Below, one piece after another: positions 1 to 64,000 of a stretch of DNA of 64,000 nucleotides. Numbering within the stretch: the stretch's first letter is position 1; each line of letters opens with the position of its first letter. The notes below the pieces were generated by a model. It was not told the DNA's origin. It made no database searches and was given only the letters and a program-made list of their open reading frames with translations. The translations under genes were made by a program, and so were the position numbers. Origin of the DNA: Nocardioides perillae (GTDB lineage: Bacteria > Actinomycetota > Actinomycetes > Propionibacteriales > Nocardioidaceae); contig NZ_JACCAC010000001.1 of the NCBI RefSeq assembly GCF_013409425.1, positions 1,364,001 to 1,428,000 of the forward strand, given 5' to 3'.

Positions 1-1031
1 GGCCGGTGCTGCGGCGGATCTGCAACACCCTCGAGGTCGGCCGGTTCCACGAGAACCACCTGCAGCTCGACGAGGGCACCTTCCCCTGGGGCCGCCGGCT
101 GGCGCAGGCCGCCGCGCGGGAGTCGCTCGGCGACCGGCTGCCGGTCGGCCGGCTGCTCGGCTTTCTCGACGAGCCCGAGCCGCGGGGGCTCGACCGGTCC
201 ACGAGCGGGTTGGTGATCAGCGTCTTCGCCCTGATGCAGGACCTCGCGTGGTACCGCGAGGGCGCGCCGGTGCCGGCGCCGGCCGTCGATCAGGTCACCT
301 CGGCGTACGAGCTCCGCAAGCCGGCGCTGCCCGACGTGGCGACCTGGACGGCGGCCCGGGAGACCGCCCGCGCCGCGCTCGACGTGCGGGTGACCGAGCT
401 GCTCAGCGCGGCGAACGTCGCCCGCCTGGTGGCCGGTGTCCGCCAGGCAGCCGACCGGCACGCCGACGGCGCCGCCGAGCTCGACCGGCTGCTCTCCCAG
501 CACCGCGACGACCTCGGCCTCGCCGACGGCGCCCCGCGGTGCGCCACCGCTGCGGCCGCTCGCTCGCTCGTGGAGGCGGTGCGGAGCACGCCCGCCGACG
601 CGGACGTGCTGCGGCTGCTGGCCTCGGTGGAGTGGCCGTCGACGGCCGAGGCTGCGCGTCGCTCGCTGGAGCAGGCGGCAGGCGTGGCACGCGCCCTGCG
701 CTCGGCCAACTGGGAGGTGCTGCGGGTGCTGCGCGCCGTCGAGGACCACCGTCGCGACCAGGCCGAGTCCCTCGCGCGACGCCTCGAGGACGCCGCACGG
801 CACGACGAGATGGCCACCAGCCTTCCTCCAGAGCTCACGACCGTCGAGCGCGAGGCCGTCCGCCTCCTCGCAGTGACGCCGCCAACGCCGCCAACGCCGC
901 CCCCGCCGCCCGCTGGTGAGCGGCGCACCGTCGTGGCGCGCGACATCGCGCAGGTGCTCGACGAGCTGAGGGCCGCCGCTGCCGCGCAGCCGGACGCCAC
1001 CGTCGTCGTCACCTGGACGGTCCAGCCGTGA
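1..1031 (+). CDS. pglY: PglY, BREX type 2 ATPase, C-terminal part (5' truncated by window edge)
   Basis: The reading frame is open from the first bases, so the gene starts upstream. About 341 residues are visible. They are helical and Arg/Ala/Glu-rich, with a short Pro-Thr-rich linker near residues 300-310 and no P-loop, as expected for the far C-terminus of the large PglY/BrxC-type ATPase (about 1200 aa in the family). The stop overlaps the GTG of pglZ by 4 bases, the usual pglY-pglZ coupling. PglY is a predicted P-loop ATPase of the phage growth limitation/BREX type 2 defence complex. Identity rests mainly on the coupling to a clear pglZ, because the diagnostic ATPase part lies outside the window. 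Confidence 0.72.
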   Translation, partial: PVLRRICNTLEVGRFHENHLQLDEGTFPWGRRLAQAAARESLGDRLPVGRLLGFLDEPEPRGLDRSTSGLVISVFALMQDLAWYREGAPVPAPAVDQVTSAYELRKPALPDVATWTAARETARAALDVRVTELLSAANVARLVAGVRQAADRHADGAAELDRLLSQHRDDLGLADGAPRCATAAAARSLVEAVRSTPADADVLRLLASVEWPSTAEAARRSLEQAAGVARALRSANWEVLRVLRAVEDHRRDQAESLARRLEDAARHDEMATSLPPELTTVEREAVRLLAVTPPTPPTPPPPPAGERRTVVARDIAQVLDELRAAAAAQPDATVVVTWTVQP

Positions 1032-3289
1032 CCGGAGCCCCCGTGGTCGACCAGCGGGACGTGCGCGCCGCCGTGCACAGGGCCTGGGTCCAGCAGCAGC
1101 GTCCCGAGCGGCTGCTGCTGCTGCGCGGCCAGCCTCAGTGGGCAGGTGGCGACGTCGTGCGCGTCGACGACGTGGACGTCAGGGTGGCGCCGGCCGTGTC
1201 GCCGCTCGCCGTCCGCGACCTGCTCGCCTCCCACCCGGACGACCGGCTCGTCGTCGTGACCGACGTGCCGGAGTCCGAGCTCGGTGCCGACCTCCTCTCG
1301 CGGGCCGTGCGCCAGCGGGTCGGGGCGGTGGACACCTGGGACGCCGTGCGCGGCGCCTTCGGCGTCACCCGGCCGGAGGCCCTCGACCCTGCCCTGGTCC
1401 GCGACGGCGAGGTCCTGGCGAGGGCGCTCCTGGACCGGATGCCGCCCGGGGGGTGGCCCTCGCCCGTGTCCGGCCTGCTGACCCGCGAGCACGCGTACCG
1501 CAGCCTCGCCTCGGAGCTGCTGCGCACGCCGAGGGACCTCGACGCCGCCGGTCTCCTCGACTGGTCCAGGGACGCTCTCGGGACCCTGGCGTTGCACGAG
1601 ATGGAGCCGCGGCTCCGCGAGCTCCTCGTCCCCTGGGTGCTGCGGCACACCGGCTCGGGCACCGGGCCGGTGGTCGACCTCGCGGTCGCCGGCCGAGGCA
1701 CCGACGCCGTCGCCATGGGGCTCGTCGCCGGCGCGGCCTGGTCCACGGGGTCGAACGACCGGGTCAAGGGCAAGGTCGAGCAGGTGCTGGGCCGCCCGAC
1801 GCTGCCGGCCGACGAGGCCAGCCGGTGGGCGGAGCTGTCGCTCGGCTGGGTGCTGCGCCGGCTCGGCACCGACCGCCGCGCGGTCGACGAGGTCCTCGAG
1901 CAGGCCGACCGGCTCCTGGCCGAGCTGGGCGCCGAGGCCCTGGCCGGTCACAGCAAGGTGGTGCCGTCGGGCCTGCGGGCGCGTTGTGCTGCCGTCGCCG
2001 AGGTGCTCCCCGGGGCCGCCGCGGGGGACCGTCGCGCGCTCGACCAGGCGGAGACCCGGATCCTGGCAGTGCGGGCACACGTCCTGGCGGGCACCGACCC
2101 GGTGGCACAGGCGCTGGAGATGGCAGTGCGCCTCGTGCGCTGGCTGCAGGTGCGCGAGGGGCTCCCGGCCCACGCCGAGGAGGCCCTTCGTTGGCAGGTC
2201 GCCACGGGTGGGTGGGTCGACCGCGCCCGGCAGGTGGTGGCGAACGGCGTCAGCGACCCCCAGGTGCAGGCCAGCCTGGCCGCCGTCCACGCCGCGGCGA
2301 GCGCGCGCCGCGCTGACGTCGACGCGGCCGCTGCAGCGCACGTGGCGTCGGCAGTCGCGGCCGACCAGCCTCCCGGACGGCTCGTCCCGGTCGAGGACGC
2401 ACTGCAGAGGTTGGTGCAGCCGCTCGCGGCGTCCGCCCCGGTCCTGCTCCTCGTGCTGGACGGCATGTCCGCCGCGGTCGCCTCCGAGATCGTCGAGTCC
2501 GCAGCTGCCATCGGCTGGACCGAGCACCAGCGCGACCCGGCCGCGGGCCGCGACGTGCTGATGGCCGGGCTGCCCACCGTGACGGAGGTGTCGCGCACGA
2601 GCCTCCTCGCCGGCCGGCGGACGCGGGGCGGCCAGCGCGAGGAGCGCGCCGGCATCGCAGAAGTGCTCGGCGCCGGGACAGCGCTGTTCCACCTCGGTGA
2701 CCTCCTGGCGGGCGCCGGCCGCGACCTCCCCGACGAGGTCCGCGACGCCGTGCAGGACACCTCGACGCGCGTGGCGGCCGCCGTCCTCAACGCCGTCGAC
2801 GACAGCCTGTCGGGCGGGGACCCGGCACGGACGCGCTGGACGGTCGACAAGGTGCGGCACCTCGAACCGTTGCTCGAGCGGGCGCGCGCTGCGGGCCGGG
2901 TGGTCGTCCTCACGTCCGACCACGGCCACGTCGTCGACCAGGGACCAGCGAGCGACGTGCTCTTCCAGCGGTCCGGCGCCGGAGCGCGTTGGCGTGCCGG
3001 CGCCGACGACGTAGGGCCCGAGGAGGTCCGGCTCAGCGGACCCCGCGTCCTGCAGTCGGACGGCGACGTCGTGGCGGCCGTGGGGGAGCGGCTGCGGTAC
3101 AAGCAGCGCAGCGAGGGCTACCACGGCGGCGCTGCGCTGGCCGAGCTGGCAATCCCGTTCGTCGTGCTGGCACGTCGAGGCTCCGAGGTTGTCGGTCACG
3201 GGCAGGTGGGGACTGTCGCTCCGGAGTGGTGGACGTCGCCCGCGGTGGCCGACTACGGGACACCAGGGGAGGACACCTTGTTCGACTGA
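1028..3289 (+). CDS. pglZ: PglZ, BREX type 2 alkaline-phosphatase-superfamily protein
   Basis: 753 aa, close to the usual PglZ length. The C-terminal half is an alkaline phosphatase/PglZ fold. A metal-binding LLVLDGMSA segment lies near residues 473-481, a TVTEVSRTSLLAG segment follows (usual site of the nucleophile Ser/Thr), and a TSDHGHVVDQG metal motif is near residue 630. The N-terminal half is helical and matches the long PglZ N-terminus of type 2 systems. The GTG start overlaps the pglY stop (GTGA). PglZ is the core marker of BREX, which blocks phage replication and marks host DNA by methylation. pglX and pglW would be expected upstream and cannot be seen. The usual type 2 followers brxD and brxHI are not intact here. 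Confidence 0.88.
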   Translation: MTGAPVVDQRDVRAAVHRAWVQQQRPERLLLLRGQPQWAGGDVVRVDDVDVRVAPAVSPLAVRDLLASHPDDRLVVVTDVPESELGADLLSRAVRQRVGAVDTWDAVRGAFGVTRPEALDPALVRDGEVLARALLDRMPPGGWPSPVSGLLTREHAYRSLASELLRTPRDLDAAGLLDWSRDALGTLALHEMEPRLRELLVPWVLRHTGSGTGPVVDLAVAGRGTDAVAMGLVAGAAWSTGSNDRVKGKVEQVLGRPTLPADEASRWAELSLGWVLRRLGTDRRAVDEVLEQADRLLAELGAEALAGHSKVVPSGLRARCAAVAEVLPGAAAGDRRALDQAETRILAVRAHVLAGTDPVAQALEMAVRLVRWLQVREGLPAHAEEALRWQVATGGWVDRARQVVANGVSDPQVQASLAAVHAAASARRADVDAAAAAHVASAVAADQPPGRLVPVEDALQRLVQPLAASAPVLLLVLDGMSAAVASEIVESAAAIGWTEHQRDPAAGRDVLMAGLPTVTEVSRTSLLAGRRTRGGQREERAGIAEVLGAGTALFHLGDLLAGAGRDLPDEVRDAVQDTSTRVAAAVLNAVDDSLSGGDPARTRWTVDKVRHLEPLLERARAAGRVVVLTSDHGHVVDQGPASDVLFQRSGAGARWRAGADDVGPEEVRLSGPRVLQSDGDVVAAVGERLRYKQRSEGYHGGAALAELAIPFVVLARRGSEVVGHGQVGTVAPEWWTSPAVADYGTPGEDTLFD

Positions 3290-3336
3290 CGGCTGTCGGT
3301 GGGTCGTGTGACCATCGTCGGCGGAAGGAGACGCAC

Positions 3337-4323
3337 ATGCCGATCCCGCTCATCGCGGCTGGCCTGATCGCCGCTGGCGCTGCCTCAGGGGGCGGTGGCC
3401 TCGCCCTCGGCGGCAAGGGAGCCCGCGACCTCAAGAAGGCCAACGACCGGCTGAGGGGAGCCGCGCGTCGTCCCACCGCGGAACGAGACCTGACCGAGGC
3501 AGCCGTCGCGCGCACGAACGCGGGGCTGCAAGAGCTGGGGGAGCAGCAGGATCGGTGCCTCCAGGACGTCGTCCTCAGGATGGGTGAGTTCCTGCGGCGC
3601 CATGCCCGGCAGGTCAAGGAGAGCGAGCGGCTCCTGGTCGACGGCATCGACGCCACCGTCAGTGCTGTGCCAGGTACGTCGAGGATCGACGCCGACGCGG
3701 TCGCCTGGGTCCGCGGTGCGGTCACCACGGCCTTGGCCGGCACCACGGTGTCCGCGGGTGTCACGGGAGCCGTCGGCACCTTCGGGGTCGCGAGCACCGG
3801 GGCTGCGATCTCCGGGCTCTCAGGCGCAGCGGCGGAGAGCGCCACCCTCGCCTTCCTCGGCGGTGGCAGCCTCGCGTCCGGCGGTGGTGGGATGGCCCTC
3901 GGTGCGACCGCCCTCAACTTCGTGACGCTAGGACCTGCGGTCCTCGTCGGCGGTCTCGTCGTCGCGAACCAAGGCACGAAGGCACTCACCAAGGCACGGG
4001 AGTACGAAGCGAGGATCGAGGTGACCGTTGCCGAGCTCTCGGCGACGCGAGCCCGCCTCGAGGCCATCGACGCACGCGTGGCAGAGCTGGCGGACCTGCT
4101 CGAGAGACTCCGCGATCGCGGCACGCGAGCTCTCGACCTGCTGGAGTCCGAGCCTTTCGAGCCCGATCGGCACGTCGACCGGTTCCAGGCGGCGCTCACC
4201 GTCGCAATGGCCGTGCGGGACGTCGCTGCGACGCCCGTGGTCGACGGCGCTGGGGACCTCAACGACAGGACGGCGACGTTCTCCGTGAAGTACCGACCAA
4301 TGACAGAGGAGCCAGGTGACTGA
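3337..4323 (+). CDS. Unknown protein with glycine-rich hydrophobic core between coiled coils
   Basis: 328 aa, started by ATG with a strong GGAAGGAG ribosome site 7 bases upstream. It has no enzyme motif that I recognise. Residues 1-27 are hydrophobic and Gly/Ala-rich. Residues 30-110 are charged and helical. Residues about 130-215 are a long Gly/Ala/Ser/Val stretch with GG-x-GG and small-x3-small spacing (for example GGGSLASGGGGMALG), able to insert in a membrane. Residues 220-285 form a heptad-like coiled coil. The layout resembles pore-forming or membrane-remodelling proteins, but that is inference. It lies 47 bases after pglZ and overlaps the next gene by 8 bases, so the two probably act together. 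It could be a BREX accessory or an independent toxin-like effector pair. Confidence 0.75.
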   Translation: MPIPLIAAGLIAAGAASGGGGLALGGKGARDLKKANDRLRGAARRPTAERDLTEAAVARTNAGLQELGEQQDRCLQDVVLRMGEFLRRHARQVKESERLLVDGIDATVSAVPGTSRIDADAVAWVRGAVTTALAGTTVSAGVTGAVGTFGVASTGAAISGLSGAAAESATLAFLGGGSLASGGGGMALGATALNFVTLGPAVLVGGLVVANQGTKALTKAREYEARIEVTVAELSATRARLEAIDARVAELADLLERLRDRGTRALDLLESEPFEPDRHVDRFQAALTVAMAVRDVAATPVVDGAGDLNDRTATFSVKYRPMTEEPGD

Positions 4324-4747
4324 CGACAAGAAGGTCCACGTCGGCAAGGTGGTCAAGCAGGGCGGCGAGGTCGCCACGGGTGCGTCGGGCATCAACGCAC
4401 TGCACAACCTCGTCCAAGCGGCGAAGGAAGTCTTCGTCGTCCACGAGGAGGAGAGCACCAAGCGCAAGCGGCTTGACGCGTACGAGGCCACGGAGGTTGC
4501 GAGGATCAGGGCTGCGGAGAGCGCCCTCAAGGACTACTTCGCGCAGGTCTTCGCCGAGCGGCGCCACGTGATCGACGAGAGCTTCGAGCGGTTGGACCGT
4601 GCCATGGAGGACGGCGATGCTGCCACGGTGCACCAGGTAGTGCGCGGCATCGTGGACATCGCGCAGTCATCGCCGCTCGCCGACCTCGGGGACCTCGGAG
4701 AGATCCGCAAGGCCCTCGACGACCCGGACCAGGTCTGGGAGCTCTGA
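4316..4747 (+). CDS. Small helical partner protein, unknown function
   Basis: 143 aa from a GTG start inside the previous gene (8-base overlap), so translation is coupled. The protein is acidic and almost entirely helical. A central block with ALKDYFAQVFAERR is followed by an IVDIAQSSPLADLGDLG segment and ends in DPDQVWEL, a pattern I associate with uncharacterised conserved proteins. No signal peptide or membrane segment is present, so a cytosolic partner, antidote or adaptor for the glycine-rich upstream protein is plausible. Function is not known. The start was chosen because the next in-frame candidates would remove the conserved N-terminus and lose the overlap. Confidence 0.7.
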   Translation: MTDDKKVHVGKVVKQGGEVATGASGINALHNLVQAAKEVFVVHEEESTKRKRLDAYEATEVARIRAAESALKDYFAQVFAERRHVIDESFERLDRAMEDGDAATVHQVVRGIVDIAQSSPLADLGDLGEIRKALDDPDQVWEL

Positions 4748-4862
4748 AGCTCCAGCGCGAAGCCTGTCGCACGAGGTCAGGCAGCACTCTGCGCTATCGG
4801 CGGACGTGCGCCCTCGCCCCGCCGTACCGTTGCGCCGCCGGACGACGCGCAGGGGAGGGCCC

Positions 4863-5376
4863 ATGTCGATCGAGCAGGCGGTGCGGGCGACGCTCGCCGC
4901 TCATCCGTGGAGCAGCAAACGAGTCATCGGCGGTCTACGGCACCATGAACGGCGACGAGCGAGAGCTCTTGTTGCCTGCCTTCAAGGAGCGCGACACCAC
5001 GGTCCTCACCGCGCCCCGCGTGCTCGACGAGGGCGTCGACGTGCCGGAGGCGGACCTCGGCGTCATCGTCAGCGCGAGCAGCAGCAAGCGCCAGATGATT
5101 CAGCGCATGGGCCGCGTGCTGCGTCTGAAGCAGGGCGATCGCACGGCGCGCCTTGTCGTCCTCTTCGCTGAGGGAACCGTGGAGGACCCCCGAGAGGGGG
5201 CTTACGAGAGCCTCATCGGCTTCGCGTGGGAGGTCGCCGACGAGGCGGAGGTCTTCGCGTCCTCGGCCTCCGTGCCGCGCGTGCTCGAGTTCCTGCGTCC
5301 GACGTTCGACGGGCCCGAGGCGCCCTCGACCCGGGACCGCGGCTGCGCCCCGTCGTACGCCCCGCGGCCACGTTGA
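4863..5376 (+). pseudogene. Remnant of an SF2 helicase (start plus C-terminal RecA domain)
   Basis: An ATG at 4863 follows a good GGGGAGGG ribosome site and opens a frame (MSIEQAVRATLAAHPWSS...) that is soon out of register. From about 4918 a different frame carries a helicase C-terminal domain: VYGTMNGDERE, then TAPRVLDEGVDVPEADLGV (motif V region) and SSSKRQMIQRMGRVLRLKQG (motif VI), continuing to 5376. Walker A and DEAD-box parts are absent, so hundreds of codons have been deleted between the true start and the C-domain. An SF2 helicase fits a lost brxHI-like or other defence helicase, but family assignment is uncertain. The C-terminal fragment alone (ATG 4945) is unlikely to be an active helicase. 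Confidence 0.65.
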
Positions 5377-5495
5377 GGAGCACCGCTCCCTGCAGTCCGG
5401 CGGGCACGATCGCCCGTTGATGTGTGCCGAGTGGCGCGATTCCGCAGCACTGTGTCGGTGGCTCGACCTAGGTTGCTGCGGAGCAAGGGGGATCG

Positions 5496-8400
5496 ATGGA
5501 CAAGTGGGACGAGTACAACCGATGGAACGCCGCGGTCGCCGAGGTCGTGTTCCCGGCGCTCGAGCAGCCTGGACCTGTCTACCTCGACTTCGAGGACGAC
5601 GTGATCGAGGCGCTGTCGACGCGGATGAGCCTGGCGACGGACCGGGTGCCCGCGGCGCTCGCTGCGGCAGTGGCGGCCACGTTGGTGGATGGGGGCCCGG
5701 CAGCGGTCTTCGAGCTGCACATGACTCGGTTGCGCCGGTGGGTGCGGGCAGGGCGGCCGGGGTCACCCCCATTCCTGGCGGTGCTCGCCTCGTTCTGCCT
5801 CGCGGCCGAGCAGATGACCCGCGGCGACGGCATGGCGGCCCACAACTTCTTCGGTCGGTTGCGCGCGGTGCTTGGGTGGGACCTCGAGGACTCACGGCTC
5901 GACCAGGCCTACCGGCGGGTGGCGGAACGCTTGTGGGGCGAGCTCAACCGGTGGCTCGTCGAGCTCGACGGCCAGCGCGGACTGCCCACCGCGTACGCCC
6001 TCAGCCACCGCTTCGTCGGTCTGACCGTCTCGCAGGCTCTGGTGCGGAGCGGTGACCGCGAGAAGCTCAAGCACTTCTTCCGCCAGTACGGCTTCTCGCC
6101 GGGCGCCGACGTGGCGCCAGGTGAGCTCGCACTCGTCCTCGACAGCTGGATGTCGCAGCAGCCGTGCCCTGTCTCAGCGAGCCTCGAGCGGCTCTGGCGT
6201 CGTGGTCAGGCACGCGAAAGGATCGCTCAGGCAGCGGCAGTCGCCCTCTCTTCCTGGGACGGTGGTGTGCGCGAGCGTCGTGGCTCTGCCGATGGCAAGC
6301 CCGCCGCTGGCCACCTCGCACTGACCCTCGAGCTGGGGTCGTTCCCGAGGAGGCGCTTCGCGCTGCAGGCCCTGCTCTACCTGCCGCAGCCGGAGCGTCC
6401 CCGGGACGCGACCGTGCTGACGGCGACCCCTCGTGCAGACGTCGAGCTGGTGCCCGACCTCCCAGGCACGCTCAGCCTCGGGCGTGGCAGCTCCTTGCAC
6501 GCCGGTGACGTGCTCGGCGGGCTCCTCCGGTTGCAGGACACGCTGACCGGTCAGGTCCTCGAGCGTCGTCCGCGGCGGTTCGTCCTCTTCCGGGAGGACG
6601 AGCTGTCGAAGCGCTGGGTCGAGGCACCGCAGGTGATGCTCGGCGACAGCGTCCGCATCCTGGTGCACAACGACCTCGTGCCGCGTCTGCGGTCCGTGCT
6701 CGAGGTGGTCGCCCGACCAGGCTGGGCCGAGCTCCAGCGTTACGCTGGCCAGCCGGACGAGTGGTCCCTGTTCGGCGGTGTCGAGGTCTTCACTCACCCG
6801 GGCGACCTGGTCAACCCCCAACGCATGGACGACTTGTTGCCGCTGATCCCGCTCACGCGGAGCCAGCTCAAGGTGGCAGGCGGCTTCTCGCTGCCGGGGC
6901 AGGTCCGCGGCAAGTGGCACACGTGGTCGCCTCCTGAGATCCGCGCGGTCAGCGACGCCCCTGGCGGCTTCCTCGTGCGACTGGTCGACCTCGGAGGTCG
7001 TGGCCTCGGCGAGGACGTGACCGAGACGGTGCTGGGCGAGTGGCAGGACTCCGGGGCGGGCGTGCTGGTACAGCCGCTGGCAGAGCTCGAGCTCGAGGAC
7101 GGGGACTACCGTGTCGAGCTGGTCAGCCTCGTCTCGAAGGGCGTCCTATCGACGACATCCGTCCTGCTCCGTAGCGCCGACTCGCCAGACACCCGGCAAT
7201 GGGCCCTGCTCGACCCGATCTCCTACGGACCCGGCGTCGGCGTGCTAGGGGCGCCCGTCGAGGCCGAGACGCCGGTCGTCCGGGGACACCTCGTCCAGGG
7301 GGCCCGCGGAGCTGCCCTCCTGCAGGACAGGGTGCCGGGACGTCCCGGCTGGTCCACCGGGGAGCGCTCTTCCGCACGGACCGAGTCCAGCGTCCGGCTC
7401 ACCATCCCGGACGCTGACTCGTGCGTGTTCACCGGCAAGCACCGCGAGCACGTCGACACGGTCCCGGTCAACTCGTCGGGAAAACCGCTCGAGCCGTGGT
7501 CCTTCGGCCGGTGCACCGGCTGCGGACTGGTCCGCCGCTACCCCACACGGCTCAAGCGGTCGACGTACGGGCGCCGCCGCGACGACGCGCCGCCCGTCGA
7601 GGTCAGGAGGCAGAACGACGTGAGCGACCTGCCCGCAGCGGTGGTCGAGCACGACCGCCAATGGGCGACCGCGTTCGACGCCATGCTTCACACCGGAGGA
7701 GGGTCCTGGGCACAGCTCGAGCGCATCGCGTTCCAGCTCGAGCCGTCGGCGCTGTTCCTCGACCAGATGGCCCGCACGCTCGAGGTGCTCGGCCACCTCG
7801 ACGTGCGACGGAGTGCAGACACCCTCGACCCCGTGGCCTGGGAGGTGTCGCCCACCATCCTCGCGGGCACGACCGACGGTTTTCTCTTCTCCGGCTTCTG
7901 GCCCGGAGCGATGTACGTGACCGTCGGATCGGCCATCGAGGACGCGGGCGGCACGCTCGCGGTCGACGATCCGTCGGACGACTTCGCCTCGTACTATGCG
8001 AACGCCTCACCCGACGAGCTCCGCGAAGCCCTGATGACTGTCGGGGAGGACATCCCGGTGGTCCCACAGGCGTGGGAGGCGCTCGCCGCGGAGCTGCCCC
8101 CGCTCAGCGAGGTCCTGACTGCTCTGCCGCGCCAGCGAGCCGTGCCCACGGGCGAGATCACGTGGTTCCAGCCTAGGGACGCGACATGGTCGAAGGTCTC
8201 GTCCCTCGACGCGCCCGGCGCGTTCCGGGTACGGAGGTTCAAGACGCTCGACGTCGTCCGTAGTCAGGCAGACGTCGACGAGGGGACCTTCGCCCGGTCG
8301 ACCGTGCAGCTGAGCAAGCACCTCGGCGCATTGATCGCCGGTCGCGCGCCTCTCGTCGCCTACGACGACGTGCGGGGGCACCTGGTGGTGCCGCTCGGGG

Positions 8401-8543
8401 CTGACCTCCCGGGCCTCTACGGCCGCGCCCTCGTCGCTGCCTCGGGACGGCCGCCGACGGCCGATCGACGCACGCGACTGCTGCGTTACGCCGACGTCCC
8501 TCCCGACCTCGCCGGTCACGTCTACCACCTCCTGAGGAGCTGA
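5496..8543 (+). CDS. DruH-like large defence protein (Druantia type III candidate)
   Basis: 1015 aa, ATG start preceded by AAGGGGGAT. No catalytic motif is recognisable. The N-terminus has a [14 protein letters not shown] block followed by [15 protein letters not shown]. The middle (about 280-600) is beta-rich, with [15 protein letters not shown] and [19 protein letters not shown] segments. A CxxC pair (CTGCG, near residue 673) with Cys/His near 642 suggests a zinc ribbon. The C-terminal third is helical with winged-helix-like stretches. The stop is 2 bases before the downstream helicase gene, so the two are one operon. In Druantia type III a large protein of unknown function (DruH) precedes the DUF1998 helicase DruE; position and size fit, but sequence homology to DruH could not be tested here. 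Confidence 0.62.
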
Positions 8544-8545
8544 AC

Positions 8546-11500
8546 GTGCGCCCCGTCCCCGCACCGCACCAGGTCGCGTCGTCCCTCGAGGACGACCTGC
8601 TGTCCTACATCGACACCGCCTACTGGCTTCGGGACCCCGAGGTGATGACAGAGCGGAGAGCCGTCCTCACGGCGCCGGGCACGCTCTTCCAGGAGCCCCT
8701 GCTCGAGCCCGTGCTTCCATATCCGGGGACGGTCGACGCAAGGACCACCTGTGTCCGAGCGGGGTTGTCGGAGTCCGAAGCCGACGTGCTGCTCCGCAGC
8801 GTCTTCGGCGAGACCGCTGCTGTCGGGATGAAGCTCCGCCAGCACCAGGCCGACACGATGCTGTGCTCCCTGTCAGAGGGCGAGGGCGCACGCCACCCCG
8901 TGGTGACGTCCGGCACCGGCTCGGGGAAGACGGAGTCCTTCCTGCTGCCGGTGCTCGCTAGGTTGCTGGTCGAGGCTCGCGGGTGGTCCGCCGACGAAGA
9001 GCTCCGCCCATGGTGGGACTCCCAGCCGCTCAAGTGGCGTCCCACGCGCTCGGGCGGACGTCCTGCGGCGGTGCGGGCCATCGTCCTCTACCCGATGAAC
9101 GCCCTGGTCGAGGACCAGGTCGCACGTCTTCGGCGCACGCTGCGGCGGCTGGAGCGTCTGGGCGGGCCGCGACTCTGGTTCGGCCGCTACACCGGGGCGA
9201 CGGTTGGACGCTCCGGCATGCCGAGCGGCGGTCGGCACAGGGACCTCGTGAAGGTCGCGGGTGAACTTCGGGCCATGTGCCAGGAGATGGACGACTTGGC
9301 CACGGCTGGCGACGACCTGACGTCACAGCTGACAGATCCACGCGCGGTCGAGATGGTGACGCGCTGGGACATGGTGGCGGCCCCCCCGGACGTCCTGGTG
9401 ACGAACTACTCGATGTTGAACGTCATGCTCATGCGACAGGTCGAGCAGCCGATCTTCGAAGGCACTCGTGCTTGGCTCGCGGCTGACGGCGACCGAGTCG
9501 TCACCTTGGTCGTCGACGAGCTCCACCTGTACCGGGGCACTCAGGGCGCTGAGGTCGCCATGATCGTCCGGAACCTGTGCGACCGCCTGGGACTGGCGCC
9601 GGACAGCCCGCAGCTCCGCATCATCGCTACAAGCGCGTCCTTGGACGACGACCGTGGTGACTACCTGCAGTCGTTCTTCGGGACGCCAGCGGAGCGCTTC
9701 ATGACGGTCCCCGGCCAGCAGGCCGAGCTCGGGGTCCACCGCCGGCTGGACCCCGTTCAGGTGCGACGAGATCTCGACAGCGGCGACATCGGCGGCCTGG
9801 ACCGTGACATCGCAGCGGCGTGCTTCGACGGGACGCCTGGCGCGCCGCTTCGCGCGACCGCCCTCTCGACGGTGGCGGACCGGCTGTTCGGCAACCGCGA
9901 CCACGACGCCCTGCTCGCGGAGGTGCTCGCTCGTCTCGGTGACCAGCCCGCGGAGGGACAGATCCCCTTCAGGACCCACCTCCTCCTGCGATCGATGCGA
10001 GGGATGTGGGCGTGCTGTGATCCGTCGTGCACAGAGGTCGAGCCCGCGGCCTCAAGGGCAGTCGGCAAGTTGTACGCCCGCCCGCGGCACTTCTGCCGGT
10101 GCGGCGGACGTGTCCTCGAGCTGTTGTACTGCGACCACTGCGGTGACCTCGGACTCGGCGGCTACCTCATCTCAGGCGGGGAGGACGGCTGCTTCCTCGC
10201 GGCGACTCCGGCGGACGTCACCCCCGACGCTGAGAAGGTCGTGTTCCGGCGGCCTGCCAGCTCCTACGTCTGGTACCGACCAGGTCTCCCCAACCACCTG
10301 CCGACCTGGGAGCACCCCAGCCCCGGTGACACCAAGATCAGGTTGACCTTCCTCCCGACCGAGCTGCACCCGCGGCTCGGCTACCTCGACCACACTTCTC
10401 GCACGGACGCCACCGGCGTGACTTTGTCGTGGAGCGGCGGTCCTCCTGGCTGGGCACCGCCTGCGCTACCTTCGAGGTGCCCCTCCTGCGGCCACGCGGA
10501 CGTGCAGCAGCGGTTCCGGCAAGGCGTCGTGCGGTCGCCGGTCCGTGCCCACACGCAAGGCACCGACCAAGCCGTCCAGCTGCTCGTGTCGAGCGTGGTG
10601 CGGGCAGTCTCCACGTCCGAGCGCCCGGAGAAGACGATCGTCTTCACCGACAGTCGTGAGGATGCCGCCGCCACGGCGATGGGGCTGGCCGAGAACGGCT
10701 TCGCCGACCTCGTGAGACAGCTCGTCGGTCGCAGCCTGGAGAAGGAGGACGACGTCGTCCGCGTGCTGCGCGACGGGGCGGTCGGCGGCAGGCTCGCTCC
10801 GGGTGAGATGGCACGTTACGACCAGCTCCGCCAGCAGCACCCCGAGGTCAGTCTCGCCTACGCGGCGATGGCCATGGGGTTGGCGCAACCGGTGCACCTC
10901 GAGCAGGTCGCGGCTTTCGAGGCGAGCCGGGGGAGGGGGCGCGCCACGGCGTGGCCAGACCTCGTGGACCAGCTGATGGTCGAGCTGGTCGCACTGGGGG
11001 TGCCGCCGGGGGGTCAGCGAGCGATGCTGCTGCAGCTCGAGGACGGGTCACCGTGGCACCGGGTCTTCGAACCGCCCGCGCCAGGAGATTGGGATCCTCT
11101 CCCTCACGGGCCAGCGCGCCAGAAGTACCACGAGCTCTATCGACGCTACCTGGTGATGGCGCTCGGTGACGCACTCCTCGGCGGTCGCGGACGTGACCTC
11201 GAGATGACGTTGGTCGGCCACCTGTCGCTCCGAGGCGCTGCCGAGCGGATCCCACCGGACCTCGGGGAGGTGCTCCCGACGGCGCTCAGGCTGATGGGAG
11301 CGAGCAACCGGTGGTCGCCGGGTCACCAGCCGGCGAAGACCGTTCTCCCCCGGCGCGTCAAGGACTACCTCCTACGGGTCTGCGCCTCGCGAGGGCTGCC
11401 GGCCGAGGAACTGGAATCGTTGGTGGTCGAAGCACTGGGGCTGGTGACCGAGGAACGGAACTTGGCGCTAGGTCGTCTCGACCTGCCGCTCGAGGTCCAA

Positions 11501-13744
11501 GCCCCGGGTGAGCAGGTGTGGATCTGCCAGTCGTGCGCCGCCCGTCACCTCCACCCCTCAGCAGGTGTCTGCATGCGGGAGAGATGTACCGGCGCGCTCG
11601 TGGCACAGCCGTTGGCGCCTCTGGCCGCAGACGACTACTACGTAAGGCTGGGTCGACTCACGCCTGCCCGGATGGCTGTGGCTGAGCTGACGGGCCAGAC
11701 GAGCCCTCCATCGTTGGCTCGTGCGAGGCAACGCCGGTTCCGGGGAGCGCTGCTGCCGCGTCCGCAGGAGAACGAGCGCAGCTCTCCGCTCGACGTGCTG
11801 AGTGTGACGACGACGATGGAAGTAGGTGTCGACATCGGGTCGCTCAGCTCGACGGTGATGGGAAACATGCCTCCGCAGCGGTTCAACTACCAGCAGAGAG
11901 TGGGGCGCGCGGGTCGCGCGGGTCAGCCGTTCTCGTACGCAGCGACGCTGTGCCGAGACCGTTCGCACGACGACTACTACTTCAACGAGTCGATGAGGAT
12001 CACCGGAGAGGCGCCACCCCAGCCTTTCCTGGACACACAGCGTGTGGCGATCCTGCGACGCGTCGCCGCGGCCGAGGTGCTCCGTCAAGCGATGTTGTCA
12101 TTACCTGAACCGCCTGCTCCGGGTCGGAGCGTGCACGGCTCCTTCGGGCGCGCCGCAGACTGGGGCGCGCGCAGACAGGGAGTGGCCAACTTTCTCGCGA
12201 CGTCCCCAGCGGTGGAGCGTGTTGTTCGTCGACTCGCCGCCCACACCGGAGTCAGTGACGTGGAGGTCGACGACCTGGTGTGCTGGTTGCGCCAGCGGCT
12301 GGCCGACCGCATCGACGCTGTCGTCACGGACCCGCTTTTCACCCAGTGGGAGCTGTCGGAGCGGCTGGCCAACGCCGGTGTCCTGCCGATGTTCGGCTTC
12401 CCGACGCGAGTGCGCACCCTGTGGTACCCCGCGGGCGGAGGCAAGGTGGAGGAGGTGTCGGACCGGCCGCTAGGGCAAGCCGTGTCCTTGTTCTCATCAG
12501 GCTCCCTCGTGACGAGGGACGGTTGGGTCTACGAGGCCGACGGTTTCGCCGACTACGACCACCGGGGGCGGTCACGAAACCCGCTCGAGGCACGCGTCGA
12601 GATCAGGCGGTGCACGGTGTGCAGCTTCGCGGACTCCGACACCGGGACGGCGACGAGACCGGGGTGCCCAGTCTGCGGTGGGCAGGTGCGGGCGTCGACG
12701 ATGTTCCAGCCAGGTGGGTTCCGGGCCGGCGGCCGCAGCGACAGACGGGGCGAGGACCTCGAGTCGACGAGTGCCAGCAGGCCGGTCCTCGGTTGGGTCG
12801 AGACGTCGAAGGACGCGCTCCGGGCAGGAGCCATGGACTTGTGGGTCGTCGACCAGGGCAAGCTCCTGACGGTGAACGACAACGCCACTCGATTGTTCGC
12901 GACAAAGCGCGAGGCGGACGGCAGCTATGTGGTGGTCGAGGACGGCGGCGGGGGGCCCAGAGGTGCCATCGGTGAGGTCAGGGTGACCGACGCCCTGCTG
13001 ATCCTGCCCAGGGACGTCTCGCTGCCCGGAGGCGTCGTCCCCACGCTTCGTCACGAGTGCCGGAACGGCGGCCCCGCACTGCACTCCTTCGCGGAGGCCC
13101 TTCGGCGCGGTGCGCAGGCCGAGCTCGACATCGAGCCCAATGAGATCACGGTCGGTCTGCAAGGCAGGCGAGTCCACGATGTCGTGACGGCCAATCTCTA
13201 TGTCGCGGACACGTTGGAGAACGGCGCTGGGTACGCCTCTGAGCTTGGTGTCCCTGACCGTCTGCTCACCGTGGTCCGCAGGATCGCCGACGGTCTGGGC
13301 CAGACATGGACGAGCGACGCCCACACGTCGTGTGACTCTGCCTGCCCCGACTGCCTCCGCGCTTACGACAACAGGCACATGCATCCGGTGCTCGATTGGC
13401 GGCTCGCTCTCGACGTCGCCGATCTCGCGCTAGGCCGTGAGCTCGACGAAGCACGGTGGCTCGGGCTGGCGCCCGAGGTCGTCGATCGCTTCATCACCGC
13501 CTTCGGTGGAGTGCTCGGCGGGGTAGCACCTGGGGAGGTCAACGGGTTGTCCTACGTACGCCACGGCAAACGCGCAGTCGTGCTCACCCATCCGATGTGG
13601 CGTTCCGACAGCCCACAGCACGTCCCGCGGTTGCAGGAGGTCGTCTCTGCACTTCGCAGCGAGAGCGCGTCGGCAGTCGCGACCCACGACGTGCGTTCGG
13701 CGCGCTCTTACCCTGAAGGCCTTTACCGACTGCTGCTCGATTGA
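8546..13744 (+). CDS. DruE-like giant DEAH-family helicase with DUF1998 C-terminus
   Basis: 1732 aa, GTG start with GAGGAG 8 bases upstream. Motifs in order: Walker [11 protein letters not shown] (about 121-130), motif [12 protein letters not shown] (DELH 324-327), motif III TSAS, a large insert with Cys-rich zinc ribbons (about 490-560, CDPSC...CRCGGR...YCDHCGD), FTDSREDA (helicase domain 2), [14 protein letters not shown], motif [13 protein letters not shown] (about 1115), another zinc ribbon CTVC...CPVCGG (about 1352), and the DUF1998 Cys signature [16 protein letters not shown] (about 1595). This layout and length match DruE of Druantia defence. Related DUF1998 helicases occur in DISARM and other systems, but no DrmB, DrmC or methylase is adjacent. 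It probably translocates on DNA with the upstream partner. Confidence 0.82.
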
Positions 13745-13753
13745 TCAACTTTT

Positions 13754-13760
13754 GGGAAGG
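13754..13760 (+). promoter_or_regulatory. Ribosome binding site deciding a TTG start
   Basis: GGGAAGG lies 7 bases before the TTG at 13768. An earlier in-frame TTG at 13741 overlaps the helicase stop but has no ribosome site at the right distance. The 13768 start is therefore preferred. Confidence 0.6.
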
Positions 13761-13767
13761 CATCGTC

Positions 13768-14409
13768 TTGCGCAACCGATTGGTCACCCTGCTCGACCTG
13801 GGCCTCGACGAAAGTTTCAATGCGGCAATGGCATTCGTGCAGGGGGTGCTGAGCAACGTCAATGCTGGCTACACGGTTCCGCACCTCGATGTGGACTTCG
13901 TCCGGTCGAGGGACCCGCTGACGATCCAGGGAGCCATCTCGTCGAGGTGCGACGTGCTGCACGTGATGGCGCACGGTGACCACTCTGCGAGCCCGTCTTT
14001 CGTGTCGTCCGACGGCGCGACCGAGGTGGACCTCGGAGTCCTGGCTGAGGGCCTTGCGCGAGGCCTCGACGGGATTGCGGGCGGTGCGGTGGTCATTGCC
14101 GACGGCTGCAAGACCGGTATCGGCATCTGGCAACGAGCGATCCGGGACTGTCTCGAAGGCGAGATCACCTACATCGGGACCACCGCCAACATCGGATGGC
14201 ACGAGTCAACGGTCTTCTGCTCGGCCTTCTACGGGTCGCTGCTTCGGGACCGAGGCCGCGGAAGGTCGGCTGCCCAGCAAGGTATGGACGCAGCAGAACG
14301 CGCCGCCAAGGCATACGAGGTGCTGACCGACAGGAAGTGCCCGTTCAGGGTGTCGACCCTGACTCCGAGCAGTCGTGCCAAGAGGGCGATACGCGGTGCG
14401 AACGGGTGA
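13768..14409 (+). CDS. Caspase/CHAT-like cysteine protease, third gene of the Druantia-like operon
   Basis: 213 aa. It carries the pattern of the caspase-CHAT fold: a hydrophobic strand ending in DVLHVMAHGDH (catalytic His69) and, 45 residues later, AVVIADGCKTG (catalytic Cys114). Then comes an EITYIGTTANIGW strand and a helical FCSAFYGSLLRDRG segment, as in CHAT domains where an FY-x3-L helix follows the active site. At about 210 aa it is a bare protease domain without sensor repeats. It starts 23 bases after the helicase stop on the same strand, so co-transcription is likely. Base composition is visibly less GC-rich than its neighbours (for example the first 120 bases), suggesting separate acquisition. 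Caspase-like proteases act as abortive-infection effectors in several defence systems; that role here is inference. Confidence 0.72.
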   Translation: MRNRLVTLLDLGLDESFNAAMAFVQGVLSNVNAGYTVPHLDVDFVRSRDPLTIQGAISSRCDVLHVMAHGDHSASPSFVSSDGATEVDLGVLAEGLARGLDGIAGGAVVIADGCKTGIGIWQRAIRDCLEGEITYIGTTANIGWHESTVFCSAFYGSLLRDRGRGRSAAQQGMDAAERAAKAYEVLTDRKCPFRVSTLTPSSRAKRAIRGANG

Positions 14410-14572
14410 CAGGGTGGTTGGAGGCAGCCAGACGGCTGACCGTTGATCTGGGGCTCGATGCCGACGACGCCTGGGGCCGATGCGCGACGCGCTGAAGGGC
14501 GCTGGCTATCCGCGGCCCAGGGCTCCGTGCCGGCCCCGGGCCGTCGCAATTGATCCTTCGCCACGGGTAGAC

Positions 14573-14597
14573 CCCCACTCTGCCGCAGGCAGAGGGG
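14573..14597. terminator. Hairpin between convergent genes
   Basis: CTCTGCC and GGCAGAG pair around a GCA loop, extended by CCCC/GGGG with a one-base bulge. It lies just past the end of the minus-strand NrtR gene and 164 bases after the protease gene. It lacks a T-tract, as is usual in high-GC actinobacteria. The rest of 14410-14572 shows no gene. Confidence 0.5.
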
Positions 14598-14600
14598 ACG

Positions 14601-15338
14601 TCAGTGAGGGCTTGTCGCCCGCGGCAGCGGGAACGGCCCCGACCCCTGCACCCGCCGCGGCGGCCTGAACACCTGAGCCGGGCGCCCGACCGACTCCTGC
14701 GACAGCACCTCGTTGCCCGACTTGTCGACGACGGGCTCGAGGAACTCCCGCATGCGACGGTTGAAGGTGTCGCGCTTGAGCGGTTCGCCCAGCACCGCCT
14801 CGTGGGCGTGCCGCAAGCGGCTCAGCGTGAACGGCGCGCGCAGCAGCCCGTCAGGGTCTGGCAGCCGCTCGTAGCGGCGCCGCATCCGGCGCAACCCGGT
14901 GGTCACCATGTCGTCGTGGTCGTAGGCCAGCGGCGTCCGGGTGACCCGCCGGCCTCGCGAGGCGTCGCCGCGCACCTGCACGGTCTGCGCCTCGGGCGTG
15001 AGCCGGGCCAGGTCGTGCTCGGTGATCGCGGCGGACCACGCCAGCGACACCACCCATCCGCGCGGATCGCGCGACGGGTCGTCGTACACGCCGAGCATGC
15101 GGAGGTCGAGTCGCCGGGGGCGGTGGCCGAGCTTGACCTCGAGGACGTCGCCGACGGTCTCGGTGACCCGCTGGCACTCACGCACGAAACGACCCGGCAG
15201 GGCTAGGGGGTCGGGCCCGGCGTCGAGGGCGACCACGCCCAGTGCGTGGCGCCCTCCCTCGGGATCCGGCACCAGCGTGAAGAGCGCCAGGTCGACGGCG
15301 AGGTTGGGTCGGGGGTAGTCGTCGAGGGGGCGGCTCAC
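14601..15338 (-). CDS. NrtR-type Nudix transcriptional regulator
   Basis: 245 aa. The N-terminal two thirds is a Nudix-like domain (NLAVDLALFTL strand, LALPGRFVRECQRVTETVGDVL in place of the Nudix box). It lacks the REx2EExGU catalytic residues, so it is expected to bind ADP-ribose or NAD-like ligands rather than hydrolyse them. The C-terminal third is a winged helix (FTLSRLRHAHEAVLGEPL, then FNRRMREFLEPV). This is the architecture of NrtR repressors of NAD metabolism. The GTG at 15338 is chosen because AAGGTGA sits 5 bases before it; upstream TTG or GTG starts have no ribosome site. It is divergent from an ARPP-1 gene, and a perfect inverted repeat lies between them, so autoregulation and control of the NAD/ADP-ribose cluster is likely. 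Confidence 0.8.
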   Translation of the reverse strand: MSRPLDDYPRPNLAVDLALFTLVPDPEGGRHALGVVALDAGPDPLALPGRFVRECQRVTETVGDVLEVKLGHRPRRLDLRMLGVYDDPSRDPRGWVVSLAWSAAITEHDLARLTPEAQTVQVRGDASRGRRVTRTPLAYDHDDMVTTGLRRMRRRYERLPDPDGLLRAPFTLSRLRHAHEAVLGEPLKRDTFNRRMREFLEPVVDKSGNEVLSQESVGRPAQVFRPPRRVQGSGPFPLPRATSPH

Positions 15339-15369
15339 GCCGGTCACCTTAGCGAGCATCTGCGGGAAG

Positions 15370-15426
15370 TTTGCGCAGACCTGCGCCAATGTCTGCTACA
15401 GTCCTTTTTGTGAGGATCTGCGCAAA
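15370..15426. promoter_or_regulatory. Candidate NrtR operator: 10-bp inverted repeat in a divergent promoter
   Basis: TTTGCGCAGA (15370-15379) and TCTGCGCAAA (15417-15426) are perfect inverted copies 37 bases apart. A degenerate third copy, CCTGCGCCA, lies at 15380-15388. They flank a -10-like TACAGT at 15397. The site sits between the NrtR-type regulator and the ARPP-1 gene, the usual place for an autoregulatory operator. Binding by NrtR is inferred from position. Confidence 0.6.
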
Positions 15427-15450
15427 GCGGATCCGGTGAGGAGGTGGACG

Positions 15451-16299
15451 ATGCTCCACGTAGGACAGGGCACGACGATCGGGGCACTGACCGTGTTCCC
15501 GGTGTGGAACGGCCGGGCGGGCGTCCGGCACTACGTCACGGACGCGGCGGCGCTCGAGGTCGCCGAGGTCGAGGGCGGCGCGGTGCCGCAGCTCGGCGCC
15601 GTCAACCGGGGCAGCAAGGACGTGCTGGTGCTCGACGGCCAGCTCTTCGAGGGCGGGTGGCAGCACCGGATGGCGGCGCGCTCCGCCGTCGTCGGGGCCG
15701 GCGAGCGCGGCACCGTCGACGTCGTGTGCGTCGAGCAGGGACGCTGGGGTGGGGCGCGCGAGCAGGTGACGCGCGGCCGCCGCGCCTCGACCTACGTCCG
15801 TGGCGGTCTCGACGCCCGCGGCGCGGACGACGCGCAGTCCGAGGTGTGGCGCCGGGTCGGCCGCGACGCCGTCGGCCTACCGACCGGCTCGTTCGTCGAG
15901 CACCTCGACCGCGCCGGCGACCGGCTGCAGCGACGGGTGGCCCGTCTGCGCCCGCTGCCCGGGCAGACCGGCGTGCTCGTCGGCGTCGGTGGGCACCCGC
16001 TGCTGCTCGAGGACTTCGACCACCCGCGCACGCTCGCCGAGCAGTACGACGCGATCCTGCGCGCCGCCGTTCTCGACTGCGCCGGCCGCCCGGCCGAGCC
16101 GACGCCCGGGCGGCGCGCGCGACGGGTGGTCGAGCGGTTGAGCCGGGTGCGCCCGGAGGGGCCGCTCGACGCGGACGGGCGCAGCCGGCTGCTGCGCGCC
16201 CGCACCGACCGGCTCGACGTCGCCGTGCTCGAGCGCGACGGGCGACGCGTGCACCTGCGCGTCGTCTCGCCCCACCACCCGGTGGTCGTCGGTGCCTGA
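15451..16299 (+). CDS. ARPP-1 domain protein (NAD/ADP-ribose associated)
   Basis: 282 aa, ATG start with GGAGGTG 4-5 bases upstream. It shows the marks of the ARPP-1 family (ARG- and Rhodanese-Phosphatase-associated): an N-terminal PVWNG...Y.T strand, then the signature VLVLDGQLFEGGWQHR, where a strand and turn precede a conserved His-Arg. The family is known mainly by gene association with ADP-ribosylglycohydrolases and Cys phosphatases; its reaction is not established as far as I know. Both partner types are encoded about 2 kb downstream, here fused in one protein. A soluble cytosolic protein with no signal peptide. It overlaps the next gene by 8 bases. Confidence 0.72.
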   Translation: MLHVGQGTTIGALTVFPVWNGRAGVRHYVTDAAALEVAEVEGGAVPQLGAVNRGSKDVLVLDGQLFEGGWQHRMAARSAVVGAGERGTVDVVCVEQGRWGGAREQVTRGRRASTYVRGGLDARGADDAQSEVWRRVGRDAVGLPTGSFVEHLDRAGDRLQRRVARLRPLPGQTGVLVGVGGHPLLLEDFDHPRTLAEQYDAILRAAVLDCAGRPAEPTPGRRARRVVERLSRVRPEGPLDADGRSRLLRARTDRLDVAVLERDGRRVHLRVVSPHHPVVVGA

Positions 16300-16564
16300 G
16301 AGCGCGGTGGGCCGTGTCGTGGCCCTCGTCGCTTCGGGCAGGGTCGACGCGGCGGAGGTCGTGCCGGCGCTGCGAGCGGCGCTGGGAGCCGGCGGAGTCG
16401 CAGACGACAGCCTCGACGCCACGCTCCGCAGGCTGGCCGGCGTCGAGGACGACCGCGACGGCGGCGGCACCTGGACCGAGGTCGAGGCGGCGCGGGTCAC
16501 CGGGCGCCTCACCGAGGAGCAGTACGCCGTGCTGCGCGCCGGCGTGCTCGGCCACGGCCGGTGA
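16292..16564 (+). CDS. Small protein of unknown function, coupled to ARPP-1 gene
   Basis: 90 aa, GTG start overlapping the preceding gene by 8 bases. It is helical and Ala/Val/Glu-rich, with repeated short helices (VGRVVALVASGRVDAAEVV, then VTGRLTEEQYAVLRAG) that resemble a small helix-turn-helix or SHOCT-like adaptor. No catalytic motif. The overlap suggests a partner of the ARPP-1 protein. Confidence 0.6.
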   Translation: MPESAVGRVVALVASGRVDAAEVVPALRAALGAGGVADDSLDATLRRLAGVEDDRDGGGTWTEVEAARVTGRLTEEQYAVLRAGVLGHGR

Positions 16565-16595
16565 CGCTGTCGGCGCGCGACCGTACGGTGGGCCC

Positions 16596-16634
16596 ATGCC
16601 TCGACCACGTCTCTGTCGCCACACACGGCGCTAG
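16596..16634 (+). CDS. Possible leaderless 12-residue leader peptide
   Basis: A TACGGT box (-10 type) is followed after 6 bases by ATG and a 12-codon frame MPRPRLCRHTRR ending in TAG. The geometry matches a leaderless actinobacterial transcript start, and short Arg/Cys/His peptides of this kind can act as translation-coupled attenuators. It lies 54 bases before the next gene. This is weak evidence from geometry only; no downstream attenuator hairpin was confirmed. Confidence 0.3.
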   Translation: MPRPRLCRHTRR

Positions 16635-16688
16635 TCGTCCTCCCGGCCGGGTGGGCGGCGCGCCGACCGGACGACGGAGGCGAACGAG

Positions 16689-17027
16689 GTGGCCCACACC
16701 GACAAGACCGACCCGTTCAGGGTCAAGATCTGGCACGGCGCGCTGGGGCGCGTGGCCGAGCACGACCACACCGACGGCATCTGCGACCTGCCGCGCACGT
16801 TGGCGGACTTCCTCGCCCAGGATCCTCGCCGCACGTCGGCCTGCACGTGGTCCTGGGCTGACGACGGCACGGGGCTCTGCGGTTGCGAGGTCTGCCGCGG
16901 GCAGACGTCGGAGCGCCGCGTGCGTCGTGGCGAGCGCCGCCGGACGCGGATGAGCCTCGGCGAGGAGCGCAAGCGGTGGCGTGCCGCCGGCTCGCTGAGC
17001 GCGACCGCCGCTGTCGGTGGTCCCTGA
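16689..17027 (+). CDS. Small Cys-cluster protein, unknown function
   Basis: 112 aa from GTG. The N-terminal half (TDPFRVKIWHGALGRVAEHDH) looks like a small beta domain. Four Cys are present, of which three form CxCxxC (GLCGCEVCRGQ) near residues 66-71, consistent with metal binding. The C-terminus is Arg-rich and probably binds nucleic acid. It sits between the ARPP-1 pair and the vWA gene on the same strand. It is not a family I can name. Confidence 0.62.
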   Translation: MAHTDKTDPFRVKIWHGALGRVAEHDHTDGICDLPRTLADFLAQDPRRTSACTWSWADDGTGLCGCEVCRGQTSERRVRRGERRRTRMSLGEERKRWRAAGSLSATAAVGGP

Positions 17028-17273
17028 CACGCTGAGGCACGAGGTCGGGTCGCCGCACTCAGCGGCTGCGGCGGCTCGGCCTCGACGGGGACCGCCGCCG
17101 CTCGGGACTGGCCGCCCCACGGCTCGACAGCTGTGGCTCCGCCGCCGCGACGCGGGACGGCGTCGCTTCCACCACGACCGGCATGCCGGTCCCGCTCGGC
17201 GGGTCCGCACGCCGACCAGCACCCACCACCCGTCGCACTCCGCGCCGGGTCCGCACCACAACGGGGGAACACC

Positions 17274-18605
17274 ATGAAGCTCGATGCCCACCTCGGCGTC
17301 GACGTCGTCGCCCACGAGGCCGACGACACCGTCGACGTCCTGCTCCACCTCGAAGCGCCCACGGCGCACACCGTCGACCGCGCGCCCAGCACGCTGCAGG
17401 TCGTGCTCGACCGCAGCGGCTCGATGGCCGGCCGTCCGCTCGACGGCGCCAAGCGGGCCCTCGTCGCCCTCGTCGAGCGGCTCGAGCCGACCGACAACCT
17501 CGGTCTTGTCGTCTTCGACGACACCGCCGAGGTGGTGGTGCCCGCCGGACCGCTCACCGACAAGGCCGGGGTGCTCGACCGCATCCGCGCCGTCCGGCCC
17601 GGCGGCACCACCGACCTGAGCGCCGGCTACGTCCGGGCGCTCCGCGAGGTGAAGCGTGTGTTCGCCGAGCCGTGGGACGTGCTGTTCCCCGACGGCGATG
17701 ACCCGCAGGCCACCACCGGCCGCGCAGGAGCGACGGTGCTGATCATCAGCGACGGTCACGTCAACGCCGGGCTGCGCGACGTTGACCGGTTCGCCGACCT
17801 CGCCCGCGCGGCGTACGCGGACCGGGTGACGACCACGACCCTCGGCTACGGCGAGGGCTACGACGAGACGTTGCTCAGCGCGCTGGCGCGCGGCGGCAGC
17901 GGCAACCACGTCTTCGCCGCCGACCCCGACGCCGCCGGGGCGGCGATCGCCCAGGAGGTGGACGGCCTGCTGGAGAAGGTGGCGCTGGCCGCGTCGTTGA
18001 CGGTGCGGTTCGCGCCCGAGGTGGCGATGCTGCGGCTCTTCAACGACCTGCCCGCCCAGCAGGTCGGCGACGGAGCCGTCATGGTCGAGCTGGGTGACCT
18101 GTGGTCCGGGGAGGCGCGCAAGCTGCTGCTGCGGCTGCACGTCCCGGCGATGCCGGCCCTCGGGCTGGCGCAGGTCGCCTCCCTTGACCTGCAGTGGGTC
18201 GAGCTGCCGGGTCTCGTCGAGCACACCGTGTCGCTGCCGATCAGCGTCAACGTGGTGCCGGGCGACGAGGCGGCGCAGCGGGTCCCCGACCCGACCGTGC
18301 GCTCGGAGGTGCTCTTCCAGGAGGCCCAGGAGGCCAAGCGCAAAGCGTCGGAGGCGTTCGAGCGGGGCGACCTCGACGTCGGCCGCACCTACCTCGGTGA
18401 GACCGAGCTGCTCCTCGACGGGGCCGCCGGGCTGCTCGACGGCGCCGGCAAGGCCGAGCTGGACGCCGAGCGCGCCGACGTGCGACGGATGCAGCAGCTC
18501 AGCACGGAGGCGCCGCCGACCCACGTGTCGAAGCTGACGCGGGCCAGCTACCACCAGCAGAACCGCAAGCGCGGTCGGCGCCGCGAGTCGGACGGTGGCC
18601 AGTGA
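17274..18605 (+). CDS. von Willebrand factor type A domain protein
   Basis: 443 aa, ATG start with a GGGGGA ribosome site. The vWA domain starts at about residue 40 with the full MIDAS motif DRSGS (46-50), a conserved Thr in GGTTDLSAG (about 118), and VLIISDGHVNAG (about 160), so it should bind a divalent metal and a protein ligand. A beta-rich domain follows and then a helical, Arg-rich C-terminus. No signal peptide, so cytosolic. The stop overlaps the start of the ADP-ribosylglycohydrolase gene by 4 bases. vWA proteins in such clusters usually act as scaffolds or with AAA ATPases, but no MoxR ATPase is adjacent. The 246 bases upstream (17028-17273) show no gene. Confidence 0.82.
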   Translation: MKLDAHLGVDVVAHEADDTVDVLLHLEAPTAHTVDRAPSTLQVVLDRSGSMAGRPLDGAKRALVALVERLEPTDNLGLVVFDDTAEVVVPAGPLTDKAGVLDRIRAVRPGGTTDLSAGYVRALREVKRVFAEPWDVLFPDGDDPQATTGRAGATVLIISDGHVNAGLRDVDRFADLARAAYADRVTTTTLGYGEGYDETLLSALARGGSGNHVFAADPDAAGAAIAQEVDGLLEKVALAASLTVRFAPEVAMLRLFNDLPAQQVGDGAVMVELGDLWSGEARKLLLRLHVPAMPALGLAQVASLDLQWVELPGLVEHTVSLPISVNVVPGDEAAQRVPDPTVRSEVLFQEAQEAKRKASEAFERGDLDVGRTYLGETELLLDGAAGLLDGAGKAELDAERADVRRMQQLSTEAPPTHVSKLTRASYHQQNRKRGRRRESDGGQ

Positions 18606-20125
18606 GCCCGATGCGCCCGGTGGAGCCGACGCGGCTGACCACCTCGCAGACCGACCGCGCCGCCGGGGTGCTGCTCACCGCTGCGTGTGGTGACGCGCTC
18701 GGCGTGCCCTACGAGTTCGCCCGCCCGCCGGCTGCCGACGAGCTCGCCGAGATGCTCGGGGGCGGCCTGGGCGACGGCGCGCCGGGGGAGTGGAGCGACG
18801 ACACCGCGATGGCCGCTGCTATCGGCCGGGTCGCGGCGACCGGGGCCAACCTGACGAAGCGCGAGGCGCTCGACGAGGTCGCGCTCGGGTTTCTCCAGTG
18901 GTTCGACGGCGGCCCGCCCGACGTCGGCATCCAGACCTCCGCCGTGCTGACGGCGAGCGCGCGGCGGCTGGCGGCCGAGGGTGGTCCGCCGTCCGAGGTC
19001 CTGGCCGCCGAGGCTGCGGCCTACGCCGAGCGCAACCCGCGCTCGGCCGGCAACGGCGCGCTCATGCGCACCGGCCCGGTGGCGCTGGCCCACCTGCGTG
19101 ACCGGGACGCGTGTGCCCGCGCGGCCCGCGCTGTTGCCGAACTGACCCACGCCGACCCGCTGGCGGGTGACTCGTGCGTGCTGTGGTCGGAGGCTGTCCG
19201 CGCGGCGGTGGTCGACGGCCGGCTCGACGTCGAGGCCGGGCTCGACCTCATCCCGGGCGAGCGCCGCGAGCAGTGGGCGGCGTGGCTCGCCGAGGCGCAG
19301 GACGTGTTGCCCGACGGGGAGGTGCCCGGGCGGCGCTTCACACCCAACGGGTTCACGGTCACGGCGCTGCAGGCGGCGGTCGCTGCGGTCACGGGCACGC
19401 CGGTGCCTGACCTGCGACCGCGCGAGGCGTCGTACCCGTGCCTGCACCTGCAGCACGCGCTGCACGCAGCGGTGCGCATCGGTGACGACACCGACTCGGT
19501 CGCGGCGATCGCCGGGGCGTTGCTCGGTGCACGGTGGGGCGCGAGCGCGGTGCCGTGGCGCTGGCGCCGGCTCGTCCACGGCTGGCCCGGGCTCGACGGG
19601 CGTGACCTCGTCTCGCTGGCGACGAAGGCGGCCCGCGGCGGTCGGCTCGACAGCAAGGGGTGGCCGGACGTCGACGACGTGCCCTACGACGAGTACGCCT
19701 CGCCTCACGTCGTGCTGCACCCCTACGACGACGGCGTGGTGATCGGGACGACGCGCACTCGCGGCGCGGGCGTCGACGCGGTCGTCTCGATGTGCCGGGT
19801 GGGCCGCGCGCAGGCGTGCTTCGACGGCGCGACCGAGCTGGTCGAGTCGCGGCTCATGGACGCCGAGGACCGCGACGCCAACCCCAACCTCCACTTCGTC
19901 CTGGCCGACACCGCCGACGCGGTGCGTGGGCTGCGGGCGGAGGGCAAGCGGGTGCTGCTGCACTGCGTCGCCGCCCAGCAGCGGACGCCGAGCGCGGCCG
20001 TCGCGTACGCCGTCATGCTCGGCGCCGACCCGGAGGAGGCGCGCGAGCGGGTGCTCGCGGTGTTGAACGAGGCGCGAGGGTACGGGCGGGTGTGGGAGGC
20101 GGCGGGGGAGGTGCTGGCCCGCTGA
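18602..20125 (+). CDS. ADP-ribosylglycohydrolase fused to a Cys-dependent phosphatase
   Basis: 507 aa. Residues about 15-330 form a DraG/ARH-type ADP-ribosylglycohydrolase: GDALGVPYEF, the metal-binding WSDDTAM (SDDT 65-68) and the second metal motif IGDDTDSVAAIAG (about 294-306). These remove ADP-ribose from proteins or nucleic acids. Residues about 355-507 are a dual-specificity/rhodanese-like phosphatase with CX5R loop HCVAAQQRTPS (Cys455, Arg461). The fusion unites the two enzyme types after which ARPP-1 is named, and an ARPP-1 gene is 2.3 kb upstream. Start is GTG 18602 (4-base overlap with the vWA stop) or ATG 18611. Both active sites look intact. The natural substrate cannot be told from sequence. 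Confidence 0.88.
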   Translation: MSPMRPVEPTRLTTSQTDRAAGVLLTAACGDALGVPYEFARPPAADELAEMLGGGLGDGAPGEWSDDTAMAAAIGRVAATGANLTKREALDEVALGFLQWFDGGPPDVGIQTSAVLTASARRLAAEGGPPSEVLAAEAAAYAERNPRSAGNGALMRTGPVALAHLRDRDACARAARAVAELTHADPLAGDSCVLWSEAVRAAVVDGRLDVEAGLDLIPGERREQWAAWLAEAQDVLPDGEVPGRRFTPNGFTVTALQAAVAAVTGTPVPDLRPREASYPCLHLQHALHAAVRIGDDTDSVAAIAGALLGARWGASAVPWRWRRLVHGWPGLDGRDLVSLATKAARGGRLDSKGWPDVDDVPYDEYASPHVVLHPYDDGVVIGTTRTRGAGVDAVVSMCRVGRAQACFDGATELVESRLMDAEDRDANPNLHFVLADTADAVRGLRAEGKRVLLHCVAAQQRTPSAAVAYAVMLGADPEEARERVLAVLNEARGYGRVWEAAGEVLAR

Positions 20126-20327
20126 AGGGTCCGGATTCGGCGCCCGGCGTTGTTCGTTCTGGCTGTCCGCTTGCCGTCGGCGCCGCTCCGGCGTGCCCTT
20201 TTCAGCACCGAGCAAACTCTTGGCGTCGAATTGCGTCATGTTTGGACTGTGGGCGCGTGTCACCCACGTTCGGCACGGGAACGGCCCGTGTCTCGGGATC
20301 ACGGCCAAGGCCGCGGAGGGGTATGTC

Positions 20328-20957
20328 GTGCGTGTGTTGGTGAGGGCCGTCTCGGTCCTGCTGATCGGCGGGGTCCTGGCAATCGGAGGGGTCGTTGCGC
20401 TGACCGCTGTCGGCCTGGTCGATTTCAAGTGGCCGTTTTCCACCACGACCATCGACCGGAGTCAGCCGGTGCTGCTCGAGTCCGTGCAGGACGTCAATCG
20501 TTACGTCGGCGCTGTCGGGAACCTCGAGGTGGTTGTCGACCTGGAGCGAGACGTTGAGTGGTTGCCCGGTTTCCTAGCCGGTGAGCGTTCCCTCTTCGTC
20601 GCCGCTGGCACAGTGGACGCGTACGTTGATCTGGCGAGCCTGGAGGCCGGTGACCTCGTCGTGTCCGACGACCGCACCAAGGTCACCATCACCCTCCCGT
20701 CCGCGGTGCTGGGCGAGCCAAATCTCGACCAGGATCGCACCTACTTGTTCGACCAGGAACGGGGCGTCCTGGACCGTCTTGAAGATGCCCTTTCGACGCC
20801 GGATCAGCAGGAGCTCTATCAGGAAGCGGAGTCGAAGATCGGCGCCGCGGCGGAGGCGTCCGATTTGAAGGATCAGGCCGAGGCCAACACCGAGGCGATG
20901 CTGGTCGGCATGTTCGCCGGGATGGACATGACGACAACGGTCACCTTCGATGAGTGA
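20328..20957 (+). CDS. DUF4230 membrane-anchored protein
   Basis: 209 aa, GTG start 6 bases after GGAGGGG. One N-terminal membrane helix (about 6-28, VSVLLIGGVLAIGGVVAL) is followed by an extracytoplasmic or membrane-proximal DUF4230 domain: LESVQDVNRYVGAVGNLEV, then VAAGTVDAYVDL and VTITLPSAVLGEP, and a helical end rich in Glu/Ala. DUF4230 has no known function. The stop overlaps a GTG that could start the next gene. Composition is somewhat lower in GC than the region before it. The 202 bases upstream (20126-20327) carry no gene and should hold the promoter. Confidence 0.78.
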   Translation: MRVLVRAVSVLLIGGVLAIGGVVALTAVGLVDFKWPFSTTTIDRSQPVLLESVQDVNRYVGAVGNLEVVVDLERDVEWLPGFLAGERSLFVAAGTVDAYVDLASLEAGDLVVSDDRTKVTITLPSAVLGEPNLDQDRTYLFDQERGVLDRLEDALSTPDQQELYQEAESKIGAAAEASDLKDQAEANTEAMLVGMFAGMDMTTTVTFDE

Positions 20958-21013
20958 ACGCATTGACTGACCGCGGCCCGCTGGGTCGGCATGACGAGAA
21001 CGGGGGAATCGCG

Positions 21014-22297
21014 GTGGCTGGGAACGAAGCAGCGGAGCGTGTCGAACTACAGGTGATCGCCGACGACGACGGTGTGGCGGTGCTCGGTCCGCCGGCCGAG
21101 GTCGAACGCTTCCTCGTCGCGGAGGGACTGGTCGACGCCCGGCCGCTCGAGCTCTCCCGACTGCATGGAGCGGCCAGCGTGGGTGGTGCCGTCGCCCAAG
21201 CCGGCTCGAGCATCGCGGCGGACTCCGGTCGCTGGGTCAAGCTGACCAAGGAGTCGGCGAAGGCGATCGAGCGACACGGGCTCCGACAGAGCTCGAAGAG
21301 CGGCCTGACGACCGGCGTCATCAGGGGCCCGAAGGGTCAGGTGAAGGGGTTCGTCGAGTTCGCCAGGGGACCGGGGGCGTCGCTCACCAACCCGGCGGTG
21401 CTCGCGGGTGCTGCGGGGATCATGAGCCAACTCGCCATGCAGCAGGCGATGGACGAGATCACCGACTACCTCCAGCGCATCGACGCCAAGCTCGACGACG
21501 TCCTGCAGGCGCAGAAGGATTCGGTCGTGGCGAGGCTCGTCGGATCGGGCTTCGTCATCGACGAGGCGGTCACCGTGCGCAACCGGCGCGGCCGCGTCGA
21601 CGAGGTGACGTGGTCGAAGGTGCAAGCAGTGCCATCGACCATCGCGGAGGTGCAGGGTTATGCGTTGGCGCAGCTCGACGCGCTGGCGCAGAAGCTCGAG
21701 GGTGCTCGCAGGGTCGGCACCATCGCCGACGTCGTCCAGGAGGCGGAGGGCAAGACGCAGGAGTGGCTCGCAGTCCTCGCGCGCACGTTCCAGCTCCAAG
21801 ACGGGATCGCGGTGCTCGAGCTGGACCGGGTGCTGGACGCGGCGCCGGAGGAGCTCGATGCCCACCGCACCGGGCTGCGGGAGGCACGCCAGGACCGGCT
21901 CCACCTCATCGAGCAGGCGACCCGCCGGCTGCTCGACCGGATCAGCGAAGCTGCGACGGTCGCCAACCAGAAGGTGCTCCGGCACCCGTCGGCCTCGCCC
22001 ACAGCTGTCGGCGCAGGGGAGAAGGTCACCCGGAAGATCGAGGACTTCTACGAGTTGCTCGGGTTGTCCGGCGAGCGTCGGGAGATGGAGGTGCGGCGGT
22101 GGACCACGGCTGCCGGGGAGGTCCGTGACCGGGCGCTCGAGCAGGGCGTCGACACGGCCCAAGCCGTTCGCCGCCGAGGTGGTGCCGTGGCGGGCACCGC
22201 TCGCGACGGCGCCCGAGATGCTCGCGTTCGGCTCGGAGCGCGGTTGAAGCTCGTGCGTGGCGCCGGTCCAGACGAAGTGGACGACCCCGACGAGTGA
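21014..22297 (+). CDS. Uncharacterised protein with hydrophobic helix and coiled coils
   Basis: 427 aa from GTG 21014, which has GGGGGA 6 bases upstream; an earlier GTG (20954) would overlap the DUF4230 stop and cannot be ruled out. A small N-terminal beta-alpha domain (ELQVIADDDGVAVLGPP) is followed by a hydrophobic helix (NPAVLAGAAGIMSQLAMQ, about 134-151) and then DEITDYLQRIDAKLDDVLQAQ, a heptad coiled coil. The rest is long helices. I recognise the type as a conserved actinobacterial hypothetical but know no function. It is coupled to the DUF4230 gene and may form a membrane complex with it. Confidence 0.7.
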   Translation: MAGNEAAERVELQVIADDDGVAVLGPPAEVERFLVAEGLVDARPLELSRLHGAASVGGAVAQAGSSIAADSGRWVKLTKESAKAIERHGLRQSSKSGLTTGVIRGPKGQVKGFVEFARGPGASLTNPAVLAGAAGIMSQLAMQQAMDEITDYLQRIDAKLDDVLQAQKDSVVARLVGSGFVIDEAVTVRNRRGRVDEVTWSKVQAVPSTIAEVQGYALAQLDALAQKLEGARRVGTIADVVQEAEGKTQEWLAVLARTFQLQDGIAVLELDRVLDAAPEELDAHRTGLREARQDRLHLIEQATRRLLDRISEAATVANQKVLRHPSASPTAVGAGEKVTRKIEDFYELLGLSGERREMEVRRWTTAAGEVRDRALEQGVDTAQAVRRRGGAVAGTARDGARDARVRLGARLKLVRGAGPDEVDDPDE

Positions 22298-22307
22298 CGA
22301 GCAGTGA

Positions 22308-22819
22308 TCAGTCGTCGCAGAGCTCGCACACGCCCGAGACCGACCGCTCGACGAAGTGGACCTCGCACGTGCCGCGCGAGCCTCGTCGCGGCTCGTGCCA
22401 CCGCCACCCCCGTGCGCCTTGAACCACGGCAGCTCGACCAACGGGCGACCCTTCGCATCGACGTACCCCTTGCCGATCCACGCGGCGACCTGGCCGTCGC
22501 CGGCGAGCGCGATGTAGGAGCCGCTCGACGGGATCCAGACCAGCTCCCAGGTGACGCCTTGGAGCGCGTCGCGGATGAGGCGCTTGGCCTGGTCCGACCG
22601 GTGGCCGAAGGCCTCGAAGGCCGCCTCGATGTCGAAGTACTGCCGCCCGACGCCTGCGACCTCCTTCTCGCAGTGGCTGCGCAGTCCGTTCTGGTCGACC
22701 TGTGCGGGGGTGGCCTCGGTCAGCTCCGAGTCAGCGAAGAGGTGAGGACAGGCACGGATGTGCACCTTGCCCCGCGGGTTGGTGCCGAACAACGGCTCTC
22801 GGCTCAGGTCGGCGGTCAC
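22308..22819 (-). pseudogene. Small zinc-binding protein with a frameshift
   Basis: From GTG 22819 the frame runs through HIRACPHLFADSE and WELVWIPSSGSYIALAGDG to VELPWFKAHGG. It then drops out of a coding-like pattern at a run of five Cs on the plus strand (22407-22411). A shift of one base restores a convincing end, RGTCEVHF...GVCELCDD and stop at 22308, giving C-x2-H...C-x2-C zinc ligands. The unshifted frame runs on antisense to the next gene without conserved features. Either a genuine inactivating frameshift, a slippage site, or a homopolymer error. Function unknown. Confidence 0.55.
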
Positions 22820-22927
22820 CCTGCAGAGTCTCCGCCGCCTGGAGGCGGGCGGCGTCATCCTCGCGGGTCCGACTGTCGGTGGTCACCCCTAGCGTGGACC
22901 TCGGGTCGAGATGAAGGGGGATGGCTC

Positions 22928-24319
22928 ATGGGGGATGCACGACAGGCGTCGTGGGGGCGCGCGGTGGACGCGGCGTGGCTCGCGTTCCGACAGCAGCTCG
23001 CCGACCACCTCGCGGAGTTCGAGGACGGCGCGAAGCTGGTGATCGAGCTCGAGATGGGCGTCGACCACGACGACCTCGACGGGTCGCTGCCCTACGTCCA
23101 GTTCGTCGGCTGGGACGACGGCCGTCAGGTGAGGGCCGAGGTGTCGTCGCAGCACTACCTCGACCCGCGGTACGCCGTGGGACCGCACGGTGCGCAGGTG
23201 CTGCGCAGCGTGGGCTGGGAGCCGCCGACCCACGCGCCGGACGAGCAGCCCGACGACGGCTCGTCCAACTGGTGGGCGGACCACGAGCTCCGCGAGGCCG
23301 ATCTCGCGGCCTGCCGCGCCACCGTCGCCCTGCGCGACGTCTTCGGCGCGCCGCACCCGTCGTTCCTCCGCACCGACGCCCGCCTGCAGCTCACCGGCGC
23401 CGCCGGCGGCGGTGGGGCGGAGGCCACCGCCGACGAGCGTGGGGCAGGTGAGGGCGACGACGAGGAGCCGCCCGTCCGCTTCCCCCACGGGGTCGACGAG
23501 CTGCGGGGGATGGTGGTCGAGGCGCTCGGGCGGGTCGTCGACCACCCGGTGCAGCTCGACGATGACGGTGACGTCCCGCTGGTCGCCGGCCGGAGCATGC
23601 TCTTCGTGCAGGCGCTGCCGGACGAGCCGACCCTGCAGCTGTGGTCGCCGCTCGTGAGCGGGGTCGACGACCCGGACCGCGCCGCAGACGAGGTCGCCCT
23701 GCTCAACCGCGACGTCCTCTTCGGCGCGTTCGTGCTCACCGACACGGGCGACGTGCACTTCCGGCACCACCTGTGCGCGATGCCGTTCGCGCCGCTGCAG
23801 CTGCGACTGGTGGTGGCGCGGGTGCTCTCCGACCTGGACCGTCGTGCCGGCGACCTCGTGCGGCGCGTCGGCGGGACGCGGTTCTTCGACGACCTGGAGC
23901 CGGACGAGGACGACGACGTGCCGGTCCTCGAGGTGAGCGAGGGCGCCGACCCCGACGAGCACCACCACAGCCACGACGAGGCGGACGGTCGCCTCCGCGG
24001 TGAGCTGCTCGTGCTGCGCGAGCTGATCGCGGCCGGGGCCGCGGCACCCGCGACGGTGGCGGCGCTCTTCGACGGTGACCTCGAGCTGATGGCGCTCGTC
24101 GTCGACGACCTGCTCACCGACCCGCCCGCGACGCTCGACGTCGCCGACGCGGTCGCCGCGCTGCGCGGTGGCCTCGTCTTCGCCGCGGAGCGCACGGCTC
24201 GGTTGCGCTGGTCGCGGTCGGCCCGCCCGCCCGGGCGGCGGCCGCGGTCGCAGCAGCAGGAGCTGCTCACCTCCGACGACCTGGGCGAGCCGGTGCTCGA
24301 CCTCGGCGGCGATGGGTGA
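22928..24319 (+). CDS. YbjN/TY-Chap (type III chaperone-like) domain protein
   Basis: 463 aa, ATG start; the purine-rich GAAGGGGGATGG lies 5 bases upstream. The N-terminal domain (about 1-150: WGRAVDAAWLAFRQQLADHL, LPYVQFVGWDDGRQVRAEV, NWWADHELREADLAACRAT) and the middle domain (about 190-330: LRGMVVEALGRVVDHPVQLD, VLFGAFVLTDTGDVHFRHH) look like tandem YbjN/type III secretion chaperone-like folds. An acidic, His-rich linker (about 330-350) leads to a helical C-terminus. Such domains bind other proteins and occur next to conflict-system genes. It is 42 bases before the NERD-helicase gene, so one operon is likely. Confidence 0.68.
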   Translation: MGDARQASWGRAVDAAWLAFRQQLADHLAEFEDGAKLVIELEMGVDHDDLDGSLPYVQFVGWDDGRQVRAEVSSQHYLDPRYAVGPHGAQVLRSVGWEPPTHAPDEQPDDGSSNWWADHELREADLAACRATVALRDVFGAPHPSFLRTDARLQLTGAAGGGGAEATADERGAGEGDDEEPPVRFPHGVDELRGMVVEALGRVVDHPVQLDDDGDVPLVAGRSMLFVQALPDEPTLQLWSPLVSGVDDPDRAADEVALLNRDVLFGAFVLTDTGDVHFRHHLCAMPFAPLQLRLVVARVLSDLDRRAGDLVRRVGGTRFFDDLEPDEDDDVPVLEVSEGADPDEHHHSHDEADGRLRGELLVLRELIAAGAAAPATVAALFDGDLELMALVVDDLLTDPPATLDVADAVAALRGGLVFAAERTARLRWSRSARPPGRRPRSQQQELLTSDDLGEPVLDLGGDG

Positions 24320-24361
24320 GTCGCGCCGCCATGGCGGCCGTGCGCGGGAGAGGGTGACGAC

Positions 24362-26020
24362 GTGCCTCGACTGATGCCCGAGCAGCCGACCTTCACCACC
24401 GACTCCGAGCGCGAGGTGTGGGAGCGGCTGCGCGACGGGCTGGGCGACGACGACGTGCTGATCGCGGGGCTCCGTCTGACCGACGTCGACAAGGACCACG
24501 AGGCGGACCTGGTGGTGCTGATGCCCGACTTCGGGGTGCTGGTGATCGAGGTCAAGGGCAGCAGCGTCTGGTTCGACGACGGCGGGTGGTGGCAGCAGCG
24601 CGGCGGCAAGGCGCGCAGCATCGACCCCGTCACACAGGTGCGCACCACCAAGTACGCCGTCCGTGACTACGTCGCCCGCGACCCGCGGTGGCAGCGCGCC
24701 AACCACGTCTCGTGGGGCCACATGCTCGCGTTGCCCTACAGCGAGGTCGCCGACGACTTCGACGCCCCCGACTGCCCGCGGTGGGCCGTGCTCGACCGGC
24801 ACGACCAGGTCGACCTCGCCGAGCGGCTGCGGGCGATGGCGCCGCGCACCTGGCAGGGCAAGCCCCCGCCCACGGCAGAGCAGGTCGAGGTGATCGCCGA
24901 GATCCTGCACGGCCGGCCGTCGGGCACGGCGTACGACGTCAATGCCGAGTCGGACGAGCGCGCGGCCGCGGCCGACCGCCTGACCCAGGAGCAGGCGACC
25001 ATCCTCGGCGTCACCCGGCTGCTCAACCGCGTCGAGGTGCGCGGCGGCGCCGGCAGCGGCAAGACGGTCCTCGCACTGCAACAGGCCAAGCAGCTCAGCC
25101 ACGGCGGGCACGGCAAGCCGCGTCAGCGCGTCGCGCTGCTGTGCTACTCGCTCGGCCTGGCTGCCTACCTCAAGCGGGTCACCGAGTCGTGGCACCGCAA
25201 GGACCGGCCCGCCTTCGTCGGCACCTTCCACGACTTCGGTCGGCAGTGGGGAGCGCCCGAGGGCGACCGCCAGGACAGCAGCTTCTGGGAGCAGGAGCTG
25301 CCGCGGACGATGGGCGAGCTGGCCGAGGGGCTCGCCGACAAGGACCGCTACGACGCGATCATCGTCGACGAGGCGCAGGACTTCGCCGACGACTGGTGGC
25401 GCCCGGTGCTGAAGGCGTTGCGCGACGAGGAGCAGGGCGGGCTGTACGTCTACTCCGACGAGAACCAGCGCATCTTCGCCCGCTTCGGCCGCCCGCCGGT
25501 GCAGCTCGTCCCGCTCGTGCTCGATCACAACCTGCGCAACACCCGGCAGATCCACGAGTCGTTCGGCCCGCTTGCGCCGTCGCGCATGTACGCCCGCGGC
25601 GGCGACGGGCCCGCCGTGCGGTTCATCGCCGCGAGCACCGAGGACGCCGTCGAGGTGGCCGACGACGCGGTCCTCGAGCTCCTGGACGCGGGGTGGCGGC
25701 CCGAGCACGTCGCGCTGCTCACCACCGGGCAGCGCCACCCCGTGCAGGTCGAGCGCACCGAGCACCGCGACCAGGACGGCTACTGGCAGAGCTTCTGGGA
25801 CGGCGACGACGTCTTCTACGGCCACGTCCTCGGCTGCAAGGGCCTCGAGCGGCGCGCGGTCGTCCTCTGCCTCAACGAGTCGACGGTCCGCGACCGCGCT
25901 CGCGAGCGGTTGTACGTCGGGATGTCGCGCGCCACCGACCAGCTCGTCGTCGTCGGTGACCCGGCGTTCGTCCGCCAGTACGGCGGGGTCGAGGTGGCGA
26001 AGCGGCTGGGGGTCGGTTGA
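24362..26020 (+). CDS. NERD nuclease-UvrD-type helicase fusion
   Basis: 552 aa, GTG start after GAGAGGGTG. Residues about 10-130 are a NERD domain: HEADLVVLMPDFGVLVIEVKG holds the D...E-x-K nuclease motif (EVK about 63-65). A UvrD-like SF1A helicase core follows: Walker A RGGAGSGKTVL (about 226-236), motif Ia region, DEAQDFADDWW (motif II, about 335), HNLRNTRQIHE, GCKGLERRAVVLC (motif V) and LYVGMSRATDQLVV (motif VI). All main motifs are intact. NERD-helicases act on DNA, probably cutting or unwinding foreign or damaged DNA; several short defence loci include them. The YbjN-like gene upstream is the likely partner. Confidence 0.86.
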   Translation: MPRLMPEQPTFTTDSEREVWERLRDGLGDDDVLIAGLRLTDVDKDHEADLVVLMPDFGVLVIEVKGSSVWFDDGGWWQQRGGKARSIDPVTQVRTTKYAVRDYVARDPRWQRANHVSWGHMLALPYSEVADDFDAPDCPRWAVLDRHDQVDLAERLRAMAPRTWQGKPPPTAEQVEVIAEILHGRPSGTAYDVNAESDERAAAADRLTQEQATILGVTRLLNRVEVRGGAGSGKTVLALQQAKQLSHGGHGKPRQRVALLCYSLGLAAYLKRVTESWHRKDRPAFVGTFHDFGRQWGAPEGDRQDSSFWEQELPRTMGELAEGLADKDRYDAIIVDEAQDFADDWWRPVLKALRDEEQGGLYVYSDENQRIFARFGRPPVQLVPLVLDHNLRNTRQIHESFGPLAPSRMYARGGDGPAVRFIAASTEDAVEVADDAVLELLDAGWRPEHVALLTTGQRHPVQVERTEHRDQDGYWQSFWDGDDVFYGHVLGCKGLERRAVVLCLNESTVRDRARERLYVGMSRATDQLVVVGDPAFVRQYGGVEVAKRLGVG

Positions 26021-26059
26021 CACTCCCGCCACGCCTCGTCGGAACGCAGTGACGCAGCG

Positions 26060-26650
26060 TCAGCCCGACGCCCCCGCTGCGCCCGCGGCCTCGATCGCGG
26101 CGGCCAGCTCTGCATAGGTCAAGCGATCCGTGAGCCGGTCAAGGGTGCTCAGACCGAGCGAGCGGCGGCCCTGTCCTTCGACCGCCATGCGTGACAGGAC
26201 GAAGAAGGTCCACTGGTCCACGTCGAGCGGGTCGTAGTCATCGTGACGGGTGGCGGTCTGCAGGCAGAAGACGTAGACGTCGGAGTTGAACGTGCGGGTG
26301 CCGGGGCGGGCGGCCTCGTCGCTCCAGTCCTCGGCCGACAGCCCGCCGAACCGGATGGTGGAGTGGACCTTCTGTGGCCACGACTGGAGGTAGGCACTGG
26401 ACTTGACCTCGACTCGGAGGCCCGACGGGGTGAGCACGTCGAACGAGTGCCAGTCGGGCTGATGCTCCGTGGCGCCGACCGCCCTTAGCACGAGCCACTC
26501 GGCCAGGAAACCCCGTGTCGTGTTCGACCGCAGGTCACGCACCGCATAGGCCCAGAAATCCCGAACGGTGGCGTCGAGGCCGATGAAGGGCTCGTCGCCG
26601 GTCAGCCGTGGCGGGGGAGGGGGCTCGTGGGGCCCCAGCGCGGCGGTCAC
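26060..26650 (-). CDS. PD-(D/E)XK-like nuclease domain protein
   Basis: 196 aa. The core contains FDVLTPSGLRVEVKSSAYLQSW (broken here as FDVLTPSG, then RVEVKSSAY), a D...(E)xK arrangement typical of PD-(D/E)XK nucleases, with an upstream helix TRGFLAEWLVLRAVGA carrying the conserved Glu. The C-terminal part (VYVFCLQTA, DVDQWTFFVLSRMAVE) matches the strand-helix tail of restriction-endonuclease-like proteins. GTG 26650 overlaps the end of the decayed EEP gene in a GTGA, so it was once translationally coupled to it. Convergent with the NERD-helicase gene, 39 bases away. A restriction-like or repair nuclease is plausible; specificity unknown. Confidence 0.7.
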   Translation of the reverse strand: MTAALGPHEPPPPPRLTGDEPFIGLDATVRDFWAYAVRDLRSNTTRGFLAEWLVLRAVGATEHQPDWHSFDVLTPSGLRVEVKSSAYLQSWPQKVHSTIRFGGLSAEDWSDEAARPGTRTFNSDVYVFCLQTATRHDDYDPLDVDQWTFFVLSRMAVEGQGRRSLGLSTLDRLTDRLTYAELAAAIEAAGAAGASG

Positions 26651-27161
26651 GGCGTCGAGCCTGGCAGGTCGACCTCCACGACGTAGGCGTCGTGGTCCGA
26701 CAACCTGCGTCCGCCCGCTTCGGCCACCACCCGGACAGCCCCGGCCACGGGCCACGCACGAGGAACCGCGATGTGGTCGATGCTCAAGAGCCCGGGGATC
26801 CGGTGCGCGAGCGGTGCCGTCGGCACGATCAGGTCCCACCGCTCCAGTGCCGCCAGCAGGTGGGACCTGCTGGCCTTGCTCCCGGCATGCTCCTTGGCCA
26901 CTCACGGCGTGGTTCCAGTCGCCGCCGAAGACGAATCCGCCCGCGGGCAGAGCTGCGACGAGCGTGTCAATGGTCTTCTCCGTCCGCGCCCCGTGGCCGC
27001 CCTCGCCCCACGGCTCTGCCCCACCGACGCCTCGCGGCCATGGTGTGGCGCCCGAGGTGTGCGCGGTGGCCCGGCACGTCGAGGCGCTCGCTGACCTCCG
27101 TCGTCAGCAGGACGTCGCACCTCAGCGATTCGAGCAAAGCGTTGCCGACAGCTGGGTCCGA
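26647..27161 (-). pseudogene. Decayed endonuclease/exonuclease/phosphatase family gene
   Basis: Three frames together spell an EEP fold. LLESLRCDVLLTTEVSERLD (about 27080-27150) gives way to TIDTLVAALPAGGFVFGGDW plus N (about 26935-26990), then, after another shift near 26901, to SKASRSHLLAALERWDL and the C-terminal IDHIAVPRAWPV...RLSDHDAYVVEVDL ending at 26647. The GDWN and SDHD motifs are the metal and catalytic elements of the family. At least two frameshifts are present and the 5' end is cut off at the adjacent serine hydrolase gene, so the product cannot be made. It preceded the PD-(D/E)XK-like gene in an operon. Confidence 0.72.
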
Positions 27162-28337
27162 TCAGAGCGCGGCGTACACCGCTTCCTCAAAGTCTCCGTA
27201 GAGCTTCCAGGCCTCGTGACGCGTGATGAAAGGCAGCGAGTTGGTGTAGATCGAGGCGCAGATGCCGGTCGTGCGGTCGATGAAGAAGTGGGTGTTGAAG
27301 AGCCCCGCCCACGACCCGGTGCCGGCGCGGCGGCGGCCAGGGATGTCGTGGCTGTTGAGCAGGAGTCCGTAGCCCCACTTGTTGCCGGGTCCGGCATACA
27401 TCGTGTCGGTGATCGGCGGGTCCGCGGTTGGGATCTCGGCGGGGAAGTCGAGGTCACCGATCTGGTTGGTGAAGGCGGCGTCGACCGTGGCTTCGTCCAG
27501 GATGCGCACGCCGTTGAGCTCGCCTCCTCGCAGGAGCGCCTGCTCGAAGCGGATGTAGTCGCGGGGGGTGGAGAAGAGGCCATGGCCGCCTGCCCACCAG
27601 TCGGGTTCGGGGTTGAGGATGTTGCCGGCCGACGCCCATGTGCCGTCCTCGCCCCTCACGTGGACGGTGACGGCGTTGTCCATCTGCGTCTGGTCCGGGT
27701 GGAACGTGGTGCTGCTCATGCCGAGCGGGCCCGCGATGCCCTCATCGATGACTGCGTCCAGCTTCTTGCCGGCGACGGCCTCCACGACGCGGCCGAGCCA
27801 GTCGGTGTTGATGCCGTACACGAACTCCTCCCCGGGGTGCGCCGTCATCGGCGCACCGAAGGCGGCCATCGACCCGGGTACGACGTTCGGGACGCCAGTC
27901 GCCGCTTCGTACTTCACGAGCCGGTCGTTCCAGAACCAGTACCCCAAGCCAGAGGTGTGCGTCACGAGGTGGTGAACCGTCGCCTTCGTGCGCGGCTCGA
28001 CCAGGATGGGCTCGTCCCCGTCGAACCCCTCGAGCACCTTGACGTCGGCGAAGTCCGGGACGTACTCCTCCACCGGAGCGTCGAAGTCGAGTTCGCCGCG
28101 TTCCTTCTGCTGCAGCGCAGCGACGGTGCAGACCATCTTGGTCATCGACATGATGCGGAAGTGGGTGGAGGTGCCGACCGGGTCATCAGACTCTCCGGCT
28201 ATGCGGATCCCGGCCCCGCCTTCGTAGAGGACGCCGTCGCGGTCGGCGACGATCGCGGCGACGTGCGGCACTGCACCGTCCGACACGGCGTCGGTGAGCA
28301 CGCGGTCGATCCCGGACCCGTCGATGTGTGTGGCCAT
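27162..28337 (-). CDS. Class C beta-lactamase-family serine hydrolase (esterase)
   Basis: 391 aa, ATG start with GAGGAGC upstream. The beta-lactamase/penicillin-binding fold is shown by SMTK (nucleophile Ser about 64 and Lys 67), HHLVTHTSGLGYWF, the YGIN motif (Tyr-x-Asn, about 168) and a GTGSWAGLFNTHFFID block in the KTG/HTG region, where WAG stands for the usual triad as in EstB-type esterases. No signal peptide, so cytoplasmic. Enzymes of this type hydrolyse esters or lactones rather than antibiotics in most cases. It is divergent from an esterase gene; the 201-base interval presumably holds both promoters. Substrate unknown. Confidence 0.85.
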   Translation of the reverse strand: MATHIDGSGIDRVLTDAVSDGAVPHVAAIVADRDGVLYEGGAGIRIAGESDDPVGTSTHFRIMSMTKMVCTVAALQQKERGELDFDAPVEEYVPDFADVKVLEGFDGDEPILVEPRTKATVHHLVTHTSGLGYWFWNDRLVKYEAATGVPNVVPGSMAAFGAPMTAHPGEEFVYGINTDWLGRVVEAVAGKKLDAVIDEGIAGPLGMSSTTFHPDQTQMDNAVTVHVRGEDGTWASAGNILNPEPDWWAGGHGLFSTPRDYIRFEQALLRGGELNGVRILDEATVDAAFTNQIGDLDFPAEIPTADPPITDTMYAGPGNKWGYGLLLNSHDIPGRRRAGTGSWAGLFNTHFFIDRTTGICASIYTNSLPFITRHEAWKLYGDFEEAVYAAL

Positions 28338-28538
28338 GGCTGCTCCTCAGAGTGCGGGGACGGTTTCTCCGTCCGGCTGCCGACCACCGTCTTGCAACCC
28401 GTGGCGAGTGGGAACCGACAAGACGTCTGAGTCGGAGGAGTGACGACCGCCACATGGCGGTGGCAGGCTGGCGATCCCGCCGATCTACTGAGGCGCCCGA
28501 ACTGCGATTCCCTGATTGCGCAAGATGTGGAGAGACCT

Positions 28539-29513
28539 GTGACAGCCGAGGTGCAGCCGGTCGCGCGCCCGCCGTTCGACGCCGAGCTGCGGGCCGGCCT
28601 GGCGGTGGTCGGCGGCATGTTCCCGCCGACGATCACGCCCGACCTCATCGACTTCATGCGCGTGTCGTACGCCGCCCCGCCCATCGAGGACCTCCTCCTC
28701 GCCAAGGGCATCGTCTGCACCGACGACGTGGTCGTCGCTCCGGACGGGCACGAGGTCGCCGTGTCGGTGCTGCGTCCCAAGGATGCGCCTGGTGAGCGCC
28801 CGGGGGTGGTGTACGCGCACTCGGGCGGGCTGATGTTCGGCGACCGCTTCAGCGGGATCGACCTGGTTCTCGACTGGGTGTCCGACTTCGGCGCGGTCCT
28901 CGTGACGGTGGAGTATCGGCTGGCACCTGAGCACCCGCACCCGTACCCCTTCGACGACATGTACGCCGCGCTCGAGGCCGCTGCCTCGCGTGCAGGGGAT
29001 TGGGGCTTGCGGCGTGACCGCCTCGTGGTCGCGGGAGCGAGCGCCGGAGGTGGGCTCGCAGCAGGCCTTGCGCTCGCAGCCCGCGACCGAAACGGACCGG
29101 TGCTACGGGGTCAGGTACTCGACTACCCGATGCTCGACGACCGCGGCAGCACGGCCTCGACCCATCAGTTCGACGGCATCGGCGTGTGGGACCGCGTCAG
29201 CAACGAGACCGGCTGGACTGCTCTGCTCGGCGACGCCCGCGGCACCGAGGCCGTGTCAGAGTACGCCGCCCCCGCCCGCGCAAGGGACCTCTCGGGCCTG
29301 CCTCCGGCATTCATCGACGTGGGTGCCGCCGAAATCTTCCGCGACGAGGCGATCGCCTACGCGGACGGGATCTGGCGTGCGGGCGGTGACGCGGAGCTGC
29401 ACGTGTGGTCGGGGGCCTTCCACGCATGCGACATCTTTGCCGCCCATACCTCCGTCGGCCGCGCCATGATCCGGGCCAGGAACGACTGGGTCGAGCGGAT
29501 CATCGCCGACTGA
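28539..29513 (+). CDS. Alpha/beta hydrolase, HSL (hormone-sensitive lipase) type
   Basis: 324 aa from GTG 28539, 4 bases after GGAGAG; an upstream in-frame start at 28440 adds 33 residues without conserved features. The oxyanion-hole motif is HSGGLMFG (His-Ser-Gly-Gly instead of HGGG, about 94-101). The nucleophile elbow is GASAGGG (Ser about 168). The acid and base fall in DVGAAEIFRDEA and GAFHACD. VEYRLAPEHPHPYPFDD is typical of the family. It likely hydrolyses short esters. The PucR-like regulator follows 37 bases downstream on the same strand and may control it. Confidence 0.86.
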   Translation: MTAEVQPVARPPFDAELRAGLAVVGGMFPPTITPDLIDFMRVSYAAPPIEDLLLAKGIVCTDDVVVAPDGHEVAVSVLRPKDAPGERPGVVYAHSGGLMFGDRFSGIDLVLDWVSDFGAVLVTVEYRLAPEHPHPYPFDDMYAALEAAASRAGDWGLRRDRLVVAGASAGGGLAAGLALAARDRNGPVLRGQVLDYPMLDDRGSTASTHQFDGIGVWDRVSNETGWTALLGDARGTEAVSEYAAPARARDLSGLPPAFIDVGAAEIFRDEAIAYADGIWRAGGDAELHVWSGAFHACDIFAAHTSVGRAMIRARNDWVERIIAD

Positions 29514-29550
29514 GAACCGGACTACGCTCGCTCGCAGAAGGAGGTCCGTC

Positions 29551-30597
29551 GTGCAGGAGCTGCTCGGCCGCATTGCCCGGCTCGACCCGAGCGCGAGCCT
29601 CGGGCTGCGCGTCATCGCCTGCTTCGACGAACTCATGGTCGGCAACGTCAACACGCGCGCGCTGCTTGCCGCTGCCGCATCGCTCGCTGGCTGCGTCGCC
29701 GGCTTCCACTCCGAGACGCCGGCAAGGACCGTGCGCATCGATCCCCGCGGCCACCACGCGGCCGACGTACGACCGGAGGTGGACCCGGCGTTCCAGCAGG
29801 ATGCGAGCGACGGACTGACAGTGTGGTTGGAGCGGAACGGGGAGCGGCAGCCCAACGACGCCATCGTGCTGGAGCGACTCGCCCTGGCGGTTCGCATGCG
29901 GCACGGCCGCGGGCGTGAGAGCGACCACCGGCGCGACCTGAGCCTGCTGCTCGATCCCGAGGTGGACGTGCAGGCACGCTGCGTTTCTGCGATCACCCTC
30001 GGACTGCGTCCGGGGACGCGCTACCGAGTGGTCTGTGCGCCCCTCTTCGCCGTGTGGCCCGAGCACCCCCAGGGCCCCGAGGACGTCGTTGCAACGCGTT
30101 TCGGTGCCATCCACGCGCTGGTCCTTCCGGCCAGTGCCCACGAGGTGGCCGCTGTACCCAGCGGGGTCGGCGTCGCCACCGAGGTGGAGGACCTCCACCA
30201 CTCCTTCCGCACAGCTCTCGTCGCGCTGCGGCTGTGCGATCCGCCGGCGGTCGGGTCGGTTCTGGCCGACGACTTCGGCGGACTGATCGGGCTGCTCGCC
30301 GACGCGCCGGACGGCTCCTTCCAGCCCGACGTCGCGCTGGTCGACGCAGTGATGGCCTACCCGTGGGGCGCGGAGACCTTGTCCTCGGTGGTCCGGTCGC
30401 ACTCGTTGCGGCAGGCCGCTCGCGAAGCCGGCGTGCACCACAGCACGATGCAGTCGCGCCTCGAGACCGTGAACGCGACTCTCGGGTTCGACCCGTTCGA
30501 GGGCTACGGGCGCACGCGCCTTGGCACGGCGTACCTCGTCTGGCGCCTGCGCCACTCGCGCGTCTTGGACCTGCCGGCGCCTATCGCCACACCTTGA
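29551..30597 (+). CDS. PucR/CdaR-like helix-turn-helix regulator
   Basis: 348 aa, GTG start after a strong GAAGGAGG. The N-terminal part is a sensor-like region without a clear family. Residues 290-345 form the PucR C-terminal HTH: VVRSHSLRQAAREAGVHHST followed by the recognition-helix region, then LVWRLRHSRVLDLP. PucR-type proteins regulate purine, amino acid or ester catabolism, often of the adjacent operon. The upstream esterase gene and the divergent serine hydrolase are the candidate targets. Confidence 0.72.
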   Translation: MQELLGRIARLDPSASLGLRVIACFDELMVGNVNTRALLAAAASLAGCVAGFHSETPARTVRIDPRGHHAADVRPEVDPAFQQDASDGLTVWLERNGERQPNDAIVLERLALAVRMRHGRGRESDHRRDLSLLLDPEVDVQARCVSAITLGLRPGTRYRVVCAPLFAVWPEHPQGPEDVVATRFGAIHALVLPASAHEVAAVPSGVGVATEVEDLHHSFRTALVALRLCDPPAVGSVLADDFGGLIGLLADAPDGSFQPDVALVDAVMAYPWGAETLSSVVRSHSLRQAAREAGVHHSTMQSRLETVNATLGFDPFEGYGRTRLGTAYLVWRLRHSRVLDLPAPIATP

Positions 30598-30639
30598 GGG
30601 TGTGACGGCCGATTCGACTACATCCGCGATCACACCCGC

Positions 30640-30975
30640 CGTCCATCGCGACCACCTCGACCGCGTCACGGAAGGCGTCGTCGCGGTCGGCGAGCCAGGT
30701 CTTGAACGCCGCCTTCGACCGGCCCTCGACCATGTCCAGCAGCCTTGCTGGGCCGGCGCCATCGCGGACCGGGGTCAGGGCGATGATCACGGTGACGTAC
30801 TTGTCGCCACGCCTGGTGTGGCGCCAGACGTGCTCATCGACGCCGATGACCTTCACGCCCTCAAACCGCGTGGGGTCGTTGATCAGCAGCCGCTTGCCTT
30901 CAGCCAAGCCCGCGTTGTTGGCGGTGTCCCACGCTACCCCGAGTCCCTCGGCGACACGGGCGACGGTGAGCTAGA
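30640..30975 (-). mobile_element. ISL3-family transposase remnant
   Basis: The minus strand reads VARVAEGLGVAWDTANNAGL, then KVIGVDEHVWRHTRRGDKYV and VRDGAGPARLLDMVEGRS, up to VEVVAMDGG, the start of the DDE core of ISL3-type transposases (first Asp in GVDEH, second in AMDG). A stop follows at 30973 on the N-terminal side, and homology ends abruptly near 30640, so both the N-terminal zinc-finger region and the C-terminal half are missing. No IS ends were found. The element is dead and marks past insertion or recombination. Confidence 0.78.
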
Positions 30976-30980
30976 GGAAT

Positions 30981-31015
30981 GGAGCTTGCTCGGCTTCGAC
31001 GCCGCCGCAAGCTCC
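30981..31015. repeat. 9-bp inverted repeat beside the transposase remnant
   Basis: GGAGCTTGC (30981-30989) and GCAAGCTCC (31007-31015) are perfect inverted copies separated by 17 bases. The stem-loop directly follows the transposase remnant. It could be a structured IS end or a terminator; no second copy was seen at the other side. Confidence 0.45.
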
Positions 31016-31151
31016 GGTGAAACGGTCGGTACTGGTCGGTCGTCCTCGGTCACCACCGGATGGCGGCGTCCCCCACGCTCGGCGTTTGCACAGGTCAGCG
31101 GCTCGTTCGCCCAGTGGGCGCATCAAGCGACAGACGCAAAGCCGACGTGAT

Positions 31152-31184
31152 CAGGTCGTCGGTTCGATTCCGACAGGCGGCTCC
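31152..31184 (+). tRNA. Partial tRNA: T-arm and 3' acceptor strand only
   Basis: GTCGG-TTCGATT-CCGAC is a perfect T-arm (31158-31174) followed by AGGCGGCTCC, the shape of an acceptor 3' strand. The sequence upstream does not fold into matching anticodon and D-arms, and no GCCGCC-type 5' acceptor strand was found at the correct distance. The 3' end of a tRNA without its 5' part is the usual trace of integration or excision at a tRNA attachment site. It is not a working tRNA. Confidence 0.55.
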
Positions 31185-31192
31185 GGCGAACA

Positions 31193-31224
31193 GCCCCTGA
31201 CCTGCGCAAACGCAGGGCAGGGGC
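31193..31224 (+). terminator. Hairpin after the tRNA fragment
   Basis: GCCCCTG pairs with CAGGGGC and CTGCG with CGCAG, around a small A-rich loop. It lies 9 bases after the tRNA 3' fragment and is probably the original tRNA terminator. From 31225 to 31441 no gene was seen. Confidence 0.6.
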
Positions 31225-31441
31225 GGTTCGGTCCTGGTGGTCGCGCGATGCGCTGGCCTCACGGCTCTGCCCGACACCGACGTCGCTCTCCTCTGCGACG
31301 GACCCCTCGCCGGCTGAGCGCTCGCGGCCGGCATCCTGTCCGTGTGCCGATAGGCCTCGCACCGCTCGGCAACGCAGCGTGGCGTTGCGTCGCGACCTGG
31401 CGACGGCTCGGCGGGGCGCGATCGTCTCGTGCGTTGGCGGA

Positions 31442-31753
31442 CTACGGGAGCTTGGACGCGAGGACGTCGGCCGCCAGGATCTCGGGTGCTGCGCCGAGGA
31501 GGTGCTGGTTGGCCGTCAGGGCTGCGACGATGGCGCCGTTGGCGTGGGCGTCGCGAGCGGCCTCGTCGGGGAATGCATCGAAGATCCAGAAGGTGTCGGC
31601 GTGGGTCCTGACCGCGAACCAGACAATCGTTCCTACCTCTTCGTTGGCGAGCGCGACAGCGCCGGCGAGCAGATCGGCGAGCGCGTCGTGCTGTCCATCG
31701 GCCGCGACGATCTTGGCGACGAAGGCATACGGAAGTGATGCGGGTGTGGACAT
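31442..31753 (-). CDS. Antibiotic biosynthesis monooxygenase (ABM/YgiN-like) domain protein
   Basis: 103 aa, ATG start with AGGAGAAC upstream. A single dimeric alpha-beta barrel (ferredoxin-like) ABM domain: YAFVAKIVAADGQHDALADLL, then VWFAVRTHADTFWIFDAFPD and a C-terminal HLLGAAPEILAAD. The family includes quinol monooxygenases and heme- or quinone-acting enzymes; small single-domain members often oxidise quinone-like compounds without cofactor. It is divergent from a GlxA-type regulator 108 bases away, which likely controls it. Confidence 0.82.
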   Translation of the reverse strand: MSTPASLPYAFVAKIVAADGQHDALADLLAGAVALANEEVGTIVWFAVRTHADTFWIFDAFPDEAARDAHANGAIVAALTANQHLLGAAPEILAADVLASKLP

Positions 31754-31861
31754 GAGGGGTTCTCCTAGGTGTCGAGCTTCCTTGGTGAAGCGAGATGAGC
31801 GTATGACGAGCAAGGGCATGTGAGAAGTGGCGTATACGGCAGTATTGCTATTGTTCGCGCC

Positions 31862-32803
31862 ATGCGTATCGGACTGATCGCGATCGACGGCTGCTTCGGT
31901 TCGGCTGTCGCGTCGGTCATCGACATCGTGCGGGTGGCCGACGGAGCCCGCGGCGATGTCGACCCGCGGATCGACCCGATCGAACTCGCCATCCTCGGAC
32001 CGAAACGGAGAGTGACCACGACGGCATCGATGACCCTGTCGGTGGACCACCCGCTGTCGGAGTCCGCAGAGTTCGACGTGGTCGTCGTCCCTGCGCTCGG
32101 AACCCTCACGGCCGCCGCTACCAACGACGCCCTCCAGAGCCGAGATGCTCGTTCGGTCATCGCCTCGCTCGGGCGCCTCGACGACGCGACCACCCGGATC
32201 GCCGCGGCGTGCACCGGCGTGTTCGCTGTCGCCGAGACCGGACGGATGCATCATCGGCGGGCGACGACCAGCTGGTTCCTGGGGCCGGAGTTCCTGAAGC
32301 GCTATCCGACCGTCGCCCTCGATCTCGACACCATGGTCGTGGTCGACGGGAACCTCGTCACCGCCGGCGCCGCGTTCGCCCACATCGACCTCGCGCTCTC
32401 ACTCGTGCGATCGATCAGCCCCGACCTGGCCCAACATGTCGCCAAGCTCCTCATCATCGACGAGCGTCCGTCGCAGGCGGCCTTCGTCGCCTACGAACAT
32501 CTCCGGCACGAGGACCCGATCGTCGTCGAGTTCGAACGCTTCGTGCGCGCCCGCCTGGACGAACCGTTCAACGTCGCCTTCGTCGCGCAGTCGCTCGGCA
32601 CCAGCCGGCGCACCCTCGAACGGCGAGTCCGTGCGGCGCTCAACCTCACTCCGCTCGGCTTCGTCCAACGGCTTCGCATCGAACGAGCTCGGCACCTCTC
32701 AGCAACCACGGACCTCACCTCCGCGGAGATCGCGCTACGGGTCGGCTACGCGAACGCCGAGACTCTGCGCTCCCTCCTGCGCAGGGAGCGACGCCGTTCC
32801 TGA
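31862..32803 (+). CDS. GlxA/AraC-family transcriptional regulator with DJ-1/PfpI domain
   Basis: 313 aa from ATG 31862. The N-terminal half is a DJ-1/PfpI-like domain (RIGLIAIDGCFGSAVASVID, FDVVVVPALG, AAACTGVFAVAETG with the nucleophile-elbow Cys), a ligand-sensing module in GlxA regulators. The C-terminal 100 residues are an AraC HTH pair: FNVAFVAQSLGTSRRTLERR and SAEIALRVGYANAETLRSLL. The AT-rich GTATACGGCAGTATT just upstream looks like promoter DNA. It is divergent from the ABM-type enzyme, its probable target. Confidence 0.88.
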   Translation: MRIGLIAIDGCFGSAVASVIDIVRVADGARGDVDPRIDPIELAILGPKRRVTTTASMTLSVDHPLSESAEFDVVVVPALGTLTAAATNDALQSRDARSVIASLGRLDDATTRIAAACTGVFAVAETGRMHHRRATTSWFLGPEFLKRYPTVALDLDTMVVVDGNLVTAGAAFAHIDLALSLVRSISPDLAQHVAKLLIIDERPSQAAFVAYEHLRHEDPIVVEFERFVRARLDEPFNVAFVAQSLGTSRRTLERRVRAALNLTPLGFVQRLRIERARHLSATTDLTSAEIALRVGYANAETLRSLLRRERRRS

Positions 32804-33250
32804 CCCATCGCCATGCCCCTAGCCGGTGTCCTAGTGCTCGACTGGAACCACCTCTCAGCACGTCGCGTCGACGCTCCTGCGTCGCCCTCGGACGACCCAC
32901 TCGACACGCCCGCAGCACAGGCCATGTGACGTGTCCCGGCTTCCCGGACGGTCGGGGTTGGGTGGCTGTGATGTCGCTGCGTTCTCGTCGAGGGGGTCAG
33001 CAGACTCGATCAGGGTCGATCGGGATGAGACGCGAAGGCGGTCAGGTCAGGGCGACCGAAGCCGGCCGGCGGGGTAGCGTCGGTCACGTCGAGGTCTTTC
33101 GGACGGATGGCGTAGGAACCTCGATCGTCGGGAGACCTCGACGTCTATCTGCGGACCGACGCGCCCGGCCGACCTACACCCTCATCTGGGAAGAGCCCGT
33201 ACGCCGCGCCCGACGGTGCTCCGCGGGTGCGCCGCGCTGGCGGCACTGCT
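32804..33250. other. 447-base stretch without a gene; holds a perfect 12-bp inverted repeat
   Basis: No reading frame here shows coding-like amino acid composition or recognisable homology on either strand. ACGTCGAGGTCT (33086-33097) and AGACCTCGACGT (33133-33144) are exact inverted copies with a 35-base spacer. Together they could form a long stem, a terminator for the minus-strand response regulator gene that ends at 33251, or an operator pair. Confidence 0.55.
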
Positions 33251-33925
33251 TCAGCGCCAGGCGTACCGACGCTCCGGGCGGCCCACCTCGCCGTACTTGA
33301 GCCGCACCTCGGCGCGGCCGAGGGTGACGAGGTGCTCGAGGTAGCGCCGGGCGCTGACGCGGGCGATGCCGACGACCTCGCCGGTCTCGGCGGCGGACAG
33401 GTCGGTGCCGGCGCCGCGGAGCGCCTCCTCGACCAGGCGGAGCGTCTCGGCGCTGAACCCCTTCGGCAGCCTGGCCGATGCCGTCGGCCCCGACGCGCCG
33501 CCGAAGACGCGGTCGACGTCGGCCTGATCGGCCTCCGCCTCGGCGACGGCGAGCTGGCCGTAGGCCTCCTGGTAGTGCACCAGCCGCTGGCGCAGGTCGT
33601 CGTAGGAGAACGGCTTGATCAGGTAGTGCACGATGCCGCCGCGCAGCGCCCGGCGCACCGTCTCGGCCTCACGGGCGGCGCTGATGACGATGACGTCGAC
33701 GTCGGGCTTGACCTCGCGCATCTGCTGCAGCAGGTCGAGGCCGAGCACGTCGGGGAGGTAGACGTCGAGCAGCACCAGGTCGGGCGCGAGCTCCTCGACG
33801 GCCACCAGCGCCTCGGCGGCGTTGTGCGCCACCCCCACCACCTCGAAGCCGGGCGTGCGCTCGACGAAGCCGCGGTGGATGCGCGCCACCATGAAGTCGT
33901 CGTCGACGACGAGCACCCGGATCAC
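33251..33925 (-). CDS. CitB/DpiA-type response regulator
   Basis: 224 aa from GTG 33925, overlapping the kinase stop in GTGA. Receiver domain about 1-120: VLVVDDDFMVARIH (acidic pocket), LVLLDVYLPD (phosphoacceptor Asp about 54), VIVISA and YLIKPFSYDDLRQRL (conserved Lys). The C-terminal domain (about 160-224, LPKGFSAETLRLVEEAL and VSARRYLEHL) is the winged HTH of CitB-type regulators. It works with the adjacent kinase and probably controls the divergent tctCBA transporter genes. Confidence 0.9.
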   Translation of the reverse strand: MIRVLVVDDDFMVARIHRGFVERTPGFEVVGVAHNAAEALVAVEELAPDLVLLDVYLPDVLGLDLLQQMREVKPDVDVIVISAAREAETVRRALRGGIVHYLIKPFSYDDLRQRLVHYQEAYGQLAVAEAEADQADVDRVFGGASGPTASARLPKGFSAETLRLVEEALRGAGTDLSAAETGEVVGIARVSARRYLEHLVTLGRAEVRLKYGEVGRPERRYAWR

Positions 33926-35610
33926 CGCGGCGCTCCCGGCAGCGTCGCGGTGAAGACCGCACCGCCGTCGTTGCGCACGGCCACCTCGCCGCCGCGGCGC
34001 CGGCACACCAGCCGCGTCAGCGCCAGGCCGAAGCCGCGGCCCGCGTCCGCCCCACCCGCGTCCGCCGCACCCGCCTGCGCCTTGGTCGACCAGCCCTGCA
34101 CGAACACCGCCTCCTCGTCACCCGGCGGCACGCCCGGGCCGTCGTCGCGCACCTCGACCAGCACCCCCGGCAGCTCGCCACCCCGCGGCACCGCCCGGTC
34201 GACCTCGCCGTCAGCGACGTCGGCGACGTCAGCCACGCCGACCGCCAGCGGCGTCGCCGCCAGGTGCACGGTGACGGTGCCGCCGACCCCACCCGAGACC
34301 GCGTCGACCGCGTTGTCGACCAGGTTGCCGACGACCGTGGTCACGTCGCGCGACAGGTCCTCGTCGAGCACGTCGAGGTCGGAGGTGGGGGAGAGGCGCA
34401 GGGTGACCCCCTTCTCGTTCGCCAGGCTGACCTTGGCGATGAGCAGCGCCGCGACCGTGGGGTCCCCGATCCGCGAGGTCACGGCACCGTCGAGCCCGGC
34501 CCGCTCGCGCCCGACGCCCTGGACGAAGCCGATCGCCTCGTCGTACTCCTCCAGGGTCAGCAGGCCGCTGATCGTGTGGAGCCGGTTGGCGAACTCGTGG
34601 GTCTGCGCGCGCAGCGTGTCGGAGACCGCGCGGGTGCTGCCGAGCTCGCGCTCCAGCGAGCTGAGCTCGGTGCGGTCGCGCAGGGTGGTGACCGAGCCGA
34701 TGACCCGGCTGCGCGAGCGCAGCGGCACGTGGTTGAGCACCAGCACCCGGTCGTCGGCCAGGACCATCCGGTCGACCCCGCCCTCTTCGCTCAGCGCGCG
34801 GCCCAGCACCGGGTCGACGTCGAGCTCGGCCAGCGTGCGCCCGACGCTGTCGGCCGGCAGGCCGAGCAGGTCGCGGGCGCTGTCGTTGAGCAGCGTCACC
34901 CGGCCGTGGGTGTCGAGGGCGACCACGCCCTCCTTCAACCCGTGCAGCATCGCCTCGCGGTGCTCGACCAGCGAGGCGATCTCCACCGGCTCCAGGCCGA
35001 GCGTCTGCCGCTTCACCCGGCGCGAGAGCAGCAGCGAGCCGACCACCCCGAGCAGCGAGGCGACGCCGAGGTAGATCGCGAGGTTGGGCGCCGCGCGTTG
35101 CAGCAGCTGCAGCGTGGAGGGGTAGGCGCGCGCCACCACCACGAAGCCGACCAGCTCGCCGGTGCGCGCCGGCTCGTCGGAGAGCACCGGCACGTGCGCC
35201 ACGACCGAGCGCTGGCCGCTGCGCTCGACCACGCCCGTCCACGACCGGCCCTGCAGCACGTCGCTCTCGCCGAGCGGCAGCTCCTCGCCCAGCAGGGTCG
35301 GGTCGGAGGAGACGACCACCACGCCGTCGGCGCGCACCAGCGTCACCCCCGTCGCGCCCGACTGCGCCCGCAGCGACTCCGCGGCCGCCGGCAGGGCGGC
35401 CCCCAGCCGCGGCTCGGCGTCGGGGAGCCGTTCGCGCACGAGCGCGGTCGCCGCGAGGTTCTCCGCCGCCGACAGCGCGGCGCGCCCCGCCACCCGGCGG
35501 AAGTCGGCGGCGGACTGCGCGATCGAGATGGCGGCCACGAAGACGAGCACGACGAGCACGATGAGCAGCTGCAGCAGCAGGAACTGCCGCGCCAGCGTCA
35601 TCCGTCGCAC
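33922..35610 (-). CDS. CitA/DcuS-type sensor histidine kinase
   Basis: 562 aa, GTG start with AGGAGG 7 bases upstream (an ATG 3 codons later is less well placed). Membrane helix about 10-32, extracytoplasmic PDC/sCache-like sensor about 35-175 (TGVTLVRADGVVVVSSDPTL), second membrane helix about 180-203, PAS domain about 215-320 (HGLKEGVVALDTHGRVTLLN), then the SPOB-type dimerisation helix with QTHEFANRLHTISGLL (phospho-His about 338), and an ATPase domain with N box VGNLVDNAVDA, DDGPGVP and GRGFGLALTR. The sensor type binds di- or tricarboxylates in known members. Next to tctCBA this fits a tricarboxylate sensor. Confidence 0.9.
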   Translation of the reverse strand: MRRMTLARQFLLLQLLIVLVVLVFVAAISIAQSAADFRRVAGRAALSAAENLAATALVRERLPDAEPRLGAALPAAAESLRAQSGATGVTLVRADGVVVVSSDPTLLGEELPLGESDVLQGRSWTGVVERSGQRSVVAHVPVLSDEPARTGELVGFVVVARAYPSTLQLLQRAAPNLAIYLGVASLLGVVGSLLLSRRVKRQTLGLEPVEIASLVEHREAMLHGLKEGVVALDTHGRVTLLNDSARDLLGLPADSVGRTLAELDVDPVLGRALSEEGGVDRMVLADDRVLVLNHVPLRSRSRVIGSVTTLRDRTELSSLERELGSTRAVSDTLRAQTHEFANRLHTISGLLTLEEYDEAIGFVQGVGRERAGLDGAVTSRIGDPTVAALLIAKVSLANEKGVTLRLSPTSDLDVLDEDLSRDVTTVVGNLVDNAVDAVSGGVGGTVTVHLAATPLAVGVADVADVADGEVDRAVPRGGELPGVLVEVRDDGPGVPPGDEEAVFVQGWSTKAQAGAADAGGADAGRGFGLALTRLVCRRRGGEVAVRNDGGAVFTATLPGAPR

Positions 35611-35715
35611 CGTCCGGCCTCCTCCTGGTCCGCAGAAGTGTCGCAGCGCACACGGGCGCCGCACAGGCCTGCGGACGCGACCACAATGACCACAACGGCC
35701 GTTGCCTCCGCAACC

Positions 35716-35729
35716 GTGACCACGGTCAC
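35716..35729. promoter_or_regulatory. Palindrome between kinase and tctC genes
   Basis: GTGACC-AC-GGTCAC is a perfect palindrome in the 189-base divergent interval, with a related half-site ATGACCACAACGG at about 35686. It lies 71 bases before the tctC start. It is the best candidate operator for the CitB-type regulator; binding is inferred. Confidence 0.5.
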
Positions 35730-35799
35730 ACGCGGCGATCACAGTGGGCTCGTCGCCGCCCCCCGGGCGGCACCGCACCCCCCGACGAAGGAGCCCCCC

Positions 35800-36798
35800 A
35801 TGCGCCGATCCCGCGCACTCGCCACCGCCGCCGCCCTCGGCCTCTCGCTCACGCTCTCCGCCTGCTCGGTCACCGGCGACCAGGCCGCCGGCGAGGGCGG
35901 CGAGGCCGACTCGCTGGCCGACCTGCGGATCATGGTCCCCAACTCCGCCGGCGGTGGCTACGACACCACCGCCCGCGTCGCCGCGAAGGTGATGGAGGAC
36001 GAGGGCATCGCCGAGGGCATCGAGGTCTTCAACCTCGAGGGCGCCGGCGGCACCGTCGGCCTGGCACGCACCGTCAACGAGGCCGGCAACGGCGACCTCG
36101 CGCTGCTCATGGGCCTCGGCGTCGTCGGCGCGAGCTACACCAACGACACCGACGCGACGCTCACCCGGACCACCCCGCTGGCCAAGCTCATCGAGGAGCC
36201 GGGCGCCGTCATGGTCCCGAAGGACTCGCCCTTCGAGACCATCGACGACCTGGTCGCCGCGTGGCAGGCCGACCCGAGCGGCCTCACCGTCGGCGGCGGC
36301 TCCTCGCCGGGCGGGCCCGACCACCTGCTGCCCATGCAGCTCGCCGAGGCCGTCGGCATCGACCCCCGCGAGGTCAACTTCGTCTCCTACGACGGCGGTG
36401 GCGACCTGCTGCCCGCCATCCTCGGCAGCAAGCTCGACTTCGCCACCTCCGGTGCCGGCGAGTTCCTCGACCAGATCGAGAGCGGCGAGGTGCGCGTGCT
36501 GGCCACCAGCGGCGAGGAGCGCCTCGAGCAGGTCGACGCCCCGACGCTGGTCGAGTCCGACGTCGACCTGGTCTTCACCAACTGGCGCGGCATCGTCGCC
36601 CCGCCCGAGGTCGACGACGCCGACCGCGACGCCATGATCGCCGCGCTCGAGCAGCTGCACGCCAGCGACGGCTGGGAGCAGGCGCTCGAGGACAACGGCT
36701 GGGAGGACGCCTTCATGACCGGCGACGAGTTCGAGGCCTTCCTCACCGAGCAGGACGCCCGCGTGCGCGACACCCTGTCGCAGCTGGGGCTGGCGTGA
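35800..36798 (+). CDS. tctC: TctC, tripartite tricarboxylate transporter binding lipoprotein
   Basis: 332 aa, ATG start after GAAGGAG. A lipoprotein signal peptide ends in LSAC (Cys22), so the mature protein is anchored outside the membrane. The Bug/TctC fold is visible: LRIMVPNSAGGGYDTTARVA, FNLEGAGGTVGLARTVN, VGGGSSPGGPDHLLPMQLA, VNFVSYDGGGDLLPAILGSK and WRGIVAPPEVDDA. It captures a carboxylate such as citrate or an aromatic acid and hands it to TctAB. The stop overlaps tctB by 4 bases. Confidence 0.92.
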   Translation: MRRSRALATAAALGLSLTLSACSVTGDQAAGEGGEADSLADLRIMVPNSAGGGYDTTARVAAKVMEDEGIAEGIEVFNLEGAGGTVGLARTVNEAGNGDLALLMGLGVVGASYTNDTDATLTRTTPLAKLIEEPGAVMVPKDSPFETIDDLVAAWQADPSGLTVGGGSSPGGPDHLLPMQLAEAVGIDPREVNFVSYDGGGDLLPAILGSKLDFATSGAGEFLDQIESGEVRVLATSGEERLEQVDAPTLVESDVDLVFTNWRGIVAPPEVDDADRDAMIAALEQLHASDGWEQALEDNGWEDAFMTGDEFEAFLTEQDARVRDTLSQLGLA

Positions 36799-37301
36799 CC
36801 TCGCCCGCCACCCCCGTGGTCCGCGACCGCGCCGAGCTGGGCTTCGCGGCCCTGCTCGGCGTGGCCGGCGCGGTGGTCGTGCTGGACGCCCTGCGCATCC
36901 AGGCGGCGTACTCCCAGTCCGACCCGGTCGGGCCGCGCACCATGCCGCTGGTCGTCGGCGCGCTGCTGGTGGTCTGCGCCGGCGTGCTCGCCGTCGACGT
37001 GTGGCGCGGCGGGCACGGCGCGGCCGAGGGCGGCGAGGACGTCGACCTCGGCCACCCGACCGAGTGGCGCACCGTCGTGCCGCTGGTCGCGGTCTTCGTC
37101 GCCCACGTGCTGCTCGTCGACAGGCTCGGCTGGGTGGTCTCCGGGACGCTGCTCTTCTGGGGCAGCGTCTGGGCGCTCGGCAGCCGGCACCCCGTGCGTG
37201 ACGGGGTCGTGTCGCTGCTGCTCTCGCTCGGCACCTTCTACGGCTTCTACGTCGGCCTCGGCATCTACCTGCCCGCCGGCGTGCTGGAGGGGATCCTCTG
37301 A
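36795..37301 (+). CDS. tctB: TctB, small membrane subunit of tricarboxylate transporter
   Basis: 168 aa, GTG start overlapping the tctC stop. Four predicted membrane helices: about 15-32 ([17 protein letters not shown]), 48-68, 92-112 and 128-160. The [20 protein letters not shown] segment is typical of TctB. It is poorly conserved in sequence in the family, so identity rests on size, topology and place between tctC and tctA. Shares one base with tctA. Confidence 0.88.
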
Positions 37302-38869
37302 TGGACGTGATCGGCTCGCTCCTCGAGGGCTTCGCCACCGCGGCGACGCCCACCAACCTCGCCTACGCGCTGCTCGGCGTGCTGCTGGGCACCGCCGTGG
37401 GTGTGCTGCCCGGCCTCGGCCCGGCGATGACGGTCGCGCTGCTGCTGCCCGTGACCTACGCGCTCGAGCCCACCAGCGCCTTCATCATGTTCGCCGGCAT
37501 CTACTACGGCGGCATGTTCGGCGGCTCCACCACCTCGATCCTGCTCAACACCCCCGGCGAGTCCTCCTCGGTGGTGACCGCGATCGAGGGCAACAAGATG
37601 GCCAAGTCCGGCCGGGCCGCGCAGGCGCTGGCCACCGCGGCCGTCGGGTCGTTCGTCGCCGGCACCATCGGCACGGCGCTGCTCGTGCTGTGCGCGCCGA
37701 TCGTCGTCGGCTTCGCGGTCAGCCTCGGCTCCCCGTCGTACTTCGCGATCATGGTGCTCGCCCTCGTCGCCGTCACCGCCGTGCTCGGCAGCTCGCGCGT
37801 CCGCGGCTTCTCGGCGCTCGGGCTCGGCCTCGCGCTCGGCCTGGTCGGGATGGACCCCGTCACCGGGCAGCAGCGGCTCACCTTCGACCAGCCGCTGCTC
37901 GTCGACGGGCTCGACGTCGTCATCGTCGCCGTCGCGATCTTCGCCGTCGGCGAGGCGCTGTGGGTCGCCGCCCACCTGCGCCGCACCGCCGCCCACGTGA
38001 TCCCGGTCGGACGGCCGTGGATGGGCCGCGAGGACTGGAGCCGCTCGTGGCGGCCCTGGCTGCGGGGCACGGCGTACGGCTTCCCCTTCGGCGCGATGCC
38101 GGCCGGCGGCGCCGAGATCCCGACGTTCCTCTCCTACGTCACGGAGAAGCGCTTCGCGCGCAAGCCGGAGGAGTTCGGCCACGGCGCCATCGAGGGCGTC
38201 GCCGGGCCGGAGGCGGCCAACAACGCCTCGGCCGCGGGCACGCTCGTGCCGATGCTCTCGCTGGGCCTGCCGGTCAACGCGACCGCCGCGGTGATGCTCG
38301 CGGCGTTCACGCAGTACGGCATCCAGCCCGGGCCGCTGCTCTTCGACCGGGAGCCGCAGCTGGTGTGGGCGCTCATCGCCTCGCTCTTCATCGGCAACGT
38401 GCTGCTGCTGCTGGTCAACCTGCCGCTCGCGCCGGCCTGGACCAAGCTGCTGCAGCTGCCGCGGCCCTACCTCTACGCCGGGATCCTCTTCTTCGCCACG
38501 CTCGGCGCCTACTCGGTCAACCTGCAGGCCTTCGACCTCGGGATCCTGATGGTGCTCGGCCTGCTCGGCTTCGCGATGCGGCGCTGCGGCGTGCCCGTGC
38601 TGCCGCTGGTGATCGGGCTGATCCTCGGCCCGCGCGTCGAGGAGCAGCTGCGCACGTCGCTGCAGCTCAGCGGCGGTGAGGTGTCCGGGCTGTTCAACGA
38701 GCCGGTGGCGATCGTGGTCTACGCGCTGATCGCGCTGCTGCTGGCCTGGCCGCTGCTGGCCAAGCTGCTGCCGGGGCGGTCGCCTGCCCGCGCTGGCGCT
38801 GCTGCGGAGGGCGCCCCCGCCGAGCCCGACGACGAGCGCGAGCTCGTGTCCAGTGAGAGGAGCCGGTGA
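37301..38869 (+). CDS. tctA: TctA, large membrane subunit of tricarboxylate transporter
   Basis: 522 aa with about 11-12 membrane helices. Family marks: [20 protein letters not shown] near the N-terminus, [20 protein letters not shown] (about 68-87, the most conserved TctA motif), and [20 protein letters not shown] (about 300). It forms the transport pathway, energised by ion gradients in studied systems. The C-terminus is a hydrophilic Glu/Ala tail. The stop overlaps the universal stress protein gene. Confidence 0.94.
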
Positions 38870-39258
38870 TGACGGTGGTGGTCGGCTACGTGCCCACCCC
38901 CGAGGGAGCGGCGGCGCTCGAGCAGGCCGTCGACCACGTGCGGTCGCGGGACGCCCGCCTGGTCGTGGTCAACACCTCGCGCGGCGACCGGCTCGTCGAC
39001 GAGCGCTACGCCCTCGACGACCAGGTCGCGCGAGTGCGCGAGCGCCTCGACGACGCCGGCGTGGCCTACGACGTCGTGCACGGCGTGCACGGGCGCGAGG
39101 CGCACGACGAGCTGCTCGACGCGGCGCGCGACCACCGCGCCGACCTGCTGGTCATCGGCCTGCGGCGGCGCACGCCGGTGGGCAAGCTGCTCCTCGGCAG
39201 CACCGCCCAGCGTGTGCTGCTCGAGGCGCGGTGCCCGGTGCTGGCCGTCAAGCCCTGA
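38869..39258 (+). CDS. Universal stress protein (UspA family)
   Basis: 129 aa, ATG at 38869 chosen because AGGAG is 6 bases upstream; a GTG one codon earlier would sit too close. One Usp domain: [57 protein letters not shown] with the ATP-binding G-x2-G-x9-G(S/T) pattern (GLRRRTPVGKLLLGSTAQ), and CPVLAVKP. It probably binds ATP. Its overlap with tctA places it in the transporter operon, a common pairing with tct and TRAP genes. Confidence 0.88.
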   Translation: MTVVVGYVPTPEGAAALEQAVDHVRSRDARLVVVNTSRGDRLVDERYALDDQVARVRERLDDAGVAYDVVHGVHGREAHDELLDAARDHRADLLVIGLRRRTPVGKLLLGSTAQRVLLEARCPVLAVKP

Positions 39259-39283
39259 GGGGATTCCGGTGGCCCCGGTGGGG

Positions 39284-39868
39284 TCAGGGCTCGCGGTCGT
39301 AGCGCAGTCCGTCCTCGGCCACCCGCGCCCCGGCCGAGACCTCGTGCGGCGTGAGGCGGCCGTCGTGGCCGAGGTGCGCGACGGGCACGTCGTGCAGCGC
39401 CACGAACACGTCGGAGACGAGCCGGCGGTGGCAGCGCCACCACAACGACTCGCTGCACATGAAGGCGACCGCCTGCCCGACGTCGGCCCGGGCGGCCAGG
39501 TCGACGAGGAGCTCGTCGAGCCCGGCGCGGAACTCGTCGGTGCGGGTGTAGGCGGCGTAGGCGCGGAACGCCTCCACCCGCCACCACGGGTCGGCGTCGG
39601 CCTCCTCGGGCGTTAGCCGTCGCCGCCCGCCCAGCCGCGGCTCCCAGCGGTAGTCCACGCCGTGCTCGGGCAGCCACCGGGCGAGCTCGTCGGTCGCGGT
39701 GTGCGGGTGGCGGCGGCTGCCGGGGAAGCGGCGCACGTCGACGACGAGCCCGACCCCCGCGCCCGTGAGCAGCGTCGCGAGCTCGTCCTGCCCCGCCGTC
39801 CCGTGCCCGAAGGACACCGCGGTCGGGGGTGCAGTCGCGGGCCCGTGCGGGGGAGCAGCGTCGCTCAT
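39284..39868 (-). CDS. DUF488 family protein
   Basis: 194 aa from ATG 39868. DUF488 marks: FGHGTAGQDELATLL, VVDVRRFPGSRRHPH, YRWEPRLGGRRR and the Cys/His motif FMCSESLWWRCHRRLVSD. The family is found in stress-related settings and has no proven reaction; the Cys-x-Glu and CHR residues suggest an enzyme active site or metal site. An Ala/Pro-rich N-terminal extension of about 16 residues precedes it. Divergent from the LanC-like gene, 44 bases apart. Confidence 0.85.
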   Translation of the reverse strand: MSDAAPPHGPATAPPTAVSFGHGTAGQDELATLLTGAGVGLVVDVRRFPGSRRHPHTATDELARWLPEHGVDYRWEPRLGGRRRLTPEEADADPWWRVEAFRAYAAYTRTDEFRAGLDELLVDLAARADVGQAVAFMCSESLWWRCHRRLVSDVFVALHDVPVAHLGHDGRLTPHEVSAGARVAEDGLRYDREP

Positions 39869-39912
39869 GCGGGGGCGGTACCCACCCCGCCGCCGCGCGG
39901 CATGATGACGCG

Positions 39913-41277
39913 GTGACCGCCAGCCCCGCCCACCACCGCGAGACCGCCGAGGCGGCGTTGCGGTGGGTGCTCGACCAGGTGCGGTGGGACGCCGCCGGCC
40001 CCTGGGTGCCCGAGTCGGTCGCCGTCGACCCGCTCGACGGATCAACCGACGGAGCAGCCGCCGGAGCAGCCGGCGGGGCGGCGACCCCACCCGACGGCCG
40101 GCGCGGCATCCACAGCGGCACCGGCGGCCTCGCGCTGCTGCTCGCCGAGGTGCGCCTCGCCCGCCCGTGGACCACCGAGGAGGCGACGCTGGCCGCGGCG
40201 GTCGCCGATCAGCTGCGCGCGGCCACCGCCACCGAGACCGAGGTGTCGTTCTTCGACGGCCTCGCCGGCACCCTCTCCGTGCTGCTGGCGCTGGGCGAGC
40301 CGGGCGCCGAGGCGGTGATCGAGCGGCTGCTCGCGCTCGCCACGCCCGACGGTTGGCCGACGCCGTGGCTCGAGCCCCCGACGTACGCCCCGGACGCCCG
40401 GATCTGCGACGCCACCCTCGGGACCGCTGGTGTGCTGCTCGCGGCGGCGTGGGCGCACCGGCGCGGGGTGCCGCGCGCCGACGAGCTGGCCGCCCACGCG
40501 GCCGCGGTGCTGCTCGGCGAGGCGGAGGAGACCGCGGACGGGCCGCGGTGGCTCTTCGTGCCGCGCCGCTTCCGCGACACCCCGCCCACCGAGATGCCCG
40601 GGTGGTCGCACGGTCAGGCCGGCATCGCCTCTGCCCTCGCGGTCGCCGGGAGCGAGCTCGGGCGGCCCGACCTGGTGGAGGCAGCCCGCCGCGGCACTGA
40701 GCGGCTGCTCGCCCTTGCCGACACCAGCGGCGGCGGCCTCACCGTGCCGCGCTACGTGCCGCCGTTGGAGTCCGGCGACGACCCCGTCTCCTACGGCTGG
40801 TGCCACGGCGCTGCCGGCACCTCGCAGGTCTTCGCTGCGCTCCGCCACGCCGGGGTGGCCGACGTCGGCGGCCACCCGCCCGCACACTGGCAGCGGGCCG
40901 CCTTCCGCTCCGTGCGGGCCGCCGGCGTGCCGGCGCGGCTGCGCCCGGGGCACTGGGACAACGACGGTCAGTGCTGCGGCACCGCGGGCGTCGGCGACCT
41001 GCTGCTAAACCTGTGGCAGCGCGACCGCGACGGCGACCACCTGGCGTACGCCGTGGAGATCGGCGACGCCCTCGTCTCCCGCGCGCAGGGCACCGGGTCG
41101 CACCGGTGGTGGCGGTTCGTCGAGCACCGCGCGGAGCAGCCGCTGCTGCCCGGGGTCGGGTGGATGCAGGGCGCGGCGGGGATCGCGGCGTACCTCCTCC
41201 GGCTGGCCCGGCTGCTCGAGCAGGGGCCGGACGCGCCGGCCGTGGAGCGGGCCGACACCTGGTGGGCGCGGGGGTGA
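39913..41277 (+). CDS. Stand-alone LanC-like cyclase with CCG zinc motif
   Basis: 454 aa from GTG. Repeated alpha-toroid signatures of LanC: IHSGTGGLALLL, FFDGLAGTLSVLL, GWSHGQAGIASAL, YGWCHGAAGTSQ (first zinc Cys297), GQCCGTAGVGDLLL (Cys354 and Cys355 where most LanC have Cys-His) and GWMQGAAGIAAYLL. LanC enzymes add Cys thiols to dehydrated residues to form lanthionine; LanC-like proteins can act on other substrates. The CCG form gives three Cys ligands, as in ProcM-type synthetases. There is no dehydratase, precursor peptide or exporter nearby, so a lanthipeptide role is unproven. Confidence 0.82.
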   Translation: MTASPAHHRETAEAALRWVLDQVRWDAAGPWVPESVAVDPLDGSTDGAAAGAAGGAATPPDGRRGIHSGTGGLALLLAEVRLARPWTTEEATLAAAVADQLRAATATETEVSFFDGLAGTLSVLLALGEPGAEAVIERLLALATPDGWPTPWLEPPTYAPDARICDATLGTAGVLLAAAWAHRRGVPRADELAAHAAAVLLGEAEETADGPRWLFVPRRFRDTPPTEMPGWSHGQAGIASALAVAGSELGRPDLVEAARRGTERLLALADTSGGGLTVPRYVPPLESGDDPVSYGWCHGAAGTSQVFAALRHAGVADVGGHPPAHWQRAAFRSVRAAGVPARLRPGHWDNDGQCCGTAGVGDLLLNLWQRDRDGDHLAYAVEIGDALVSRAQGTGSHRWWRFVEHRAEQPLLPGVGWMQGAAGIAAYLLRLARLLEQGPDAPAVERADTWWARG

Positions 41278-41298
41278 GGGTGGGCGGTCGGGTCGCGG

Positions 41299-41335
41299 TG
41301 GTATCGACACGCTCGCCGGGGCTCGCTGCTCGACC
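41299..41335. repeat. REP-like element copy
   Basis: The sequence from 41299, TGGTATCGACACGCTCG..., continuing to GCTCGACC, has the look of the short palindromic repeats (TTTCGATACGCTCGC...GCTCGACC type) scattered between genes in Nocardioides-like genomes. One copy is seen here, between the LanC-like and phoD genes. Confidence 0.4.
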
Positions 41336-41463
41336 TGGGGTTGCCGGGGTGCTCGGCGTGTCGTCGTGCAGACGTCACGTGCGGGTCGGCCGGGCGTCGA
41401 CGGGGGCTGCCTGACTGGTGGGGCACGACCTCCCCAGCCCTGGTCATCTCGGAAGGACCTCGC

Positions 41464-43029
41464 ATGCCCAGCACCACCTCCACCTCGCCCCAGGCCACGT
41501 CCGGCGGGTCCGGCTTCTCCCGCCGCGGCTTCCTCGCGCTGTCCGGCGCGGCCGCCGCCGCGGCGTACGGCTTCTCGGCCGCCCCGGCGTGGTCGCAGCC
41601 GCGCTTCTCCTCGACCCCCTTCACGCTCGGCGTCGCCTCGGGCGACCCGACCCCCGACGGCTGCGTGCTCTGGACCCGGCTCGCGCCCGAGCCGCTGGCG
41701 CCCGACGGTCGCGGCGGCATGCCGACCGCCACGGTGCCGGTGACCTGGCAGGTCGCCACCGACCCCGGCATGCGCGACGTCGTCAAGGCCGGCATCGAGC
41801 GGGCCGTGCCCGAGCTCGCGCACTCCGTGCACCCCGAGGTGCGCGGGCTGCGGCCGGGCGCGGACTACTGGTACCGCTTCCGCGTCGGCGACCAGGTCAG
41901 CCCCGTCGGCCACGCCCGCACCGCTCCGGCGCCCGGCAGCACGCCGGCGCAGCTGAGCTTCGCGCTCGCCTCCTGCCAGTCGCTGCCCGGCAACAGCCGG
42001 TACGCCGCCTACCGCACGATGCTCGAGGACGACCTCGACCTGGTCGTGCACGTGGGCGACTACACCTACGAGCGGCGCGGCGACGAGACCCTGGCGGACT
42101 TCCGCACCAATCACGCGCGGTACAAGCTCTCGCCCGACCTGCAGGCCGCCCACGCGGCGTTCCCCTTCGTCGTCACCTTCGACGACCACGAGGTCGAGAA
42201 CAACTGGGCCGACCTCGTCAGCCAGCCCGACGGCGAGGCGAGCAACGAGCTCGGCCGCTTCACCCAGCTGCGCGCCAACGCCTTCCAGGCCTACTACGAG
42301 CACCTGCCGCTGCGCCGCCCGCAGCGCCCCGTCGGGCCCGACATGCTGCTGCACCGCCGCGTCGACTGGGGCACGCTGGCCAGCTTCCACGTGCTCGACA
42401 CCCGTCAGTACCGCTCCGACCAGCTCACCGAGGCCTTCCCCGGCGGCCCGCTCGACCCGCGCGTCACCGACCCGAGCCGCACGCTGATGGGCGACGAGCA
42501 GGAGCGGTGGCTCTTCGCCGGGCTCGAGGCGTCGCAGGCGCGGTGGAACCTCGTCGCGCAGCAGACGATCATGGCGCAGGTCGACTACGACGGCGGGCCG
42601 GGCGTCAGCGTCAACCACGACCAGTGGGACGGCTACGCCGTGTCGCGCGACCGCCTCCTCGGCTTCGTCGAGCAGGCCCGCCCGAGCAACCCCGTCGTGC
42701 TCACCGGCGACTGGCACTCGGCGTGGGTCAACGACCTGCGGCTGCGCTTCGACCGCCCGGAGACCGAGGTGCTGGCGACCGAGCTCGTCGGCACGTCCAT
42801 CAGCTCCGGCTGCGGCTGGGCGGCTGCGGTCAAGGCGGCGCGACCGAACAACCCGCACGTCAAGTACCTCAACCCCGACCTGCGCGGCTACACCCGCGTC
42901 ATTTCCACGCCGCAGCGCATGGTCGCCGACTACCGCGTCGTCACCTCCGCCTCCGACACCGTCGGACGCGCCCGCACCGACGCCACCTGGGTGGTCGAGG
43001 ACGGACGACCCGGCGCCGTCGCCGACTGA
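41464..43029 (+). CDS. phoD: PhoD-type alkaline phosphatase, Tat-exported
   Basis: 521 aa, ATG with GGAAGGAC upstream. Twin-arginine signal SRRGFLALSG (Arg20-Arg21) with an Ala-rich helix and AWS cleavage region. The N-terminal domain (FTLGVASGDPTPDGCVLWTR) is Fn3-like. The metallophosphatase domain has FALASCQS, VVHVGDYTYE, TFDDHEVENNW, GDEQERWLF and VVLTGDWHSAW, the PhoD metal ligands (Asp, Cys, Asn, His). PhoD binds Fe and Ca and releases phosphate from mono- and diesters outside the cell. Usually controlled by phosphate limitation; no Pho box was verified. Confirmed by a terminator hairpin 8 bases after the stop. Confidence 0.93.
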   Translation: MPSTTSTSPQATSGGSGFSRRGFLALSGAAAAAAYGFSAAPAWSQPRFSSTPFTLGVASGDPTPDGCVLWTRLAPEPLAPDGRGGMPTATVPVTWQVATDPGMRDVVKAGIERAVPELAHSVHPEVRGLRPGADYWYRFRVGDQVSPVGHARTAPAPGSTPAQLSFALASCQSLPGNSRYAAYRTMLEDDLDLVVHVGDYTYERRGDETLADFRTNHARYKLSPDLQAAHAAFPFVVTFDDHEVENNWADLVSQPDGEASNELGRFTQLRANAFQAYYEHLPLRRPQRPVGPDMLLHRRVDWGTLASFHVLDTRQYRSDQLTEAFPGGPLDPRVTDPSRTLMGDEQERWLFAGLEASQARWNLVAQQTIMAQVDYDGGPGVSVNHDQWDGYAVSRDRLLGFVEQARPSNPVVLTGDWHSAWVNDLRLRFDRPETEVLATELVGTSISSGCGWAAAVKAARPNNPHVKYLNPDLRGYTRVISTPQRMVADYRVVTSASDTVGRARTDATWVVEDGRPGAVAD

Positions 43030-43036
43030 CGCGCCG

Positions 43037-43070
43037 CCCGCACCCCTCGTCGTACGGCGGGGGGTGCGGG
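43037..43070 (+). terminator. Terminator hairpin after phoD
   Basis: CCCGCACCCC pairs exactly with GGGGTGCGGG around a 14-base loop containing CGTCGTACGG. A near copy of this hairpin follows the rhodopsin gene at 46535-46570. Confidence 0.7.
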
Positions 43071-43071
43071 T

Positions 43072-43123
43072 GGGCGGGCGGCAACGGTGAGGGCGGGCGG
43101 GAACGGTGAGGGCGGGCGACGCG
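43072..43123. repeat. Tandem 19-base repeat
   Basis: GGGCGGGCGGCAACGGTGA is repeated directly as GGGCGGGCGGGAACGGTGA, followed by a partial third copy GGGCGGGCG. It lies between the phoD terminator and the next gene and shows one mismatch between full copies. Confidence 0.7.
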
Positions 43124-43160
43124 TTGGGCCCAGGGACGGTGTCCCCGACGGAAGTGACCC

Positions 43161-44471
43161 ATGGACGAGCAGACCCTGCTCAATCTCGGCCTCGTGCTCC
43201 TCTTCGTGATCGTCGGCGGGATCTTCGCCGGCACCGAGCTGGCGCTGGTCTCGCTGCGGCAGAGCCAGGTCGACCGGATCGAGCAGCAGAGCGCGCGCGG
43301 GGCACGCGTGGCGCGGGTGGCCCGCGACCCCAACCGCTTCCTCGCGGCCGTGCAGATCGGCGTGACGGTGGCCGGCTTCTTCTCGGCCGCCTACGGCGGG
43401 TCGACGCTCGCGCCCGACTTCGCGCCGCTGCTGGAGGGCCTCGGGCTGGGGGAGAGCGCGTCGCAGACCGTGGCGCTGGTGGTGCTGACGCTGTTCATCG
43501 CCTACCTCTCGCTCGTGCTCGGCGAGCTGGTGCCGAAGCGGATCGCGCTGCAGCGCTCGGCGCAGGTGTCGCTGCTGGTCGCGCCGCCGCTCGACAAGTT
43601 CGCCACCCTGATGCGCCCGGTGATCTGGCTGCTGTCGGTCTCGACCAACGCCGTGGTGCGCCTGCTCGGCGGCGACCCGCACGCGGTCAGCGAGGAGGTC
43701 GACGAGGAGGAGCTGCGCGACATGGTCACGCAGCACCGCGGCCTCGAGGAGGACCAGCGCCGCATCGTCGGCGACGTGCTCGCCGCCTCCGACACCATCC
43801 TGCGCGAGGTGATGCGACCGCGCGCCGACGTGGCCTTCGTCGACGGCGGCGCCACGCTGCGCGAGGCGCTCGAGCAGGTGCGCGGGCGCCCCTGGTCGCG
43901 CTACCCGGTCACCGGCCGCGGCTTCGACGACGTCACCGGCTTCCTCCACGTGCGCGACCTGCTCGAGGTCGGCGTCGACGACACCCGCACCGTCGCCGAC
44001 GTGCAGCGCCCGGTGCTGCTGCTGCCGTCGGTGAACAAGGTGCTGCCCACCGTCGCCACGATGCGGCAGGAGGGCACGCACCTCGCCGTGGTCGTCGACG
44101 AGTACGGCGGCACCGACGGCATCGTCACCCTCGAGGACCTCGTCGAGGAGCTCATCGGCGAGATCCGCGACGAGCACGACGCCGCCGACGAGCACGACCC
44201 GGGCACGGAGTCCGTGGCCGACGGCGGGCTGTCGATCGAGGACTTCGCCGAGCGCTACGCCGTCGAGGTGCCCGACGGCGACTACGAGACCGTCGCGGGC
44301 TACCTGATGGCCCAGCTCCAGCGCATCCCGGCCGTCGGCGACGCCGTCGACGTCGACGGGTCGGTGCTGGAGGTCGCCGCGATGGACGGCCACCGGGTCC
44401 AGCGCATCGCCGTGCGCCGCGGCGAGGCGCCGGCGGAGCCCACGACGGCGCCCTCGACGCCCGGCTCCTGA
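43161..44471 (+). CDS. CNNM/CorC (HlyC-type) membrane protein with CBS domains
   Basis: 436 aa from ATG. Membrane DUF21 domain about 1-190, starting with a helix that contains GGIFAGTELALVSLRQ, the family signature, and including LSLVLGELVPKRIALQR. Two CBS domains span about 205-330 (VMRPRADVAFVDGGATL and HLAVVVDEYGGTDGIVTLED), and a CorC C-terminal domain of about 80 residues follows (VPDGDYETVAGYLMAQLQRI). The family links to Mg or Co efflux and magnesium homeostasis; called hemolysin-related in older databases. The last 172 bases overlap the convergent blh gene in antisense. Confidence 0.9.
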   Translation: MDEQTLLNLGLVLLFVIVGGIFAGTELALVSLRQSQVDRIEQQSARGARVARVARDPNRFLAAVQIGVTVAGFFSAAYGGSTLAPDFAPLLEGLGLGESASQTVALVVLTLFIAYLSLVLGELVPKRIALQRSAQVSLLVAPPLDKFATLMRPVIWLLSVSTNAVVRLLGGDPHAVSEEVDEEELRDMVTQHRGLEEDQRRIVGDVLAASDTILREVMRPRADVAFVDGGATLREALEQVRGRPWSRYPVTGRGFDDVTGFLHVRDLLEVGVDDTRTVADVQRPVLLLPSVNKVLPTVATMRQEGTHLAVVVDEYGGTDGIVTLEDLVEELIGEIRDEHDAADEHDPGTESVADGGLSIEDFAERYAVEVPDGDYETVAGYLMAQLQRIPAVGDAVDVDGSVLEVAAMDGHRVQRIAVRRGEAPAEPTTAPSTPGS

Positions 44472-45490
44472 GGGGTGCCGCCGCCGTGCGCGGCGGTCCG
44501 GTCCGAGGTCCGGTCCATCCAGGCGACGACCAGCATGTGCGGCACGGTGAGCGCGAGCAGCAGCACGAGCGCGCTGCCGAGGGCGGCGCTGGTGTCGGCC
44601 GCCGTCGAGGTCGCCGCGACCAGGGCGACGAGCACGCCGGTGGCGGCGAGGGACGGCCACGCGGCCTGGCGCGCGAGCGCAGCGACGGCCTGACGCGGAC
44701 GGCCCGCGTCGAGGAGCGCGGCGGTGCGGTCCTGCGCCAGCACGAGGCGCGCGCAGTGTCGCAGCCCGTGCCACGCCCCGAACCACACCGCGAAGGCCAG
44801 CAGCGGCGGTGCCAGCGCGCCGAGCAGGCCGACCGCGGCCACATCGGCGACGACGGACCGCTGCTCGGCGCGGGCCGCCGCAACGACGGCCACGCCCGCG
44901 GCGGCCACCCACACGACGGCGAGCGCGCCGCGCACGAGCGGCTCCGCGAGCAGGCCGCCCAGGCCGGGGGAGACCGCGTCGGCGACGCCGACCAGGTCGC
45001 TGCCGCTGCGGGCCAGCGGGAGCAGCAGGGCGCCGGTGCCCGCGAGGCCGACCGCGGCCGCGACCCCACGGCCCGGGCGCCACCGGGTGGTCGCGCGTAG
45101 CACCTCCAGCTCCCCGGCAGCGAAGTGGTGCAGGCTCAGCGCCAGCACGGCCGCGAGCGCCGCCGGGGCGGTCGCGGGAGTCGTGAGCAGCACCCACGCG
45201 CCGGCCGCGAGGGCGGCGTACACCGTCGCGGCGACGAGCGGCGGCTGCCCCGAGAGTCGCGCTGCCAGCGCGTGGTCGACCGCCCCGTGCGGCAGCCCGG
45301 CGACCAGCGCGAGGAGCGCGGCGACCAGCACGACGGGGCCGGTGGGCGCGACCCCGGCGACCACGAGGAGCACCGACAGCGCGGCGGTGACGACGACGGC
45401 CTCGCGCGACCGGCGGACGGCGCCGACGAGCAGCGCGGCACGCGGCTCGGTCACCGTCGTCAGCGCCACGTCGCACCTGCCCTCGATCAT
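44300..45490 (-). CDS. blh: Blh/Brp-type beta-carotene 15,15'-dioxygenase
   Basis: 396 aa from ATG 45490. Multi-helix membrane enzyme with the His motifs of the family: GLPHGAVDHALA, LSLHHFAAGELEVL, FGAWHGLRHCARLV and VPHMLVVAWMD; the His residues bind iron. Blh cleaves beta-carotene into two retinals, the chromophore of the rhodopsin encoded divergently 189 bases away. The last 75 residues or so (after DRTSDRTA) are low-complexity and lie antisense to the CNNM gene, so the functional protein probably ends near 44500 and the reading frame simply lacks an earlier stop. A downstream GTG (45465) is an alternative start. Beta-carotene synthesis genes are not in the window. Confidence 0.88.
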   Translation of the reverse strand: MIEGRCDVALTTVTEPRAALLVGAVRRSREAVVVTAALSVLLVVAGVAPTGPVVLVAALLALVAGLPHGAVDHALAARLSGQPPLVAATVYAALAAGAWVLLTTPATAPAALAAVLALSLHHFAAGELEVLRATTRWRPGRGVAAAVGLAGTGALLLPLARSGSDLVGVADAVSPGLGGLLAEPLVRGALAVVWVAAAGVAVVAAARAEQRSVVADVAAVGLLGALAPPLLAFAVWFGAWHGLRHCARLVLAQDRTAALLDAGRPRQAVAALARQAAWPSLAATGVLVALVAATSTAADTSAALGSALVLLLALTVPHMLVVAWMDRTSDRTAAHGGGTPQEPGVEGAVVGSAGASPRRTAMRWTRWPSIAATSSTDPSTSTASPTAGMRWSWAIR

Positions 45491-45515
45491 CCTTGTCCGT
45501 CACCATACCTCGACC

Positions 45516-45567
45516 TTCTGCAGAACTCCTAGACCACCGATTTGGACAGAGGTGCAGAATGCACCTC
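45516..45567. promoter_or_regulatory. Two palindromes in the blh-rhodopsin divergent promoter
   Basis: TTCTGCAGAA (45516-45525) is a perfect 10-base palindrome. GAGGTGCA-GAA-TGCACCTC (45549-45567) is a perfect 8-bp inverted repeat. Both lie in the 189-base interval between the divergent genes and are the best candidates for regulator binding that sets retinal and opsin expression together. The regulator is unknown. Confidence 0.5.
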
Positions 45568-45679
45568 GAGACGCAGGCCACCCCTGGGGGTGAGGTCAAC
45601 GAACCCCTGTGGCCAGCGGCCTCACGTCGCTTCGACGCCGTGTCGAAGTTCGTTCACGCAACAGACGGAGGTCGTTCCA

Positions 45680-46519
45680 GTGATTCCCGAGCAACTCACC
45701 CAGGGCCAGTACGACACGGTCTACAACCTGCTGTCGCTGGTGATCGCGGCGCAGCTGTTCACCGCGCTCTTCCTCGTCGCCGCGCAGCCGCGTGTGCTGC
45801 CGCGCTACCGCCAGGCGCTCCTGGTCTCCGCGGTGGTGTGCGGCATCGCGGCCTACCACTACTTCCGCATCTTCGACTCCTTCCGCGACGCCTTCGTCAC
45901 CGACGCGGTCGGTGGGCGCGGCACCTACACCCAGGCGCCGGGCGCGTCCTTCAACGAGGGCTACCGCTACGTCGACTGGCTGCTGACCGTGCCGCTGCTG
46001 CTGGTCGAGCTCGTGGTGGTGCTGGCGCTCGCACGCAAGCTGCAGGCCTCGCTGCTGTGGCGGCTCATCCCGGCCTCCGCGCTGATGATCGCGCTCGGCT
46101 ACCCGGGCGAGGTGGCGAGCAGCGACGCCGTGCGCCACGTCTTCGGCCTGCTCTCCACGATCCCGTTCCTCTACATCCTCTACGTGCTGTTCGTGGAGCT
46201 CACCAAGTCGCTCGACCGGCAGCCGCCGGCCGTACGCGACACGATCTCCAAGCTGCGGATCCTGCTGTTCGCCTCGTGGGGCGTCTACCCCATCGCCTAC
46301 CTCGTGCCGCTGCTCGGCTTCGACGGCGCGGACGCCTGGGTCGGCAAGCAGGCGGGCTACTCGATCGCCGACATCCTGGCCAAGTGCCTCTACGGCCTGC
46401 TGATCTACCGCATCGCGCGGCTGAAGTCGTTCGCCGACGACCCGGCCTTCGCCGAGGCCGAGGAGGGCACGGCCGAGGGTCACGCCAGCGGCCGGTCGGG
46501 TGTGCAGGTGCCTGCCTGA
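45680..46519 (+). CDS. Microbial rhodopsin, DTE-type light-driven proton pump
   Basis: 279 aa from GTG 45680, 8 bases after GGAGG. Seven helices. Helix C reads RYVDWLLTVPLLLVE: Asp99 (proton acceptor), Thr103, Glu110 (proton donor), the DTE motif of proteorhodopsin-type pumps. His60 in AAYHYFRIFD matches the His that pairs with the acceptor Asp in that group. Lys235 (ADILAKCLYG) binds retinal. Leu107 sits at the proteorhodopsin tuning position, favouring green absorption. LGYPGEV is in helix E. It should pump protons outward and support the proton motive force. Retinal would come from the divergent blh product. The Arg/Glu-rich C-terminus is cytosolic. Confidence 0.93.
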   Translation: MIPEQLTQGQYDTVYNLLSLVIAAQLFTALFLVAAQPRVLPRYRQALLVSAVVCGIAAYHYFRIFDSFRDAFVTDAVGGRGTYTQAPGASFNEGYRYVDWLLTVPLLLVELVVVLALARKLQASLLWRLIPASALMIALGYPGEVASSDAVRHVFGLLSTIPFLYILYVLFVELTKSLDRQPPAVRDTISKLRILLFASWGVYPIAYLVPLLGFDGADAWVGKQAGYSIADILAKCLYGLLIYRIARLKSFADDPAFAEAEEGTAEGHASGRSGVQVPA

Positions 46520-46534
46520 CGCCTGACCGCCGTG

Positions 46535-46570
46535 CCGCCCGCACCCGTCGTACGCCGGGGGTGCGGGCGG
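46535..46570 (+). terminator. Terminator hairpin after the rhodopsin gene
   Basis: CCGCCCGCACCC pairs exactly with GGGTGCGGGCGG around a 12-base loop. Stem and loop (GTCGTACG...) are nearly the same as the hairpin after phoD. Confidence 0.7.
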
Positions 46571-46654
46571 TCGTGCGTCTGAACGGTTGCGCGGGGGGGG
46601 GTGCCGACGGCTGGTCGTCGGCTCGCTGTCGGCGCGGCGTGCTGTGCTGTGCCG

Positions 46655-47209
46655 GTGAGCGTGAGGTCGAGGTGGGGTGCGGGCGTGGTCGCGGTCGTCG
46701 TGGCGCTCGCGTCGACCGCTGCGTGCTCGGTGGGCGGCGGGTCGGTGCTCGCCGACCCCGACGCACCCGTGGGGGTGCCCGACGACGCCGAGCAGGCGCG
46801 GGTGGTGCGGGTCGTCGACGGCGACACGGTGATCCTGCGGGGGAGCGGCGAGGGTGTCGTGCCCGACGACGAGGCGCGCGTGCGGCTGCTCGAGGTCGAC
46901 AGCCCCGAGTCGGTGGCGCCCGACCGGCCGGTCGAGTGCTTCGGGCCCGAGGCCTCGGAGGGCCTCGCCGAGCTGCTGCCCGCCGGGGCGACCGTGTGGG
47001 TGGCACCCGACGAGGAGCTCGAGGACCCGTTCGACCGGCTGCTGCTCTACGTCTGGACGACCGACGGTGAGTTCGTCAACCGCTCGCTGGTGCGCGAGGG
47101 CCTCGCCGAGGCGGTGCTCTACGAGCCCAACGACCGCTACATCGCCGAGGTGCGGGCCGCCGAGCGGGCCGCGCGCGACGAGGGCGCCGGGCTGTGGGGC
47201 GCCTGCTGA
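46655..47209 (+). CDS. Secreted thermonuclease-family (SNase) lipoprotein
   Basis: 184 aa from GTG 46655. The N-terminal helix ends with a lipobox STAAC (Cys24), so it is likely anchored outside. SNase fold: ARVVRVVDGDTVIL (about 49-62), VRLLEVDSPES, ECFGPEASE, then LLLYVWTTDGEFVNRSLVREG and AERAARDEGAGLWGAC. The Asp of the DGDT motif and the Arg (VRLLEVDSPE) and Glu of the active site are present. It probably cuts extracellular DNA or RNA. An in-frame GTG at 46661 and an upstream frame are possible but the lipoprotein signal favours this start. Confidence 0.87.
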   Translation: MSVRSRWGAGVVAVVVALASTAACSVGGGSVLADPDAPVGVPDDAEQARVVRVVDGDTVILRGSGEGVVPDDEARVRLLEVDSPESVAPDRPVECFGPEASEGLAELLPAGATVWVAPDEELEDPFDRLLLYVWTTDGEFVNRSLVREGLAEAVLYEPNDRYIAEVRAAERAARDEGAGLWGAC

Positions 47210-47246
47210 GGCTCGCTCGTCGTCCGGCTCGGGTGACAGGGTGTCG

Positions 47247-47822
47247 TCAGAGAGCGGCGAGCAGGTCGGCGGTGCTGACCACCGTCGCGAACTCCCCGTG
47301 CAGGTTGGTCGCGGTGGCCCGTGCCAGCTCGGCGGCGGTCATGACCTCCCCGTCGGGTGTCGCGCGGTCGAACGTGTGGGTGGCGTCGAGCGCGAACCAG
47401 ACCGTGAAGCCGAGGTTGCCCCCGACGCGGGCGGTGGTCTCGCAGCAGTGGTTGGTCGTGATGCCGCAGACGACCAGGTCGCTCACCCCATCGGCGCGCA
47501 GCCACGCCTCGAGGTCCGGGGTGCCGTGGAAGCTGCTGTTGACCGACTTCGTCACGGTCAGCGCGGGCTCGCGCTCCTCGAGGTAGGGCTTGAGCCGGTG
47601 CCCCGGCTGGCTCGGGTGGAGCGGGCTGGACGGGTCGGCCGACGAGTGCTGGACGTGCACGACCGGGCGGCCGGCCGCGTGGAAGGCGCGCACGAGTGCG
47701 GCGACGCGGTCGTCGCACGCCGGGTTGTCGCGCTCGCCCCACCACGGGTCGTCGAAGGCCTGCTGCACGTCGACCACGACGAGCGCCGTGCGCGCGCCGA
47801 GCGCGACTGCGTGTCCTGCCAC
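47247..47822 (-). CDS. Isochorismatase-like cysteine hydrolase
   Basis: 191 aa, GTG start after GAGGGAGG. Family core: ALVVVDVQQAFDDPWWG (catalytic Asp about 19), VVHVQHSSAD, LTVTKSVNSSFHGT (catalytic Lys) and VVCGITTNHCCETTARVGG (catalytic Cys about 131). Such enzymes hydrolyse amides or enol ethers, for example nicotinamide or isochorismate; this one has the general cysteine hydrolase pattern without features that tell the substrate. Confidence 0.88.
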   Translation of the reverse strand: MAGHAVALGARTALVVVDVQQAFDDPWWGERDNPACDDRVAALVRAFHAAGRPVVHVQHSSADPSSPLHPSQPGHRLKPYLEEREPALTVTKSVNSSFHGTPDLEAWLRADGVSDLVVCGITTNHCCETTARVGGNLGFTVWFALDATHTFDRATPDGEVMTAAELARATATNLHGEFATVVSTADLLAAL

Positions 47823-47987
47823 CGGTGAGCCTCCCTCGTGTCGAGGCGACACCGTAGTGGGGGGGCGCGGGTGCCGGCGGGTGCGCGACGGTGCAGGTCC
47901 CCACATTCCTCGAGTACGTGTTCGAATGGTGAGACTGAAGGCCTCGGATGCGCAGTGGTTGTCGGTGGTCCCTGCTGGACTGGTCCC

Positions 47988-49334
47988 GTGACGGTGACCG
48001 CGCTTCGCACCCCGCTCGCAGCCCCGGTGCTGCCGCGGCTGGCGAGCGCGCGCGCCGAGGTCGCGGCGGTGCAGGGGCTCGGTCTGGAGCAGGTCGACCT
48101 CGACGACCTCGGCACCGCGCTCGAGCAGCTCGCCGCCCTGGAGGCGCAGGTGCAGGCGGTGCGGCTGACCGTGCTGGCCGAGGCGGAGCGTCGCCGCGTC
48201 GCCGACTCCTGTGCCGCGACCGGCACCGACTCCTGGGCCGCCGGCCTCACCGGCGACCGGCGTGAGGCGATGCGCGGCGGGCTGCTCCTCGCGCGCGACC
48301 TGGAGGAGCGCTTCCACCACGTCCGCGACGCGTTCGCCGCCGGGCGGATCAACCTGGCGCAGGTGCGGATCGTCGTCGACGCCTGCCGCCAGGTGCCCGA
48401 GGCGGCCACGCCGCAGCAGTGCTCGGACGCCGAGCAGTGGGCGGTTGCCAAGGCCTCCGGGGCCGCCAACCGCTCCGGCAAGCCGATGCAGCCCAAGCGG
48501 CTGCGGCAGGTGGTGCGCCGCATGTTCGACCCGGTCGACCGCGAGCTGGCCGACCAGCACGAGGCCATCATGCTCGGGCGTCAGCGTCGGCGCGCCGACC
48601 GCGAGTGCTTCTTCGCCTTCGGCGACGACGGCGACGGCACCTTCAGCGGCAAGTTCCGCATTCCCGAGCTCCACGGCCGGCTGCTGCTGCACGCGCTGCA
48701 GCGGCTCTCGGCCCCGCGTCGGCTCGGGCGCGACCGCGACGGCCGCACGGTCGTCGACGAGACCGTCGAGCCGCTCGGCACCGCCGAGCTGCACGGCCAC
48801 GCCTTCTGCGAGCTCCTCGAGCACCTGCCCACCGACGGCCACGGGGCGGTCGGCGCCACCGTGCTGGTGACGGTCGGCCTGGCCGAGCTCCAGCAGCGGC
48901 TCGCCGACCACCTCGTGCCGCTCGACGCGGTCAACGCGTGGCACGGCTCCACGGAGACCGGCACGGGCCGCCTCGACACCGGCACCCGCACCGGGGTCGG
49001 CGACGTGCGCCGGATGGCCTGCGGTGCCGGCATCGTGCCGGTCGTCATGGGCGGCGAGGGCCAGCCGCTCGACGTCGGCCGGGAGCGACGGCTCCACACC
49101 CGCGCCCAGCGGCAGGCGCTCGCCGTCGTCCACGACACCTGCGCCGCCCGCGGCTGCGACCGGCCCTTCGCCTGGTGCGAGGTGCACCACCCGCACGCGT
49201 GGTCCGAGGGTGGCGACACCAGCCTCGACAACGCGGTGCCCCTCTGCGCGCACCACCACCGCCGCGCCCACGACCCGACGTGGCGGCTGCAGCGGCACGG
49301 CGACGGGTCGTGGCGGTTCCACCGGCGGACGTAG
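47988..49334 (+). CDS. DUF222-HNH endonuclease family protein
   Basis: 448 aa from GTG (47988, or 47994). The DUF222 helical region spans about 30-330 (AEAERRRVADSCAATGTDSW, RDAFAAGRINLAQVRIVVDA), followed by an HNH domain with two Cys pairs: CAARGCDRPFAWCEVHHPHA, then SLDNAVPLCAHHHRRAHDP. This family (13E12-type) is present in many copies in actinobacterial genomes and its biological role is unclear; the HNH residues are intact, so nuclease activity is plausible. Spread by transposition-like copying has been suggested for such families. Confidence 0.88.
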   Translation: MTVTALRTPLAAPVLPRLASARAEVAAVQGLGLEQVDLDDLGTALEQLAALEAQVQAVRLTVLAEAERRRVADSCAATGTDSWAAGLTGDRREAMRGGLLLARDLEERFHHVRDAFAAGRINLAQVRIVVDACRQVPEAATPQQCSDAEQWAVAKASGAANRSGKPMQPKRLRQVVRRMFDPVDRELADQHEAIMLGRQRRRADRECFFAFGDDGDGTFSGKFRIPELHGRLLLHALQRLSAPRRLGRDRDGRTVVDETVEPLGTAELHGHAFCELLEHLPTDGHGAVGATVLVTVGLAELQQRLADHLVPLDAVNAWHGSTETGTGRLDTGTRTGVGDVRRMACGAGIVPVVMGGEGQPLDVGRERRLHTRAQRQALAVVHDTCAARGCDRPFAWCEVHHPHAWSEGGDTSLDNAVPLCAHHHRRAHDPTWRLQRHGDGSWRFHRRT

Positions 49335-49478
49335 GCCGACCCCCCGCCCGCCCCACCCGGCACCCGCCACGTCCCCGCTCCCACCCGAAGACCGGGTGTG
49401 CCCCGCCGCGCCCGCGTGCGGCGTACGGTCGCCGGGCGGGTGGTCGAGGGCGCGCCCTCGGCACGGCACGATGGCGGC

Positions 49479-50933
49479 ATGGCCGAGGACCAGCAGCACG
49501 GAGTCGTCTTCCCCGCCGATGCGCAGGGGCGCCGCAGCACGACCGCGGTCGGTCGCGCCGTCGTGGCCGACGCGCTGCGCCCCGTCGACCCGGTGGGTGC
49601 GGGGGCGGTCGAGCGGGAGACGGCGTGGCGCTCGGAGTACGTGCCGTGGTTCCGGCGCCTGGTCGAGGCCGGGCTCGCGACCCCCGACGGGGCGGTCGAC
49701 ATCGCGCGCGCCGGGCTCGACTCACTGCACGAGCGCATGCGGGTGCGGTCGGGTCCCGAGACGGGCGCGGCGGACCTGCCCCTGCGCGAGTGGCCGCAGC
49801 CGCCGGCGACGGGCGGGCGGCTCGAGGTGCGCGGCACGGGGGAGCGGGTGGAGGAGCTGGTGCTGCCCCACCGCGGCGACCGGCTGCGCGGCGACGACCT
49901 GCGGCGGCAGGTGGACCGCTGGGTGGAGGCCGGCGTCGTCGAGCCCACGGTGGCCGAGGCGCTCGCCGAGGTGCAGGCGCACCCCGAGTGGCTGCGGCTC
50001 GAGGGCCACACCGTCGCGGTCGTGGGTGCGGGGTCCGAGATGGGTCCGCTGCAGGCGCTGAGCCGGTGGGGGGCGCGGATCGCGGCCGTCGACCTGCCCC
50101 GCAAGGCGGTGTGGGACCGCGTCAGCGCCACGGCTCGTGAGGGCGCCGGTCACCTGGTCGCGCCCGTCACCGACGGGCAGCCGGGCGCCGACCTGCTCGC
50201 CGAGGTGCCGGCCCTCGCCGACTGGCTCGGCGAGCAGCCGGGCACGCTCGTGGTCGGCAACTACGTCTACGCCGACGGCGCCACCAACGTGCGGGTCAGC
50301 GTCGCCGTCGACGAACTGTCGCGACGGTTGCTGGCCGGCCGCGGCGACGTCGCGCTCGCCTTCCTCGCGACCCCGACCGACGTCTTCGCCGTGCCCGCCG
50401 ACGCGGTCGACCACGCCACGCGCGCCTACGAGCACCGCTCGCGCCTCGCCAAGACCGTCGGTCGCCCGCTGCGCACCGTCACCGGCGGACGACTCCTGCG
50501 CCGGCCCTACGCGCCGGGCTCCGACCCGGGCGTCGTCGACTCGCTCGTGCCGCAGCAGGGCCCCAACTACGCGCTCGCGAAGCGGCTGCAGCGCTGGCGC
50601 GCCACCGTCGCGCGCCACGACGGCGTCACCGTCTCGATGAACGTCGCGCCGCCCACCCGCACCCGGTCGGTGGTGAAGAACCGCGCCCTCGCCGCGGCCT
50701 ACGCCGGCGCCCACCGCTTCGGCGTCGAGGTCTTCGACCCCTCGACCTCCCACGTCCTCATGGCCGCGCTGCTCGTGCACGACCTGCACACCGGCGGCGG
50801 CCCGCGGCACGAGCACCCCTGGCAGGACGAGGCGTACGCCGCGGCGCACGGCGGTCTCTGGCGCGCGCCGTACGCCCCGCGCAGCGCCCTCGGTCTCGCC
50901 GCCCTGCTCGGCGCCGGGGCGGCGCGCAGCTGA
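49479..50933 (+). CDS. Uncharacterised protein with Rossmann-like core
   Basis: 484 aa from ATG 49479. A helical N-terminal 165 residues leads to a dinucleotide-binding type segment HTVAVVGAGSEMGPLQALSR (about 181-200, G-x-G-x2-x-G) and GARIAAVDLPRK, then LAEVPALADWLGE, TLVVGNYVYADGATN and SLVPQQGPNYALAKRLQRW. NAD(P) binding is likely from the glycine motif and the Asp at the end of strand 2. The C-terminus carries NVAPPTRTRSVVKNR and EVFDPSTSHVLMAALLVHDL. I know similar hypothetical proteins but no function. No operon partner on the same strand. Confidence 0.75.
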   Translation: MAEDQQHGVVFPADAQGRRSTTAVGRAVVADALRPVDPVGAGAVERETAWRSEYVPWFRRLVEAGLATPDGAVDIARAGLDSLHERMRVRSGPETGAADLPLREWPQPPATGGRLEVRGTGERVEELVLPHRGDRLRGDDLRRQVDRWVEAGVVEPTVAEALAEVQAHPEWLRLEGHTVAVVGAGSEMGPLQALSRWGARIAAVDLPRKAVWDRVSATAREGAGHLVAPVTDGQPGADLLAEVPALADWLGEQPGTLVVGNYVYADGATNVRVSVAVDELSRRLLAGRGDVALAFLATPTDVFAVPADAVDHATRAYEHRSRLAKTVGRPLRTVTGGRLLRRPYAPGSDPGVVDSLVPQQGPNYALAKRLQRWRATVARHDGVTVSMNVAPPTRTRSVVKNRALAAAYAGAHRFGVEVFDPSTSHVLMAALLVHDLHTGGGPRHEHPWQDEAYAAAHGGLWRAPYAPRSALGLAALLGAGAARS

Positions 50934-51039
50934 GCCGGCGCCGGCTCGAGGCGGCGGGGGTGCGCGGCGGCGCGTCGCAGGCGCCGGGCGAGCACCTCGC
51001 AGCCCGCCTGCACGGACAGGGTCGCGCGTGGGCAGCGCG

Positions 51040-52149
51040 TCACGGGCGCCGGGCGAAGACCTCCCCGCCGAGCAGCAGGGAGCGGATGCGCTGCTCGGTG
51101 CGCTCGCGCTCGGCGGCCGCGCGCGCCCGCTCGTCGCGCTCGAGGTGGGCGTCGATGCGCTGGTCGACGCGGGCGCCGAGCGCCGTGCCGATGCCCGCGG
51201 CGGCCGCGCCGCCGGCCGCGGCCCCGCCGACGGCGCCGACCGGCCCGGCCAGGGCGCCCAGCCCGCCGCCCAGCCACGCACCCGCTCCGGTGACCGCGGT
51301 GCTCGTGCCGATCGAGGCGCCCTGCGAGACCACGGCCTGCCACCACGGCTCGCCCGAGGCGACGTCGGTGTGGACCGCCTTGACGTCGAGCACCCGCCCG
51401 ACGACGCCGAGGCCGCGGTGCAGCACGCCCAGCCCGCGGTGGTGCTCCGCCACCCGTGCCGAGGCGCTGGGCGGCAACCGGCGCGCGGCCGCGGCGGCCC
51501 GGACCTCCGCCCACCGGCTCGACAGCACGTCGCGCGCAGCGGCCAGGGACAGCGACCGCGCGCCGAGGCGAGGCGCGGCCGCGGCGACGAGCCCGGCGCT
51601 CCAGCCGCCCACCGTCATCCGGGTGCAGAGCTCCCACAGCTGCGTCCCCTGCTCGTCCACCCGGTGCTCGGCGTCGTCGAGTGCGGCTTCCCACTGGGCA
51701 CGCAGCTCGTCGGCGCGGGCGCGCAGCGCGTCGTGCACGCAGACCAGTCCCGCCTCGCGAGGGGACAGCGCGCCACCGACCGGCACCGCGACGGCCAGCG
51801 GCGAGACCACCGTGCCGGTCACCGGCAGGCCCTGCGCCCGGGCCTGCTCCCGCACCTGCGCCATGCCGTCGAGCACGGTCTCGAGCGTGCCGGCCAGGCC
51901 GTCGAGCAGCCAGCCCAGCTCGCAGGTCGCGCGCGCCGCGCCCTCGGCGCCCACGAGCAGCGTGGCGGTGCGCTCGGCGAACGCCTCGGCCGCCGCCCCG
52001 GACCACTCGGCGAGGGCACCGGCCCGCTCCGCGGCGACCCGGTCGGCCGTGCGGGCCAGGGTCGGCCCGAGCTCGACGAGCAGGTGCTGGGCGGCGTGGC
52101 GCAGCGCAGCGGGCTCGCCCACCACCTCGGTGTCGAACGCTCCGCTCAC
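51040..52149 (-). CDS. WXG100-like protein with glycine-rich membrane-insertion segment
   Basis: 369 aa from ATG. The N-terminal 100 residues are an ESX/WXG100-like helical hairpin (EWSGAAAEAFAERTATLLVG holds a W-x-G-x5-F type turn). The middle is helical (WEAALDDAEHRVDEQGTQLWE). Residues about 285-335 are Gly/Ala/Val-rich with G-x3-G spacing (GAGAWLGGGLGALAGPVGAV) and could span or insert in a membrane, followed by a charged coiled-coil tail. No toxin domain is recognised at the end. The start overlaps the upstream small gene by 4 bases. The pair resembles type VII secretion substrates, but no EccC or mycosin gene is in the window. Confidence 0.7.
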   Translation of the reverse strand: MSGAFDTEVVGEPAALRHAAQHLLVELGPTLARTADRVAAERAGALAEWSGAAAEAFAERTATLLVGAEGAARATCELGWLLDGLAGTLETVLDGMAQVREQARAQGLPVTGTVVSPLAVAVPVGGALSPREAGLVCVHDALRARADELRAQWEAALDDAEHRVDEQGTQLWELCTRMTVGGWSAGLVAAAAPRLGARSLSLAAARDVLSSRWAEVRAAAAARRLPPSASARVAEHHRGLGVLHRGLGVVGRVLDVKAVHTDVASGEPWWQAVVSQGASIGTSTAVTGAGAWLGGGLGALAGPVGAVGGAAAGGAAAAGIGTALGARVDQRIDAHLERDERARAAAERERTEQRIRSLLLGGEVFARRP

Positions 52150-52493
52150 CCGCCGCCCCCCTCCGGCCGCGCGGTCTGAAACTGCGCCACGACGGCCTCC
52201 GCGTCGGTGATGCCGACGTCCTCCCCGGTGAGGTGGACCGCGGTGCCCAGCACGTGGGCCTCGGCGCTGACCCGCGAGGCTGCGTCAGTCGCCGCGGCCA
52301 GGGCGGCGGCGACCACCGACGCGGCGTCGCCCAGGTCGCCGCGGCCGCCGCGCGCCGCGAGGTCGCCGTCGGGGCCGGCGAGCCGGTCGAGCTCGAGGCC
52401 CGCGTCCTCCAGGCCGTGGGCGGCGGAGGCCAGCCGGCTCAGGGGCACCCGCAGCACGCCGGCGCCGTCGGACCCTGCACCACCACTGCTCAC
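52146..52493 (-). CDS. EspC-like small type VII secretion-related protein
   Basis: 115 aa from GTG 52493. A short helical-hairpin protein: LRVPLSRLASAAHGLEDAGL at the N-terminus and a second helix with ASVVAAALAAATDAASRVSA. It resembles the ESX-1 substrate EspC family (small Ala-rich, no signal peptide). The stop overlaps the WXG100-like gene by 4 bases, consistent with a co-secreted heterodimer pair. Function unproven. Confidence 0.6.
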   Translation of the reverse strand: MSSGGAGSDGAGVLRVPLSRLASAAHGLEDAGLELDRLAGPDGDLAARGGRGDLGDAASVVAAALAAATDAASRVSAEAHVLGTAVHLTGEDVGITDAEAVVAQFQTARPEGGGG

Positions 52494-52738
52494 GACCCAC
52501 CCCCGTCCGGTCCCGGCCGACGCCCGGGCGCGTCCACGGCCCTCGCCGCGGCCTCCAGCATCGGGCGCCCCGCCGGCCTCGGCAACGGCCGTCGGCGCCG
52601 CCTGTGGAAGACGCGGCGGCACGACCCGGCCCGGCGCCAGGTGGACCAGACGTCCGCGTGGCGCGGGGGCCGATCGGCGCCGTCGGGCGGCTCCGGTGCC
52701 CCATGCTGGCCGGGACCCCACCCGCGCAGGAGGCCGCC

Positions 52739-53350
52739 GTGACGCTCGAGATGCCCGTCGTCCGGGAGACCCGTGCTGCCCCGCGCCCGACGCGGACCGC
52801 GCCGCAGACCCCGTCGCTGCGCCGCCTCGTCGGCACCCGTGCCGCCCGCGGCCCCCGCGGGGCCGCCGCCTCCCAGGCTCGGCTGCTGGCCACCGTCGAC
52901 CGCGTCGAGGCGCGCCTCGAGGCCGCCAGCCGCAGCGAGCGGCTCGGCCCGCTCGACCCCGCTCAGCGCGACGCGCTGGCCGGGGCCGTCGCAGCCGACC
53001 GGGTCGTGCTGACCGCGCTGCGCGCGCAGGTGTGCGCCGCGGCGACCGCCGACGAGCTCAGCGCCGCGCGCCGCGCGGTGCGGACGCTGCGCGGCGACGA
53101 CCACCGTACGCTGCTGCGCACGGCCGTGGCGGCCCGCCGCCTCACCGCGTGGGCCGGCGAGGTCGCCGAGCTGCACGCAGACGACCCCCAGGCGCTCGCG
53201 CTGCTCGCGCAGGCGCTGGACGAGGCCGCAGATGCGCTCGCCGCCGCCTCGCGCCTCGGCGTGACCAGCACCCGTGCCGAGGCCGCCGCCGTGCGCCGCC
53301 GCCTCGCCGCCGCTGTCGACCAGGTCTGGGTGCTGCACGAGGGGCAGTGA
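52739..53350 (+). CDS. Helical alanine/arginine-rich protein, unknown function
   Basis: 203 aa from GTG 52739, which has AGGAGG 5 bases upstream; an ATG 12 codons earlier lacks a ribosome site. A basic, Pro-rich first 45 residues is followed by long Ala/Arg/Glu/Leu helices without membrane segments. No known domain. Codon use and the hairpin terminator downstream support a real gene. It is divergent from the EspC/WXG100-like pair. Confidence 0.62.
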   Translation: MTLEMPVVRETRAAPRPTRTAPQTPSLRRLVGTRAARGPRGAAASQARLLATVDRVEARLEAASRSERLGPLDPAQRDALAGAVAADRVVLTALRAQVCAAATADELSAARRAVRTLRGDDHRTLLRTAVAARRLTAWAGEVAELHADDPQALALLAQALDEAADALAAASRLGVTSTRAEAAAVRRRLAAAVDQVWVLHEGQ

Positions 53351-53366
53351 CCCCGGCACCACGACG

Positions 53367-53399
53367 GAGGGCCCGGAGCGCGACGCGCTCCGGGCCCTC
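53367..53399. terminator. Strong bidirectional hairpin terminator
   Basis: GAGGGCCCGGAGCG (53367-53380) pairs exactly with CGCTCCGGGCCCTC (53386-53399) around CGACG. It lies between two convergent genes, 16 bases after one stop and 15 bases before the other. Confidence 0.8.
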
Positions 53400-53414
53400 G
53401 TGGTGTGCAGCAGG

Positions 53415-56396
53415 TCAGCGCACCCGCACGCGGGTGCGGGCCCAGCTGCCCTTGGTGTCGCCGTCGCCGGGGAAGCGGACGGCGATGCGGTGCACGCCGC
53501 GCTCGAGGCGCACCGTGAACGACTCGACCCCGCGGTCGGCCTCGTCGATCCGGACGCGGCGCAGCAGCTCACCGTCGTCGAACACGTTGACCGTGCCCAC
53601 GCCCGCGCGCGGCGGCACGCGGTAGGTCACCGTGATCCGCACCGGGCCCTCGCCGCGACGCACCTGACCGGCGCGGTCGGCGCGGACGCGGACCTTCGAC
53701 GCGGCACGCGGCGCCTGGACCCCTCGCGCCTCCGGGCCGGCCCACAGGAGGGCGGTGCCGGCCTGGCTGAGCATGCCCTTCGGGTGGGTGCGGAAGAAGA
53801 CCGAGGTGCCGAAGACGAACGCCTTCGCGCCGGTCTCCTCGTCGACGCCCGACACCGCGGCCGCCTTGCCTGCCGCGGCCTGCGGGCCGCCGGCGCCGTC
53901 GGTGGCGCCGTCGTTCGGCAGCCAGTGACCGGCGAGGAACGGGTCCTCGGCGTCGTACGACTGCTCGGCCGTCGTTCCCTCGCCGAGGCCGTCGAACCAG
54001 GTCGCGGGGTAGATGAAGGAGCGGTCCTGCGGGAAGTCGCCGAGCACGCCGGCGGCCGGGGTGTCGACCGCGACGATGCCGTTGCCGTCGCGACGGCCCG
54101 TGACGGCCGTGCCGCTGACCAGCCCGAACGACGCAGCGGAGGCGAAGGCGCCGGCGCCGCGGCCGGTGATCGCACCGCCCTCGTCGAGCCACTCCTGCAC
54201 AGCCGTGCGCGCGGCCGAGCCCTCGGCCGGGGCGAAGGTGCCGCCCACCCAGATGACGTCCACCCCGTCGAGCGTCGCCGCGTCCACGGTGGCCGGGTCG
54301 AGCCGCACCAGGTCGTCGAAGCCGAGCTCGGTGAGCGAGAGCAGGTCGTCCTGCGTGCCGGTCCACCCGATCCGCAGGTCGCGCAGGCCCTTGGTGGACT
54401 CGTCGCGCAGCGCCGCGGTCTCGCGGCCGGTCGCCGGTCGGAAGTCCACGCCGTACGTCGTGGCGAGCTCGCGTGCCTTCGCGGTCGCGCGCGGCGCGAC
54501 GACGGCGGTGCCGTCCTCCAGGAGCGAGACGGCGATGCCCTCCTCCAGCAGCGCGTTGAGCGCCTGGAAGTCGGGCAGGCCCGCGACCGGGAAGGCGAGG
54601 TGGCGCTGCTGGCGCGGCGCCGTGCCGGGGCGCACGGTCGTGACCGGCGTCGTCGGGCCGACCGGCTCGACGTCGGAGGTCGAGCCGACCTTCGCGACGT
54701 CGGCGCCCCACAGCTCGGCAAGCGACCAGGCCGAGATGTCGTACATCGTCGGCACCTTGTCGGAGATGTCGTCGCCGAGGTCGAGCAGCGCGTTGGCCAG
54801 GCCGCGCTTGGCCTGGTGCATGTCGACGACGTAGGAGCCGGCGGGGTAGGTCGTGCCGCCGACGGTCGTCGCGCGGTCGAGCGTGCCGACCTCGACCTCG
54901 TGGAAGAGCAGCTGCTCGACCAGGGCGCGGGCGTCGGAGTCGCTGCGCTGGCCGCCGCCGACCGGGATGACGTAGGCCCGCGGCAGCACCACGGGCTCCT
55001 GGTCGTCGGCCTCGTCCCAGTGCTCCTTCCACTGGGTCGGTCCCTCGGTGACCCTGTTGATGTTCTCGGTCGTGAGCGAGACCTTCGGCTCGCCCGCCGC
55101 GCCGCGGCGGAACACCTCGATCTGGTTCTGCACCATCTCGCGGGCGTTGGCGGGGACGGCCATGTAGCCGAGCATCGACTTCATGGTCTCGTAGGCGACC
55201 TCGGTGTTGATGGGCGCGGTCACGGCGGTCTGACGCGTGCCGGTGCGCGGCAGCGGGAGCTCGACGGTGGCCGACGCGGCGCCGTAGTAGGCGGCGTACT
55301 GCGCGGTGAAGATCGGCGGGAAGTCGTCCCAGCCCGACGGGGTGTCGCGGTAGGGGATCTTGATCTTGCCGTTGTTGACAAGGGTCGTCCCGGTCGGCGA
55401 GGCCGGGTCGTAGTAGGTGTTGCCGCTGATGTTCGCGGCGGTGACGTCCTGCTCGACCTTCAGCGCGAGCGCGTAGTTGTGCGGCAGGTAGACGTCGTAC
55501 TCGTAGTTGGAGCCGTGCGGCGGGCCGCAGGGCTCCACCTGCAGCACGCGGGTGTAGCCGTGGAAGTCGGCGGCGTAGACGGCCTGGATCGCCTGGGCGA
55601 CCCGCACGAAGGACTTCGTCTCCGGCGTCTGGTTGGTGATGACGTCGCGGTTGGGATCGAGGCCGAGCGCGGTGGCCCGGTTGCCGAGGGTGCGGCCGTC
55701 GGGGTTGAGCGTGGGCGAGAAGTAGAGGCGCGTCGTGCGCAGCATGTCGAGGACAGCCGGGTCGGTCGAGGTGGCGAGCTCCTCGATGTACTGCATCGCG
55801 GCGTCGGTGCCCTCCCACTCGTTGCCGTGGATGTTGTTGCTGATCCACACCGGCGTCTTGTAGCCGGCCGCCAGCGCCTCGTCGCCCGCCGCGGCGGCCG
55901 GGTCGGCCTTGATCTGCTCGCGCCAGGCAGTCTGCTGGGCGGTCTCGGCCGTGGTCTCCGGCGCGGTGACGGTGACGAGGTAGAGGTCGCGGCCCTGGGT
56001 GGACTGGCCGACGACCTGCACGGAGACGCGGTCGCTGGCGGCCATCAGCTCCTGGAGCTTCGGGGCGATGTCGGAGAAGCGGATCGTGCTGCTCTCGGCG
56101 GCGGCGTCGGGCTCCTGGTCCTCGTAGACGCGCAGCGTCGGCTCGGTGGGGTAGGAGGTGGGCATCTCGACCGGGTCGCCGGCGACCGGCGCGGCCGCGG
56201 CGCGGCGGGCGACGTCGGCGCGCGACTCGGCGCCGGGGGCGGTGCGGGCCGTGGCCGGGCCGCGGCCCTGGTCGGCGGCGGCGGGGCGGGCGGAGGGACC
56301 ACCGGGCTCGGCGGTGGCGCTGCCGGGGCTGACCAGGACCGTCGTGGCGGCGAGCGCCAGGCTGGTCAGGACGATCCCCGAGGACTTCTTCGTCAC
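53415..56396 (-). CDS. Secreted M14 family zinc carboxypeptidase-like metalloprotease
   Basis: 993 aa from GTG 56396. Sec signal peptide (KKSSGIVLTSLALAATTVLV, then Ala-rich cleavage region). The M14 domain occupies about 75-430: zinc ligands in NNIHGNEWEGTDA (His190, Glu193) and ADFHGYTRV (His about 277), substrate Arg and Asn in SPTLNPDGRTLGNRA, and the catalytic Glu in ASATVELPLPRTG (about 379). A glutamine amidotransferase-like domain (about 620-850) and a C-terminal beta domain (about 890-993) are attached, probably non-catalytic. It likely digests peptides outside the cell. Longer than most M14 enzymes owing to the C-terminal domains. Confidence 0.88.
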   Translation of the reverse strand: MTKKSSGIVLTSLALAATTVLVSPGSATAEPGGPSARPAAADQGRGPATARTAPGAESRADVARRAAAAPVAGDPVEMPTSYPTEPTLRVYEDQEPDAAAESSTIRFSDIAPKLQELMAASDRVSVQVVGQSTQGRDLYLVTVTAPETTAETAQQTAWREQIKADPAAAAGDEALAAGYKTPVWISNNIHGNEWEGTDAAMQYIEELATSTDPAVLDMLRTTRLYFSPTLNPDGRTLGNRATALGLDPNRDVITNQTPETKSFVRVAQAIQAVYAADFHGYTRVLQVEPCGPPHGSNYEYDVYLPHNYALALKVEQDVTAANISGNTYYDPASPTGTTLVNNGKIKIPYRDTPSGWDDFPPIFTAQYAAYYGAASATVELPLPRTGTRQTAVTAPINTEVAYETMKSMLGYMAVPANAREMVQNQIEVFRRGAAGEPKVSLTTENINRVTEGPTQWKEHWDEADDQEPVVLPRAYVIPVGGGQRSDSDARALVEQLLFHEVEVGTLDRATTVGGTTYPAGSYVVDMHQAKRGLANALLDLGDDISDKVPTMYDISAWSLAELWGADVAKVGSTSDVEPVGPTTPVTTVRPGTAPRQQRHLAFPVAGLPDFQALNALLEEGIAVSLLEDGTAVVAPRATAKARELATTYGVDFRPATGRETAALRDESTKGLRDLRIGWTGTQDDLLSLTELGFDDLVRLDPATVDAATLDGVDVIWVGGTFAPAEGSAARTAVQEWLDEGGAITGRGAGAFASAASFGLVSGTAVTGRRDGNGIVAVDTPAAGVLGDFPQDRSFIYPATWFDGLGEGTTAEQSYDAEDPFLAGHWLPNDGATDGAGGPQAAAGKAAAVSGVDEETGAKAFVFGTSVFFRTHPKGMLSQAGTALLWAGPEARGVQAPRAASKVRVRADRAGQVRRGEGPVRITVTYRVPPRAGVGTVNVFDDGELLRRVRIDEADRGVESFTVRLERGVHRIAVRFPGDGDTKGSWARTRVRVR

Positions 56397-56572
56397 GTGC
56401 TGCTCGATTCTCTCGGTGCGGGAGGACCCGTCCCTGTGCCGCGGGTCACAGCGCGAGGGGAGGGGGGCGCCAGGATGTCCCACCCCGGCCCGCTTGCCCA
56501 GGGCTCGGCGGCCACCGTCCGCGGTCGTGACCTTCTCGTGACCTTCCGGCGCAGCGGGCGGGTCCGCGCTGC

Positions 56573-58369
56573 TCAGACCTCGTCGCCCGCGAGCCGCTCG
56601 AGGCGGGTGCGCAGCAGGTCAGTGCGGTGCGCGTTGCCGTGCAGCGCGACGTACTGCTCGCCGAAGATCGCGAGGAGCGCGTCGTCGAGGCGGCGCACGG
56701 CGCCGGCGGGGTAGCGGTAGCCCATGCGCGCGATCAGCGCCCCGGTGTCGACCGAGGCGAGCAGCGCCGCCAGCTCGTCGAGGCTCGTGATGCCGAGCTC
56801 GAGGAGGAGTCCCGCGATCCAGGAGTAGTGGTCGCTGCGCGACCAGCCGGCGTCGGCGTACTGCGCGGAGAGGAAGGAGGCGAGCTCCTGGCCGCTGATG
56901 CGGGGGTCGGCCGGGTCGGCGCCCGAGCCGTCGAGGCCGGAGGTCTCGCTGCCCGCGACGCGTAGCCGCTCGCGGATCGCGGAGAACTCGCGGTCGGCGA
57001 GCTCGAGCAGGCCGGCGGCGAGGGTGAAGCGGCGGTCGAGGTCGCTCACGTGCTCGTCGGGGATCGTGCCCTTGTAGCGGATGTCGTGCTCGAACTCGGC
57101 CCACGCGTGCTGCAGCACCGTGCGCACCTGCACGCTGGCGGCGTGGTCCCCGAGCCCGTCGGGGTCGTCGCGCGCCGTGCGCACCAGCAGGTGGCGCGAG
57201 GCGTAGCCGAAGCGGCCCTGGCTCGCGGTCTCCTCGCCGAGGTCGCGGTCGTCGATGACGACGAGCTGGTCGGCGAAGAGCTGGGCGACCGCCGCGACGT
57301 CGCTGTGCACGTAGGTGATGACGCGCACGCCGATCTGGTCGGTGATGCCGACGAGCGGGTCGTCGTAGGCCGGGCGGCCGTCGACCTCGCGCACTGCCTT
57401 CGCCGCGAAGCTCGCGACGCTCTTCGTGCGTCCGGTGACGGTGAGGTAGTTGATGCCGGCCTCGTCGAGCAGCGACTCGATCGCGGCGGTCCAGCGCCGG
57501 GTGGGCTCGACGAGGGTCGGCTGCAGCGCGGCGTACTGCCGCACGGCGCGCGCGACCGGCTCCGCGACCCGGGCCGGTGCCGCCGCCCGGGCCTCCGCCG
57601 CCGCGCGCTCCTCGGCCACGACCGGTGGCAGCAGAGCCGGCAGCGTGGGGGTCACGATGTAGCCCGTCGCGCCGTCGCCGTAGATCGTCGTCTCCAGCGG
57701 CCGCCGGGTCGCGAAGAGCGCGACGTAGGCGCACACCACCGCGTCGACCTGGTCCTCGGTGCGGCGCAGCGCGGCCTTCGTCGCGGCCGTGGCGACCTCG
57801 TCGCGCAAGGCGTGCCACGGGCCGGCGTGGCGCAGGTGCAGCGGTGTCGCAGCGGTCTCGAGCGACTCGAGCAGCTCGACGAGGCGCAGCAGCTCGGCGC
57901 GCAGGTCGGCGAGGGCGCGGCCGGGCTTGGCCTTGTACTTCAGCGTGCGGGGGAGGTCGAAGAGCGCGACCGTCGCGGGGTGGGGGTAGACCTCGATCGC
58001 GCGGCGCCCCGAGGCCGAGACCGGGTCGATGTCGAGGCCCAGCCGCGCCGCGAGCCGGGCGCCGCGCGGGGTCTCGCGGAACTCCGGCTTGCCCCGGTTG
58101 GCCGGGTGGGCGCCCGCCTCGTAGGCGCGGAAGTCGCGGTTCAGCTCGGCCTCGCACGGCCGGTTGCCCGTCTCGTTGACCACGATGAGCGGGGCGTCGA
58201 CGGCCACCAGGCAGTCGCCGCGGGTGAAGGGCTCGAGTGCCGCGACGACGGTGTCGTCGGTGGTCGCCGCCGAGACGTGCAGCAGCCGGCCGTGCTCGTC
58301 GAGGACCGCGAGCCCCGACGGCGCACGCTCCCCCCACGCGAGGTCGATCCCGACGAAGTGCACGGGCAC
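56573..58369 (-). CDS. DUF429-RelA/SpoT synthetase domain fusion
   Basis: 598 aa from GTG 58369 (GCAGGAT upstream). Residues 1-270 are DUF429 (HFVGIDLAWGERAPSGLAVL, VAVDAPLIVVNETGNRPCE, YPHPATVALFDLPRTLKYK), a predicted RNase H-fold nuclease-like domain with Asp residues intact. Residues about 300-450 are a (p)ppGpp synthetase-type domain: TGRTKSVASFAAKA, ITDQIGVRVITY (about 340-351), GYASRHLL (about 387) and ASVQVRTVLQHAWAEFEHDI with YK. The Glu before VQVRT, which is catalytic in synthetases, is Ser412 here. A helical C-terminal domain follows (about 470-598). It could be a nucleotide sensor, an RNA pyrophosphorylating toxin relative, or an altered synthetase. Confidence 0.82.
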   Translation of the reverse strand: MPVHFVGIDLAWGERAPSGLAVLDEHGRLLHVSAATTDDTVVAALEPFTRGDCLVAVDAPLIVVNETGNRPCEAELNRDFRAYEAGAHPANRGKPEFRETPRGARLAARLGLDIDPVSASGRRAIEVYPHPATVALFDLPRTLKYKAKPGRALADLRAELLRLVELLESLETAATPLHLRHAGPWHALRDEVATAATKAALRRTEDQVDAVVCAYVALFATRRPLETTIYGDGATGYIVTPTLPALLPPVVAEERAAAEARAAAPARVAEPVARAVRQYAALQPTLVEPTRRWTAAIESLLDEAGINYLTVTGRTKSVASFAAKAVREVDGRPAYDDPLVGITDQIGVRVITYVHSDVAAVAQLFADQLVVIDDRDLGEETASQGRFGYASRHLLVRTARDDPDGLGDHAASVQVRTVLQHAWAEFEHDIRYKGTIPDEHVSDLDRRFTLAAGLLELADREFSAIRERLRVAGSETSGLDGSGADPADPRISGQELASFLSAQYADAGWSRSDHYSWIAGLLLELGITSLDELAALLASVDTGALIARMGYRYPAGAVRRLDDALLAIFGEQYVALHGNAHRTDLLRTRLERLAGDEV

Positions 58370-58419
58370 ATCCTGCCCGTCACCCGTGCGGGTGGGGGGG
58401 TGCTGCCTACGCTCGAGGC

Positions 58420-59484
58420 ATGCCGCGCCGCGTCCGCACCCTGCTGGGCGCCGCGGTCGTGGCCGTCGTGCTGGCCGTGGGCTTCGTCGCCGTCGACCGC
58501 CGCCCAGCGCTCGACGTGCCGGTGGGCGGCCCCGTCGCCGCTCCCGGGACGCTGGTGTGGGCCAGCGGCACCCGGCTGCAGGTCGGGGACACGGCGTACG
58601 ACCTCGACGAGGCGCCCGACGAGCTCGTCGCCACCCGTGGCGGCCTCTACTACCTGGCCGGGTCCACCCTGCACCACTACGCCGACGGCGCCTTCCGCGA
58701 GGTGGGCGAGGTCGGCGCACGGGCGTCGCTGGTGACGTCGGCCGACGGCCGCTGGCTCGGCTTCGTCGACGCCGAGCGCGGCCCGCTGTCGCTGCGCAGC
58801 GGGCGGGTCGCCGAGTTCACGGTCGTCGACACCACCACCGGGGAGGTCGTCGCGCGCGACGCCACCGGCAACGGGGCGCGGGGCCAGGACCTCGACGCGC
58901 TGTACGCCGAGCGGCCGCCCTACCTGCTCGGCTTCGAGGACGGCGCGGCGCTGGTGCAGCCGGCGCTGGGCCCGCCGCGGGCGCTCGACCTCGCCACCGG
59001 GGAGGGGCGCGACCTCACCGACGCGGTCGTGCCCTCGCCGCCGGGTCCCGGTGGCCTGCCCGGCCGCGTGGTCGCCGCCGGCGACCTGACGCGCTTCGAG
59101 CGCGACGACGGGGCCGGTGGCCGCAGCGGCATCGGCTCGCCCGACGGGCGCCGCGCCGCGTGGGTGGGGGAGGACGTGGGCGGCCAGGCGCTGGTCTTCG
59201 TGCTGGAGTTCAGCGAGGGCCGCGACCTGCCACGCGGGCTGACGCTGCCGCGGGGCCGCTTCTTCCTGCGCGGCTGGCTCGACGACACCGCCCTCGTCGG
59301 GTCGGTGAGCCGGCCCGGCGGCGACGGTGGCGTCGAGCAGCTCGTGCGCTGCGACGTGGTCGCGGGTCGCTGCGCGGCGGTGCCCGGCGGGCGGGCCGCC
59401 GCGCCGGTGCTCGTCGCGCCGGTGCCGTCGTCGGCGTCGGCGCCGGTGCCCGCGCCCGTGACCACGACCACTGCCAGTCGTTGA
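58420..59484 (+). CDS. Membrane-anchored beta-propeller-like protein, unknown function
   Basis: 354 aa from ATG. One N-terminal membrane helix (RTLLGAAVVAVVLAVGFVAV), then an extracytoplasmic part with repeated short strands and turns (GTLVWASGTRLQVGDTAYDL, GGLYYLAGSTLHHYADGAF, SLVTSADGRWLGFVDAE, IGSPDGRRAAWV), the pattern of WD40/TolB-like blades. A single Cys pair near the end (RCDVVAGRCAAV) may form a disulfide. The C-terminus is Ala/Pro/Thr-rich. Divergent from the DUF429 fusion with 50 bases between, and 32 bases before the secreted hydrolase gene. Confidence 0.7.
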   Translation: MPRRVRTLLGAAVVAVVLAVGFVAVDRRPALDVPVGGPVAAPGTLVWASGTRLQVGDTAYDLDEAPDELVATRGGLYYLAGSTLHHYADGAFREVGEVGARASLVTSADGRWLGFVDAERGPLSLRSGRVAEFTVVDTTTGEVVARDATGNGARGQDLDALYAERPPYLLGFEDGAALVQPALGPPRALDLATGEGRDLTDAVVPSPPGPGGLPGRVVAAGDLTRFERDDGAGGRSGIGSPDGRRAAWVGEDVGGQALVFVLEFSEGRDLPRGLTLPRGRFFLRGWLDDTALVGSVSRPGGDGGVEQLVRCDVVAGRCAAVPGGRAAAPVLVAPVPSSASAPVPAPVTTTTASR

Positions 59485-59516
59485 ACCTGCGTCCAACAGA
59501 CCTCGGGAGGTCCGCC

Positions 59517-61853
59517 GTGCCGCACGCCCCGCTCCGCACCCTCGCCCGCACCGCCGTCGCCGGGCTGGCCACCGCCCTGGCGGCGAGCGCCCTGGGCGTC
59601 GTCTCCGCCCCGGCGGCGCAGGCGACCGCCGCGCCCGACGACCTGCCGCGCGGAGTGCCGGCGGCCGCCACCCGGCCCGAGCCGGCGCTGCGCGCGCCGC
59701 AGGGCTGGCCCTTCGCGCAGCGGCTCTCGCGCACGTCGGGCACCGGCCGGCTGCACGGCGGCGCCGACTACTGGTCGGACTTCCTCTACGACGACCACGG
59801 AGCAGCGCTGCCGACCGGGCTGACGCTCGACAACACGGCGATGCTCGCGCCCGAGCAGGGCGTCTACACCTACCCCGCGGGCCCGGCGCGCGGCAACGGC
59901 GCCGACGTCTTCGTCGCCGCGACCGGCCTCGACCGCCGCGCGTCCTACTGGCGGGTCGACTGGAACACCCTCGTCGACCCGGCCGTGCCGCTGGCCGTGT
60001 GGGGTCTCGACACCGACGCGTCGGCCGCGACCGGGGTGGCGACGTGGCCCGCCGCGGCCGGTCTGACCTCGGCCGGGCTGGACCGCGCGCTCGTCGTCTC
60101 GAGCCGCGGCGCGTGGCTGCACGACCTGCGCACCGGTCGCGTCGTCGACGTCGCCGACCGCGGCGGCCGGCTCACCGTCGACCGTGCCGCCCGCTCGTTC
60201 GTCGTGCGCGTCCCGCGCCGCCTACTGCCGGTCGGCGGGCAGTGGCGGGTGCGCCTCGCCACCGGCCTCGCCGCACCCGACGGCCGCTCGATGGCCGCCC
60301 CGCAGACCACGGGCGGCCTGCCGCTGCCGCCGGGCGCGGCCCGCGCCTACAACGTCGCCTACCGGACGGCGGCGCAGGAGCCGGCCGTCTTCCGCAGCAG
60401 CCGCACCGCGGCCCTGGTCGCCGCGCTCGAGCTGCTGGCGGCCGGCACGCCCCTGCTCGACCAGCTCGGTGCCGACGGGCAGGCCCGCTTCGTCACGGGG
60501 AACTTCTGGAGCGAGGACCACCAGGCCGACGCGCTCGCGACCGGCGACGTCAGCGAGTTCAGCCGCGTCGTCGACTGGGCGCGGCTCGCGCGCCGGGCGC
60601 GCACGCCCGAGCCGCTCCTGCGCGGGCACAGCAACCGCTGGTACGTCAGCCGCCTCCGCCTGGGGCAGGGCGTCGTGGCCGACGAGGGCCAGGGCACCGG
60701 CGACGGGCGGCCCAACTACCTCGGCCGGATCCAGCCCTACTCCGTCTACGTGCCGCAGACCTACCGGCCCGGCCGGCCCGCGCCGCTGACGTGGACCCTG
60801 CACTCGCTGAGCGTCAACCACAACCAGTACGCCGCCTACGACCCGGTGCTGCAGCAGCAGCTGTGCGAGCAGCGCGGCTCGATCTGCGCCGGCACCCTGG
60901 GCCACGGCCCCGACGGGTGGTACTTCGACGAGGCGGAGGTCGACCACTGGTCGGTGTGGGCCGCGCTCGCCCGGGCCTTCGACCTCGACGAGCGTCGCAC
61001 CGTCATCACCGGCTACTCCATGGGCGGGTGGGCGACCTACCACCTCGGGTTGGCGCACCCGGACCTGTACGCGGCCGCCGTCAGCCTGGCGGGCCCGCCG
61101 CAGTGCGGGGTCTCCCTCGACGGCGACGCCCTGGTCTACCCGGCCTTCGAGGGGCGCTGCACCACCGACGGCCGGGCCTACGACCTGGTCGGCAACGCCC
61201 GGTGGCTGCCCTTCCGCATCGGGCACGGCACGCTCGACCAGCTCGTGCCCTTCCCCTCGGTCGAGCGGCAGGTGCAGCGCTTCGACGCGCTCGGCCTGCG
61301 CCACCGCTTCGTGCGCTACCCCGCCGAGGACCACCTGCTCTTCGCCACCCAGGACCGGTTCGACTCCGTCGTGTCCGGCCTCGGCCGCCCCGTCGTGCCG
61401 CACCGTCCCCGCGACGTGGACTTCACGTGGCGCCCGCACCTGAGCCGCAGCGACCTCGGCATCGGCGCGACCACCGCCTACTGGCTCGACGGGCTGCAGG
61501 CCCGGTCGACCGGCCCCGGCTCGCTCGCCCGGGTGCGCGCGGTGTCGGCGGCCCTGCCCGGCCGCGCCGTGACCGTGCGCCGCACGGGGCCGGCCCCGGT
61601 CGCCTCGCCGCTGCCGGCGGTGCGCTCGGACCTGACCTGGGACCTCGGCCGCGCCCTGCCCCGGCGCCAGGCGCTGACGCTGCGGCTGACCAACGTCGCC
61701 CGGGTGGGCGTCGACATGCGCCGCGCAGGGCTGCGCTGCGGCACCGTGCGCGTGGTCACCGACGGCCCGGTCACGCTCGTGCTGCGGCGCCTGCCCGGCG
61801 GCACCCGCACCGTGCGGGTCGCCGACGACCGGGTGCTGCGGCTGCGCTGCTGA
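59517..61853 (+). CDS. Large secreted alpha/beta hydrolase
   Basis: 778 aa from GTG 59517, after GGGAGG. Signal peptide with Ala-rich cleavage region (SAPAAQATAA). The N-terminal 300 residues are a beta-rich domain. An alpha/beta hydrolase core at about 400-620 includes IQPYSVYVPQTYRPGRPAPL, TWTLHSLSVNHNQY, VITGYSMGGWATYHLGLAHP (nucleophile Ser about 501 in GYSMGG), and the acid/base in GTLDQLVPFPSVERQ and AEDHLLFATQD. A C-terminal beta domain (about 640-778) follows with two Cys that may form a disulfide. It resembles PHB depolymerase or feruloyl-esterase type enzymes; the substrate is unknown. Ends 4 bases before the stop of the convergent gene. Confidence 0.82.
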   Translation: MPHAPLRTLARTAVAGLATALAASALGVVSAPAAQATAAPDDLPRGVPAAATRPEPALRAPQGWPFAQRLSRTSGTGRLHGGADYWSDFLYDDHGAALPTGLTLDNTAMLAPEQGVYTYPAGPARGNGADVFVAATGLDRRASYWRVDWNTLVDPAVPLAVWGLDTDASAATGVATWPAAAGLTSAGLDRALVVSSRGAWLHDLRTGRVVDVADRGGRLTVDRAARSFVVRVPRRLLPVGGQWRVRLATGLAAPDGRSMAAPQTTGGLPLPPGAARAYNVAYRTAAQEPAVFRSSRTAALVAALELLAAGTPLLDQLGADGQARFVTGNFWSEDHQADALATGDVSEFSRVVDWARLARRARTPEPLLRGHSNRWYVSRLRLGQGVVADEGQGTGDGRPNYLGRIQPYSVYVPQTYRPGRPAPLTWTLHSLSVNHNQYAAYDPVLQQQLCEQRGSICAGTLGHGPDGWYFDEAEVDHWSVWAALARAFDLDERRTVITGYSMGGWATYHLGLAHPDLYAAAVSLAGPPQCGVSLDGDALVYPAFEGRCTTDGRAYDLVGNARWLPFRIGHGTLDQLVPFPSVERQVQRFDALGLRHRFVRYPAEDHLLFATQDRFDSVVSGLGRPVVPHRPRDVDFTWRPHLSRSDLGIGATTAYWLDGLQARSTGPGSLARVRAVSAALPGRAVTVRRTGPAPVASPLPAVRSDLTWDLGRALPRRQALTLRLTNVARVGVDMRRAGLRCGTVRVVTDGPVTLVLRRLPGGTRTVRVADDRVLRLRC

Positions 61854-61857
61854 CGGC

Positions 61858-62283
61858 TCAGGCCGGGGCGTCCTCCGCGGGCGCCCCGCCGACGTTGGCC
61901 ATCCAGACGATGCCGAAGCGGTCGCGGCACTGGCCGAAGGTGTCGCCCCACATCTGCGGCGCCAGCTCGACGTGCACCTCGCCACCCTCGCCGAGACGCG
62001 CGAAGGCCGCGCTGACGCGCTCGAGGTCGTCGCCGTTGAGGCACAGGTTGACCTGGCTGCCCGGCACGACCGGGTCGCCCGGTGCGCCGTCGGAGGCCAT
62101 GATCCGCATGCCGTCGTCGGTGAGCAGGTGGGCGTGCATGACGCCGTCGGCGGCCTCGCCCTCCATGCCGTACTGACCGAAGGTGACGACGTCGAGCCGG
62201 CCGCCGAGCACGTCGGCGTAGAAGGTCATCGCCTCGCGGGCCGTGCCGTCGAAGACGAGGTAGGGGGTGAGGCTGGTGGCCAT
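61858..62283 (-). CDS. VOC family (PhnB-like) protein
   Basis: 141 aa from ATG. Vicinal oxygen chelate fold of the PhnB type: LTPYLVFDGTAREAMTFYAD, VMHAHLLTDDGMRIMASD, GSQVNLCLNGDDLERVSAAF and MWGDTFGQCRDRFGIVWMAN. PhnB-like proteins are small metal-site or ligand-binding proteins with few proven roles, some in antibiotic resistance or 3-demethylubiquinone-like reactions. The Glu/His metal set is not complete by eye. Confidence 0.86.
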   Translation of the reverse strand: MATSLTPYLVFDGTAREAMTFYADVLGGRLDVVTFGQYGMEGEAADGVMHAHLLTDDGMRIMASDGAPGDPVVPGSQVNLCLNGDDLERVSAAFARLGEGGEVHVELAPQMWGDTFGQCRDRFGIVWMANVGGAPAEDAPA

Positions 62284-62405
62284 GGGGGTCCTCCGCTGGA
62301 TCGTGGGTGGTGGGTGCTGGGTGGGTGGAGCAGGTACGCCGGGCAGACCGGCGGCGCGCCCCGGACTCATCGCAGCCTGGCGGACGGGTCCGACAGGATG
62401 GGTCG

Positions 62406-62948
62406 GTGAGCTCGCTGCGCCTGGTGCTGATGGCCGACACCCACCTGCCGAAGCGGGCGAAGGACCTGCCGGCCGCGCTGTGGGCGGCGGTCGACGAGGC
62501 CGACGTGGTGGTGCACGCCGGCGACTGGGTGGACGAGGCCACCCTCGACGCGCTCGAGGCGCGCTGCGCCGCGGCCGGCGCGCGGCTCGTGGCCTGCTGG
62601 GGCAACAACGACGGACCCGGCCTGCGCGCCCGGCTGCCCGAGGTCGCGCGCGTCGAGCTCGACGGGCTGCGGCTCGGCGTCGTGCACGAGACCGGCGGCA
62701 AGGCGGGGCGCGAGGCGCGGGCGGACGCGGCGTACCCCGACCTCGACGTGCTCGTCTTCGGCCACAGCCACGTCCCGTGGGACACCACGACCCCGCGGGG
62801 CCTGCGGCTGCTCAACCCAGGCTCGCCGACCGACCGACGGCAGCAGCCGCACTGCACCTACGCGACGGCCGTGGTCGCCGGCGGCCGGCTGGGCGAGGTG
62901 GTGCTCCACCGGCTCCCACCTCGCGTGCCGCGCGGGGGCGGGCGGTAG
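62406..62948 (+). CDS. YfcE/MJ0936-type metallophosphoesterase
   Basis: 180 aa from GTG. All five metal motifs are present: LMADTHLP, VVHAGDWVD, GNNDGPG, VHETGGK and FGHSHVPWD. Such enzymes are small phosphodiesterases of broad or unknown specificity. The end LLNPGSPTDRRQQPHCTYA is typical. The next gene starts 10 bases later. Confidence 0.92.
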   Translation: MSSLRLVLMADTHLPKRAKDLPAALWAAVDEADVVVHAGDWVDEATLDALEARCAAAGARLVACWGNNDGPGLRARLPEVARVELDGLRLGVVHETGGKAGREARADAAYPDLDVLVFGHSHVPWDTTTPRGLRLLNPGSPTDRRQQPHCTYATAVVAGGRLGEVVLHRLPPRVPRGGGR

Positions 62949-62958
62949 GTTCGGGGCC

Positions 62959-63441
62959 GTGGCGGACGACTACTGCGAGCACTGCGACCTGCCCCTCAGC
63001 CAGTGCGTGCACGGCCGCCCCGCGCCCGTGGCGCCGCCCGCCCCGCCGAAGGCGAGCCCCGTGCGCACCCGCGCCGCGAGCGCGCCGTCCTCGGGCACGA
63101 CCGCCCGCGCACCGCGCGCCGCGAAGGCCGCGCCGGTCAAGCGCGCGGTCGTGCGCAAGTGGACCCAGCCGGCCGAGCTGCGCCCCGCGATCCTCGCCGT
63201 GCTGCAGGACGCCGAGGCGCCCCTCGGCCACGACGAGGCCTTCGCCCGCCTCGAGGAGCGGGTCGGCGACGCGCTCCGCCCGGGCGACCGCGACCCCAAC
63301 CCCCAGGGCGAGATGCGCTGGCGCGCAGCGGCCCGCAAGGCGCGCAAGGAGCTGATCGACGAGGGCCTGCTCGCGCAGGCCCCGGGCACCTGGGGGCTCA
63401 CCGACGCCGGCCGCGCCGCCGACCTCGGCCCGCTCGCCTGA
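62959..63441 (+). CDS. Zinc-motif and winged-helix protein, unknown function
   Basis: 160 aa from GTG. N-terminal CEHCDLPLSQCVHG (Cys/His metal site), a Pro/Ala/Arg-rich linker (about 20-60), then a compact helical domain (ELRPAILAVLQDAEAPLGHD, RWRAAARKARKELIDEGLLA and APGTWGLTDAGRAAD) that looks like a winged helix of the restriction-system-protein Mrr N-terminal type. Probably nucleic-acid binding. Ends 29 bases before the next gene. Confidence 0.72.
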   Translation: MADDYCEHCDLPLSQCVHGRPAPVAPPAPPKASPVRTRAASAPSSGTTARAPRAAKAAPVKRAVVRKWTQPAELRPAILAVLQDAEAPLGHDEAFARLEERVGDALRPGDRDPNPQGEMRWRAAARKARKELIDEGLLAQAPGTWGLTDAGRAADLGPLA

Positions 63442-63470
63442 GACCTCGCCGTGGTGGGTACCGGCCTGCC

Positions 63471-63689
63471 ATGGCAGACGACGAGGACCTGAAGAAGGGC
63501 GACGAGGTCGAGTGGAAGTCGCACGGCGGCAAGGCCGTCGGCGAGGTGGAGGAGAAGATCACCAGCGACACCGAGGCCGGCGGCCGCACGGTCAAGGCGA
63601 GCAAGGACGACCCGCAGTACCTCGTGAAGAGCGAGAAGTCGGGTGGCGAGGCCGTCCACAAGCCGGGAGCGCTGAAGAAGAAGTCCTGA
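63471..63689 (+). CDS. Hypervirulence-associated TUDOR-domain (DUF2945) protein
   Basis: 72 aa from ATG. One small beta domain: LKKGDEVEWKSHGGKAVGEV, GGRTVKASKDDPQYLVKSEK and GGEAVHKPGALKK. This matches the short DUF2945/HVA1-type family, soluble and of unknown function, common in actinobacteria and fungi. It is highly charged and lacks a signal peptide. Confidence 0.85.
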   Translation: MADDEDLKKGDEVEWKSHGGKAVGEVEEKITSDTEAGGRTVKASKDDPQYLVKSEKSGGEAVHKPGALKKKS

Positions 63690-63828
63690 GCGCGGTGCCC
63701 GCGGCGGCGGTCTCGGGACGACGTCCGACCCCCCGGACGTCACCGCCGCCGCGGGGACCCCGCCTCGTACCCCCGCCTCTCGCGAGCATGCGGGCGTGTC
63801 CCCGCCGGCCCGCCGGGTACGTCGTGGC

Positions 63829-64000
63829 GTGAGCACACCACCACCTCGCCCGGCCGTGCGGCTGGCATCGGCGGCCGCGTCCGGCGGCGGCGCGCTGCTC
63901 GCCGCCGGCGTGCGCGTCGTCGCCGCGGCCCGGCCGGCCGCCAAGCCGCTGCACCCGCGCGGACGGCTGCGCCACGGCACGCTCGTGCGCCGCGGCGCCG
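63829..64000 (+). CDS. N-terminal part of an unidentified protein (cut by window end)
   Basis: GTG at 63829 opens a frame that is still open at the last base, 57 codons on: Ala/Arg-rich with a hydrophobic Ala stretch near residues 12-34 and then AAKPLHPRGRLRHGTLVRRG. The conserved-looking HPRG segment suggests a real gene, but too little is visible to name it. The 139 bases before it show no gene. Confidence 0.5.
   Translation, partial: MSTPPPRPAVRLASAAASGGGALLAAGVRVVAAARPAAKPLHPRGRLRHGTLVRRGA

Follow-up and report, generated by a model that had tools for sequence, protein, structure and literature searches.

A gene cluster in Nocardioides perillae, found within a window of 64,000 nucleotides (the whole stretch analysed), appears to belong, as an actinobacterial copy, to the ARG-centric systems predicted for ADP-ribose reversal, and we give this reading, taken jointly with the whole mechanism below, a probability of about one half. 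Judged from sequence, the cluster probably strips ADP-ribose from molecules that viruses or rival bacteria have sabotaged, with a sensor of its own keeping the genes off. Observed directly are its membership, a dedicated regulator with operators, intact motifs, a sporadic and partly plasmid-borne spread, the linkage of NERD-UvrD and, in relatives, that of SIR2. ARG-centric systems were set out by Iyer, Burroughs and Aravind in 2022 (PMC9503650, section 3.8, Figure 7) as combining a Nudix or WYL regulator, an ADP-ribosylglycohydrolase (ARG), a phosphatase, vWA or TY-chaperones, an REase/helicase and an ARPP with no transferase, and were predicted to reverse hostile ADP-ribosylation; because the transferase is missing, the substrate is argued to come from outside, and a sequence-only reading of this DNA had argued the same. 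That reading's module for signalling or defence, based on NAD or ADP-ribose, equals the published prediction, but the association it took as unrecognised is already described, so that the cluster is a further copy of a predicted system, and its boundary and its use of vWA as a standing part do not hold.

The four genes it named (NrtR, ARPP-1, vWA and ARG-phosphatase) do exist where it placed them, and Pfam profiles agree with the names. On the minus strand nrtR (14601-15338) encodes a predicted Nudix-fold/winged-helix repressor (NrtR_WHD, PF21906, 36.1 bits, cut-off 27), the sole PF21906 match in the genome, with a profile match in the PDB to SoNrtR (3gz5, E 5e-26). Its frame is open from a TTG at 15389 (14601-15389), and a ribosome-binding-site-like AAGGTG accompanies the GTG at 15338. 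The Nudix box is degenerate, LPGRFVRECQRVTETVGDVLEVKLG standing where GX5EX7REUXEEXGU is expected, which bears out the proposal of a Nudix regulator without catalytic residues; a winged helix joined to a Nudix-fold domain lacking the hydrolase box is what an NrtR repressor should have, and this is the Nudix-type one-component regulator of the ARG-centric class. As in the NrtR proteins of Shewanella and Synechocystis, a Nudix-fold sensor is coupled to a winged helix and two of three phosphate-contacting basic residues are kept: SoNrtR Lys76, Arg98 and Arg41 contact ADP-ribose phosphates (PMC4666351), the first two align to the conserved K86 and R110, and by our own reading of the alignment the Arg41 equivalent is Ala. 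Regulators of this family classically control NAD metabolism and are able to respond to ligands such as NAD and L-arabinose (PMC4666351), which, like the Ala, weighs against the ARG-centric reading with its ADP-ribose sensor.

Between the divergent genes two tandem operators are predicted in place of the one proposed, neither assigned to a strand: TTTGCGCAGACCTGCGCCAA, an imperfect palindrome at 15370-15389, and TTTGTGAGGATCTGCGCAAA at 15407-15426. With up to 3 mismatches allowed, neither recurs in the genome (3.6 Mb), and none is expected from shuffles of the window. The same scan found no operators at NAD genes of the sort expected from an NAD-biosynthesis NrtR regulon, returning 15370-15426 only. 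The motif of operator 1 is kept in several NrtR-type relatives and was not found in regulator-swapped ones. Given a single NrtR in the genome and an operator at this cluster only, the regulator looks dedicated, in contrast to NrtR proteins of NAD metabolism, from which it differs also in having no NAD genes alongside and in its Ala at the Arg41 position. Between the operators lies a possible extended −10 of the ARPP-1 promoter (TGCTACAGT, 15394-15402, plus strand), a tentative call because no full sigma-70 consensus promoter was found.

ARPP-1 itself (PF20208, also DUF6569; 15451-16299, plus strand; 172.4 bits, cut-off 27) occupies an open reading frame of 15436-16299, with GAGGAGGTG just before the ATG at 15451. 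Gln71 and Cys93 are conserved, at invariant or near-invariant positions of the alignment. The AF2 model is confident (pLDDT 92); its fold has no credible match in the PDB (best E 0.09, probability 0.11), and the profile matches PDB sequences at chance level only. Overlapping the ARPP-1 stop is a gene for a small predicted protein, s90 (16292-16564, plus strand), which matches no Pfam family and whose homologues, by profile matches and alignment, directly follow ARPP-1 in six other loci; an equivalent is annotated as a CDS in the same place on plasmid NZ_CP097985. This protein is a difference from the published class. The plus-strand 112-aa frame with a CGCEVC motif (16689-17027) is the weakest part of the cluster, has no counterpart in any other ARPP-1 locus and may not be a gene. 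Neither small frame figured in the sequence-only reading.

The fusion of ARG with a dual-specificity phosphatase (DSP; 18602-20125, plus strand) is upheld. Its ADP_ribosyl_GH domain (PF03747, 166.7 bits, cut-off 26.2) keeps the motifs GDALG, DDT, GNG and DDTD in the alignment, the NCBIfam Tri1 and DraG models matching it far below cut-off. The C-terminal domain scores weakly in Pfam (DSPc, E 0.0086), but a profile search (PTP/DSP chains, E 4e-9) and a fold comparison (DUSP28/DUSP family, probability 1.00) both identify it clearly, and its catalytic residues, D420 and HC455X5R461, are present. It supplies the rhodanese-phosphatase-superfamily component of the class, here in a single chain with ARG, an option also reported in PMC9503650, and the two are conserved together. 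Immediately upstream, the vWA protein (17274-18605, plus strand; PF00092, 56.1 bits, cut-off 23.8, E 7e-15) has an intact MIDAS, DRSGS, and is the predicted peptide-binding chaperone of the ARG-centric class. By their residues the enzymes of the cluster are catalytically intact in motif. The ARG gene (167 bits) has no coupled transferase or sirtuin in the cluster, as no ART or SIR2 model matched the cluster proteins scanned. The earlier claim that no ADP-ribosyltransferase is present therefore stands for those proteins, its genome-wide scope being KptA and SIR2_2 alone, both absent from the genome; an endogenous ADP-ribose source was set aside with them.

In the mechanism that we favour, the cluster would be repressed by its own NrtR-type protein on the two operators flanking the ARPP-1 promoter. 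An ADP-ribosyltransferase of outside origin, either phage-encoded or a rival's antibacterial toxin, would modify a host protein or nucleic acid, and ADP-ribose or a derivative would rise, bind the catalytically dead Nudix domain and lift repression. The ARG domain would then take off the ADP-ribose and the fused phosphatase take phosphate either off that product or off the end left uncapped, while ARPP-1 would act on the ribose moiety, the vWA and TY-Chap proteins deal with damaged protein and NERD-UvrD form a second-line effector aimed at nucleic acid. Here we infer the ligand, the substrate, the order of reactions and the defence role. The predicted hydrolase would reverse a modification much as in the DraT-DraG, DarT-macro/NADAR and Tre1-Tri1 pairs, whereas here there is no partner transferase, the phosphatase is fused and a sensor-repressor is present.

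Relatives of the cluster raise another possible source of ADP-ribose. Among 26 actinomycete loci, 12 have NrtR as regulator and 14 an undescribed family, and no locus combines the two; the swaps, which favour the ARG-centric reading, are repeated on the ARPP-1 tree. The replacement family, c4, has no significant Pfam match and no PDB match; judged by eye alone it is FHA-like and ends in a possible helix-turn-helix at the C terminus, a likeness that does not make the FHA label a finding. Section 3.8 of PMC9503650 names Nudix and WYL regulators only, and so relatives depart from it in this third, unannotated upstream family and in a linked SIR2 protein. The latter (SIR2_2 E 5e-22, ThsA1 E 2e-24) resembles ThsA of Thoeris, although the genome here lacks SIR2_2 and the parts identified include no TIR/ThsB to set beside the ThsA SIR2 and ThsB TIR of that system. 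It is possible, if unlikely, that the cluster belongs to an NAD-cleaving abortive defence in which a linked SIR2 NADase, lost here, made ADP-ribose for NrtR to sense and for ARG-DSP and ARPP-1 to clear or convert. SIR2 and ARPP-1 lie close together in 7 of 11 NrtR-type loci and in 0 of 14 with the other regulator (Fisher 7e-4), and four of its six copies in 22 ARPP-1 genomes are within 10 kb of ARPP-1, against about 0.03 expected by area (our own arithmetic). However, the tree yields 2 to 4 independent contrasts only, the sign test is not significant, and with so few independent pairs the coupling was rejected as statistically supported after allowing for kinship; the phosphatase, moreover, is left unexplained.

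Rather unlikely is a repair of nucleic-acid ends, ARG stripping ADP-ribose from a terminal RNA or DNA phosphate and DSP the phosphate, leaving an end ready for ligation or decay. Some DSP-fold enzymes work on RNA ends, ARG and DSP share a chain, and NERD-UvrD is linked. An ARH-like hydrolase, SCO5809, does remove ADP-ribose from RNA phosphate ends (PMC11833690), which also favours the ARG-centric reading. Yet the genome has no KptA/Tpt1-type source, the cluster no recognised ligase or kinase, and the best DSP fold matches are generic DUSPs. Similarly unlikely is a sensor-gated "ADP-ribose uncapping", in which ARG would clear a phosphorylated acceptor of ADP-ribose, the fused phosphatase finish the product and ARPP-1, with no solved fold match, chemically process the freed ribose via its conserved Cys/Gln, NrtR reading NADase-made ADP-ribose in SIR2-bearing relatives and so tying the module to NAD-cleaving immunity.

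The favoured ARG-centric reading takes in genes beyond 20125, where the unit had been thought to end: it runs on to 26,020. An accessory DUF4230 protein (20193-20957, plus strand; PF14014, 116 bits), also near ARG-DSP in Nocardioides sp. GY 10127, is overlapped by W11, a 447-aa protein (20954-22297, plus strand). The remnant-like gene c10 (22304-22858, minus strand) has a frame apparently shifted near the C terminus and, in five other loci, homologues adjoining NrtR/ARPP-1. Next come a TY-Chap3 plus TY-Chap1 chaperone-type protein (22928-24319, plus strand; PF22552 E 3e-30, PF22551 E 3e-32) and a UvrD-type helicase fused to a NERD (nuclease-related) domain (24362-26020, plus strand; PF08378 42 bits, PF00580 27 bits), likely the effector; chaperones and REase/helicases are part types named in PMC9503650. 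The cluster thereby has the Nudix regulator, ARG, phosphatase, ARPP, vWA, TY-Chap and REase/helicase of that class, no transferase, and an actinobacterial host; Pfam models for such parts match as ARPP-1, TY-Chap1 and TY-Chap3 here and as REase-ARP in relatives. As had been claimed, ARPP-1 keeps company with these enzymes, ARG and/or DSP lying beside it in 26 of 27 actinomycete loci. The vWA gene (2/27) is accessory, DUF4230 (2/27), W11 (4/27) and TY-Chap (6/27) are scarce, and because vWA, DUF4230 and TY-Chap each occur in a minority of loci the full set may not act together. A chance pile-up on an island, only NrtR-ARPP-1-ARG-DSP being a unit and the rest coming from other systems, would fit these counts and the minus-strand remnant that breaks the row. 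It is nonetheless improbable: NERD-UvrD is in 15/27 loci, and of its 18 genomic copies 11 sit no more than 10 kb from ARPP-1, against about 0.08 expected by area (our own arithmetic), GY 10127 has a comparable row (DruF-DruE-regulator-ARPP-1-ARG-DSP-W11-DUF4230-NERD-UvrD, 41-65% identity), and vWA and TY-Chap are already among the parts of the published class.

Conservation as housekeeping in all relatives had been named as the outcome that would refute a defence role. ARPP-1 is instead carried by 10/98 congeners, 18/295 family genomes and 13/395 class genomes, and once by a plasmid (NZ_CP097985), a sporadic spread that speaks against housekeeping NAD salvage. Such salvage of NAD or ADP-ribose under an NAD-responsive NrtR, although it would suit the classical role of the family (PMC4666351), is strongly disfavoured and was rejected on this patchiness (<7% of family genomes) and on the operator's restriction genome-wide to this cluster, in which no NAD biosynthesis gene was recognised. 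Phage carriage was rejected too, ARPP-1 having no match in 50,697 phage records or in viral contigs. No recognisable left-flank gene of an island was found. The defence operon said to precede the cluster consists of Druantia-like DruF (5496-8543, plus strand; PADLOC DruF2, 803 bits) and DruE (8546-13744, plus strand; DruE2, 1408 bits), not counted in the module; DruM and DruG had no match among the neighbouring proteins scanned, so that of the Druantia type II set (DruM, DruF, DruG, DruE) only two models are represented. Such PADLOC-class neighbours support the ARG-centric reading, a link with defence that is partly automatic because they form a defence island.

No experimental work on ARPP-1/DUF6569 or on an ARG-centric system, and no phage, toxin or metabolite assay of one, was found in the literature searched, and the main text of the DefensePredictor paper (PMC13092281) lacks ARPP-1/DUF6569. 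A dedicated, inducible bacterial reversal of hostile ADP-ribosylation is likewise predicted, with no demonstration found in that literature. New here are the dedicated regulator and operators, the sporadic spread, the alternation of NrtR and c4, the SIR2 linkage and an ARPP-1 with no solved fold match; relatives offer two more testable leads in their exchange of regulator and their linked SIR2. The genome being complete, the catalytic motifs intact, the regulator single and the ARG-DSP fusion compact, the cluster is a good test case: a genome-unique operator and a single regulator make a ready-made reporter for the NrtR ligand, and the two activities of the fusion narrow the possible substrates. 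ARPP-1 being a confident model without a solved relative, either a structure or an activity for it would provide a way into an enzyme family.

The ARG-centred system of the window has the NrtR regulator, ARPP-1 (PF20208) and a fusion of ADP-ribosylglycohydrolase (ARG) to a dual-specificity phosphatase (DSP) as its core, with the remaining genes accessory. These three and a vWA protein, as named in the sequence-only reading, were all found and pass their Pfam cut-offs, the phosphatase domain excepted; it lies below the Pfam threshold, yet a profile search against PDB sequences recovers it clearly, the best hit having E 4e-9, and a fold search with an AlphaFold2 model (pLDDT 86) assigns it to the DUSP family with probability 1.00. 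An alignment of 16 homologues shows the ARG metal-site motifs GDALG, DDT, GNG and DDTD all retained, as are a candidate general-acid Asp and the HCX5R loop of the phosphatase, and the Nudix box of NrtR is degenerate here, as had been noticed, and likewise in relatives. In ARPP-1, whose predicted model (pLDDT 92) matched no solved structure in a fold search, all 37 sequences compared have Gln71 and nearly all have Cys93, in agreement with the conserved cysteine and glutamine highlighted in 2022 (PMC9503650), and the protein may act on ribose, as proposed.

A limit at 20125 had been drawn too tightly, and the genes described next place the system at 14601-26020. After ARG-DSP come a DUF4230 gene (20193-20957) and, overlapping it, a gene for an uncharacterised 447-aa protein (20954-22297), and then a minus-strand gene (about 22304-22858) with homologues adjoining NrtR/ARPP-1 in five other loci, which appears to be frameshifted near its C terminus, the C-terminal part running on in another frame. 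A TY-Chap3 plus TY-Chap1 protein (22928-24319; E 3e-30 and 3e-32) and a NERD plus UvrD protein (24362-26020; family matches) follow, both part types being published for ARG-centred systems (PMC9503650). An ORF of 90 aa overlaps the stop of ARPP-1; six other loci carry homologues in that position, and one homologue is an annotated CDS on a plasmid.

The single operator previously proposed is present, but as two 20-bp copies (15370-15389 and 15407-15426) flanking a TGCTACAGT box in an intergenic region where no full consensus promoter was recognised. NrtR is most likely dedicated to this cluster, since the operator pattern (up to three mismatches) occurs nowhere else in the genome, its gene is the sole PF21906 match, and the motif has good matches in six NrtR-type relatives (L015, L023, L032, L084, L085, L087), with none in NrtR-type loci L082 and L086 or in loci with the other regulator. 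By alignment, of the three basic residues with which Shewanella NrtR contacts phosphate in its ADP-ribose-bound form, two are conserved here and one is not; NAD or arabinose can also be ligands in this family (PMC4666351).

Among 27 actinomycete loci with ARPP-1, 26 carry an ARG and/or DSP domain. In the exception, L021 (7929-9709), ARPP-1 is followed by an HD-hydrolase-like gene resembling alarmone hydrolases, and a SIR2-protein-like fragment lies immediately upstream. Of these 26 loci, 12 have NrtR and 14 instead have an unannotated protein encoded upstream of ARPP-1; none has both, and the best ARPP-1 tree requires four to five swaps, or two when only well-supported branches are counted. 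The replacing protein, of about 236 aa (L016:6532-7242, L013:7036-7767 and 12 other loci), has no significant Pfam or PDB match, and by eye its N terminus is FHA-like and its C terminus a helix-turn-helix. NERD-UvrD occurs in 15 of the 27 loci, and of 18 copies in 22 whole genomes, 11 lie no more than 10 kb from ARPP-1, where the area searched would predict about 0.08.

Of 11 NrtR-type loci, 7 have a ThsA-related SIR2 protein near ARPP-1, and none of the 14 others does (Fisher 7e-4), with no more than two to four contrasts being independent. The 22 genomes hold six copies of this protein, four of them at most 10 kb from ARPP-1 and one elsewhere in a genome carrying the other regulator. It is absent from the window genome by genome-wide search. 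Three ThsA-related SIR2_2 proteins linked to NrtR-type ARPP-1 loci (L015:4310-5803, L023:12272-13921, L082:5370-6929) look macro-domain-like by eye in their N-terminal region.

ARPP-1 was found in 10 of 98 congener genomes, 18 of 295 in the family, 13 of 395 in the class and 41 of 396 in the phylum, and on the 110-kb Pimelobacter plasmid pA-N39, and was absent from the phage records and viral contigs searched. A RES-domain gene (L116:1360-2070) lies about 7 kb from the plasmid-borne cluster of Pimelobacter simplex. PADLOC models recognise a Druantia-like DruF/DruE pair in the window region; at 5496-14409 these stand without recognised DruM or DruG, and after them comes a protein of 222 aa that has His and Cys motifs and by eye resembles CHAT/caspase-like proteases. 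On one side of the cluster lies the C-terminal fragment of a helicase (4945-5376), resembling PADLOC PbeA models, and on the other an ISL3 transposase fragment (30581-30907, minus strand). In Nocardioides sp. GY 10127 (L029:1-16298) a row much like the window's, at 41-65% identity, runs DruF, DruE, regulator, ARPP-1, ARG-DSP, the 447-aa gene, DUF4230 and NERD-UvrD, the 447-aa and DUF4230 genes being in reversed order, which suggests that the island arrangement is old and shared. Dips in composition occur at the Druantia genes, at about 20-22 kb and at about 26-32 kb but not at the ARPP-1/ARG core, which may thus have an origin other than the island's most recent one.

The earlier interpretation as a signalling or defence module was right in kind, although already published: section 3.8 of the paper by Iyer, Burroughs and Aravind (PMC9503650) presents bacterial gene neighbourhoods that are built around ARG, contain no transferase and combine it with Nudix or WYL repressors, rhodanese-superfamily phosphatases, vWA and TY-Chap chaperones, REase/helicase genes and ARPP. 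The role proposed for them there is to undo the ADP-ribosylation that viruses impose on host molecules, and ARPP-1 owes its Pfam name to this work. No experimental follow-up was found in the literature searched, most subscription papers being outside its scope.

Fusion of a phosphatase to ARG implies a phosphomonoester on the natural substrate or product. Plain ADP-ribose carries none. ADP-ribosylated phosphate ends of RNA are a concrete substrate possibility, because an ARH-like hydrolase acts on them (PMC11833690). The cluster is best read as a normally silent ADP-ribose-reversal module, which would be induced through its own NrtR and would then remove ADP-ribose, the attacker being perhaps a phage or a rival's toxin.

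Follow-up and report, generated by a model that had tools for sequence, protein, structure and literature searches.

A predicted ADP-ribosylglycohydrolase–phosphatase fusion from a defence island of Nocardioides perillae and its relatives in bacteria and viral contigs

What is the task of a protein that carries an ADP-ribosylglycohydrolase (ARG) domain and a CX5R phosphatase domain on the same chain? The question is posed by a gene of Nocardioides perillae located in the stretch of DNA analysed here, a window of 64,000 nucleotides (contig NZ_JACCAC010000001.1, positions 1,364,001 to 1,428,000) whose numbering is used below. The gene starts with GTG, and its first 4 nt (GTGA) overlap the stop of the vWA gene that lies upstream of it. 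A whole-genome search, covering one contig of 3.61 Mb, showed that the protein is present as a single copy.

18602–20125, plus strand: ARG-phosphatase fusion gene, an uninterrupted open reading frame of 507 aa
18665–19558, plus strand: ARG domain (PF03747, residues 22–319) with E38, D66, D67, T182-H183, D296 and D298
19655–20122, plus strand: CX5R phosphatase domain (residues 352–507) with the putative general acid D420, H454-C455 and R461

Two conserved domains in one chain

The initial annotation placed both domains in a single 507-residue chain, an assignment with which Pfam, the family profile and the structural models agree. Its residue numbers are also correct, with D66 lying within EWSDDT and C455 within HCVAAQQR. 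PF03747 (ADP_ribosyl_GH) matches residues 22–319 at 1.2e-48, with 166.7 bits against a gathering cut-off of 26.2. In an alignment of 37 rows (36 fused relatives and the query), each of E38, D66, D67, T182, H183, D296 and D298 is conserved in 36, and both Asp motifs align with their counterparts in 2cwc, a Thermus enzyme of known structure. Structure comparison of a six-sequence model of the fusion protein (pLDDT 75.1, pTM 0.81) with human ARH3 gave a Z score of 29.6 over 296 residues, and the model also resembles Tri1 (6drh, Z 29.1) and DraG (Z 26.7). The ARG domain has the fold and the dimetal-site residues of these ADP-ribosylhydrolases in common; in contrast, sequence identity to them is 18–24% and the focal protein possesses an additional phosphatase domain. 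The NCBIfam Tri1 and DraG models score far under their cut-offs on the focal protein (85.9 of 490 and 80.5 of 337 bits, respectively). Comparison of the fusion model also showed the ARG fold in chloroplast FtsHi motor subunits and a trypanosome mitoribosome protein (Z 19–27).

The phosphatase assignment cannot be made from the focal sequence by Pfam alone, because the DSPc score (PF00782, E 0.0086) is 16.3 bits against a curated cut-off of 33.5. DSPc is matched at E ≤ 0.01 by 34 of the 37 C-terminal domains of the family alignment (best 7e-13), and the family profile matches solved PTP/DSP chains, the best at 6e-11. A model of the phosphatase domain alone (pLDDT 83.6) aligns with DSPs over 131–136 residues with rmsd 2.3–2.4 and Z scores up to 16.9, the value reached by DUSP8 and DUSP28 (4jmk, 5y15); the fusion model gave Z 14.7 over 129 residues with DUSP8. 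D420, H454 and C455 are present in 37/37 rows and R461 in 36/37, the exception being a Pro in a Pseudonocardia row (L006). A second alignment, built from C-terminal domains and including two viral rows, shows no variation at the same D, H, C and R; for the Arg this holds only without L006, which that alignment omits together with L121, whose ARG is split over two frames. The typical DSP loop reads HCxxGxxR, with a Gly. The focal domain shares with the DSPc family the fold, the Cys-X5-Arg loop and a conserved Asp that precedes the Cys by 35 residues, and differs from it by Ala458 in place of the loop Gly and by the single-sequence Pfam score below cut-off. The position is non-Gly in most host relatives; the Gly is present in some rows from hosts and in the two viral rows of the second alignment.

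As the initial annotation proposed, both active sites appear intact, judged by the conservation of their catalytic residues in the 37-row alignment. The DSP- and ARH3-like folds establish neither activity nor substrate, and catalysis by either domain is a prediction from sequences and models. Matches to PTP-NADK (0.0091 for one alignment member, 0.044 for the viral protein L126) are too weak and were not counted as substrate evidence.

The operon, its regulator and a candidate operator

The fusion gene follows genes for ARPP-1 and a vWA protein, behind a divergent NrtR-like gene; two other genes separate it from a TY-Chap gene and a NERD-UvrD helicase gene.

6–1031: BrxC-like C-terminal part (BrxC, 227 bits), upstream of the ARG operon
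1028–3289: PglZ (680 bits), upstream of the ARG operon
2989–4323: PDC-M09A-like, upstream of the ARG operon
5496–8543: DruF2 (803 bits), upstream of the ARG operon
8546–13744: DruE2 (1408 bits), upstream of the ARG operon
13741–14409: 222-aa protein directly behind DruE2, with no Pfam match
14601–15389, minus strand: divergent NrtR-like regulator (Pfam NrtR_WHD, 7.3e-9)
15370–15389, no strand assigned: candidate operator TTTGCGCAGACCTGCGCCAA, a variant of an element conserved in relatives
15451–16299, plus strand: ARPP-1 (ARG and rhodanese-phosphatase-associated; PF20208, 1.8e-50 for 15436–16299)
17274–18605, plus strand: vWA-domain protein (PF00092, 9e-15; start picked by eye)
20193–20957: DUF4230 protein (1.8e-33), between the ARG operon and the TY-Chap gene
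20954–22297: 447-aa protein with no Pfam match, following the DUF4230 gene and before the TY-Chap gene
22928–24319, plus strand: TY-Chap3 and TY-Chap1 protein (PF22552, PF22551)
24362–26020, plus strand: NERD and UvrD-like helicase, recurrent near fused ARG genes

ARPP-1 and the NrtR-like gene are each the only copy in the genome. The ARPP-1 start, an ATG behind GAGGAGG, was picked by eye; the listed start of the NrtR-like gene is the TTG at 15389, and the real start probably lies further in. The Nudix part of the NrtR-like protein has no Pfam match. The TY-Chap gene is nearby, a position that does not imply co-transcription with the operon, and among PADLOC models the helicase best matches the DRT-associated NERD helicase (116.5 bits). 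Within positions 1–13744, BREX-like and Druantia II genes adjoin each other, and the ARG operon is located in a defence island, since a BrxC-like end, PglZ, DruF2 and DruE2 lie upstream of it. The 222-aa protein contains HVMAHGD and ADGCKTG stretches, which look CHAT/caspase-like. The focal protein itself matched 0 families among the PADLOC models, and a PADLOC-defined system for this gene was rejected on that ground.

An element upstream of the regulator is conserved among the relatives. Of 25 regions upstream of the NrtR-like gene (window included), 14 contain TTAGCGC/GCGCTAA, compared with a mean of 0.10 regions and a maximum of 2 in 300 sets of windows drawn at random from those loci; the loci being related, the 14 regions are not independent. 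The first gene behind the element is ARPP-1, TY-Chap or the ARG gene itself, depending on the locus. The window's own upstream region lacks the exact 7-mer and has a variant only, TTTGCGCAGACCTGCGCCAA at 15370–15389, with a further TCTGCGCAAAG downstream of it, and we infer that the former may serve as the operator. The uniqueness of the pattern in the genome is no independent test, because the pattern was drawn with the window copy in view.

Recurrence in host genomes, plasmids and viral contigs

An order-level search found a match of any kind in 101 of 293 genomes. Sixty neighbourhoods were fetched, mostly those of the best-scoring matches. A search for other fusions of the two domains, suggested with the initial annotation, found them in 31 of the 60 by profile (30 by single-sequence search) as well as on viral contigs; as weaker matches were left out of the fetched set, 31/60 is not a population frequency. 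NrtR is near 19/31 fused ARG genes vs 6/29 others, TY-Chap near 21/31 vs 7/29 and the NERD-helicase near 9/31 vs 1/29. ARPP-1 (6/31 vs 2/29, p = 0.26) and vWA (3/31 vs 2/29, p = 1.0) are not significant alone. Any of NrtR, TY-Chap, ARPP-1 or vWA accompanies 27/31 fused genes vs 9/29 others, with a p value of 1.4e-5 that is only rough because the loci are related. Plasmids also carry the family: 44 records match, 29 of them covering at least 80% of the query, and 30 of the 44 are from Streptomyces.

The two domains also occur apart. In four loci (L092, L102, L109 and L121) ARG and phosphatase are in different reading frames, which may reflect recent decay, split genes or sequencing errors. A separate CX5R gene (HCHMGINRGP) directly adjoins ARG at L071 and L073, both of which are ARG-only; such a gene is also present at L003 and L075, where ARG is fused. 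At L100 (7941–9863) a TY-Chap3 domain, not a phosphatase, is fused to ARG.

L071, 10101–10823: separate CX5R protein, HCHMGINRGP
L073, 7665–8816: separate CX5R protein, HCHMGINRGP
L075, 10385–11371: separate CX5R protein, HCHMGINRGP
L003, 651–1538: separate CX5R protein, HCHMGINRGP

Fused and ARG-only host forms are interleaved in a tree of 89 ARG domains, with 23 fused-host label changes, at least 11 of which are forced by well supported branches; the bootstrap is unsettled and several branches are long. The tree omits L004, L010, L147, L133 and L127, each taken as the same record as another locus or a near-copy of it, and the short L012 and L014. By identity the ARG closest to that of the window (73%) belongs to the ARG-only protein of L071.

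The family alignment matched 18 viral contigs, two with the full fusion, and two further scans brought the full fusions to five distinct uncultivated viral contigs (L147 repeats L146 and was counted once).

L125, 6004–7446: viral ARG-phosphatase fusion
L126, 1750–3330: viral ARG-phosphatase fusion
L144, 5998–7587: viral ARG-phosphatase fusion
L145, 5944–7401: viral ARG-phosphatase fusion
L146, 5839–7500: viral ARG-phosphatase fusion

Tail-sheath genes are present on L126, L144 and L146, and L145 has a helicase and a primase match; the phage identity of L125 is less certain. The viral fusions carry HCHAGxSRTG loops, and all five agree with the focal protein at H454, C455, R461 and in the ARG Asp motifs. 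They form one clade in the 89-domain tree (support 100/98); independent origin of the host and phage fusions is not claimed, since the placement of long-branch rows is unsure. Among 50,697 cultured-phage records, 0 cover at least 80% of either query, and ARG-only forms occur there.

Substrate and role of the fusion

The locus is of a kind already known. Iyer et al. (2022, Viruses 14:1977; PMC9503650) described 'ARG-centric' systems from genome comparisons, in which a phosphatase, mostly of the rhodanese-phosphatase superfamily, is coupled with ARG, fused or adjacent, in just over 55% of neighbourhoods, Nudix or WYL regulators occur in over 42%, and vWA, SseB, TY-chaperones and ARPP are neighbours. 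The two-step idea was already published in 2022, and the function given there, defence against viral ADP-ribosylation, is a prediction. The present locus shares with these systems an ARG fused to or beside a phosphatase of that superfamily, a Nudix/NrtR-type regulator, ARPP, vWA, TY-Chap and helicases. No linked ART was found in the systems described by Iyer et al. (PMC9503650); here KptA and DarT are absent from the genome and sirtuins are distant. The phage-encoded fusions, the shared element upstream of the regulator, with its candidate operator, and the defence-island setting beside BREX and Druantia neighbours appear to go beyond what that paper describes. A search of the open-licence literature found no experimental study or biochemistry of an ARG-phosphatase fusion.

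The explanation that we favour, with a probability of roughly 55%, is an NrtR-controlled, ARG-centric two-domain ADP-ribose eraser acting on foreign ADP-ribosylation. The ARG domain, as an ARH3/DraG-like dimetal hydrolase, would hydrolyse the bond that links ADP-ribose to a modified macromolecule. In the next step, the DSP-fold domain would dephosphorylate that damage product or a breakdown product, via a cysteinyl-phosphate. The divergent NrtR-like protein would repress the ARPP-1/vWA/ARG-phosphatase operon, and a rise in ADP-ribose or a derivative, for example upon ADP-ribosylation of host molecules by a phage or toxin, would release it. As phosphatase substrates we would prefer, in this order, a phospho-ribosyl product, a nucleic-acid end and a phosphoprotein. 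In favour of this explanation are the two folds with their conserved residues, the recurrent neighbours, the single NrtR-like gene and the element upstream of it in relatives, the lack of DarT and KptA, and the defence genes further upstream; against it speak the missing loop Gly, the non-significant association of ARPP-1 and of vWA when each is taken alone, and the inexact copy of the element in the window.

Part of the two-step reaction put forward in the initial annotation survives: both domains are present with conserved residues, and coupled chemistry is plausible and agrees with the idea of Iyer et al. (PMC9503650). The substrate that it named, ADP-ribose 1''-phosphate, is disfavoured. 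Its supply from the cell's own RNA repair is weakened because the complete genome has no match to KptA/Tpt1 (a control search finds matches in 3 of 14 named genomes), and we reject own tRNA repair as its source on the same ground; it may come from a phage or another foreign source. The free ADP-ribose that ARG releases has no terminal phosphomonoester, so ARG and phosphatase cannot work in series on unmodified ADP-ribose unless a further cleavage takes place. Self-made ADP-ribosylation may contribute, since two sirtuins, far from the focal gene, and one Macro protein are encoded elsewhere in the genome, and the ART search covered KptA and DarT.

Nucleic-acid end repair is an unlikely alternative, in which ARG would strip ADP-ribose from 5'- or 3'-phosphate ends of RNA or DNA and the DSP-fold domain would remove the exposed phosphate. 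The CX5R superfamily includes RNA-phosphatase members, and helicase and nuclease-like genes are nearby. By analogy, the Streptomyces coelicolor ARH-like SCO5809 is described as reversing phosphate-end ADP-ribosylation of RNA (PMC11833690). However, the genome lacks the KptA/Tpt1 that would create such ends, and no RNA-ligase or kinase was noted adjoining the focal gene.

About equally doubtful is an ordinary protein phosphatase controlling a signalling target such as the vWA or chaperone partner, the fusion merely co-locating two regulators. The nearest solved folds are indeed protein DSPs (DUSP8, DUSP28 and MKPs), but fold likeness shows no substrate, and PTPMT1 and starch glucan phosphatases are among the matches too. 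The separate CX5R gene directly beside ARG in the ARG-only loci L071 and L073 also argues against such a role, as it favours chemistry linked to ADP-ribose.

Slightly less probable still is a small-molecule role, in which the protein would act as a counter-signal or off-switch by clearing a soluble derivative of ADP-ribose that an immune NADase or cyclase produces. Such a role would fit host and phage alike, and the phages carry the whole fusion; a regulator of nucleotide-sensing type adjoins the host genes. Against it, an unsystematic look at the neighbours noted no TIR or other NADase, and Iyer et al. argue for macromolecular adducts as the preferred targets of ARG (PMC9503650). A DarT partner of the cell's own is rejected, since the genome has no DarT.

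The five viral fusions, the least expected part of these results, count against a purely host-protective role, which does not predict them. If the eraser role that we favour is true, bacteria would possess an inducible repair enzyme against the ADP-ribosylation that phages or toxins impose, and this enzyme would be carried by phages too. A bolder extension, which we regard as improbable, is that one two-step eraser is used by hosts and large phages against each other; its second step would dephosphorylate a phospho-ribosyl remnant, beyond the known ADP-ribosylhydrolases, and an ADP-ribose-sensing NrtR-type repressor on TTAGCGC/GCGCTAA arrays would switch the host version on during attack. With two active sites in one chain, a compact operon and a single candidate operator, the locus opens the 2022 prediction to a direct test that needs just one protein and one reporter.
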